A stretch of DNA of 32,151 nt from Candidatus Nitrosotenuis sp. (GTDB taxonomy: Archaea; Thermoproteota; Nitrososphaeria; Nitrososphaerales; Nitrosopumilaceae), in assembly GCA_004322465.1 (NCBI GenBank), contig SCVO01000006.1, positions 1 through 32,151 of the forward strand. Direction: 5' to 3'. The notes under the pieces were generated by a model that was not told where the DNA came from, searched no databases, and worked only from the letters and a program-made list of their open reading frames with translations. How positions within the stretch are numbered: the first letter of the stretch is position 1; the number at the start of each line of letters is the position of its first letter. Both the position numbers and the translations under genes were made by a program. Of this stretch, positions 1-32,151 are shown piece after piece.

Positions 1-120
1 CGGCAAGACTGCTAAAGAACGCGCAGGAGGATGCGGCAAGACTGCTAAAGAACGCGCAGGAGGATGCGGCAAGACTGCTAAAGAACGCGCAGGAGGATGC
101 GGCAAGACTGCTAAAGAACG
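1..120 (+). repeat. Perfect 33-bp tandem repeat inside the kinase gene
   Basis: A 33-bp unit (starting GCGGCAAGACTG) is repeated head to tail without any mismatch. Copies lie at 1-32 (first base lost), 33-65 and 66-98, with a final 22-bp partial copy at 99-120. Each unit encodes 11 residues, AARLLKNAQED, so adding or losing copies keeps the frame. The array continues past the window edge, so the copy number is unknown. The absence of synonymous changes points to recent expansion or ongoing homogenisation. Confidence 0.97.
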
Positions 121-842
121 AACAAGAAAATGAATTTGGAAATATTCCCAAAATAGAAAAACAGGCACTGAGCAACGAGGAGCGCGCAATACGCAAAAAC
201 AAGCTGTATGCCATCGGAGAACTGTCGTCAAGGTTGGCGCACGATCTGCAAAATCCACTGGCAGTGATAAAAAACACTTTGGAAATCCTAAGATTGAGGG
301 ATCCCAAACTGGATGAAAAAACAAGAGAGAGTTACGATAGGATGGAAAGAGCAACCACAAGAATGATGCAGCAGATCAGGGAGGTTTTGGATTTCGTCAG
401 AACTGGAGACTTGATGCGTGAGGAAATTTTAGTATCCGAATTATTAAAAACAGTCATCGAGGACATGGATGTGCCAAAAGAAATTCAGATTATTTTGCCC
501 TCCCAAGATGCCAAGATATTCGTAGACATAAAACAGATGCAAACGGTATTTGCCAATCTGATACTAAATGCAATTCAGGCCATCGACGACAAAGGCAAGA
601 TAATGATCCAGGTTTTTGATTCTGATGACGACGTGGTAATTGAGGTAATTGATAACGGCCACGGCATAAAGAAAGAAAACGTGCAGCATGTTTTTGAGCC
701 CTTGTTTACCACAAAACAGAGCGGAACTGGCCTTGGGCTTGCAAGCTGCAAGGCAGTAATAGAAAACCACAGTGGCACAATAGACTGCACCAGCATTGTG
801 AACAAGGGGACCGTGTTTACCGTAAGACTGCCAAAGGTCTAG
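3..842 (+). CDS. Sensor histidine kinase, 5'-truncated by window edge
   Basis: This is the C-terminal part of a two-component histidine kinase that phosphorylates an unseen response regulator. The frame is open from the first bases, so the true start is outside the window. In order, it has an alanine/leucine/charged linker of near-perfect 11-residue repeats (nt 1-120), a charged helix, the H-box (AHDLQNP, phospho-acceptor His encoded near nt 240), the N-box (NLILNAIQAI), the G1 box (DNGHGI) and the G2 box (GTGLGLA). The HisKA and HATPase_c domains are therefore complete. No membrane segment is visible in this part. A TTG at 234 could be mistaken for a start, but it lies inside the H-box region and the frame is clearly coding upstream. 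No partner regulator is adjacent, since the next gene is purN. The sensory input domain cannot be seen. Confidence 0.93.
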   Translation, partial: ARLLKNAQEDAARLLKNAQEDAARLLKNAQEDAARLLKNEQENEFGNIPKIEKQALSNEERAIRKNKLYAIGELSSRLAHDLQNPLAVIKNTLEILRLRDPKLDEKTRESYDRMERATTRMMQQIREVLDFVRTGDLMREEILVSELLKTVIEDMDVPKEIQIILPSQDAKIFVDIKQMQTVFANLILNAIQAIDDKGKIMIQVFDSDDDVVIEVIDNGHGIKKENVQHVFEPLFTTKQSGTGLGLASCKAVIENHSGTIDCTSIVNKGTVFTVRLPKV

Positions 843-891
843 ACTCCGACCTAAAACAATAATATTGTTTGACAAGTGAGAAAATTCAGAT

Positions 892-1521
892 TTGCTTCAC
901 TTAGGGATACTAATTTCCGGCCGAGGGAGTAACATGGAATCCATACTAAAGGCAATCAAAAGGCAAAAAATCCCGATAAACCCGGCAGTAGTGATATCAA
1001 ACAACCCAGGCGCCATTGGACTCAAAATAGCGCAAAACATGGGGATTAAAACAGCAGTTGTCGAGAGCAGGGGATTCACTGGGAACAGGTGGGATTATGA
1101 TAAAAAAATAATCCAAGTCCTTTCAGAGCACGGGGTTACAGAAAAAAACGGGCTCGTTTGCCTTGCTGGATTCATGAGAATCATCAGCCCAGAATTCATA
1201 CGAAAATACAAAAATCGCATGCTGAACATCCACCCTGCCATACTGCCTTCTTTTCCAGGACTGCATGCACAAAGACAGGCACTGGAGTATGGAGCAAAAT
1301 ATTCCGGATGCACTGTTCACTTTGTTGATGAGGGCGTCGACACGGGACCAATAATTTTGCAGGCAGCAGTGAAGGTAAAGGATGACGACACTGAGGAGAC
1401 GCTTTCAAAAAGGATTCTTGCAAAGGAACATGCGATTTACCCGCAGGCAGTCAAGTTGTTTGCAGAGGGGAGGATCAAGACTTTTGGGCGAAGAACCAAA
1501 GTCAAGAGTCGGGGCCGCTAA
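892..1521 (+). CDS. purN: Phosphoribosylglycinamide formyltransferase (PurN, GART)
   Basis: PurN transfers the formyl group of 10-formyl-tetrahydrofolate to GAR, giving FGAR in purine synthesis in the cytoplasm. The 209-residue length is typical. The N-terminal substrate loop GRGSN (residues 10-14) and the catalytic triad are present: Asn112 and His114 in LNIHPAILPSF, and Asp150 in DEGVDTGP. The only possible start is TTG at 892, because an in-frame TGA lies at 877-879 and no other start codon follows it. The 3' end overlaps the convergent cupin gene by 20 bp. FolD, the formyl-THF cyclo-ligase and PurD lie within 7 kb, forming a loose folate and purine cluster. The C-terminus is basic (GRRTKVKSRGR). 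Confidence 0.95.
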   Translation: MLHLGILISGRGSNMESILKAIKRQKIPINPAVVISNNPGAIGLKIAQNMGIKTAVVESRGFTGNRWDYDKKIIQVLSEHGVTEKNGLVCLAGFMRIISPEFIRKYKNRMLNIHPAILPSFPGLHAQRQALEYGAKYSGCTVHFVDEGVDTGPIILQAAVKVKDDDTEETLSKRILAKEHAIYPQAVKLFAEGRIKTFGRRTKVKSRGR

Positions 1522-1822
1522 AAAAGTACAGGACGACCAGCTCCTTTTTGTTGCCAAAAAACTTGTGAGGGACATTCTTTTGAACATAGTATGCTTTTGA
1601 CTCGGATATTTCATAGTCCTTGTCGTTTATTTTCAAAAACCCGTCGCCGTAAATCACATAGTACAACTCATCGGAGTCATGCGGCTCCTGCGTATCCTCC
1701 TCGTTTGGCTCCAGCACCAAGACTCCAGCTGCGATGTTTTTCCTGTCGATAAACGTGTGAAAGTAGCCGTCAGATTTTCGTATGTCGTCAATGTATTTTT
1801 TTATGTCAAACTCTATTTTCAT
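1502..1822 (-). CDS. Small single-domain cupin protein
   Basis: This 106-residue protein is almost entirely one cupin beta-barrel. The first cupin motif is recognisable around residues 45-60 (EPHDSDELYYVIYGDG, with His and Glu as probable metal ligands), and the second around VPHKFFGNKKEL. It has no signal peptide or membrane segment, so it is likely cytoplasmic. Small cupins of this type bind a metal and act as isomerases, dioxygenases or ligand sensors; the substrate cannot be told from sequence. The ATG at 1820-1822 is clear. The gene is tail-to-tail with purN and overlaps it by 20 bp. It lies 6 bp downstream of the anchored protein gene that ends at 1829, so the two are probably co-transcribed. 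Confidence 0.82.
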   Translation of the reverse strand: MKIEFDIKKYIDDIRKSDGYFHTFIDRKNIAAGVLVLEPNEEDTQEPHDSDELYYVIYGDGFLKINDKDYEISESKAYYVQKNVPHKFFGNKKELVVLYFFSGPDS

Positions 1823-1828
1823 ATGAAA

Positions 1829-2773
1829 TCACTTTTTTCGTTTTCTGTTATTTTTCTTTTGTAATCGACGTATTAAAAGCGAGAACAGTGCGCCTCCAGG
1901 AATGCCAATCAGGGTTCCGAGGCTCACATATGGGGCCAAAAAGAAGCCCCCGATCCACACGCCGCCGTCGGTGGTGAATTCCATGAGCGTACGCGGCCTC
2001 AGTAGCAGCGACACTGTTTTTGATATTGTTCTTTCTGTTCCAGTGTCATCAGTGTATTTTACAGATACCTCAAACGGAAGCTTGTGCTCGAGCGTGACCT
2101 CGGATTCGTTTGTCACTATTTGTGAGTGAATTGGAAGAGGCGTATTTTTTGCAATTGTTGAAAATGTGTGTGTCGTTTGACCCCGAAAGGAAATGTCACT
2201 TGGGGATTTTATCTCTACTAGCACGTTTTGTATATCGATGTCCTTTGAGATCACCTCCACGTCGAAAGGAAATTCCGCGTTTGGAAATATCGATTCTGGC
2301 GTAGCAGTGTTAATCTGCACTTCTGGAAGGTTTTTTATTTCGATTGGAATCGCGATGTTTTTCTGGGTTGCAGGAAGCGGCGTTTCATTGTGGCTGAGCA
2401 AAATTTGCGAGTACACGGCATTTAGGTAATGTGTCCCCAGAGGTATTCCGTCGGCAGACTTGAGATCAATCGTTCCTCCATACGAGCCCCCAGTAGAAAG
2501 TCGATTAATTACCAAAGTCCCATTATTGACAAGAATCGAGTCGTCAGGACTTGTGAGTGCAAACTTGATGTCTTGTTTATCTTCCCAGCCGTTATTTTGC
2601 ACAAGGGCAGACACTGTAAAGTCTCGTCCCACGATAACGGCGTCAGGGTATGTTATAGTTACGTCCACGCCGCCATCCATGGTCTGCTTTATTGTGGCCG
2701 CGTCAGCACCGTAAAACGTAACAGTCGCAAACATCAGTACCGTAAAAATCAACGATGTTTTGGATTGACGCAT
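1829..2773 (-). CDS. Secreted, C-terminally membrane-anchored protein with Ig-like repeats
   Basis: This 314-residue protein is of unknown function. It has a Sec signal peptide (residues 1-25, ending YGADA), then about 240 residues of beta-rich sequence, then one transmembrane segment near the C-terminus (WIGGFFLAPYVSLGTLIG...) and a strongly basic cytoplasmic tail (RRLQKKNNRKRKK). The region after the signal peptide, with phrases such as FTVSALVQNNGWEDKQDI, resembles CARDB-like or other Ig-fold adhesion domains of archaeal surface proteins. That resemblance is an impression from pattern only. The topology places the beta-rich part outside the cell. The gene lies 6 bp upstream of the cupin gene on the same strand, probably in one transcript. 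Confidence 0.75.
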   Translation of the reverse strand: MRQSKTSLIFTVLMFATVTFYGADAATIKQTMDGGVDVTITYPDAVIVGRDFTVSALVQNNGWEDKQDIKFALTSPDDSILVNNGTLVINRLSTGGSYGGTIDLKSADGIPLGTHYLNAVYSQILLSHNETPLPATQKNIAIPIEIKNLPEVQINTATPESIFPNAEFPFDVEVISKDIDIQNVLVEIKSPSDISFRGQTTHTFSTIAKNTPLPIHSQIVTNESEVTLEHKLPFEVSVKYTDDTGTERTISKTVSLLLRPRTLMEFTTDGGVWIGGFFLAPYVSLGTLIGIPGGALFSLLIRRLQKKNNRKRKK

Positions 2774-2790
2774 TTATGGACTAGGCCTTC

Positions 2791-2940
2791 TCATCTTAAT
2801 GTAGATTGAGTGTGTTTGTTTTTTAGTTCTTTTTGCTTGCTTGCAAACGTATCCGCCTTGTCATATTCTTTGGTAAGCTCTTCAAAAAACCTCTCTGAAA
2901 ATCCATTCTTATCTATAGGGGGAGCGGCGTCTTTTTTCAT
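2791..2940 (-). CDS. Small charged protein, 49 aa, unknown
   Basis: An ATG at 2938-2940 opens a 49-residue frame starting MKKDAAPPIDKNG and ending STLR. It is very rich in Lys, Glu and Asp and probably forms a soluble helix. No family is recognised. Support comes from a clear TATA-like palindrome (AATTTAAATT, 2964-2973) centred 28 nt before the ATG, the spacing expected for a leaderless archaeal mRNA. The ORF also fills most of the gap between the htrA-like gene and the anchored protein gene, all on the same strand. It ends 17 bp before the next start. Confidence 0.55.
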   Translation of the reverse strand: MKKDAAPPIDKNGFSERFFEELTKEYDKADTFASKQKELKNKHTQSTLR

Positions 2941-2963
2941 TTAACATGATATGTAAAATCTGG

Positions 2964-2973
2964 AATTTAAATT
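2964..2973 (-). promoter_or_regulatory. TATA-like box for the 49-aa gene
   Basis: AATTTAAATT is a perfect palindrome centred 28 nt upstream of the ATG at 2940, consistent with a leaderless transcript. Confidence 0.55.
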
Positions 2974-2997
2974 GTTGACTTTTTAATCAGACAGGCG

Positions 2998-4242
2998 CTA
3001 GCCGGTCGTCGCCCTTTCCTGCAGGGTCGCGGTTAGATCCATTATGTTTCCATTTCGGTTTATTTGCAGTACCACTTTGTCTCCAACGTTTTTGTTTTCA
3101 GAAAGATACAGAATCAGATCATCGATGTCCCGCACCTTGTATCCGTCCAGTGCGATTATCACGTCTCCGCTCTTTATCTCCCGGTTGATGTTGTATGATG
3201 CTTCCTGCACTCCGGCTTTCGCTGCGGGCCCGTCCTTTACTATGGTTGTGACAAACACGCCCTTGTAGTTTTTTGCAAGCCCTAGCTTTTGCGCAATGTC
3301 CGGCACAAGGCTCGTTCCAGATACGCCAAGCCACGGATGCGTGTATGTTCCCTTTTCAATCAGCGACGGCAGGATCCTCTTAATGGTATTAGACGGCACG
3401 GCAAATCCTATTCCAGAAAATTCTCCAGTAGTCGATTGTATCGCGGTGTTGATTCCAATTACTTGGCCATTCATGTTCAAAAGCGGCCCGCCCGAGTTTC
3501 CAGGGTTTATTGCGGCATCAGTCTGTATCACGTTTGGTATAGAGTATCCAGATCCCTGGTTTGGCAAAAGGCGCCCCATCTGACTGATTATTCCAGTAGT
3601 CATGGTGTCGCTTAGGCCAAAAGGATTGCCTATTGCAATTACCTGCTGACCCACGTCAAGCAAAGACGAATCTGCCAAAGACAGCGGACTTAGCTGCTCA
3701 TCGGAATAATCGTCAGTTATTTGCAATACCGCAATATCGTTAAACGGGTCAGTGCCTATTACGTTTGCAGAATAGATGTTTCCGTCAACAAACCTGACAT
3801 CGACTGTTTTCGCTCCGTCCACCACATGATTGTTGGTAACGATGTGGCCAAGACTGTCATAGACAAATCCTGAGCCGAGCCTTGTGGATTGGCTTTCAAG
3901 CGGGCTTCCATTTATGATGATATTTTGATTTACTGTCGATACCTTGCTAGTTATCTGAACGACAGAGTTTTCCACCTGCTTGAAAATAATAGTAAGTGAG
4001 CTTGGAGCGACAGATTCAGTTTGGGAAACGGTTGTCAGTACTGCGTTTTTCACGGGCTCTTGAGATTTTGCATCGTCGTTTTGCGAGACGGTTTTTGTCT
4101 CCGAGTTTTTTTGCACCTGTGAAACCAGTTCGCCGCCAGAGACATGTCCAAGGTTTGTTGCAATGCTGAGTGCCAGCAGGACTGAAAGAAGCCCGATTGC
4201 GGAAATTTGGATTTTTTCTCGATTGTTCATTTTTTTCACCAT
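2998..4242 (-). CDS. HtrA/DegP-like membrane-anchored serine protease with PDZ domain
   Basis: This is a trypsin-fold quality-control protease that probably works outside the cytoplasmic membrane. Residues 11-32 form a single N-terminal membrane anchor, followed by a Ser/Thr/Gln-rich linker to about residue 80. The catalytic triad is intact: His139 (TNNHVVDG), Asp169 (NDIAVLQ) and Ser250 (NPGNSGGPL). One PDZ domain occupies about residues 303-410 (GVFVTTIVKDGPAAKAGV, SGDVIIALDG). The length of 414 residues fits a one-PDZ HtrA. Starts are possible at ATG 4242 or ATG 4230; a weak AT-rich box about 27 nt before 4230 slightly favours the shorter form. The 49-aa gene follows downstream on the same strand. 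Confidence 0.93.
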   Translation of the reverse strand: MVKKMNNREKIQISAIGLLSVLLALSIATNLGHVSGGELVSQVQKNSETKTVSQNDDAKSQEPVKNAVLTTVSQTESVAPSSLTIIFKQVENSVVQITSKVSTVNQNIIINGSPLESQSTRLGSGFVYDSLGHIVTNNHVVDGAKTVDVRFVDGNIYSANVIGTDPFNDIAVLQITDDYSDEQLSPLSLADSSLLDVGQQVIAIGNPFGLSDTMTTGIISQMGRLLPNQGSGYSIPNVIQTDAAINPGNSGGPLLNMNGQVIGINTAIQSTTGEFSGIGFAVPSNTIKRILPSLIEKGTYTHPWLGVSGTSLVPDIAQKLGLAKNYKGVFVTTIVKDGPAAKAGVQEASYNINREIKSGDVIIALDGYKVRDIDDLILYLSENKNVGDKVVLQINRNGNIMDLTATLQERATTG

Positions 4243-4360
4243 TCGTTGTTTTGAATTATTGAAATCATTGCCAGACTTTGCCTATAACCATTGCGTAGAA
4301 ATGGTAAATGTTTGAATTGCACGAATTAGCGTTTTCTCATTTGTCTAGATAAAATTGAAT

Positions 4361-4500
4361 TAACATTGTTACTTTGTCTCTAAATATCAGTACGGTACAG
4401 TCCCAGATGTGACGAGAACATCCCATAATCCATACCAACCCTTGTCTTAATCTCTAAAATTGTTCTCGTCATTATTTTATCACACCAGTGAACATTGTTA
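4361..4500. promoter_or_regulatory. Paired AACATTGTTA sites and an 11-bp inverted repeat between htrA-like and cupredoxin genes
   Basis: The 295-bp divergent gap holds AACATTGTTA twice (4362-4371 and 4491-4500). The first copy is part of the near-palindrome TAACATTGTTA. Between them lies a perfect 11-bp inverted repeat, TGACGAGAACA at 4410-4420 and TGTTCTCGTCA at 4461-4471, with a 40-nt spacer. The second AACATTGTTA ends 8 bp before the TATA box of the downstream gene. These look like operator sites for a dimeric regulator, but no regulator is identified. Confidence 0.4.
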
Positions 4501-4508
4501 ATCACCGG

Positions 4509-4515
4509 ATAAATA
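4509..4515 (+). promoter_or_regulatory. TATA box of the cupredoxin-like gene
   Basis: ATAAATA is centred 26 nt before the TTG at 4538, the spacing of a leaderless transcript. It supports TTG as the real start. Confidence 0.55.
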
Positions 4516-4537
4516 GGAGTCACTTACACCTGTTCTG

Positions 4538-5017
4538 TTGGGAAAGCGGAATAACAAGACAAGTCAGAAATCAAGCTCGCGCAAGTTTATTTGGATTGGC
4601 GGCATCATACTTGCCATAGCAGGAATTGGTTATGCGGCAATGATGTCCTCTACTCCGGTCAATTCCAAATATCCGGTATTCGGAGTTCCAGTTAACCATT
4701 ACATCAAGGCTGTAAATTCTCAGAACGGTCCTACGTTTGTTAGCACGTCCACCAAGGGAGGAAAGGGATTTTCAGGGTCAGGCGGACAGGCCACGCCCAC
4801 AATCGAGGTCAATACTGACGAACTTGTGGCAATACACATACTTAACGAGGACCACCAGAAGCACAATTTCAACATAGACCAGTTCAACGTACATACAAAG
4901 GATCTGGACTACTTTGGCTCCCAGTCAATCACGTTTGTGGCAGACAAGTCAGGAAGGTTTAGCTATTATGATTCACTCCATCCCAAAATGAACGGCACCA
5001 TCGTAGTAGGCCAGTAA
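4538..5017 (+). CDS. Membrane-anchored cupredoxin-like protein lacking the copper-ligand cysteine
   Basis: This 159-residue protein has a basic N-terminus, one membrane anchor (about residues 16-36), a low-complexity Gly/Ser linker and a C-terminal cupredoxin fold (about residues 85-158) facing outward. Type-1 copper sites use His, Cys, His and Met. Here His109 (QKHNF), His148 and Met151 (SLHPKMNG) are present, but the position normally held by Cys is Asp145 (YYDSLHPKM). A blue-copper electron-transfer site is therefore unlikely; it may bind copper differently or only keep the fold. TTG 4538 is the only start after an in-frame TAG at 4514, and a TATA box fits it. The next gene starts about 53 bp downstream and is probably in the same transcript. 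Confidence 0.85.
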   Translation: MGKRNNKTSQKSSSRKFIWIGGIILAIAGIGYAAMMSSTPVNSKYPVFGVPVNHYIKAVNSQNGPTFVSTSTKGGKGFSGSGGQATPTIEVNTDELVAIHILNEDHQKHNFNIDQFNVHTKDLDYFGSQSITFVADKSGRFSYYDSLHPKMNGTIVVGQ

Positions 5018-5056
5018 ATTGCCCCATAAAACTACATATCATACCGACGTTCTTTC

Positions 5057-5062
5057 AAGGAG
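5057..5062 (+). promoter_or_regulatory. Shine-Dalgarno that decides the start at 5071
   Basis: AAGGAG lies 8 nt before TTG 5071, but only 2 nt before the alternative TTG 5065. The second TTG is therefore the likelier start. Confidence 0.6.
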
Positions 5063-5070
5063 AGTTGGGA

Positions 5071-5460
5071 TTGGAAGACTCTGAGGAATACTCAAACCAC
5101 AGCGTAAGGGACGTAATCGAGTCATTCGTAGAACAGATACAAAAAACCAGGAGGTTGTTGTTTGGGGTCACCATCTCCGCGATGATTTTGGCCCCGTTGG
5201 CAATAGGCCTGTCAATATACATGGTAAGGCATGAGCACTTTTTCTTCGTCCTTGACGAGTATGACGAGTTTGGGACGTTTCTTGGCGTGCTGCTTGCAAC
5301 AATCATAATCATATCCTCAATTTGGCTGGTCTTGGGAATACGACAGTTCACAATGCTCAAGTCTTGGAACGCAAGGTATTCCAGCTACATGAAAAAGAAG
5401 GAAAAGCTCGACGAAAGAATATCTGCCAGCTTTGAGCTAGACGAGGATCAAGAAACTTAG
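5071..5460 (+). CDS. Small two-helix membrane protein, unknown
   Basis: This protein is about 130 residues long. It has an acidic N-terminus (EDSEEYSNHS), an amphipathic stretch, two membrane helices (FGVTISAMILAPLAIGLSIY and FLGVLLATIIIISSIWLVLG) separated by an acidic loop, and a cytoplasmic charged tail (KKKEKLDERISASFEL). No family is recognised. The start is TTG 5071, which is placed correctly after AAGGAG; an upstream TTG at 5065 is too close. It probably shares a transcript with the cupredoxin-like gene. It overlaps the convergent winged-helix gene by 24 bp. Confidence 0.78.
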   Translation: MEDSEEYSNHSVRDVIESFVEQIQKTRRLLFGVTISAMILAPLAIGLSIYMVRHEHFFFVLDEYDEFGTFLGVLLATIIIISSIWLVLGIRQFTMLKSWNARYSSYMKKKEKLDERISASFELDEDQET

Positions 5461-5781
5461 TTTGCTGTCACTTGCCTTGCTGGCATCAGAGCTTGTTTTT
5501 CTTGGGAACAGATCCTCGTACGGCTCTATAATGTTGCGACAAAATTCCATTCCCTTTGCAGTCACCTTGTAGATGGTAATGGAGCGCTTGCCGTCTTGCA
5601 GGACAGACTTTGTGATGATTTGGCGAGACTCCAGCTCATCGATTATGTGCTTGTGTTTTTTTAAATTCAGGCCGCTGTAGCTTACCAAAGTGGTTTGATT
5701 CAGCTCCCCATACTGGGCAAGTAGCAGAATGATGTCTTTTATTATGTAGATCTTGTCCCTATAGCCTTTGGTGACTGCCAC
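5437..5781 (-). CDS. Winged-helix DNA-binding protein, probable transcription regulator
   Basis: This 114-residue protein has the layout of an archaeal winged helix: helices near residues 12-25 (IIKDIILLLAQYG), a helix-turn-helix (LNQTTLVSYSGLNLKKHKHIIDELESRQII) and a beta wing (SVLQDGKRSITIYKVTAKG). The C-terminal tail is Ser/Lys-rich. It probably binds DNA as a dimer; targets are unknown. The start is GTG 5781, supported by a TATA box (5805-5810) 26 nt upstream. It is tail-to-tail with the two-helix membrane protein and overlaps it by 24 bp. The folD promoter lies immediately upstream on the other strand, so folD is one possible target. Confidence 0.8.
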   Translation of the reverse strand: MAVTKGYRDKIYIIKDIILLLAQYGELNQTTLVSYSGLNLKKHKHIIDELESRQIITKSVLQDGKRSITIYKVTAKGMEFCRNIIEPYEDLFPRKTSSDASKASDSKLSFLILV

Positions 5782-5804
5782 GATTTGTTGAGTTATTTTG
5801 GGAG

Positions 5805-5810
5805 TAAATA
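5805..5810 (-). promoter_or_regulatory. TATA box of the winged-helix gene
   Basis: TATTTA (minus strand) is centred 26 nt before GTG 5781, consistent with a leaderless mRNA. Confidence 0.5.
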
Positions 5811-5843
5811 ACTTCTAGGGATGATTATCCGTTTTTCAATTTG

Positions 5844-5856
5844 ATTAAATTAAATA
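5844..5856 (+). promoter_or_regulatory. TATA region of folD
   Basis: ATTAAATTAAATA is centred about 27 nt before ATG 5877. It covers the upstream TTG 5841, so translation is better placed at 5877. Confidence 0.55.
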
Positions 5857-5876
5857 CAATCAGCCCAAATGATCCA

Positions 5877-6746
5877 ATGTTGGTCGGAATAAAAATCGAC
5901 GGAGTTTTGGTGGCGTCTTCAGTCAAGGACCGAGTAAGAAGCGCAGTATCTGAGCTAAAGTCGCACGGAATAGAGCCCTGCCTTGCAACAATACTAGTCG
6001 GCGACAATCCGGCATCTGCCACGTACGTGAAAAACAAGCACAAGGCGTGTGCCGAGGTAGGAATTTTAACCAAGGACCACAAGATGCCATCCACCGCATC
6101 GCAAAAAGAAATGAACGAATTGCTCGATTCCCTGAATTCGGACGATTCTGTTCACGGAATACTAGTCCAGCTCCCGCTTCCAGAACAGCTAGGCGAGTTT
6201 GAGACCACCTCAAGAATTTCCCCAATCAAAGATGTCGACGGGCTAACGCCATACAATGCCGGACTATTGTCATTGGGAAAGGCAATCCTAAAGGCATGCA
6301 CGCCGTCCGGAATAATCGAGCTCTTTGATCACTACAACATAGACCTTGAGGGAAAAAACGTGGCCATAATCAACAGAAGCAACCTGCTTGGAAAGCCGCT
6401 GTACCACCTGCTGCTTCAGCGAAACGCCACGGTGATTACATGCCACTCCAAAACGAAAAACATTCAGAAGATTTGTCAGGATTCGGACATTATAATAACG
6501 GGCGTAGGAGACAGAACGAGGTTCACATTGACACCAGAAATGATACGAGAGGGCGCAGTCGTAATAGACGTTGCAACTACACGCCATGACGGAAAACTAG
6601 TCGGAGACTGTGATTTTGATAAAATAATACAAAAGGCGTCGTTTGCATCCCCAGTCCCAGGGGGCGTAGGGCCAATGACAATAGCAATGCTTCTAAAAAA
6701 TACGGTTACTGCCGCTTCGCTGAGTGAGAACATTGTCAGAAGATAA
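5877..6746 (+). CDS. folD: Methylene-THF dehydrogenase / methenyl-THF cyclohydrolase (FolD)
   Basis: FolD is a bifunctional cytoplasmic enzyme. It oxidises 5,10-methylene-THF to methenyl-THF with NAD(P)+ and hydrolyses that to 10-formyl-THF. The signatures are present: YVKNKHKACAEVGI with the catalytic Tyr and Lys, VQLPLP, the PxKDVDGLTPYNAG motif, the dinucleotide-binding segment NRSNLLGKPLYHLLLQ, and the C-terminal PVPGGVGPMTIAMLL. ATG 5877 gives 289 residues, a usual length, and the AT-rich box upstream fits a leaderless message from this ATG. An in-frame TTG at 5841 would add 12 residues but lies next to or inside the promoter. Its stop overlaps the start of the cyclo-ligase gene, so the two form an operon and supply one-carbon units to PurN. 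Confidence 0.95.
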   Translation: MLVGIKIDGVLVASSVKDRVRSAVSELKSHGIEPCLATILVGDNPASATYVKNKHKACAEVGILTKDHKMPSTASQKEMNELLDSLNSDDSVHGILVQLPLPEQLGEFETTSRISPIKDVDGLTPYNAGLLSLGKAILKACTPSGIIELFDHYNIDLEGKNVAIINRSNLLGKPLYHLLLQRNATVITCHSKTKNIQKICQDSDIIITGVGDRTRFTLTPEMIREGAVVIDVATTRHDGKLVGDCDFDKIIQKASFASPVPGGVGPMTIAMLLKNTVTAASLSENIVRR

Positions 6747-7293
6747 GCCAAGGCTGCGCAATCACCTGCTTGAGATACGCGATGGGCTGTCGCATGATTT
6801 CATGACAATAGCAAGCAAGCAAATCCAAAGAAACCTCAAAAAAATAGAGGCGTTTAGAAACGCCGAGACGGTTGCCTGCTATTATTCAATTGGGAGCGAG
6901 GTCAAGACGCTTGACATAATACAGCAGATGATCAGCGAGGCAAGGACGGTCGCACTCCCAAGAATTGTCGACGACGAGTTGGTATTTTGCTCAGTCAAGA
7001 GCTTTGAGGAATTGCAAAAAGGCGAGTTTGGCATAATGGAGCCAAGAAAGAACTGCCCAATAGTTGAGGATTTCGATATTGTTTTGGTTCCGGCAGTTGC
7101 AATGATGAGAACGGGCCAAAGGCTCGGCTACGGCAAGGGATATTACGACAGGTTCCTGTCAAAACACAAAACGTCTGCCATAGCGCTGGAATACTCCAAG
7201 CTGGTTGTCAGAAACATACCAAAGTCAGAAGGAGACGTTCCAATACAGTGGGTAGTTACGGAAGACGAAGTGATAAACACGTCAAAGGTATAG
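6724..7293 (+). CDS. 5-formyltetrahydrofolate cyclo-ligase family protein
   Basis: The enzyme uses ATP to convert 5-formyl-THF to methenyl-THF, rescuing a dead-end folate. The 189 residues cover the whole family fold. The N-terminal helical part has the substrate region CYYSIGSEVKT, and the key nucleotide/folate motif is GQRLGYGKGYYDRFL. The start is GTG 6724 or TTG 6733; both lie inside the folD coding end, so the two genes are translationally close. An AT-rich box at 6693-6701 would suit GTG 6724 if the gene also has its own promoter. The 3' end overlaps purD, on the other strand, by 12 bp. The pairing with FolD supports a folate role rather than a thiamine-related paralogue. Confidence 0.9.
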   Translation: MRTLSEDKPRLRNHLLEIRDGLSHDFMTIASKQIQRNLKKIEAFRNAETVACYYSIGSEVKTLDIIQQMISEARTVALPRIVDDELVFCSVKSFEELQKGEFGIMEPRKNCPIVEDFDIVLVPAVAMMRTGQRLGYGKGYYDRFLSKHKTSAIALEYSKLVVRNIPKSEGDVPIQWVVTEDEVINTSKV

Positions 7294-8550
7294 CAGTCCT
7301 TTTTTCCCAATGTCCATTCGGCAGTACTTGTTTTTCCAAGAGATCAGGCCTGCTGCGGAATATGCGTTTGCTATGGCGCCCTGCAGCGAGTCCCCGAGCG
7401 CAGTTACACCCAAGACCCGCCCGCCGTTTGTGAGAACTTTGTTGTTTTCCAGTTTTGTTCCGGCGTGAAACACGACTGCGTGATTTTCGTCGACCATGTC
7501 CAGTCCCGTAATTTCGTCATTTTTTGGATATGACTCAGGATATCCTTTCGATGCCAGAACTACGCAGACGGCGCTTTGTTTTTTCCAAGAAATCGAGGGC
7601 ATCTTTGAGAGTTCTCCGTCAGCGCTTGATTTGAGATAGTCAAACAAATCAGAATCCATGCGAATCAGTATCGGCTGGCATTCAGGATCCCCCATCCGCG
7701 CATTGTACTCCAAGACGTACGGCTCCCCGTCCCTTACCATTATTCCAGCGTACAGGAATCCCTTGAAGGTTATTCCTTCGGACCTGAGCGACTCGATTGT
7801 TTTGTTTATGATATCTTTTTGTATTTTTTCAGCCAGATTGTTGTCAATTACACCGGTTGGCGAATATGCCCCCATGCCTCCAGTGTTCGGGCCTTTGTCG
7901 TCATCAAATATTCTCTTATGATCCTGGCTTGTTGCCATCGGAATCGCAATGCTTCCATCAGAAAGTGCAATGTACGACGCCTCGACTCCGTCTATTCTTT
8001 CTTCGACGATTATTCTTTTTCCTGCAGCTCCAAAAGACTGCTTTACTAGAATCAAATCTATTGCGTCAAAGGCGTCTTGCTTGCTGCCACACACGATTAC
8101 CCCCTTTCCCGCGGCAAGCCCGTCTGCCTTTATCACCACATCATAACTTTGCGACTTTACGTATTCTTTTGCAAGAGCTGGATCCTCAAAGACCTCAAAT
8201 GGCGCAGTCGGGATGTTGTTCCGCTTCATGAACATTTTTGCCCAGATTTTACTTGACTCAAGCTGCGCCGCGTTCCTTGTCGGGCCAAAAATCCCAAGAT
8301 TCCGTTCGTTAAATTTGTCCACTATACCCATGGAAAGCGGGACTTCGGGGCCAACTACGGTAAAGCAGCTGTTCTTTGCGGCAAAGTCTGCCAACTTGTC
8401 TATTTCGTCCACCTGTATCGGAACGTTATTTTTGGTTCCGCCGTTTCCCGGCGCAAAAAAGACTTTGCCCACCTTTGGCGATTTTGACAGCTTCCACCCA
8501 ATTGCGTGCTCGCGTCCGCCAGAGCCTACAACTAAAACGTCAACCAACAC
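7282..8550 (-). CDS. purD: Phosphoribosylamine-glycine ligase (PurD, GARS)
   Basis: PurD joins phosphoribosylamine and glycine with ATP to make GAR, the substrate of PurN. The 422-residue protein shows the N-terminal GSGGREHA motif, the GPEVPLSMG segment, the ATP-grasp lysine motif KADGLAAGKGV, and the metal-binding EYNARMGDPECQ motif. Length and order match the family. The start is GTG 8550. A TATATAA sequence about 23 nt upstream (8570-8576) supports a leaderless transcript. It is convergent with the cyclo-ligase (12-bp overlap) and divergent from ileS. Confidence 0.95.
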   Translation of the reverse strand: MLVDVLVVGSGGREHAIGWKLSKSPKVGKVFFAPGNGGTKNNVPIQVDEIDKLADFAAKNSCFTVVGPEVPLSMGIVDKFNERNLGIFGPTRNAAQLESSKIWAKMFMKRNNIPTAPFEVFEDPALAKEYVKSQSYDVVIKADGLAAGKGVIVCGSKQDAFDAIDLILVKQSFGAAGKRIIVEERIDGVEASYIALSDGSIAIPMATSQDHKRIFDDDKGPNTGGMGAYSPTGVIDNNLAEKIQKDIINKTIESLRSEGITFKGFLYAGIMVRDGEPYVLEYNARMGDPECQPILIRMDSDLFDYLKSSADGELSKMPSISWKKQSAVCVVLASKGYPESYPKNDEITGLDMVDENHAVVFHAGTKLENNKVLTNGGRVLGVTALGDSLQGAIANAYSAAGLISWKNKYCRMDIGKKGLLYL

Positions 8551-8569
8551 GTGAACTCTCGAAGTCTCG

Positions 8570-8576
8570 TATATAA
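8570..8576 (-). promoter_or_regulatory. TATA box of purD
   Basis: TTATATA on the minus strand is centred about 23 nt before GTG 8550. Confidence 0.55.
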
Positions 8577-8636
8577 TCCAAATTTAGAACGCCCAACGCA
8601 ATTAGCGAAAAAATCAATCCTAGTCTCAATCTAGCT

Positions 8637-8645
8637 TTATTAAAT
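8637..8645 (+). promoter_or_regulatory. TATA box of ileS
   Basis: TTATTAAAT is centred 27 nt before TTG 8668. An ATG at 8661 is out of frame, so a leaderless TTG start is the best reading. Confidence 0.55.
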
Positions 8646-8667
8646 CAGATCAAATACCAAATGAATA

Positions 8668-11600
8668 TTGCACTTAGCAAAAGAATTTGATTCAAAAAAG
8701 ATTGAGGATGAGATCAGGTCGCACCACTCCAAGATAGACATCCAGAAAATTATCTCAGAGTCGGGCGATAGGAAATCGAAAATTGTTTTCATTGAGGGAC
8801 CGCCGACTATGAACGGCATCCCCCACGCCGGCCACCTGCGAGGCAGGGTGATGAAGGACTTTTGGTACCGGTACATGACGCTAAAGGGGCACGAGATCAC
8901 ATTCAATGCGGGCTGGGACACACAGGGGCTTCCAGTTGAGCTGCAGGCAGAAAAAGAGCTCGGGATTACCGGCGGAAAAACAGAAATCCTCAAGTCGTTT
9001 GGAATTGAAAAACTGGTTGTCGAGTGCAAGCGCCTGGTTCACAAGTACCATGAGAAATGGGTCAAAGTAGACCAGCTGCTCGGCATGTCATTTAACCAAG
9101 AAAAAGCATACTGGACGTACAAGGACGAATTCATTGAGCGCGAGTGGCAATTTCTAAAAAAGGCCCATGAGACTGGGATCCTTACCGAAGGATACAGGGT
9201 GGTGGCATACTGTCCGAGCTGCCAGACGTCGCTTAGCCATGCAGAGGTGAACCAAGGGTATGACATGGTGCAGGATCCGTCACTGTTCTACAAGGTAAAG
9301 ATGGAATCGGACAACGCATTCCTAATTGTGTGGACCACGATGCCGTTTACCCTGGTAACGGACGCAATGGTCGGACTAAACCCGGAAGAAAATTATCACT
9401 ATGTCAAAGTGGAGGGCGAGACTTGGGTTGTCGGAGAAAAGAGACTGGACGAGTTCATGAAGGAAGTAAAAATTGAAAATTATGAGATAATAAAAACACT
9501 CAAGGGCTCAGAGTTTGAGGGGAAAAAATACATCCACCCATTATTGGACAGCATTCCAAAACTCAAGGAGCTGGCAAAAAACCCCGCAATCCATGTTGCG
9601 GTTGCAGAGTCATTTGTAGACGCAAACACAGGCAGCGGACTTGTGCACCTCTCACCTGCAAACGGAGAGGAGGACTATGAGATTGCAAGAAAAAGAAACG
9701 CGCCGATTTTCAGCCCGATTAACGACGAGGTAAAGTTTACAGAGGACGCCGGCAAGTACGCCGGACTTTTTGTTCGCGACGCAGACAGGATAATTGTGGA
9801 TGACATCCGGGATTCCGGCGCACTGGTCAGAATTGGCAAAATAAAGCACAAGTATCCGCTTTGCTGGAGGTCGCACCACCCGATAGTTTGGCTTGCAAGG
9901 AGGGAATTCTTTTACATGCTTGACAGGCTTGGCGACAAGGCAATACAGGCAGCAGAGGACGTGGAATACTTTTTTGAGCAGCCAAAAAACCGATTTTTAG
10001 GCATAATAAAGGAAAAGCACCCGTGGTGCATTTCGCGTGAGAGGTTCTGGGGATGCCCGCTCCCAATCTGGAACTGCAAAAACTGCGGCCATATCGAGAG
10101 GCTTTTCTCAAGAAAGGAAATAGTCGGGGCCGCAACAGAACTGCCGGACGGCCCAAACTTTGAGCTCCACAGGCCGTGGATTGACAGGGTGGTGATCAAG
10201 TGCAAAAAATGCGACGCCAACATGGAAAGAGAAAAATTTGTTTTGGACACGTGGCACAACAGCGGCTCTGCGCCGTACTCATCGCTAACAGACGAGCAAT
10301 ATTTGTCCGGAATACCTGCGCAGTTTTTGACCGAGGGCATAGACCAGACCCGCGGATGGGCATACACTCTTTTGATTGAAAACGTCATTCTGAACAACAA
10401 GCCGGTTGCCCCGTTTAGATCATTTTTGTTCCAGGGCCACGTCTTGGACAAGAACGGCAACAAGATGAGCAAGAGCCTTGGAAACGTAATGGATGCAGAA
10501 GAGATGCTCACCAAGTATCCGGTGGATTTGATAAGATTCTACTTTATGTGGAAGTCCAGCCCGATTGAGCCGCTCAACTTCAGCACAGACGAGATGATGT
10601 CAAGGCCGTATCAGATTCTAAATACGCTGTACCACATTCACCTGTATTTCAAACAAAACAGCGAGTACGACAAGTTCGACAGCAGTGCGACCCCCATCCA
10701 GTCCGTCCAGGGCATGGGACTGCTTCACCCCCCAGACATCTGGCTGCTATCAAAACTGCAAAAACTCATCATACAGGTGGAGGAAAACAACGACAAGTGC
10801 AAGTTCCACGAATCCGCAAGGGCGCTAGAGGACTTTATCATAAACTCTCTGAGCCAGATATACATACCAATCACAAAAGCCGAGCTCTGGGAAGAGGACG
10901 GCTCAAACGAAAGAAGGTTCGCAATTTATTCCGTATTGCACGAGATACTCAGAACGCTTGACATTCTAATACACCCACTGTGCCCCTACACCAGTGAGTA
11001 TCTGTATCTCACGACATTTGATCAGAGAAGCATTCTCTTGAACAAGTGGCCGCAGTACCAGCAAGGCCTGATCAACGAGCCAATCGAGGAATCGTTTGAC
11101 CTGATGAAGGAGTCAGTATCGGTCTCTGCCGCCGCAAGAATGAAGGCCAAGCTGAAACGAAGGTGGCCGCTGAACGAGGCAATAATTTGCGTCAAAAAGT
11201 CACAAAAGGACAAAATCGAAAGACTCTCGGATCTTCTCCTGTCCCAGATAAATGTAGAAAAATTCAAAATTGCGGAGCTTGAAAACAAGGAAGGCCTCGA
11301 GCTGCTCTCTGAAATGCAGAAGGCGGGCCTCCCAGTCAGGCCAGTCATAGAAATGGACAGGAAAAAAATCGGGCCAAAGGCAAAACAGCACATGGGGCTG
11401 CTCCTCTCAAAGTTCGCAGGCACAAAGCCAGAGGACATTGAATCAGAGTTGCTCTCAAACGGCTCATACACGTTTGATGTAGGCCCTGCCAAGATAACGC
11501 TGGACAGGGAAGACTTTGTAGTAGACTTTGATTCCAAGGAGGGATTCGCATATTCAAAAAGAGACGGATTGATTGTCTTTATTTCCACAGTACGTAACAG

Positions 11601-11862
11601 GGAGATGATGTCAAGGGGATTGGTAAAAGATCTTGCGCGAAGGCTGCAGACGCTAAGAAAGGAAAGAGGATACAACCCGACAGACATCTTGCAGACCGCA
11701 TCAATACTTGACCTCGATGAGGAATCACTTGAGATGGCAAAAGAAAAATCGTCAGATCTTGCGTTTTTGGTCAGGGTAAAGCAGATCGACTTTGCAGGCA
11801 TTGGCAAGAGCTACAAGGACGACGACATCGATGGTCAAAAAATTCGAATCTCAGTGGAATAG
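8668..11862 (+). CDS. ileS: Isoleucyl-tRNA synthetase, archaeal type
   Basis: IleRS is a class I synthetase that charges tRNA-Ile in the cytoplasm. Its 1064 residues match archaeal and eukaryote-like IleRS. The catalytic HIGH motif appears as GIPHAGHLR (about residues 51-59) and the KMSKS loop as NKMSKSLGN. The first substrate pocket carries the typical WDTQGLPVE. The editing domain lies between. Cys pairs are visible in CPSCQTSLSH, CKNCGHIE and CKKCDAN, likely zinc-binding in the inserted region. The anticodon-binding and C-terminal domains follow. TTG 8668 is the start, with a TATA box 27 nt upstream. The next gene has its own promoter. Confidence 0.97.
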   Translation: MHLAKEFDSKKIEDEIRSHHSKIDIQKIISESGDRKSKIVFIEGPPTMNGIPHAGHLRGRVMKDFWYRYMTLKGHEITFNAGWDTQGLPVELQAEKELGITGGKTEILKSFGIEKLVVECKRLVHKYHEKWVKVDQLLGMSFNQEKAYWTYKDEFIEREWQFLKKAHETGILTEGYRVVAYCPSCQTSLSHAEVNQGYDMVQDPSLFYKVKMESDNAFLIVWTTMPFTLVTDAMVGLNPEENYHYVKVEGETWVVGEKRLDEFMKEVKIENYEIIKTLKGSEFEGKKYIHPLLDSIPKLKELAKNPAIHVAVAESFVDANTGSGLVHLSPANGEEDYEIARKRNAPIFSPINDEVKFTEDAGKYAGLFVRDADRIIVDDIRDSGALVRIGKIKHKYPLCWRSHHPIVWLARREFFYMLDRLGDKAIQAAEDVEYFFEQPKNRFLGIIKEKHPWCISRERFWGCPLPIWNCKNCGHIERLFSRKEIVGAATELPDGPNFELHRPWIDRVVIKCKKCDANMEREKFVLDTWHNSGSAPYSSLTDEQYLSGIPAQFLTEGIDQTRGWAYTLLIENVILNNKPVAPFRSFLFQGHVLDKNGNKMSKSLGNVMDAEEMLTKYPVDLIRFYFMWKSSPIEPLNFSTDEMMSRPYQILNTLYHIHLYFKQNSEYDKFDSSATPIQSVQGMGLLHPPDIWLLSKLQKLIIQVEENNDKCKFHESARALEDFIINSLSQIYIPITKAELWEEDGSNERRFAIYSVLHEILRTLDILIHPLCPYTSEYLYLTTFDQRSILLNKWPQYQQGLINEPIEESFDLMKESVSVSAAARMKAKLKRRWPLNEAIICVKKSQKDKIERLSDLLLSQINVEKFKIAELENKEGLELLSEMQKAGLPVRPVIEMDRKKIGPKAKQHMGLLLSKFAGTKPEDIESELLSNGSYTFDVGPAKITLDREDFVVDFDSKEGFAYSKRDGLIVFISTVRNREMMSRGLVKDLARRLQTLRKERGYNPTDILQTASILDLDEESLEMAKEKSSDLAFLVRVKQIDFAGIGKSYKDDDIDGQKIRISVE

Positions 11863-11888
11863 CAGCTCACTTTTAGCAGATCAGGGAG

Positions 11889-11897
11889 ATTAAATAT
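11889..11897 (+). promoter_or_regulatory. TATA box of the 109-aa gene
   Basis: ATTAAATAT is centred 25 nt before ATG 11918. Confidence 0.55.
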
Positions 11898-11917
11898 CAA
11901 AATCGCCATTATACCAC

Positions 11918-12247
11918 ATGGTAAAGCAGATCAGCTTAGACGCATGGCAAATACAGCACCTAGAGGATCTGCTGAAAAAAGCATCTGCAATAGTCACAAA
12001 GACTGGAAACCCCATAATCCTGTACAGGCAAACGCTTGAAGAGGAGGACGATTCTTTTGAGGAAATTGTTTGCTCGCTTGCGGAAAGGTACGTAGTCGAG
12101 CAGCTTGTCATATCCGGCGGAGTCCTGCCCCCAACGTTCAGACAGCAGTTCATATTCACTCTGGACGAATTCCCGCAGAGGCTTTTGCGAAAGAGCAAGG
12201 ATCTCTTTTTGCAGACAATCGAGCTTCTCGAAAGCCAGATTGGCTAG
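11918..12247 (+). CDS. Conserved-looking 109-aa soluble protein, unknown
   Basis: I do not recognise this protein. It is a 109-residue, mostly helical and acidic protein without membrane segments. It starts MVKQISLDAWQIQHLEDLL, has a central acidic patch (EEEDDSFEEIV), and ends with an amphipathic helix rich in Leu (KSKDLFLQTIELLESQ). The ATG at 11918 fits a TATA box at 25 nt, so it likely has its own leaderless transcript. It lies between ileS and sucC, and its stop is 36 bp before sucC, whose own TATA box lies between them. A role in translation or metabolism would be guesswork. Confidence 0.72.
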   Translation: MVKQISLDAWQIQHLEDLLKKASAIVTKTGNPIILYRQTLEEEDDSFEEIVCSLAERYVVEQLVISGGVLPPTFRQQFIFTLDEFPQRLLRKSKDLFLQTIELLESQIG

Positions 12248-12253
12248 CAAACA

Positions 12254-12262
12254 AAATATAAA
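12254..12262 (+). promoter_or_regulatory. TATA box of sucCD
   Basis: AAATATAAA is centred 26 nt before ATG 12284. Confidence 0.6.
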
Positions 12263-12283
12263 GACCGTGAAAAAGTTTTCTGC

Positions 12284-13396
12284 ATGCGTCTTTTGGAATA
12301 TCAGGCAAAGGAGCTGTTTGCGCAATACGGCATCAAGACCCCAAAGGGAATATCCTCAAAAAACATCGAGCAGGCAAGAAATGACGCAAAGCAGCTTGGC
12401 TACCCGTTTGTAATCAAAGTCCAAGTTCCAGTAGGCGGCAGGGGAAAAGCCGGAGGCATACAAAAATGCCACAATGACGACGAGTTTGAGCTGAAATACC
12501 CGCAGCTCCTAGACATGTCAATCAAAGGCGAAAAGACAAGGGCCATCCTGCTTGAGAAGATGGCAGAATATGAAAAAGAATTGTACTTATCATTATTTTT
12601 GAATCGCAGCAAAAGATGCTATACGGTAATTGCGTCCTCCGAGGGAGGAGTTGAAATCGAGTCCGTGAAAAACCAAGTGATACGCGAAGTAGGACTAGGT
12701 AACGTAGACTCCCAGACTGCAGAAGAGATTGCAAAACAAATCGGGCTTCAGGGAAGAACGGTTGCTGACTTTGTGGACATGCTGCAAAGACTTGCCAAGA
12801 TTGCAATGGAAAAAGAGGCAGAGCTTGCAGAAATAAATCCGGTTGCGTTACTAAAGGACGGATCACTTTTAGCACTAGACGGCAAAGTTGTCACAGACGA
12901 CAACTCTAACTTCAGACATCCAGAGATGGAAAAATACCAAGAAAAGACAGAGCTTGAGGAAAGAGCGGAGAAGAGCGGATTCACACTAGTAGAGCTTGAC
13001 GGAAACATCGCGGTGGTAGGCAATGGCGCAGGTCTTGTCATGTCAACACTTGACATGCTTGCGGACAACGGCGGCAAGCCGGCGTGTTTTCTTGATGTAG
13101 GCGGCGGTGCTACAACTGAATCAGTGTATGAGGCCCTCACGCTTGTTTCCAAAATGAAAAAAGTAAAAGCAATTTTGGTAAACTTGTATGGAGGAATAGT
13201 AAAGACGACGACGGTTGCCGCGGCATTTATCAAAGCATATGACGACAAGCTGATTGACCTTCCAGTGTATGCAAGGCTGATGGGATCCGAGTCCGAAAAA
13301 TCAAAAGAGATGCTCAAAAACACACGGACAAAGATGTTTGATTCCGTAGAAGACGCGATAAACGGAGTGGTGATGGAGGTAAGCAAGCGTGGCTAA
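12284..13396 (+). CDS. sucC: Succinyl-CoA synthetase beta subunit (SucC)
   Basis: SucC is the ATP-grasp subunit of the cytoplasmic succinyl-CoA synthetase, which interconverts succinate plus CoA with succinyl-CoA at the cost of ATP or ADP. The 370 residues show the N-terminal family start MRLLEYQAKELFAQYGI, the ATP-grasp segment VQVPVGGRGKAGGI, the metal site LAEINPVAL, and the C-terminal CoA-ligase domain with LDVGGGATTESVYEAL and VNLYGGIVKTTTVA. ATG 12284 follows a strong TATA box. Its end overlaps sucD by 8 bp and contains the GGAGG that serves sucD. In thaumarchaea, succinyl-CoA is also an intermediate of the 3-hydroxypropionate/4-hydroxybutyrate cycle (established knowledge), so this pair links to carbon fixation. 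Confidence 0.94.
   Translation: MRLLEYQAKELFAQYGIKTPKGISSKNIEQARNDAKQLGYPFVIKVQVPVGGRGKAGGIQKCHNDDEFELKYPQLLDMSIKGEKTRAILLEKMAEYEKELYLSLFLNRSKRCYTVIASSEGGVEIESVKNQVIREVGLGNVDSQTAEEIAKQIGLQGRTVADFVDMLQRLAKIAMEKEAELAEINPVALLKDGSLLALDGKVVTDDNSNFRHPEMEKYQEKTELEERAEKSGFTLVELDGNIAVVGNGAGLVMSTLDMLADNGGKPACFLDVGGGATTESVYEALTLVSKMKKVKAILVNLYGGIVKTTTVAAAFIKAYDDKLIDLPVYARLMGSESEKSKEMLKNTRTKMFDSVEDAINGVVMEVSKRG
13375..13379 (+). promoter_or_regulatory. Shine-Dalgarno of sucD inside sucC
   Basis: GGAGG lies 9 nt before GTG 13389, within the last codons of sucC. It shows translational coupling in a gene that cannot have its own leaderless start. Confidence 0.7.
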
Positions 13397-14312
13397 CATT
13401 TATGAGCTCCTAAGGGGCAAAAAAGACGCGGACGGGAACTGGCAGAAGGTTCCAGTAATAGTCCAGGGGATCACCGGCACGTTTGGCTCGCTTCACGCAA
13501 AGCAAATGCTTGACTACGGCACAAACATTGCGGCAGGAGTCACACCAGGAAAAGGCGGACAAAAGTTCGAAGGCAAGGTTCCAATATACAATACGGTAAA
13601 GGAGGCAGTGGATGCGACTGGCGCCAAAGTTTCAATTGTGTTTGTTCCGGCAAAATTCTTTTTGGGTGCGGCAACTGAGGCACTGGAAGCAGGAATAAAG
13701 CTCCTAGTTTCAATACCGGAGCATGTGCCAGTGATTGACACGATGCAGGTAATTGAGCTGGCAAAGAAAAAAGACGCAATAATCATAGGCCCAAACACAC
13801 CAGGAGTCATGATACCAGGACTGATCAAAATTGGAATAATGCCTGCAAGCCCGTTCAAGCCAGGAAACATAGTGGTTCTTTCTAAAAGCGGCACGCTCCT
13901 TTACGAGATTTCAAACACGCTAACAAAGGCAGGATTCGGACAGACCATAACCATAGGAATTGGAGGAGACCCGGTGAACGGCACAAGACTGATTGACGCG
14001 TTTGACATGGTAAAAGACGATCCATCCATAGAAGGAATGGTAATAGTTGGAGAGATAGGCGGTGACGCCGAAGAAATAGTTGCCCAGCACATCATGGATA
14101 TCAAATTCAAAAAACCAATTGTCGCATACATTGCAGGAAGGCGAGCTCCAAAAGAAAAGAGAATGGGCCATGCCGGTGCGATAGTCATGGGAACCTACGG
14201 CTCTGCAGAATCAAAAGTTTCCATGTTCAACATGGCAAACATCCCAGTTGCCAAAAGGCCAAACGAAGTAGCCATACTATTGGCAGGCAAGTTGGAGAAA
14301 ACCAAAGACTAA
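13389..14312 (+). CDS. sucD: Succinyl-CoA synthetase alpha subunit (SucD)
   Basis: SucD binds CoA and carries the phospho-histidine of succinyl-CoA synthetase. The 307 residues include the CoA-binding Rossmann start (VIVQGITGTFGSLHAKQML), the GVTPGKGGQ loop, the GPNTPGV motif, and the active-site loop with RMGHAGAIV, whose His is the phosphorylated residue. GTG 13389 is supported by GGAGG 9 nt upstream. The 8-bp overlap with sucC indicates one operon. rpl40e follows 28 bp downstream and may belong to the same transcript. Confidence 0.94.
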   Translation: MANIYELLRGKKDADGNWQKVPVIVQGITGTFGSLHAKQMLDYGTNIAAGVTPGKGGQKFEGKVPIYNTVKEAVDATGAKVSIVFVPAKFFLGAATEALEAGIKLLVSIPEHVPVIDTMQVIELAKKKDAIIIGPNTPGVMIPGLIKIGIMPASPFKPGNIVVLSKSGTLLYEISNTLTKAGFGQTITIGIGGDPVNGTRLIDAFDMVKDDPSIEGMVIVGEIGGDAEEIVAQHIMDIKFKKPIVAYIAGRRAPKEKRMGHAGAIVMGTYGSAESKVSMFNMANIPVAKRPNEVAILLAGKLEKTKD

Positions 14313-14340
14313 AAAGGACAAAAAAGGAGATTTAAGAAAG

Positions 14341-14508
14341 ATGCCAATCACAGACCCAGAAAAGAAACGAATTGCTCAGGCAGCACGTCTACACATGAAG
14401 GTTTGTCTAAACTGCGGCGGAAGGAATTCAATGGCGGCAACAAGATGTCGCAAATGTCATGGCAGCTATCTCAGACTAAAGAATAGAACGCTTGGCGCCA
14501 AAAAGTAG
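14341..14508 (+). CDS. rpl40e: Ribosomal protein L40e
   Basis: This 55-residue zinc-ribbon protein belongs to the archaeal and eukaryotic large ribosomal subunit. It begins MPITDPEKKRIAQ and has two CxxC pairs (VCLNCGG at residues 22-25 and RCRKCHG at residues 36-39) that bind one zinc, followed by a basic tail ending LGAKK. Length and sequence match archaeal L40e. An AAAGGAG lies 11 nt upstream of the ATG, and there is no convincing TATA box. It is probably translated from a transcript shared with sucCD. The stop at 14506-14508 faces the convergent terC gene 37 bp away. Confidence 0.93.
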   Translation: MPITDPEKKRIAQAARLHMKVCLNCGGRNSMAATRCRKCHGSYLRLKNRTLGAKK

Positions 14509-14545
14509 TCTGTGCTTTTTGATATTTTACCACACATAATACAAA

Positions 14546-15499
14546 TCAGGCAGTGTGCTTTCGTGCCCTGACAAATGACATGGCAAGTACAATGCCAAGT
14601 ATTCCAAGCACCACACCCAATGACACAGTAGTTGAGATTTCAATCATCTCGGACACTACCATCTTGATTCCAATAAACATCAGAATTGCAATCAGTCCCG
14701 GCTTTAGATAGTAGAATTTTTCCATCACGCCGGCAAGCAGGAAGTACAGACTGCGGAGGCCCAAAATCGCAAATATGTTGGACGTTATAACGATGAAAGG
14801 ATCGGTCGTTATTGCCAATACTGCAGGTATTGAGTCGAGCGCAAACAACAGGTCTGTGAATTCTATTATCACGAGTGCGACAATGAGGGTCGTGGCGTAC
14901 AGTACGGTGTTCTTTCTTACAAAAAACTTGGTGTCTTTTAGCTCAAAGTCGATTGGTATGAATTTTTTCAGTACGCGAATGGCGATGTTTTTTTCAATTT
15001 CGATTTTCTTTTCCTTTCTTTGGACCAGCATCCTTATCGCGGTGAAAATCAAAAATCCTCCAAAAATATAGATCATCCAGTGAAATCGCTCAAGAAGCGT
15101 CACGCCAACCAGAATTAACGGAACCCTCATCGCTATTGCACCAAGGATTCCCATGGAAAGAACCCGGTGCTGGAACTTGTGGGGAATGTTAAGCGACGAA
15201 AATATCAGCAAAAACACAAACATGTTGTCTACGCTGAGCGATTTTTCAAGAGCATATCCAGTAACGAATTCAGTTAGCTTTTGGTTTCCCATGTCGACAT
15301 AAATTATTCCGGCAAAGATTCCTGAAAGTGAAATCCACACTATTGTCCAGATTAGCGCAGCCCGAATAGTTGGGGCATTAGTTTTGTTTGGATCTTCTTT
15401 CTTTTTCGGTCGAAACCTTGAGAACGCCCCAAGGTCAATGGCAAGTGAGACGCCGACAAACAGCGAAAATACTACCCATAACGCATAGACATCATTCAT
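14546..15499 (-). CDS. TerC/Alx-family integral membrane protein
   Basis: This 317-residue polytopic protein has about nine membrane helices. Family signatures are EKSLSVDNMFVFLLIFSS in the second third and LLFALDSIPAVLAITTDPFI later, which supply the acidic and Asn residues linked to metal ion movement in TerC and Alx proteins. Alx-type members export manganese (established for bacterial relatives). A cytoplasmic basic loop (RFRPKKKEDPNK) follows the first helix. ATG 15499 is clear. A TATA-like ATAATATACAT at 15528-15537 lies 33 nt upstream and implies a very short leader. The gene is convergent with rpl40e. Its substrate in this organism is not known. Confidence 0.9.
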   Translation of the reverse strand: MNDVYALWVVFSLFVGVSLAIDLGAFSRFRPKKKEDPNKTNAPTIRAALIWTIVWISLSGIFAGIIYVDMGNQKLTEFVTGYALEKSLSVDNMFVFLLIFSSLNIPHKFQHRVLSMGILGAIAMRVPLILVGVTLLERFHWMIYIFGGFLIFTAIRMLVQRKEKKIEIEKNIAIRVLKKFIPIDFELKDTKFFVRKNTVLYATTLIVALVIIEFTDLLFALDSIPAVLAITTDPFIVITSNIFAILGLRSLYFLLAGVMEKFYYLKPGLIAILMFIGIKMVVSEMIEISTTVSLGVVLGILGIVLAMSFVRARKHTA

Positions 15500-15842
15500 G
15501 CTTTAATTCAAAGACAAGAATTAGGCATAATATACATTACAGTCAATCCTAGGATTCAAAATAGTTTATTCTAAAACAGAATCGATAATGATATGAAAAT
15601 ACGCATAAGTTATTCATTGTCAGTGTATTACTTTAAATCCTCAGATGATCTAATATTAGATGTAGTAAATCTACGGACATAGTGGTGTGAGTTTGCATAT
15701 CTGTAAGGAAGGACTGAATTAACTACTCAGCTATGTTTAAAAAAATTCTGACATACACGATGGAATGAAAAAAGAGTTTTAGGAATGACAATTGGGTTTA
15801 GTCTTGTATGATTCGTTGTCGAACATGTCATAGAAATCATGA
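15500..15842. other. 343-bp gap without a convincing gene
   Basis: The terC promoter lies at the left end. The rest is AT-rich, with short frames interrupted by stops and no tRNA. I see no yybP-ykoY-like riboswitch, which was considered because of the adjacent terC gene. Confidence 0.6.
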
Positions 15843-17246
15843 CTATTTCTTGCAGATTACCTTACTTGATTCCCCTCCATCATACAGATAAGATATTGCG
15901 CTTAGATCACATTCTGAGATGTACGGGTAACTAGTTGTGATTACTGGAGCCATCATATCTTCAGGAGCAGTAGAATGCGCCAATCCAAATCCATGCCCAA
16001 GTTCATGTCTCACAAGTGTCTTTAGATCTTCAGTACTAAGATCGTTAATGTCGTATACTGTAATCGTAGACTTTAGTATCTGATGGTTTTCTTCATCCAC
16101 TATTGACTTTGTATATCCTGAATAACCGTCAGGATTTGATAAATCCGTGAGTTCGATTTCAATATTGCCAGTAGCAGTTCCCTCATCTATGTCAAAGTGA
16201 AGGTTTTTGATAATGTTGAATTTTGTGTCAGTTGTGATGCTGTTTAGAGCACCATACCAACCAACATAGTAAGTAGAGTTTGTTCCTTTTGTGCCTTTAT
16301 GCGTTACAGAGTCATCCAATTCAATTTTTTGTCCAGACATGATCACATCCAGTATTGCGTCCAGTCTTTCCTTTGTAGCATATTTGGAATTCAGGACGTG
16401 TATGTGAAACGGCATGTCCGGTGGGGTTTTCCAAGATATCCACGTGTCTACAACATCCCCTCGCAGGTTTTGGATCAGATAATTTGTTGAAAGAGGATGA
16501 GATAGAGATCCCGAATACTCCCTATTAGAAACTCCAGAAGGATTTAGATAAAAAATGCCGCCACCTATCAAAACAACAATCATCACAGTTACGAGTAGAA
16601 TTACTTGTTTTTTATTTTGTAACTGTAATTTTTTGAGAAATATTGTACTTTTCAGATGTTCAATTGAGCGATATGTGTTTTTTGCGGTACTTCCAGAATA
16701 AACATTTGCACTTTCTCTTAACTTGTCAGATGCATCATTTGCAGTTTTTTTCATATGTTCAACTACGATATTTGTTCTTGCCATTAAATTGAGAGTGACG
16801 ATATGTGCAGTTTGTTTTAGATTTTCAGATTCTTTTTGTGCACTTCGTCTTAGATTTTCTGCTGAAACTTTAGCAGATTCTTTTAGATTTGAAGAGTGCA
16901 TTTGTGCACTTCGTCTTAGATTTTCTGCTGAAACTTTAGCAGATTCTTTTAGATTTTCTGCTTTAATTACAGTAGTTCTTTGTAGATTTTCAGATACAAC
17001 CTCTGCATAATGTTGAGCATTATCCAATTCTATTTTTTCAATATTTTTAATATTAACCGAGGCAATATTTGCGAGTCTTTTTAGATTTTCAGATTCAACT
17101 TTTGCACTTTCTCCCAAATTTTCAATTTCAGTTTGGGCACTATTTTTAAGATTATTGTTTTCTACCGCTATTTTATTTATTAAACTCTCAGAGTCACATA
17201 CGGCATTATCTATCAAATTTAGAGATTCAGCCAAGGCAGAATTCAA
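15843..17246 (-). CDS. Membrane-tethered matrixin-like metalloprotease with 11-residue coiled-coil repeats
   Basis: The frame from TTG 17246 gives 467 residues, but the true protein is longer (see the upstream extension). Residues 1-185 are continuous 11-residue repeats with the pattern NLxxSAxxxxE, a hendecad coiled coil. A helix follows, then one membrane segment (about residues 214-234) and an extracytoplasmic domain of about 230 residues. The zinc site is complete: HELGHGFGLAH gives His414, Glu415, His418 and His424, and a Met-turn lies in DMMAP. Two Cys near the end (SECDL and VICKK) may form a disulfide. This is the metzincin (matrixin-like) arrangement. Two paralogues of the catalytic domain lie at 23001-24941 and 25492-26541. 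Substrates are unknown. The coiled coil would lie in the cytoplasm. Confidence 0.87.
   Translation of the reverse strand: MNSALAESLNLIDNAVCDSESLINKIAVENNNLKNSAQTEIENLGESAKVESENLKRLANIASVNIKNIEKIELDNAQHYAEVVSENLQRTTVIKAENLKESAKVSAENLRRSAQMHSSNLKESAKVSAENLRRSAQKESENLKQTAHIVTLNLMARTNIVVEHMKKTANDASDKLRESANVYSGSTAKNTYRSIEHLKSTIFLKKLQLQNKKQVILLVTVMIVVLIGGGIFYLNPSGVSNREYSGSLSHPLSTNYLIQNLRGDVVDTWISWKTPPDMPFHIHVLNSKYATKERLDAILDVIMSGQKIELDDSVTHKGTKGTNSTYYVGWYGALNSITTDTKFNIIKNLHFDIDEGTATGNIEIELTDLSNPDGYSGYTKSIVDEENHQILKSTITVYDINDLSTEDLKTLVRHELGHGFGLAHSTAPEDMMAPVITTSYPYISECDLSAISYLYDGGESSKVICKK
16835..16956 (-). repeat. 66-bp tandem duplication inside the hendecad region
   Basis: Fifty-six identical bases occur at 16835-16890 and again at 16901-16956, offset by 66 bp. 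Each copy encodes two successive hendecads (NLKESAKVSAE then NLRRSAQ...). It is the most recent duplication of an otherwise diverged 33-bp-periodic array. Confidence 0.95.
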
Positions 17247-17488
17247 TAGATTTTCAGATTCAATTCGTCCACTCGTTACGAGATTTTTGGATTTAGTAAG
17301 ATCTTCTTTTATTAGATTGTCAGATTCAATAAGATCTGATTTTATTAGATTTTCAGATTCAATTCGTTCTTGTTCTTTCAGATTTTCAGCTTCAATTCGT
17401 TCTTGTTCTTTCAGATTTTTGTCTTTAATGAAAGGTTCAATAAAATCATCAACAAAATTATCATCAGTCGTTGTTATTCACTTTCCAT
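17247..17488 (-). other. Upstream coding extension of the metalloprotease, with a missing or frameshifted start
   Basis: The reading frame is open for 77 more codons upstream of TTG 17246, up to a TGA at 17478-17480. It continues the same hendecad pattern (NLKEQERIEAE, NLKEQERIESE, NLIKSDLIESD, NLIKEDLTKSK, NLVTSGRIESE) straight through the TTG, which is therefore an internal Leu. No ATG, GTG or TTG occurs in this extension. Just upstream, ATG 17486-17488 opens MESE in another frame and stops at once; AT-rich TATA-like sequence (17505-17518) lies about 20-28 nt before it. Either the start is non-canonical, or a frameshift (real, programmed or a sequence error) lies at about 17470-17480. Confidence 0.75.
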
Positions 17489-18108
17489 AATAGTAAGAAT
17501 ACTGAATATGGTCATATGTTAGTAATGTCGCTCTTACATTTATCTTGTTCTAAAGACATCAATTCTAGTAGTGAACGATTGGTTGGCAAATTGGATTCAA
17601 TCAAATACATGAGATCATTCAAATCTTGTGAAGCCCATTATTGTAAGAAAATTAGTTGAATATGAGCAGAGAGTGGATGTGGTTGCATGTAGGACATAAG
17701 GAATGGCAGTACAGAGTTAGCAGTTGGAATTTTACTTATTCGTAATAGTGGATTTTCGTTTTTCTATGGCGATAAGATACAATAAAAAGAGATGTTTGAT
17801 TTATTGGAAAAAACAATGCTCAGATTTGAAAATGAGAGACGGATTGCGCATGATGAAATCGAGAATTTATTACGCATCAGGATTACCTAGGCGAATCTAT
17901 CTTGTCTTAAAGCCTCAAACAATTCTGGGGCGTCATCCATGATCGCCTGTATTTCTTGCAGAAACAGTTCGTCAGTCACACCGTATGATACGGCATGGCA
18001 TTTTATTAACACGGTGTCATTTTAAACGAAAGATTGTTCATATCTGGGCTCAAGATCTATGGTGCTCCATTTTACGCAATGATGCTTGAGTGCGATTAAT
18101 GCAGAGAT
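17489..18108. other. 620-bp low-coding stretch with gene fragments
   Basis: No full gene is evident. Short frames suggest decay: on the plus strand MFDLLEKTMLRFENE... (from ATG 17792, 32 codons), and on the minus strand a 41-codon frame (17887-18012, listed separately). Base composition is AT-rich and stops are frequent in all frames. It may be a relic of a signalling gene, but nothing can be named. Confidence 0.45.
17887..18012 (-). CDS. Possible 41-aa small protein, unknown
   Basis: A GTG at 18010-18012 opens a 41-residue frame, with an in-frame TAA 9 nt upstream. The product starts VLIKCHAVSYG and continues TDELFLQEIQAIMDDAPELFEALR, an acidic amphipathic helix that looks protein-like. It has no clear TATA box at the expected distance and no Shine-Dalgarno sequence. 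It may be a real small gene or the preserved end of a decayed one. Confidence 0.3.
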   Translation of the reverse strand: MLIKCHAVSYGVTDELFLQEIQAIMDDAPELFEALRQDRFA

Positions 18109-19200
18109 TTATGGTTTTGACTTTTTGCTGTGATTAACTAGTTTTTGCAGTATTACAGAATGCCAGCCAGTCGAATAATTCTCAAATCCAGGAGAAAGCG
18201 CATGGCCAATGCAGCATTGCGTGCCGGCATATTCAGTAAACATGTAATTCTTTTTTTCGCCAAAAAGACTTGTTTTTTTGTCAAACTGTAGCGTTTCTTT
18301 TAGCATTTTGCCATCAGAGTCGGCCAGTATCAGCCCGTCACCGTCAACAATGCAAATCCTAGTGTGATTTTTTTCATCTGCGTCTATTGGGGTGTGATTA
18401 ATTATTGTCTGAGAGAGGGATTCCCACTTGAAAATTACCCCCAGGACTCCGATTATCTTGCCTTTTGTGTCACCGTTTTCACGAACGGCCGCAGAATACA
18501 CTATTGCGAGATCATTGTTCACTAGCGGAGATCGTGACACAGATTGAAATCCAAACTCACTGCCACTTTTTGTCCTCATTGCGCTTGTGAACCATTTCGT
18601 GTTTGCGACGTTGGTGTTTACTGAGGAATATTTTTCCTTATTTCCGTTCACTACGATGTTTCCATCCACATCGGCTAGCACCAAGTCATAGTAAACGGTG
18701 TAAGCTTGCAGTATGACGTTGAGGCGTTGCGATGTGGATTCGTACACGTCTTTGGTTTTTTTCGTTAATGCGTCAACTACGTTGCCATCAGTTGCCCACC
18801 ACCTCACGTCTGCAGTCCTCTCATACAGGTTACGATCGATTAGATCAATGTTGACCAAAGCCAGATCAGACAGCCTGTTTCCCCGATATTCCTTTGATTG
18901 GGATTTGATCAGGGTGCCAACTTCCAGTATTTCCTTTGTGTCCTTTCGCATTCGCTCAGTAATCTTTATTGTCTCATCGGATAACTCGCTCATGTTTGCA
19001 GCAACTATTCCAAAAGGCCTTCCAAAGGTTCCTGCCCGTGCAGCCTCAATTGACGCATTGACTGAGAGCACGTGCGTTTTATGATTAATGTTATCTACTT
19101 TGTCAATTGCATTGTCCAGTTTTTCTGCAATAAGATCTGTAAACTCAACCACTTCTTCTAAAGTAAATTTTTTTCCCTGGATTGTTTCAGATACTTGCAC
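18109..19200 (-). CDS. Soluble chemoreceptor-tip plus Cache-domain sensor
   Basis: This 363-residue protein has no signal peptide or membrane helix. The first 100 residues resemble the hairpin tip of methyl-accepting chemotaxis proteins, including HVLSVNASIEAARAGTFG and the following GIVAANMSELSDE, the part that docks CheA and CheW. Residues of about 120-355 resemble a double Cache sensing domain (ADVRWWATDGNVVDALTK, YYDLVLADVDGNIVVNG, ICIVDGDGLILADSDG). The order is inverted relative to ordinary receptors and the Cache part would be cytoplasmic. The start is GTG 19200, since an in-frame TAA lies upstream. A TTTAAA box (19244-19249) is 25 nt before an out-of-frame ATG at 19222, which leaves a leader of about 22 nt for the GTG. 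No che genes are in the window. Confidence 0.82.
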   Translation of the reverse strand: MQVSETIQGKKFTLEEVVEFTDLIAEKLDNAIDKVDNINHKTHVLSVNASIEAARAGTFGRPFGIVAANMSELSDETIKITERMRKDTKEILEVGTLIKSQSKEYRGNRLSDLALVNIDLIDRNLYERTADVRWWATDGNVVDALTKKTKDVYESTSQRLNVILQAYTVYYDLVLADVDGNIVVNGNKEKYSSVNTNVANTKWFTSAMRTKSGSEFGFQSVSRSPLVNNDLAIVYSAAVRENGDTKGKIIGVLGVIFKWESLSQTIINHTPIDADEKNHTRICIVDGDGLILADSDGKMLKETLQFDKKTSLFGEKKNYMFTEYAGTQCCIGHALSPGFENYSTGWHSVILQKLVNHSKKSKP

Positions 19201-19368
19201 GAGTATACTTGGTACTTTCCATTAGAATCCTTTGTATGATTGCTTTAAACAAACAAGATGTCATATAACGACAAAAGGTTGTTTTCCAGATAACAGGCAA
19301 CAAAAAACTAGAATTGCAAACCTACTGCGTTTGGCAACAGAGACAGGTTTTGTCATTTGCTGTCGAGT

Positions 19369-19842
19369 TTAGATTCGGCATATCGCGCAGATGGTGTTCT
19401 CTTGAGTTTGAATATGATAGTGCCCTCCAAAATCTTTTAGAATGTTGCAAAACAAAGACTTGAAAAACAAATTGCCAATATCCCCCATCTCATGGCTAAT
19501 TCTCAAGTATGCCTTGCCCGCACGAAAATAACAAGTTGTTTGAGCAGACATCGGGGAGGCGATTTTTTCCAGAATGGAGCGTGTTTGTTCAAGTGTTTGA
19601 CGCTGCAAGCCAGGGCTCGCTTTGTTTTCTTCCAAGATTGCCAGCACATATGGCTCTATTGCGGACGTCGCCTTTTGTTCAAGCAAGTCCTTTATTTTTT
19701 GCCACTCCTGCGCAGAACCAGCCATCGTAGCCCGCCCCACCTCATTAATGGTCAAATGGTCAGCGTCAGACAGGCGCGCGACTCCTTCAAACTCTGTCAG
19801 TGTGCCTTTGTTTGGTTCCTGGCTTTTTGAGAGGCTTTTCAA
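19369..19842 (-). CDS. 157-aa protein of unknown function
   Basis: I do not recognise this protein. It begins with a polar segment (SKSQEPNKGTLTEFEGVARLSD), has a long helical middle (EWQKIKDLLEQKATSAIEPYVLAILEENK) and ends in a Cys/His-containing tail (HYHIQTQENTICAICRI). No membrane segment is seen. The start is TTG 19842. The nearest AT-rich element is not at an ideal distance. The small gene at 19916-20068 lies 73 bp upstream on the same strand, and its TATA box could drive both. Confidence 0.6.
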   Translation of the reverse strand: MKSLSKSQEPNKGTLTEFEGVARLSDADHLTINEVGRATMAGSAQEWQKIKDLLEQKATSAIEPYVLAILEENKASPGLQRQTLEQTRSILEKIASPMSAQTTCYFRAGKAYLRISHEMGDIGNLFFKSLFCNILKDFGGHYHIQTQENTICAICRI

Positions 19843-19915
19843 ATTACACTTGTTAGTTTTATGTTGCGTGTATTAGCTAGTGTTTGTAAAAAACATACAG
19901 ACATGTGCAGCATTG

Positions 19916-20068
19916 CTATCTGCATTCATCTTCGGCCGATAACGATTTCATGGATTTTGTAAACAGCATTGATGTCTTAAAATTAGCCTCAAGCGGATCG
20001 TCGTTTTTTTCCATGGTGAGCCTTTTGTTCCCACGTCTTTGCAGACGCATGTTATCATGCTGGCACAT
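19916..20068 (-). CDS. Small basic protein, 50 aa, unknown
   Basis: ATG 20066-20068 opens a 50-residue frame beginning MCQHDNMRLQRRGNKRL and ending SLSAEDECR. The first third is strongly basic, and the rest is mixed and helical. The main support is an excellent TATA box (ATATAAAATA, 20091-20100) centred 27 nt upstream, the leaderless spacing seen across this window. A shorter start at ATG 20014 would give 32 residues. It precedes the 157-aa unknown gene on the same strand. Confidence 0.5.
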   Translation of the reverse strand: MCQHDNMRLQRRGNKRLTMEKNDDPLEANFKTSMLFTKSMKSLSAEDECR

Positions 20069-20090
20069 GGGTTTGCTACGTTTTGCAGCA

Positions 20091-20100
20091 ATATAAAATA
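20091..20100 (-). promoter_or_regulatory. TATA box for the 50-aa gene
   Basis: TATTTTATAT on the minus strand is centred about 27 nt before ATG 20068. Confidence 0.5.
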
Positions 20101-20176
20101 GCACGGACTTGGCAAACCGCCAAAAGCAGAATGGAAGAATAGAATGGTTTTTTAGCAAATATTTCCTTTTTCGTTT

Positions 20177-20893
20177 GTGCAGTTTCAGATTCTAAACAAC
20201 CCCATGAGCATACTCGAAGTCCACATGGGCAAGGGGGAAAGCATCACGGCAGAGGCAGGTGCACTTGTATTCATGAAGGGGAACATCGAAATCAAGACTA
20301 GAATGCGAGGGGGCTTTCTAAAGACGGTAAAGGTTTCGCTTTTGGGAAACGAGTCGTTTTTTGTCAACGACTATGTTGCAGGCGAGGATGGTTGCGTTTT
20401 GGGGCTGACAGGCCCCCCGGTAGGAGACATAGTAGAAATTCCAATAGACAGCGACAATGGATTCATAGTGCAATCAGGCTCATACATCGCATCCACCCCA
20501 GGAGTCGACATAGACACAAAATGGCAGGGATTCACAAAGGGAATTTTCGGGAGCGAGATTTTCATGCTAAAGGTCACGGGAAGCGGAAAGGTGTTCTGCA
20601 ATGCATATGGAAGCATAATAAAAAAACAGATTGCAGGCGGAGAGAAAATGATCCTTGACAACTATCATCTTGTTGCGCTAAGCCAGAACTCAGAGTACAG
20701 AGTGACGAAATTTGGGGGATTGAAGAACACAATTCTTGGCGGAGAGGGGCTGGTCACTGAAATCGTCGGGCCCGCCACAATATACTTGCAGACAAAGAAC
20801 CTCAAGGAACTCATAGATCTTCTCGGCGTCAAACACACAAGTGAGACCCAGGGAAGCGGGATGTCCATTGGCGGCTTTAGGTTCGGCACGTAG
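20177..20893 (+). CDS. AIM24/TIGR00266-family protein
   Basis: This 238-residue protein belongs to the AIM24 (TIGR00266) family, a double beta-barrel, trimer-forming fold found widely in bacteria and archaea. Family traits are the start MQFQILNNPMSILEVHMGKGESITAEAGALVFM, Gly-rich turns (GGEGLVTEIVGPATIYLQT) and a C-terminal Gly-rich tail. Members are of unclear function; the mitochondrial homologue supports inner-membrane organisation. There is no signal peptide. GTG 20177 is the start. It is convergent with the receiver gene, with stop codons one base apart. Confidence 0.9.
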   Translation: MQFQILNNPMSILEVHMGKGESITAEAGALVFMKGNIEIKTRMRGGFLKTVKVSLLGNESFFVNDYVAGEDGCVLGLTGPPVGDIVEIPIDSDNGFIVQSGSYIASTPGVDIDTKWQGFTKGIFGSEIFMLKVTGSGKVFCNAYGSIIKKQIAGGEKMILDNYHLVALSQNSEYRVTKFGGLKNTILGGEGLVTEIVGPATIYLQTKNLKELIDLLGVKHTSETQGSGMSIGGFRFGT

Positions 20894-20894
20894 A

Positions 20895-21302
20895 TTATGA
20901 TGCGTGGGATTTAAACGCCTCGTTGACTAGTGGAATGATTTCGTCTGCAAACGACTGTTTCCCCATGAACCCATCAATATGGATTGACGGCAAGACCTTG
21001 CGGAATTCCGCCAAGGTTATTCTAATCGTAGTGATCAGCAGAATTTTGATGCCTCTGTTTTCCAGTCTTGTTTTTTTGATAAATTCAAACGCAGTCATGC
21101 TTTTTGTAGTCGAATCGTAAATCAGAAGGCGGTAATTATCTGGGTTCTTTTGAAATTCGCTCAATGCCAGAAAAGGATCCGTGAACACGTCGGTTTTGAA
21201 ATGATTTTCCTCCAGTATTGATTTGATTGAGTATGCGGTGTTGGACTCGTCCACCACAACTAGTATTTGCTGATGTTGAGTAACACCTGCCATATCGCAC
21301 AA
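20895..21302 (-). CDS. Stand-alone receiver domain (response-regulator-like)
   Basis: This 135-residue single receiver domain has no output domain. The conserved sites are recognisable: the acidic pair Asp18/Glu19 (VVVDES), the phospho-acceptor Asp63 (LLIYDSTTKSMTAFEF), Thr91/Thr92 (LLITTI) and the switch Lys114 (GFMGKQS). It may act as a phosphate shuttle or by protein-protein contact. Starts are TTG 21302 or ATG 21293. No TATA box is obvious at the leaderless distance, so a leader may exist. No kinase gene is adjacent; the nearest, at 3-842, is far away. Confidence 0.85.
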   Translation of the reverse strand: MCDMAGVTQHQQILVVVDESNTAYSIKSILEENHFKTDVFTDPFLALSEFQKNPDNYRLLIYDSTTKSMTAFEFIKKTRLENRGIKILLITTIRITLAEFRKVLPSIHIDGFMGKQSFADEIIPLVNEAFKSHAS

Positions 21303-21761
21303 GTCACGACCAAATCGCGTCCAAATCCTAGATAGTGATTTCGTCTATTAAGCACACAGTTAGAAAGTTCTATAGATTTGTAATCTAGTAAAACATCAAA
21401 CGCGTCTTATTCAGAACATGGTAATGTTACAAGAGAACATTTCCATTTTTGGAAACAATTTTTGGTTTCCAAAGGATCGCATCAACACATGAAAACAAAA
21501 CGGCAAATTTTGCAAAACAAAAATTGTTTTTCTTTGTATGGTGGAGAGACATTTCCAAGTTTTGTTTTAGTTCTGAGAAGATGCATTGTAATAATTGCCA
21601 TGACTGAAAACCATCAATTGCTTCTCTACAAGTTTACTCTTGCCACTAGTTTGGCACGCGTTCAGAAAAGTTCCCTATGGAACTAAGGTGCGAATATCCG
21701 TAATCCGTCATTTCCGGTTTTGGCAGAGGGGGTTTTTAAGATAGAATTTCACAATCAAACC
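21303..21761. other. 459-bp gap with several hairpin-forming repeats
   Basis: No convincing gene is present. Three compact inverted repeats lie here: TAGATT/AATCTA (21373-21378 and 21382-21387), TTTGGAAAC/GTTTCCAAA (21448-21456 and 21465-21473, loop 8) and AAAACAA/TTGTTTT (21514-21520 and 21524-21530). The promoter of the next gene lies at 21733-21740. A non-coding RNA or regulatory region is possible. Confidence 0.45.
21733..21740 (+). promoter_or_regulatory. TATA box of the RHH-like gene
   Basis: TTTTTAAG is centred about 26 nt before ATG 21762. It favours that start over the in-frame TTG at 21720, which lies upstream of the box. Confidence 0.55.
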
Positions 21762-22046
21762 ATGGCAGGTAAGGACTCACCAAAGGTGCCAAAGAGCAAG
21801 AAAAGCATCACATTAGAGAAGGAAATCGAGACAAAGGTACGTAAGATTCAAGCGCGGTTAATCGAAAAAACAGATCAATCCTGGAGCATATCCATGGTTT
21901 TGAACATGCTTGTGACCGGCGGCTTAATGCACACCAAGAAAATGAGCAAATCAGATTGGCAAAAAGTAAGATCGATGGTCGAACAAAAGGCAGTGAGTTT
22001 TGACGATTCGATGATTACAGATTTTGTAAAAAAGATCGGCGAATAA
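21762..22046 (+). CDS. Ribbon-helix-helix-like small DNA-binding protein
   Basis: This 94-residue basic protein has a start MAGKDSPKVPKSKK, then a segment (SITLEKEIETKVRKIQARL) that could be the strand and first helix of a ribbon-helix-helix fold. A second helix with hydrophobic spacing (SWSISMVLNMLVTGGL) follows, and the C-terminal half is helical (VEQKAVSFDDSMITDFVKKI). RHH proteins bind DNA as dimers. ATG 21762 fits a TATA box; an in-frame TTG at 21720 lies upstream of it and is less likely. The family call rests on the pattern only. It could regulate the neighbouring sensor or protease genes. Confidence 0.65.
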   Translation: MAGKDSPKVPKSKKSITLEKEIETKVRKIQARLIEKTDQSWSISMVLNMLVTGGLMHTKKMSKSDWQKVRSMVEQKAVSFDDSMITDFVKKIGE

Positions 22047-22126
22047 TAAATCACGACAGATACGGTCCCAATTACTTCAAAATGATACCCATCCATCTGA
22101 CGATGCCAGCATTCAGAGACAAGAAG

Positions 22127-22825
22127 CTAACTTGACTTGTCCTGGTCTTTTTTTATTTTCCCTAATTCTGCAATAAGTCCATCAATTTTCCCAGATACGG
22201 ATTTTGAAAAGAGCACGCCGGACGCTGTCGTAAATGATATGATTGCTACAACCATAACCGTATTCATGTAAAAAATACTGTTGTATCTATCAGTCAAGTT
22301 TTCATTTGCTTCTGAAAGTTCGCTACGTTCGCTTTTCAGGGCAACTTGAATCGCCTCAAGTGCATCGCCTTCTTTTTCTTCAAGCTCCTTGCGAAGGGCT
22401 TGAAGGTCGGGTTGGGTGAGTGTTTTTTCTGATTTTATAATTTCGTCAGAGATGCTGAAAAGGCTGTTTGTTTTTTCTTGAATGTTCTTTGCCAATCCAA
22501 TTTCATCCGGAAAATACACGTACGCCAAAGACTGGTATGTGCCAAACGCATCATTGTATTCTTTTTTTCCCTCCGCAATAAGGCTGAGCTCGTCCGCTGT
22601 CTCGGATTGACCGGAAACTAGCAAATATTCATTGGTTGATGAAACAACCCTCAGGACAGAGAATTTCATTTCATTCAGTGCTGCCAGTGAGGGTATGGTA
22701 CGATCACCTATCTGATGAGTTGATTCCTGTAATTTCGTCAAAGAGGCCAGGGTGAAATAACCTACAAATCCTACTTGTACACAAACTATTATGATTATTA
22801 TCAGCATGCTATTTCTAATCTTCAC
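22127..22825 (-). CDS. Four-helix-bundle sensor domain with two membrane helices and no output domain
   Basis: This 232-residue protein has a membrane helix at residues 6-25, an extracytoplasmic helical region of about 160 residues (LTKLQESTHQIGDRTIPSLAALNEMKFSVLR...) typical of 4HB_MCP sensors, a second membrane helix (about residues 186-208) and a 24-residue cytoplasmic tail. The HAMP, kinase or chemotaxis domain expected after it is missing; the tail ends KIKKDQDKSS. It could pass its signal to another protein through helix packing, or it may be a truncated receptor. GTG 22825 has a perfect GGAGG 8 nt upstream, but a TATA-like TTTTAAAA is centred only about 22 nt before the start, so the two signals conflict. 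Confidence 0.82.
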   Translation of the reverse strand: MKIRNSMLIIIIIVCVQVGFVGYFTLASLTKLQESTHQIGDRTIPSLAALNEMKFSVLRVVSSTNEYLLVSGQSETADELSLIAEGKKEYNDAFGTYQSLAYVYFPDEIGLAKNIQEKTNSLFSISDEIIKSEKTLTQPDLQALRKELEEKEGDALEAIQVALKSERSELSEANENLTDRYNSIFYMNTVMVVAIISFTTASGVLFSKSVSGKIDGLIAELGKIKKDQDKSS

Positions 22826-22833
22826 AATATTCT

Positions 22834-22838
22834 CCTCC
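22834..22838 (-). promoter_or_regulatory. Strong Shine-Dalgarno before GTG 22825
   Basis: GGAGG (followed by AGA) lies 8 nt before the GTG. It is unusual in a region where most starts look leaderless. Confidence 0.6.
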
Positions 22839-22980
22839 AGAACTTTTTAAAAGACAGCATAGAGAATTTCCGACCATTTTTATTCCAAAATTCCAACATG
22901 AAAATCAATTATTAAGAATAATCAAGAATATCAGGTATGGAAATGATACAGGCAAGACATTACAGATTATTTAATAAATG

Positions 22981-23017
22981 AAAAAACCCCAGTTGCGGCA
23001 TCACTCGCAAACTGAGG
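22981..23017 (-). terminator. Hairpin with T-run overlapping the protease stop codon
   Basis: On the minus strand CCTCAGTTTGCG pairs with CGCAACTGGGG (one bulge, one mismatch) around an 8-nt loop, and six T follow. The stop codon of the 646-aa protease (23001-23003) lies inside the loop region. The form is that of an intrinsic terminator. Confidence 0.65.
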
Positions 23018-24941
23018 CTGGATTCTGTTCGTCATATAATGAGATTATGCCTCCTATTTCACATTCTGATATGTATGATGTCGCTTGCTCAATTTTGTGG
23101 TAGGCGTCTTCTTTGTTAGATTCTGGCAATCCAAGCGCATGGCCAAACTCATGCCTGACGATGGAAGATAGTTCTTTGTCATTGAGATTTTCGACATCAT
23201 ATATTGTTACAAATGATTTGAGAATCTGATGATTATTTTCGTCTGCAATTGATCTTGTAACAGCCAAAGCACCTGACTCTTGAGAAGATTTCGATAGAAT
23301 TATCAGTATCTTTCCAACTGGCTTGTCTGATTCCTCGATTTCAAAATCCTTTGGAATGTACCAGGAAGTTTCATTCTCGCTCGTCTTTTTTAACGCGCCT
23401 TTCCAGCCTACATAATCAACGTGCTTTATTGCAGAAGTTCCCACAAGGGCAGACTTTGATGTCTCGATCGTTTCCTCGGAGAGGATTGCATTTCTTATTA
23501 CGTTAATTTTTTCCTTCGGTAACAAATTAGAATTAACTATGCTAACATGAAGCACGGATTCCTTCGGCACATACCACGCGGCCCACGTGTTAATTGGTTG
23601 GCCTTTCAAGTTTTCAATGATAAATCTTCCCGGAGTCAACGCCGCACTTGGTTGAAACAATTCACCATACATGTAAAAAGAGAATATGCCTGCAACTACT
23701 AAGCTTACCAACAAAACCGCGTAGGTGGTATTCTTGCCGGTTTTTTCGATATTGTTAAGTTTTTTCTGCATAAGAACAAGGGTTTCACTAGCCAGTATTT
23801 TTTCTAGTTCGATTTCTTTGTATTTGCGAGGTTCTTTCATTGTTTCTTCTATGGGCTGCACCGTCTGCGCTGATTGCAGCATTCTCATTTTCGATTTTAA
23901 AGTCGTGGATTTTTTTCCAATTATGACAATTCCAGCGCAGAGAATGAGGACAGTGATGATACTGCCATAAAGAATGGGCGAAATTATGGTGATTTCTCTT
24001 GCAGACAGGCGTTCTAACGGGTAAATTTGGAGAATAGATAGGGAAAAAATGGTCACCGCTGTTGCAATTATGAGAGGAGCCACAAAGAGGCTTTTCGCAG
24101 ACTCATCCTTTGGAATAGTTAACCTGATCTGTTCAATAATTGGAAGTGGGTTTTTTTTCATAACTTGATTCTGTTTATGAGCCCCGTAAGCCATTATGGC
24201 GTATGCCACGCCATATCCCAATCGCAACGGATGTCCGGCATAATAAAAATTTGTTATCTGTGAAAATAAGAATACAGTGTCCGTTGCGACATTAAGTATT
24301 ATTGCTGCTGTCAATATCCAGAAATAATTCTTTTCTAATTTCTGATAAATTACCACCCCCATAACTAGAGGGACAAGCAGTATTGAGTCGATGATTGTAT
24401 ACAGAAATGATAAGAGGACGCTGAAATTTACGACATCCCCGGTTTGAAAGATTGCAATTATCGACGGCGTTAAAAGTGAGGTCGAGAGTAGCGAAGATAA
24501 AACTAAAATCTTCTTTGATATGAATTCTCGTGCAGGTTTCAGAACAATAATCAAATAAACAAACAAAGCAACTTCCCCTGCAAGCCAAAACGGATCTGAC
24601 CATGACGGATATCGTTTTATTTGTAAGATTTCTTCTGTATATGCCCTAATCAGTTCCGATAAAAACCAAAGTGCCCCAAAACATCCAAATAGACTTGTGA
24701 TTACCGTATCCTGCTTGTTTTTCGACTTTGGGATGAGGTTAAGCGTTAATGCAGCAAAAAATCCGGACGCTACTATCGAAGTGGTCGTAAGGGCATGACT
24801 TGTAATTTGTGGTCCGTAGAAATAGCTTACAAAAACTATCGTGCCAATTGCGGTAAGGCACAATACCAGCACCCATTTGTCACGTAATCCCTTAGCAAAT
24901 TGTTTTGAGTTAGCATCAACTGACTTTGAATCAAATTCCAT
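23001..24941 (-). CDS. Multi-pass membrane sensor fused to a matrixin-like metalloprotease domain
   Basis: This 646-residue protein has about ten membrane helices. Helices 1-7 (about residues 23-232) include YPSWSDPFWLAGEVALFVY, a pattern I associate with multi-pass input domains of sensor kinases. Two more helices follow (about residues 285-345), then a cytoplasmic charged linker with a helix (IELEKILASETLVLMQKKL), a last helix (about residues 405-425) and an extracytoplasmic C-terminal domain homologous to the other two proteases. The zinc motif is HEFGHALGLPE: His597, Glu598 and His601 are present, but the third ligand position holds Glu607 instead of His, and there is no clear Met-turn. 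Activity may be altered or lost. ATG 24941 is clear, with a weak TAATA box about 25 nt upstream. Confidence 0.85.
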   Translation of the reverse strand: MEFDSKSVDANSKQFAKGLRDKWVLVLCLTAIGTIVFVSYFYGPQITSHALTTTSIVASGFFAALTLNLIPKSKNKQDTVITSLFGCFGALWFLSELIRAYTEEILQIKRYPSWSDPFWLAGEVALFVYLIIVLKPAREFISKKILVLSSLLSTSLLTPSIIAIFQTGDVVNFSVLLSFLYTIIDSILLVPLVMGVVIYQKLEKNYFWILTAAIILNVATDTVFLFSQITNFYYAGHPLRLGYGVAYAIMAYGAHKQNQVMKKNPLPIIEQIRLTIPKDESAKSLFVAPLIIATAVTIFSLSILQIYPLERLSAREITIISPILYGSIITVLILCAGIVIIGKKSTTLKSKMRMLQSAQTVQPIEETMKEPRKYKEIELEKILASETLVLMQKKLNNIEKTGKNTTYAVLLVSLVVAGIFSFYMYGELFQPSAALTPGRFIIENLKGQPINTWAAWYVPKESVLHVSIVNSNLLPKEKINVIRNAILSEETIETSKSALVGTSAIKHVDYVGWKGALKKTSENETSWYIPKDFEIEESDKPVGKILIILSKSSQESGALAVTRSIADENNHQILKSFVTIYDVENLNDKELSSIVRHEFGHALGLPESNKEDAYHKIEQATSYISECEIGGIISLYDEQNPASVCE

Positions 24942-25104
24942 TAACAGTAACTGAGCTTTTGGGTATTAGAATTCAGAGGCAAATATCACTATTGAGAAGA
25001 AACGATTCCCCCCATAGCCACATCCGAACCATGTGACCTTAACTACACCCACAAGATGAGGTCGTCATAAATGGCGATTTTCACACGATGAATAATCCTT
25101 AAGG

Positions 25105-25120
25105 TTATCAGAAATGATAA
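25105..25120. promoter_or_regulatory. Short inverted repeat upstream of the protease operon promoter
   Basis: TTATCA-GAAA-TGATAA is a perfect 6-bp inverted repeat ending 11 bp before the TATA box at 25132-25139. It may be an operator. Confidence 0.3.
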
Positions 25121-25131
25121 TTTTAACTGCC

Positions 25132-25139
25132 ATTAATAT
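25132..25139 (+). promoter_or_regulatory. TATA box for the 25163-26541 operon
   Basis: ATTAATAT is centred 27 nt before GTG 25163. Confidence 0.5.
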
Positions 25140-25162
25140 CGATTGGAATCACGTTCTCAAGA

Positions 25163-25495
25163 GTGTTTATGAACCAAAATTCGAGTGATGCTTCCGTATT
25201 GCTCAGGCACAGCAACATTCCAATCCTCCCATTAATTTCGATGTTAGTAATAATCATCGTCATCAATTTTGCCGAAAGGGAAAATCACCAAATTGGCACG
25301 AAACGTGTTGCGCGTTCCCGTCACTTTGTTTTTTGTCATCACACCTCCAACCCGATGATTAAAACCAAAGAAAAAACACTCAGAAAACTTTTTGTTTTTT
25401 ATTCACTTGCAACCGATCGCAGAGAGGCACGCGGTATTTTTAATAACCTATTAAAAGGAACGGATGCTGATTTTAGGAAAGTAAAACACTCATGA
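25163..25495 (+). CDS. Small single-pass membrane protein coupled to the metalloprotease
   Basis: This 110-residue protein of unknown family has a polar N-terminus, one hydrophobic helix (IPILPLISMLVIIIVINFA) and a basic C-terminal half (TLRKLFVFYSLATDRREARGI). Two facts support it. A TATA box lies 27 nt before GTG 25163. Its TGA stop overlaps the ATG of the next gene as ATGA, a classic sign of translational coupling. An internal ATG (MIKTKEKTLRK) could give a shorter soluble form of 46 residues. It might be a partner, inhibitor or regulator of the protease that follows; that role is inferred from position alone. Confidence 0.5.
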   Translation: MFMNQNSSDASVLLRHSNIPILPLISMLVIIIVINFAERENHQIGTKRVARSRHFVFCHHTSNPMIKTKEKTLRKLFVFYSLATDRREARGIFNNLLKGTDADFRKVKHS

Positions 25496-26541
25496 AACAT
25501 CGCATTCTTCTAACAACGGGGGCAATTGTCGGTATTGCGCTAATAATAATTTCACTTTTGTTCTCTTTCAAGTTTTCATTTAGTTCCAATGAAGAAAAGA
25601 TCATCCCCATGACATATGCCAGTTTGTTTTTCGTACCAATTCCTATCGCATTGGGATTGTTTTTTTTGAAAAAAAGGATATCGTCGAAATCAAAATCAGA
25701 GCAGGTGTTGTCTGGAAAAACTTCATCGGCACAGGACAAGATTGCTTCCATTGAAAGACAGATTCAGAATCTTGAAACAAAAAATAAAAAGAATTCGATA
25801 ATCATAGTTTTAGGCATAGTGGTGCTGGCAGGAGTTTTGGTTGCCTATTCTTCTTTGAATTTCATAGAACGTCCAACGCAGCAGATACTGTCTTCAGGGC
25901 GATTCATAGTTGAAAACCTGAAAGGAGATACAATCAAGATATGGGTCACATGGCACATTCCAAAGGACGTGCCGTTACAGGTAACCATAATAAACTCGCC
26001 AGACTTGCCCGATGAAAGGATTAATGCAATCAAGGAAGCAATCGTTTCTGAAAAAACACTAGCGTTGAAAAACGTGTTTTTAAATAAAGAATCGCCAAGC
26101 GAAAAATCAACATACTACGAAGGCTGGAGAGGGGCTCTGAAAAGCATCGCCGAACAAAAAACTGAGTTCAACATCCCTACAAATTTTGTGGTAACGACGT
26201 CAGAAAAATCAATAGGCGATGTCATCATAATTTTATCTACTGCAAAAGAGGCTGATGGCACTTATGCATTCACAAGAACTATTGCCGACGATGGTGCAAA
26301 CCAAATTTTAAAGTCTTTCATCACTGTCTTTGATGTTGAAAGTCTCAATAATGAGGAACTTGCGGCAGTAATCCGACACGAGTTCGGGCATGCAATGGGG
26401 CTTGCCCATTCCACTGCCGAGGAAGACTTGATGTATCCGACGTTTTATTCCAACCGTGCCTTCATTTCCGAGTGTGATCTTGATGCGATGCTGTCACTAT
26501 ACAGCGGCTCAAAATCTGCAGAGGTAGTTTGCAGACATTGA
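25492..26541 (+). CDS. Membrane-anchored matrixin-like metalloprotease (short form)
   Basis: This 349-residue protein has two membrane helices near the N-terminus (about residues 5-26 and 40-59), a charged helical linker, a third helix (residues 102-120) and an extracytoplasmic protease domain. The metzincin zinc site is complete: HEFGHAMGLAH gives His296, Glu297, His300 and His306, and the Met-turn is Met314 (EEDLMYP). Two Cys in the shared C-terminal motif (FISECDLDAM and VVCRH) match those of the paralogues. It is the cleanest catalytic domain of the three. It is coupled by ATGA to the upstream small membrane protein. The substrate is unknown. A secreted or surface protein, or another membrane component of the cluster, is plausible. 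Confidence 0.88.
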   Translation: MKHRILLTTGAIVGIALIIISLLFSFKFSFSSNEEKIIPMTYASLFFVPIPIALGLFFLKKRISSKSKSEQVLSGKTSSAQDKIASIERQIQNLETKNKKNSIIIVLGIVVLAGVLVAYSSLNFIERPTQQILSSGRFIVENLKGDTIKIWVTWHIPKDVPLQVTIINSPDLPDERINAIKEAIVSEKTLALKNVFLNKESPSEKSTYYEGWRGALKSIAEQKTEFNIPTNFVVTTSEKSIGDVIIILSTAKEADGTYAFTRTIADDGANQILKSFITVFDVESLNNEELAAVIRHEFGHAMGLAHSTAEEDLMYPTFYSNRAFISECDLDAMLSLYSGSKSAEVVCRH

Positions 26542-26626
26542 GATACCACGCATGAGTCAAATTTGATTTTTTTACTCTCACCCCAGCATTCCCGCTTTTC
26601 ATCATAGACAGAGACATCTGAAAAGA

Positions 26627-26812
26627 TCAACGCACGAAAACTGGAAAATGATGATCGAAAACTTTTGACAGGACATCTTCAAAAATATCACAAAGGGTTC
26701 GTCGTAGAGTTCTGGTGTATTTGTCTTTTGTAGCAGATGATTTTATTCCCTGATAGAATGACTCGATTGGATCTTCTCTGATGATTTGCAAGTCCTTCTT
26801 TCGAACCTTCAT
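26627..26812 (-). pseudogene. Truncated tyrosine-recombinase (integrase) N-terminus
   Basis: The 61-residue frame begins MKVRKKDLQIIREDPIESF and continues with YQGIKSSATKDKYTRTLRR and LCDIFEDVL, the look of the SAM-like N-terminal domain of archaeal tyrosine integrases. After about residue 48 the similarity ends and the frame stops. No catalytic domain (the Arg, His and Tyr residues) is seen in any frame nearby. It lies 47 bp from the tRNA-Val 3' end, where archaeal elements often integrate. The likely reading is a relic of an excised or decayed element. Confidence 0.6.
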
Positions 26813-26859
26813 TTCATATTCCTAGGTGTGCTGGACCGTTAAAAAGAAGATTATAGAAG

Positions 26860-26951
26860 TGGACCGAATGGGATTTGAACCCATGACCTTTGCGGGATTT
26901 TCATCCATACGCAGTGTGAGTGCGTCATCCTAACCACTAGACAACCGGTCC
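26860..26951 (-). tRNA. tRNA-Val(CAC) with an insertion of about 19 nt between anticodon stem and T-arm
   Basis: On the minus strand the acceptor strands GGACCGG and UCGGUCC pair with discriminator A. The D-arm is GUCUAGUGGUUAGGAU, the anticodon stem is ACGCA/UGCGU around loop CUCACAC (anticodon CAC), and the T-arm is AUGGG-UUCAAAU-CCCAU. The total is 92 nt against an expected 73. The extra bases start AUGGAUGAAAAUCC right after the anticodon stem and end before AGGUC. They can form GGAU-GAAA-AUCC, so they may be a small non-canonical intron. A TATA box (26974-26980) lies 26 nt upstream. CCA is not encoded. Confidence 0.85.
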
Positions 26952-26973
26952 AATTTGGGAAAAATACTCGGCA

Positions 26974-26980
26974 CTATTTA
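26974..26980 (-). promoter_or_regulatory. TATA box of tRNA-Val
   Basis: TAAATAG (minus strand) is centred 26 nt before the first tRNA base at 26951. It shares a 74-bp gap with the divergent pepF promoter. Confidence 0.55.
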
Positions 26981-26996
26981 GGCGTTAGAATTAAGT

Positions 26997-27002
26997 CATA
27001 TA
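26997..27002 (+). promoter_or_regulatory. TATA box of the oligoendopeptidase gene
   Basis: CATATA is centred 26 nt before GTG 27026. Confidence 0.45.
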
Positions 27003-27025
27003 GTGGAAAAAGCAAGAAAGAGCCA

Positions 27026-28792
27026 GTGTACGCGCAGAAAAAATGGAAACTCTCGGATCTAGTGTCCGATCACAAGAGCCCCAAGTTCGCAAGGCAGATC
27101 TCGCTTTTGGAAAGCAAGGTAAAGAAATTTGAGAAATTAAAAAAATCGCTAAACCCAAACATGTCATCAAGAAACTTTCTTGGAATAATAAAAAACATAG
27201 AGGACATATCGGAAGACGCAAGCGTCATAGGAGGCTATGCGTCGCTGCTGTACGCATCAGACACCCAGTCGGACGAGGCAACGTCGCTTGTCACAAAAAT
27301 GGCAAAGCTTGGCTCAGAGATAGACAACAAGACCCTGTTCTTTGACTTGTGGTGGAAAAGAAAGATTGACGAGAAAAACGCAGTGCGCCTAATGAAGGAC
27401 AGCGGAAATCTCAGAGAATACCTAAGGCACAAAAGGCTCTTGGCAAAATACTCGCTGTCAGAGCCGGAGGAAAAAATAATCAACACGCTTGACGTCACAG
27501 GCTCCACTGCGCTTGTGAAACTATACGACAAGATAACAAACGCCTTTGAGTACATCGTGCCGGTAAACGGCAAAAAGAAAAGAATGACGCGCGAGGAGCT
27601 GACAGTCCTAGTGAGGAGCAGCAACGCAAAGACGAGGGAGCTTGCATACAAGACCCTGCTTACAAAATACACGAGCAACAAGGGCGTTCTTGGAGAAATT
27701 TACCAGAATCTAACACTAAACTGGAAGGATGAGGGAATCGAAATCAGGGGATACTCATCGCCCATTTCCATTCGAAACATAGGAAACGACGTGGACGATA
27801 AAACAATCAACAGCCTGCTTGACGTTTGCAAGAAAAATTCTGATGTGTTTTACAAGTTTTTTGCGTACAAGGCAAAGATGCTAGGACTAAAGAAACTGAG
27901 GCGGTACGACCTGTATGCGCCAAGTACGAAAAACATCAAGGAGAAAAGATACTCCTACGAAAACGCAACCAAACTGGTTTTGAGTTCACTGGACAAGTTC
28001 AGCCCCAAACTCTCCCAGTACGCAGACAGAGTGTTCAAAGAAAGTCACATTGATTCGGAGGTCAGGCTTGGAAAAAGAGACGGGGCGTTTTGCAGCACCA
28101 TAAACCCAAAGATCACGCCATATGTTCTTGTAAACTACACGGGACGCGCGCGCGACGTCTTCACACTTGCACACGAGTTGGGGCACGCAGTTCACAGCCA
28201 GGCAGCATCTGGCCAGTCAATACTGGTATCCGAGGCGCCGTTGCCGCTTGCAGAAACAGCGTCCACGTTTTCAGAGCTGCTGCTATACGACAACATATCA
28301 GACCAGATGAATGACAGTGAAAAAATAATCGTGCTGTCAGAGAAGATAGACGACCTCTATGCAACAATAATGAGGCAGGCGTTCTTTACAATATTTGAAA
28401 TGTCTGCACACAAGCAAATTGCAGACGGTACAACGGTGGATGAATTGTCAAAGACGTATTCTGCCAATCTCAAGACCCAGTTTGGGAACTCAATAGACAT
28501 ATCAGATGATTTTGGAATAGAGTGGAGCTGCATTCCGCACTTTTTCCACACCCCGTTTTACTGCTACGCGTATTCGTTTGGGAACCTCTTATCCCTGTCA
28601 TTGTTCCAAAGATACAAAAAGGAAGGGCGTGACTTTGAGAAAACATACATTGAGATCCTAGCAGCCGGAGGATCAAAAAAACCGGAAACGTTGCTCAGCG
28701 AATATGGGATTGACATTTCGTCTTCGAGATTCTGGCAAGACGGCTTTGATTATGTAAAGACTCAGGTAAAGGAACTGACTTCATTAGATTAA
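27026..28792 (+). CDS. M3-family oligoendopeptidase (PepF-like)
   Basis: This is a cytoplasmic zinc metallopeptidase that degrades short peptides. The 588 residues match the oligoendopeptidase F group: an N-terminal helical half, the zinc motif AHELGHAVHSQAAS (HExxH), the third-ligand helix ETASTFSELLLYD, and the C-terminal substrate-binding segment with FFHTPFYCYAYSFGNLLSLSLF. There is no signal peptide. The start is GTG 27026, 26 nt after a CATATA box, so the message is probably leaderless. It is divergent from tRNA-Val. A strong hairpin follows its stop. Confidence 0.94.
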   Translation: MYAQKKWKLSDLVSDHKSPKFARQISLLESKVKKFEKLKKSLNPNMSSRNFLGIIKNIEDISEDASVIGGYASLLYASDTQSDEATSLVTKMAKLGSEIDNKTLFFDLWWKRKIDEKNAVRLMKDSGNLREYLRHKRLLAKYSLSEPEEKIINTLDVTGSTALVKLYDKITNAFEYIVPVNGKKKRMTREELTVLVRSSNAKTRELAYKTLLTKYTSNKGVLGEIYQNLTLNWKDEGIEIRGYSSPISIRNIGNDVDDKTINSLLDVCKKNSDVFYKFFAYKAKMLGLKKLRRYDLYAPSTKNIKEKRYSYENATKLVLSSLDKFSPKLSQYADRVFKESHIDSEVRLGKRDGAFCSTINPKITPYVLVNYTGRARDVFTLAHELGHAVHSQAASGQSILVSEAPLPLAETASTFSELLLYDNISDQMNDSEKIIVLSEKIDDLYATIMRQAFFTIFEMSAHKQIADGTTVDELSKTYSANLKTQFGNSIDISDDFGIEWSCIPHFFHTPFYCYAYSFGNLLSLSLFQRYKKEGRDFEKTYIEILAAGGSKKPETLLSEYGIDISSSRFWQDGFDYVKTQVKELTSLD

Positions 28793-28803
28793 TTGAAAAT
28801 GGG

Positions 28804-28833
28804 GCCAGCAGCCTTTACGCACGGGCTGCTGGC
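28804..28833. other. Strong 10-bp GC-rich hairpin after the peptidase gene
   Basis: GCCAGCAGCC (28804-28813) and GGCTGCTGGC (28824-28833) are perfect complements around a 10-nt loop. GGG before and CCC after (past a 5-nt bulge) can extend the stem. No T-run follows, so it is not a simple intrinsic terminator. It may be an mRNA 3' end structure or a small RNA. Confidence 0.5.
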
Positions 28834-28944
28834 TTGTCCCCCTTCGGTTTGAATTCGATGTCTTAATGACTGGACCCATTCCAAATAATTTAAACCTTTG
28901 ATTTTGCACAGATCTAGAAAAATAAATGACGAATTCACAGTAAA

Positions 28945-28953
28945 CTTAATACT
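28945..28953 (+). promoter_or_regulatory. TATA-like box for the secreted protein gene
   Basis: CTTAATACT is centred 27 nt before ATG 28976. It supports that start rather than the in-frame upstream ATA, TTG or GTG codons. Confidence 0.45.
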
Positions 28954-28975
28954 GAAAGCGAGAGCGCCTGTGGCT

Positions 28976-30124
28976 ATGTATAAGGTCGTTCTGTCACTTT
29001 TGCTAATTTTTGTCATCACATATTCCGCAGGCAATGTCTTTGCAGAGCAAGCGCGCCTTGCGACATATCACGAAATAGCTCAGGTGGTTGTGGACCAAAA
29101 ACTATCAAACAACGTCACGGCGTCGATTTCTCTCCAGACAACAAGCATCAAGGAATTTCAGATACCCCCGGAGCTTGACGCAAAGATAAGAAACAACACG
29201 GCTGTCGTCGGCATCATAGTCACAAACGAAAACCAGTGCGTGCTCGGTGTACAAGACCAGATTTGCATCATGATAAACACCAAGAGAACTGAGGGCCAGG
29301 GAGGAATCAAGGAAGCCCAGGACAATGCAAGAAAAACAGGCGACTTGTTTATCGACGACATCAACAAGGCACTCAACCTAAACGCAAAATTCCACTCAGT
29401 CTTCATCCATTACGAGGATTCCTCAAACAGGGCACTTGACACATCCGGACAGGTATCCGGAGCAGGCACGGTTTCTGCAGTGTACACGGCGCAGATGGAA
29501 AGCACCGACTACATGTTCAACAACATTTCCACGATTCTCATACCGCAGCAGATTCGAAACATGGGCGGATTTTACGACGTAGCAAAAGAAATAGCAAGAG
29601 ACGACAGCTCAAAGATGAGCTTCACCATCCTTCCAAGAGAGAAAGATTCCATCATGCAACTAAAGGTGTCTGAAAAATACCCACATGCCGCAAGAGAGAC
29701 AAAGGAGATAGACCCGCTCAAGCTTTTCAAAGTAGACGAAATAAAAAAATCCAGTTATTTCTCAGGAGGATTCTTCCCGCTAAACTCGCTAATACATGTT
29801 GTAGTCCTTCCGACAGATGACACTACGAAGATTCACACCAACACTCACGTAATAGACGCAGTGGTGAAAAACAACCAGACGGTTCCTGCAGACATTACCA
29901 AGAGCGGATGGTTCTTCAATTCAGAGTCTGGAAAAAGAATAGAGGCAATGTACCTTTTCGGCGAGGACTTTTCAGTAAAGCGACAGGATTTGATCATGAC
30001 GCTTGGCGACAACACCCCAAGTGTGAGTTTGCCAGGATCTAACGAGATATACATCCTCATAGGAATCGGGGTCGCAGCAGCAGGTGCCGCGATATACTAT
30101 CTAAAGGGATTCAGAAAGAATTAG
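28976..30124 (+). CDS. Secreted, C-terminally membrane-anchored protein, unknown
   Basis: From ATG 28976 the protein has 382 residues. It has a signal peptide (MYKVVLSLLLIFVITYSAGNVFA), a large extracellular domain and one C-terminal membrane helix (IYILIGIGVAAAGAAIYYL) with a short basic tail (KGFRKN). Two Cys close together (CVLGVQDQIC) may form a disulfide. I do not recognise the family. The start was chosen because the signal peptide begins there and a TATA box fits. An open frame extends upstream to 28898 but would hide the signal peptide. It overlaps the convergent pdaD gene by 4 bp. Confidence 0.8.
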   Translation: MYKVVLSLLLIFVITYSAGNVFAEQARLATYHEIAQVVVDQKLSNNVTASISLQTTSIKEFQIPPELDAKIRNNTAVVGIIVTNENQCVLGVQDQICIMINTKRTEGQGGIKEAQDNARKTGDLFIDDINKALNLNAKFHSVFIHYEDSSNRALDTSGQVSGAGTVSAVYTAQMESTDYMFNNISTILIPQQIRNMGGFYDVAKEIARDDSSKMSFTILPREKDSIMQLKVSEKYPHAARETKEIDPLKLFKVDEIKKSSYFSGGFFPLNSLIHVVVLPTDDTTKIHTNTHVIDAVVKNNQTVPADITKSGWFFNSESGKRIEAMYLFGEDFSVKRQDLIMTLGDNTPSVSLPGSNEIYILIGIGVAAAGAAIYYLKGFRKN

Positions 30125-30672
30125 AGAATAAGCACTGCCGCTGCAAAGACAGTTGTCCACCTGCCCTTTGCGTCGCCGATGGCAGTCTGCGTTATGTTCA
30201 TTGACTTGTATATCTGTCCTGAGATCTTCCACTGCTGTCTTTTTTCATCCCAGCTTTTGTCAATATCAAACTGGATTCCAAGCGATGACGCAAGCATCTG
30301 TGCCGCAATGTCTTCCGCATAATCGCCTGCCTTCTTTTCGTTTTGCCCAAATGCCTCGTACTCTGAGAGGTACCCGTACCTTTTCTTATCAGACGGCTGG
30401 GCAATCCCGACTGACGCAGATATGAGTCGGTGCGGCTCGTTTGTCTGGTTTCGCGAATAAATCGTAAACAGCACCTGGCCTGGCTTTATGAGGTTCAGTC
30501 CTTCTTTTTTTGAGACCAGCTTTGCCCCAGGTGGAAATATGCTTGAAATCAGAACGATGTTAGTACCGGAAATTCCGGCATCCCGCAGCGCGTATTCAAA
30601 ACTTGTCAGCCTGTCTTCGTGGACGCCCTTGCCCTTTGTCAGGAATAATTTTTTTGCAACTAAATCTAGCAA
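30121..30672 (-). CDS. pdaD: Pyruvoyl-dependent arginine decarboxylase
   Basis: The enzyme converts arginine to agmatine, the entry to polyamines and to the agmatidine of archaeal tRNA-Ile. It is made as a proenzyme that cleaves itself between two serines and forms a pyruvoyl group. The site is visible at Ser43-Ser44 in NIVLISSIFPPGA. The conserved later segments GQVLFTIYSRNQTNEPHRLISASVGIA and GYLSEYEAFGQNEKKAGDYAE are present. At 183 residues it is slightly longer than the known archaeal enzyme. The start is TTG 30672; TATAAATA (30699-30706) lies about 31 nt upstream. It overlaps the convergent secreted protein gene by 4 bp. Confidence 0.92.
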   Translation of the reverse strand: MLDLVAKKLFLTKGKGVHEDRLTSFEYALRDAGISGTNIVLISSIFPPGAKLVSKKEGLNLIKPGQVLFTIYSRNQTNEPHRLISASVGIAQPSDKKRYGYLSEYEAFGQNEKKAGDYAEDIAAQMLASSLGIQFDIDKSWDEKRQQWKISGQIYKSMNITQTAIGDAKGRWTTVFAAAVLIL

Positions 30673-30729
30673 TGCAGTTTTTTCAAATTGTTTTTTATTA
30701 TTTATACTTTTTAATAATTCTGGTTTTGA

Positions 30730-31185
30730 TCAAAGCTCTGATAGCGCCTGTGCTATTTGCTTGCCGTGGGATTCGACATCGATGTCGTGAAAAATTTTCC
30801 TGACAGTCCCGTTTTTGTCAACGATGAACGTGGAGCGCTTTGCAAGTCCCGCAACGTTTAGTCCGGCATATTTTCTGGACACGTCCTTTGACACGTCGCT
30901 TAGGTGCAGGTACGGAATTCCGTACTGTTTGACAAACGACGCCTGATCATCCACCGTATCAACGGATATGGCAAAAAGGACCGAGTCGGTTTTGAGTATA
31001 TCGTCATAGGCAGATATGACGCTTTGCGCCATCTTGAAGACCTTTTTTGAGGGGCACATGAAAAGATGATTCTTTGGATAAAAGCACAGGACCACGTTCT
31101 TCTTGTCCTTGAAACTAGACAGTCGGACCTTGTCCCCGTTGTTTGCGGCAACCTCAAAGTCCGGCGCCGCGTCTCCTTCGCGCAT
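30730..31185 (-). CDS. Peroxiredoxin (BCP/AhpC-TSA type) with altered active-site motif
   Basis: This 151-residue thioredoxin-fold protein of the bacterioferritin-comigratory protein type should reduce peroxides with a Cys. The usual core FYPKDxTPxC is here FYPKNHLFMCPSK. The peroxidatic Cys is kept, but the active-site Thr four residues after Pro is Leu. The Arg in KRSTFIVDKNG is kept. No clear resolving Cys is seen. Activity may be reduced or changed. ATG 31185 follows a TTAAATAATA box about 25 nt upstream, so the transcript is probably leaderless. The divergent membrane protein gene starts only 31 bp away. Confidence 0.9.
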   Translation of the reverse strand: MREGDAAPDFEVAANNGDKVRLSSFKDKKNVVLCFYPKNHLFMCPSKKVFKMAQSVISAYDDILKTDSVLFAISVDTVDDQASFVKQYGIPYLHLSDVSKDVSRKYAGLNVAGLAKRSTFIVDKNGTVRKIFHDIDVESHGKQIAQALSEL

Positions 31186-31199
31186 AGAAAAGATGTGTC

Positions 31200-31213
31200 A
31201 TATTATTATTTAA
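31200..31213. promoter_or_regulatory. Shared AT-rich promoter core of a 31-bp divergent gap
   Basis: TTATTATTATTTAA (with flanking A/T) fills the gap between ATG 31185 (minus) and ATG 31217 (plus). It fits the minus-strand gene at about 25 nt. For the plus strand it would fit an internal GTG at 31232. Confidence 0.5.
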
Positions 31214-31216
31214 CTA

Positions 31217-31798
31217 ATGTCTAGCGACTTTGTGCAGAACCTTCTCTTCACACTTGACGGCATAGTCCATTCAGACGGGTTTGTCATAGGATACTACATC
31301 TTTACGGTTGCAACGTCGCTGCTCCTAATCAAGGAGACAAAGCAGAGGGCGTTTGACCTGGCAAAGGGCGCAAAGTCAATGGTGTACGCGCCAATCCCGT
31401 TTGGAATAATGATTGCGTATTTTGTATTTGCGTATCCCATTGTAGAAAAGATTCCCATCTTGAACTGGAGCTGGCTTGGATACAACATTGCGTTTGGCCC
31501 GTTTGCAAAGGACGGATTTTGGGGCGTCCTTCCGTTTGTGCCCCTTTTGATATACATGTTCATCCACATCAATCACGCCGAGGAACTCTACTTTAGAAAG
31601 TCAAAAAAGATGGTTCTGGTTTGGGCATTCACGCACATCGCGATGGGAATAAAGGTCCACATGGCGCTTCTTTTGATACCGATAGGATTCCTGTTCAAGT
31701 ACATCTATGACAAAAAAGGGGTCAATCACTCGTATGCGATGCACTTTATGACAAACGTGCTGGTGGTCGCCGCGTTATTTTTTACCCTTACTAGATGA
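31217..31798 (+). CDS. CPBP-like intramembrane protease family protein
   Basis: This 193-residue integral membrane protein has about six helices. The motif AEELYFRKSK gives E122, E123 and R127 (EExxxR), the first CPBP (Abi/Rce1-like) signature. FTHIAMG (His140) and HSYAMHFMTN (late His and Asn) fit motifs two to four. The family includes intramembrane proteases and scaffold-like members. The start could be ATG 31217 or GTG 31232; the AT-rich box upstream fits the GTG better for a leaderless mRNA. It overlaps the convergent 69-aa gene by 24 bp. The family call is from motif order, not from a search. Confidence 0.68.
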   Translation: MSSDFVQNLLFTLDGIVHSDGFVIGYYIFTVATSLLLIKETKQRAFDLAKGAKSMVYAPIPFGIMIAYFVFAYPIVEKIPILNWSWLGYNIAFGPFAKDGFWGVLPFVPLLIYMFIHINHAEELYFRKSKKMVLVWAFTHIAMGIKVHMALLLIPIGFLFKYIYDKKGVNHSYAMHFMTNVLVVAALFFTLTR

Positions 31799-31984
31799 TC
31801 TTGGTTCCTGGGTGAGAAACAGGTATCCGCACAGCCCGCCCAGTGACAGGTTGATTACGCCAAAAACTGTGAGATACGGGATTGGCGGATGGTGAATCCA
31901 GAGTCCGTAGATGATTCCCCAAATTCCGGTTCCAAAGAACAGCCCCATCAACACCTTGAGCTTCTTTGGAGGGATGTACTTCAT
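31775..31984 (-). CDS. Small two-helix membrane protein, 69 aa
   Basis: This 69-residue protein of unknown function has a basic N-terminus (MKYIPPKKLK), two membrane helices (VLMGLFFGTGIWGIIYGLWI and YLTVFGVINLSLGGLCGYLFL) and a basic tail (RSSSKGKK). Both ends are probably cytoplasmic. ATG 31984 is supported by a TTTAATAG box about 27 nt upstream. It overlaps the CPBP-like gene tail-to-tail by 24 bp. Confidence 0.72.
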   Translation of the reverse strand: MKYIPPKKLKVLMGLFFGTGIWGIIYGLWIHHPPIPYLTVFGVINLSLGGLCGYLFLTQEPRSSSKGKK

Positions 31985-32041
31985 TTACCGAGTTTTGGAT
32001 GTGGCACTATTAAAGATTGGCAAAGATCCACTCTGATAACA

Positions 32042-32048
32042 TTTTAAA
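32042..32048 (+). promoter_or_regulatory. TATA box of tRNA-Thr
   Basis: TTTTAAA is centred 29 nt before the first base of the tRNA at 32074. Confidence 0.5.
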
Positions 32049-32073
32049 CTCCTCGCTTTTCTTAAAAAATCAC

Positions 32074-32147
32074 GCCAATGTAGCTCAGCCTGGCAGAGCA
32101 TCTGATTTGTAATCAGATGGTCGAGGGTTCAAATCCCTTCATTGGCT
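32074..32147 (+). tRNA. tRNA-Thr(UGU)
   Basis: The acceptor GCCAAUG pairs with CAUUGGC, with discriminator U. The D-arm is AGCUCAGCCUGGCAGAGC. The anticodon stem UCUGA/UCAGA encloses loop UUUGUAA, which gives anticodon UGU (Thr). The T-arm is GAGGG-UUCAAAU-CCCUU. The 74-nt length is standard, with no intron and no encoded CCA. Confidence 0.95.
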
Positions 32148-32151
32148 TTTA

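Follow-up and report, generated by a model that had tools for sequence, protein, structure and literature searches.

Membrane-tethered matrixin-like proteins of Candidatus Nitrosotenuis as possible outputs of two-component signalling

The matrixins or matrix metalloproteases (MMPs; PF00413; MEROPS M10A) have an HExxHxxGxxH zinc site and a Met-turn. Their domain is about 160-170 residues long, and animal MMPs carry the cysteine-switch propeptide motif PRCGxP. In the Spo0F-Spo0B phosphorelay, a receiver-only protein works with a DHp-type domain carrying the His without an ATPase, and ChpT is likewise a DHp-type domain with a His and no ATPase. Control of surface cleavage from within the cell is described for the Pseudomonas LapD-LapG-LapA system, in which a cytoplasmic signal crosses the membrane to control cleavage of a surface adhesin, whose gene has lapG and lapD as neighbours (PMC3032545). 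In the thaumarchaea, about three quarters of the response regulators consist of a receiver and nothing else; a 2018 census places most of these receiver-only regulators outside any conserved neighbourhood, which prevented inference of their functions (PMC5847659). In a study of sponge-associated thaumarchaea, the matrixins of arCOG04994, possibly the same family as the one described below, are interpreted as enzymes for the degradation of host proteins (PMC6697440).

The window, the whole stretch of DNA that was analysed, comprises 32,151 nt of Candidatus Nitrosotenuis sp. (GCA_004322465.1, contig SCVO01000006.1, forward strand, positions 1-32,151). Three ORFs within 15843-26541, P1, P2 and P3, have a common C-terminal domain of about 215 residues. 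The first-pass annotation had taken these domains, spread over 10.7 kb, to be paralogous, and the alignment agrees: the other two are 36% and 40% identical to that of P1, and the HExxHxxG and ISEC...LY...C columns align across all three. The count of three holds for the cluster but not for the genome, which has nine strong members of the matrixin-like family, compared with 0-5 copies in each of 16 congeners, several of them incomplete; copy numbers from a further scan, in which at most seven candidates per genome were scored, are lower bounds. Of 108 matrixin ORFs, 106 make up the family set used below; L010/L018 and L108:16115, both weak, are omitted from it and included in counts of 108. Domain set A6 holds 79 of 84 available domains, five near-copies or partial domains being omitted, the 23 chosen rows of set A7 are drawn only from the window and L019-L097, and the family tree is a quick build with SH-aLRT as its only support. 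Judged by sequence, P1-P3 are members of a lineage-specific, membrane-tethered matrixin family.

P1 (15843..17246, reverse strand; ORF and Pfam) consists of a hendecad coiled coil, one TM helix and a matrixin domain (15846..16508, reverse strand; Pfam and alignment) with the complete active-site motif HELGHGFGLAH...MMAP. Its match to PF00413 (2.6e-8, 34.3 bits) is above the curated cut-off of 24 bits. The coil region, predicted to be cytoplasmic (16622..17477, reverse strand), has 85 lag-11 identities, whereas 200 shuffles gave 22 on average and 32 at most, which confirms the hendecad pattern noted earlier. The start of P1 is unsure, since the frame remains open to 17477 and contains no ATG, GTG or TTG upstream of 17246.

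P2 (23001..24941, reverse strand; ORF and Pfam) has a multi-pass (7TM-type) sensor, a coil, a TM helix and a degenerate matrixin domain. By sequence matches, the module of its sensor region (23738..24941, reverse strand) is also part of histidine kinases and exists as stand-alone proteins of about 270 aa; it is joined to HisKA and HATPase_c in 7 of the 7 long relatives opened among several dozen listed. The HExxHxxG motif reported for all three proteins is present in P2 as a string (HEFGHALGLPE), but in the alignment its domain (23004..23636, reverse strand) lacks the third zinc ligand, a His, and the Met-turn, and its PF00413 match (9.3e-4, 19.5 bits) falls under the cut-off. The full-length model of P2 has a mean pLDDT of 66.2, with the sensor part weakly predicted.

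P3 (25492..26541, forward strand; ORF and Pfam) retains one TM pair of a sensor, followed by a coil, a TM helix and a matrixin domain (25885..26538, forward strand) whose site, HEFGHAMGLAH...LMYP, is complete and whose PF00413 match (7e-10, 39.4 bits) is again above 24 bits. Upstream and out of frame with P3, the segment 25169..25411 (forward strand, frame +2) aligns with the paralogue L004 over its residues 3-84 (39%, E 3e-9), while P3, from its own start onwards, corresponds to L004 residues 278 (approximately) to 627. P3 has thus lost most of the sensor that is retained in P2. The idea that the window's three proteins have independent input modules is therefore rejected, and the first-pass claim of three different N-termini does not stand: P2 and P3 share one, the short anchor of P3 being what is left of the sensor.

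This debris, together with the lost zinc site of P2 and a copy number above that of the congeners, would fit a cluster of decaying duplicates with no present function. Such a reading is quite improbable for the cluster, and it is compatible with the explanation favoured below for the family. P2 (646 aa) and its degenerate relative L008 (640 aa) are 47% identical and both have intact open frames, dN between the P3 and L004 domains is 0.18 with dS saturated at about 3, and the zinc site of P3 is complete; the retained frames and these distances point to long purifying selection. The degenerate copies of G083 and G141 (dN 0.10, dS 0.41) have values near those of the active pair (dN 0.07, dS 0.37) and are thus constrained. 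An active and a degenerate member are encoded head to head in four places, namely the window, C83, G083 and G141. Since P2-class proteins have lost the zinc site while fold and frame are kept, they are more likely to regulate an active P3-class partner than to cut.

Matrixin matches were obtained for 105 of the 106 family proteins, and the closest PDB relatives by profile are MMP-20 and MMP-2. The AF2 prediction of the P3 domain has a pLDDT of 92.1. When it was submitted to Foldseek, the best 50 of 650 matches were all MMPs, led by MMP-3 (E 3.8e-7), with query TM-scores of only 0.40-0.48 among the matches listed; in predicted structure, the check for a metzincin fold that the first-pass annotation had proposed thus comes out in its favour. 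The likeness to the matrixins, in the P1 and P3 class, lies in this predicted fold, the zinc site and the Met-turn. In contrast to those enzymes, the archaeal proteins have a longer domain, an N-terminal TM tether, two C-terminal Cys and fusions to signalling modules, and the PRCGxP motif was found in 0/106. Two Cys lie within the domain in 103/106 members. The K+R count is higher before the TM helix than after it in 89 of 90 single-TM members, and the predicted topology is a cytoplasmic N-terminus, a TM helix and an external metzincin domain.

Even though the window has no receiver/kinase pair adjoining P1, P2 or P3, such genes are common beside their relatives, on which the two-component case rests because P1-P3 sit in no kinase/receiver operon. 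A receiver on the same strand and within 400 bases of the matrixin gene is found in 37 of 65 synteny-independent (deduplicated) loci and for 48/108 genes, against 16 of 594 control ORFs from the same loci, which are uncurated and include spurious frames; 28 of the 65 groups lack it. In 23/108 cases, a histidine-kinase-cluster gene on the same strand is present as well, no more than two genes away. L014 and L015 are operons with a kinase, a receiver and a HisKA-matrixin, and Nitrosotalea devanaterra (L059) has a receiver-matrixin-kinase group with a matrixin of the coiled-coil type. Clustering of the relatives' paralogues with signalling genes, anticipated by the first-pass annotation, is therefore seen, both in adjacency and in fusion. 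Among the 63 adjacent regulators, PF00072 is matched in 62, the receiver Asp is present in 60 and the Lys in 57. Pfam finds a known output domain in only 5/63, and for 58/63 (VpsR in 3 set aside) neither NitrOD5, TackOD1 nor another named output domain is listed, so that most have no visible means of their own for controlling transcription. Most appear to be of the receiver-only kind, the open frame being at most 147 aa in 31 of 35 upstream regulators; whereas the 2018 census found mostly no conserved neighbourhood and its main text has neither "protease" nor "peptidase" (PMC5847659), the matrixin neighbourhood recurs. The kinase-cluster neighbours scanned (39 of 40, the window's 4HB being omitted, and including three HisKA-only ORFs) contain HisKA in 38, HATPase_c in 35, dCache_1 in 14 and CHASE3 in 5. 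Regulator and matrixin distances correlate over 35 pairs (r 0.70, 0/2000 permutations, species tree uncontrolled). Neighbourhood and correlation show co-inheritance, not contact.

The same parts are also fused to the ectodomain directly. The 106 proteins include 13 with HisKA, 2 with dCache_1, 1 with Response_reg and 9 with the multi-pass sensor, the others having mostly coiled coil. The 15 Pfam families listed for them include no HATPase, so that the HisKA fusions, which all keep the phospho-acceptor His of the H-box (13/13), lack the HATPase_c domain that follows HisKA in a histidine kinase. HisKA-only ORFs lie directly upstream of the matrixin gene at three loci (L026, L034 and L041). The DHp domains of the fusions are no closer to the kinase of their own operon (0.348) than to other kinases (0.353; 9 pairs), and a shared DHp specificity was dropped as a candidate. 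These fusions, the low rate among controls from the same loci and the regulators without a listed output domain argue against constitutive surface or nutritional proteases whose kinase and regulator neighbours would reflect mere co-expression or signalling-rich islands in small genomes. That alternative, which would agree with the host-degradation reading of arCOG04994 and with the setting of P1-P3 themselves, is unlikely.

Because the N-termini are common to two-component proteins and the genes often lie beside response regulators and histidine kinases, we favour, with a probability of roughly 0.6, the reading that the P1-P3 family would be outputs of two-component signalling, in an inside-out pathway ending in surface proteolysis. 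A cue sensed by a histidine kinase would lead to phosphorylation of the receiver-only regulator, which would dock on the matrixin protein from the cytoplasmic side, contacting either a coiled coil or a HisKA/DHp dimer, to whose phospho-acceptor His the phosphate would perhaps be handed. For the coiled-coil-only members, which are the majority, regulator contact is a guess. The change would then pass along the coil and through the TM helix to switch or position the external protease, which would trim cell-surface proteins, a neighbouring Ig/FN3 surface protein (c37) being one candidate. In the multi-pass versions (P2 and P3 class) the sensor would be within the same protein, a module that seems to be decaying in the window. 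A pathway ending in proteolysis "rather than transcription or motility", as first put forward, is what we infer.

The direction of the signal could also be reversed, with the matrixin domain as an input, a protease-type sensor that binds or cleaves an external ligand and sends the signal into the cell by way of HisKA, the coil or the multi-pass module. Histidine kinases, too, contain HisKA and the multi-pass module, and domains without the third zinc ligand are retained (11/106, with low dN/dS in one orthologous pair), which would suit a binding role. However, the operon kinases have their own dCache_1 or CHASE3 sensors, the third His is kept in 95/106 and P2-class proteins already have a sensor ahead of the domain, which makes an input role rather unlikely. 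The output reading can be drawn more specifically for the Nitrosopumilaceae as a phosphorelay with kinase, receiver-only regulator and DHp-bearing TM matrixin in line, the surface protease being the terminal phospho-acceptor and the dead paralogues heterodimer partners; this would be one job of the many receiver-only regulators of these archaea, and we propose it only tentatively, at a little under even odds. Unlike in Spo0F-Spo0B and ChpT, the DHp domain is here joined to a TM helix and an external protease, and the phosphotransfer is putative.

Ammonia-oxidising archaea are among the most abundant archaea on Earth, and the gene and domain arrangements suggest that they answer signals by cutting their own surface proteins. 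Kinase, receiver and matrixin genes recur as a group, and in other genomes these parts are fused; this would offer a concrete output, namely control of surface proteins without transcription. If true, this adds a phosphorelay route to the inside-out proteolysis already described in the c-di-GMP Lap system, with which the proposed matrixin pathway shares control of surface cleavage across the membrane. Lap depends on a free cysteine protease that is sequestered by a receptor for c-di-GMP (PMC3032545), whereas here a zinc protease is part of a TM protein and the proposed signal is a phosphorelay. GGDEF and EAL, the domains of the Lap-type c-di-GMP receptor, and any cysteine protease, which in Lap is of the BTLCP type, are absent from the Pfam lists of the 106 matrixins, 63 adjacent regulators and 39 kinase neighbours. 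By analogy, the matrixin system may work like Lap while not being a Lap-type system. Open PMC papers gave no mention of HisKA together with matrixin, nor a joint mention of histidine kinase, response regulator, Nitrosopumilus and metalloprotease; a 2025 MMP phylogeny touches the order of these archaea in passing and contains neither "transmembrane" nor "histidine kinase" (PMC12587646).

The genes between the paralogues were described in the first-pass annotation as sensor parts without outputs, and Pfam recovers Cache, receiver and 4HB genes there, the receiver below threshold. Their part as partners of the matrixins is tentative; the partner seen most often in relatives is a receiver, in many cases together with a complete histidine kinase. 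The window's receiver-only protein (20895..21302, reverse strand; 27.6 bits against a cut-off of 30.2) is not borne out as a standard partner. The 4HB sensor downstream of P2 (22127..22825, reverse strand; Pfam) has two TM helices and no output domain that was found; a homologue (54%) occupies the equivalent place beside L008 on contig C83, and the gene is kept as a candidate partner. The remaining gene (18109..19200, reverse strand; Pfam) encodes an MCP signalling region followed by dCache, with no TM helix found. It was set aside as a standard partner, as L108 (genome G141) is the only other locus where it accompanies matrixin genes, lying there three genes away from a HisKA-matrixin; L037 has a longer relative of it some 4.7 kb from a matrixin gene. 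CheW and MCP genes are also present in the window's genome.

The three genes that the first-pass annotation had read as paralogous membrane-tethered metalloproteases are all present, P1 at 15843-17246 (-), P2 at 23001-24941 (-) and P3 at 25492-26541 (+). Their last ~215 residues are homologous, as had been claimed, with 36% and 40% identity to P1, and in the alignment the HExxHxxG stretch, ISEC, LY and the final Cys are invariant across the three. P1 (2.6e-8) and P3 (7e-10) match Pfam Matrixin above the cut-off and have HExxHxxGxxH and a Met-turn. P2 falls under the cut-off (9.3e-4); it does share the HExxHxxG attributed to all three, but its site reads HEFGHALGLPE and the Met-turn is missing. 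A profile search of the PDB with a 79-row domain alignment finds matrix metalloproteinases (MMPs), MMP-20 at 3e-11. The metzincin fold is also supported by the predicted structure of the P3 domain (mean pLDDT 92.1), for which the best 50 of 650 Foldseek matches are all MMPs (best E 3.8e-7), at query TM-scores of just 0.40-0.48. Motif, profile and predicted fold together therefore identify the domain as matrixin-like, and the protease domain is a known family. It is larger than the MMP catalytic domain; exactly two Cys are found in 103 of 106 domains, and a cysteine switch in none of the 106 family proteins. The P2 domain model is mostly at pLDDT ~80-97, with two or three blocks at 56-66, one of them directly after the altered zinc site. 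In P1, which carries a hendecad coiled coil, the frame is open upstream of the first possible start, a TTG at 17246, and holds no ATG, GTG or TTG over 17247-17477 (-), so that the start of P1, or the reading there, is unsure.

The count of three paralogues is right for the window, but the genome as a whole encodes nine strong members plus two weak ones; 16 congeners, several of them incomplete, have 0-5 each. Matches at 1e-10 occur in 131 of 400 genomes of the class, 100 inside the Nitrosopumilaceae and 31 outside. None of the 31 has a match better than 1.1e-20, and two genomes inside are equally weak (1.9e-16 and 8.7e-19). The best 79 loci in a scan of named genomes are titled Nitrosarchaeum, Nitrosopumilus, Nitrosotenuis, Nitrosotalea and Nitrososphaeraceae, or bear broader names such as Thaumarchaeota and Nitrosopumilales. 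Among 106 distinct full-length proteins, including the nine of the window's genome, Pfam finds Matrixin in 105, HisKA in 13, dCache_1 in two and Response_reg in one; ten proteins were rechecked singly. The phospho-acceptor His is kept in all 13 HisKA domains. In a quick domain tree, nine multi-pass rows, P2 and P3 included, form one group (SH-aLRT 99), and 12 HisKA rows form one group among the labelled rows (SH-aLRT 96). The thirteenth HisKA protein, at locus L024, is placed elsewhere, which points to repeated gain or frequent loss of this domain. Within the HisKA group, three loci encode the HisKA part as an ORF of its own immediately upstream.

One protein, L113:7388-8899 (-) of genome G251, combines a receiver domain, a TM helix and a matrixin domain, with Asn at the third zinc ligand position (HEFGHALGLSN). 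At L075, L076, L079 and L085 the third zinc His is gone and the Met-turn kept; over the whole tree this trait requires six changes. More distant matrixin-like proteins occur in the same genomes (L108:16115-17008 (-), L010 and L011), one of them with TPR-like repeats by eye.

Of 90 single-TM members, 89 carry more Lys and Arg ahead of the TM helix than behind it, which should place the N-terminus in the cytoplasm and the protease outside. Among 151 genomes of the family, 83 contain relatives of the multi-pass region of P2, and many of these relatives are free proteins of ~270 aa. HisKA and HATPase_c follow it in all seven long relatives opened, of several dozen listed. P2-class proteins thus resemble these kinases in their build, except that coil, TM helix and matrixin domain stand where the kinase core would be. 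The short three-helix anchor of P3, described earlier as a separate input type, is really the end of a multi-pass sensor. L004, a full-length paralogue on another contig of the same genome (C83), matches all of P3 and also, in a different frame, window 25169-25411 (39%, E 3e-9). L004 and L008 on C83 lie head-to-head, one complete and one degenerate, like P3 and P2. Genomes G141 and G083 also have such a pair, in which the degenerate copy is only 371 aa; a search with 400 aa of the L008 sensor recovers just residues 294 to 399-400 in these genomes. A large protein (c37) follows the complete gene on the same strand on C83 and in G083 and G141, and is not found after P3 in the window; the C83 copy contains Ig-like, FN3, HYR and laminin-G-like domains. 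The degenerate gene is followed by a 4HB gene in the window (22127-22825 (-)) and on C83, with 54% identity between the two, and not in G083 and G141. The C83 pair, the out-of-frame sensor match and the 4HB homologue make P2, P3 and the 4HB gene appear to be one duplicated block that is decaying in the window.

The association of the paralogues with signalling genes is borne out in relatives. Neighbour genes were clustered without using names, and 62 of 63 adjacent members of the receiver cluster match PF00072; named output domains listed among the 63 are NitrOD5 (four) and TackOD1 (one), with VpsR in three. Histidine kinases make up most of a second cluster: of 39 members scanned, 38 match HisKA and 35 match HATPase_c. 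A receiver is the immediate neighbour of 61 of 108 matrixin genes, and in 48 cases the two genes share a strand and lie no more than 400 bases apart. After loci sharing synteny are merged, an adjacent same-strand receiver is found in 37 of 65 groups, versus 16 of 594 control genes taken from the same loci, each four or more places distant (Fisher p ~3e-30). Both a receiver and a kinase-cluster gene lie on the same strand within two genes of 23 of the 108. In 35 the receiver is directly upstream, and in 18 of these the first ATG of the matrixin gene is no more than 15 bases from the receiver's stop. The window's genome, with 24 receivers and 22 HATPase_c matches found, has a same-strand receiver adjoining three of its nine matrixin genes, a number reached in 181 of 20000 uniform-placement trials in which nearness was 1.9 kb and contig breaks were ignored.

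A protein with a sub-threshold CBS match (c5) adjoins 25 of the 108 genes, and a large protein (c3), whose one tested member has a sub-threshold Big_1 match, lies within two genes of 25; the c3 protein is a candidate protease substrate. One synteny group (L016, L022, L035 and others, titled Nitrosotenuis and Nitrosotalea) has a conserved row of c3, CBS-like c5 and matrixin. Matrixin genes also lie near one gene pair, which we take to be sucCD, in four loci (window 12248-14309, L031, L108 and L118); the matrixin types differ among these loci, as if the site were one of turnover.

What can be read from the genes is the domain, a predicted membrane tether, common signalling modules, recurring gene partners and intact phospho-sites. 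In the proposed pathway, phosphate would pass from kinase to receiver, the receiver would act on the cytoplasmic portion of the matrixin protein, and the coil and TM helix would relay the change to the outside, where surface proteins would be cut. Against it count the 28 of 65 groups with no adjacent receiver, the lack of a kinase-receiver pair adjacent to P1-P3, and a negative result when shared DHp specificity was tested. The degenerate class is constrained in the single orthologous pair measured, where dN is 0.10 and dS 0.41, close to the values of the active pair (0.07 and 0.37); the simplest guess is therefore that degenerate paralogues regulate their active partner. Inside-out control of surface proteolysis has a precedent in LapD/LapG (PMC3032545), and matrixins have been noted in sponge-associated thaumarchaea, where they were interpreted as a means of host protein degradation (PMC6697440). 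An archaeal two-component census places thaumarchaeal receiver-only regulators mostly outside any conserved neighbourhood, and neither 'protease' nor 'peptidase' occurs in its main text (PMC5847659). Among open PMC papers, none was found joining matrixins with two-component signalling.

Two other proteins of the window have unusual arrangements. The histidine kinase at 3-842 (+), truncated where the contig begins, carries four almost identical repeats of 11 residues (AARLLKNAQED type) ahead of its core, with the same period as the P1 coil. In the protein at 18109-19200 (-), in which no TM helix was found, the MCP signalling region precedes the dCache domain, reversing the usual order; a close relative is L108:4263-5378.
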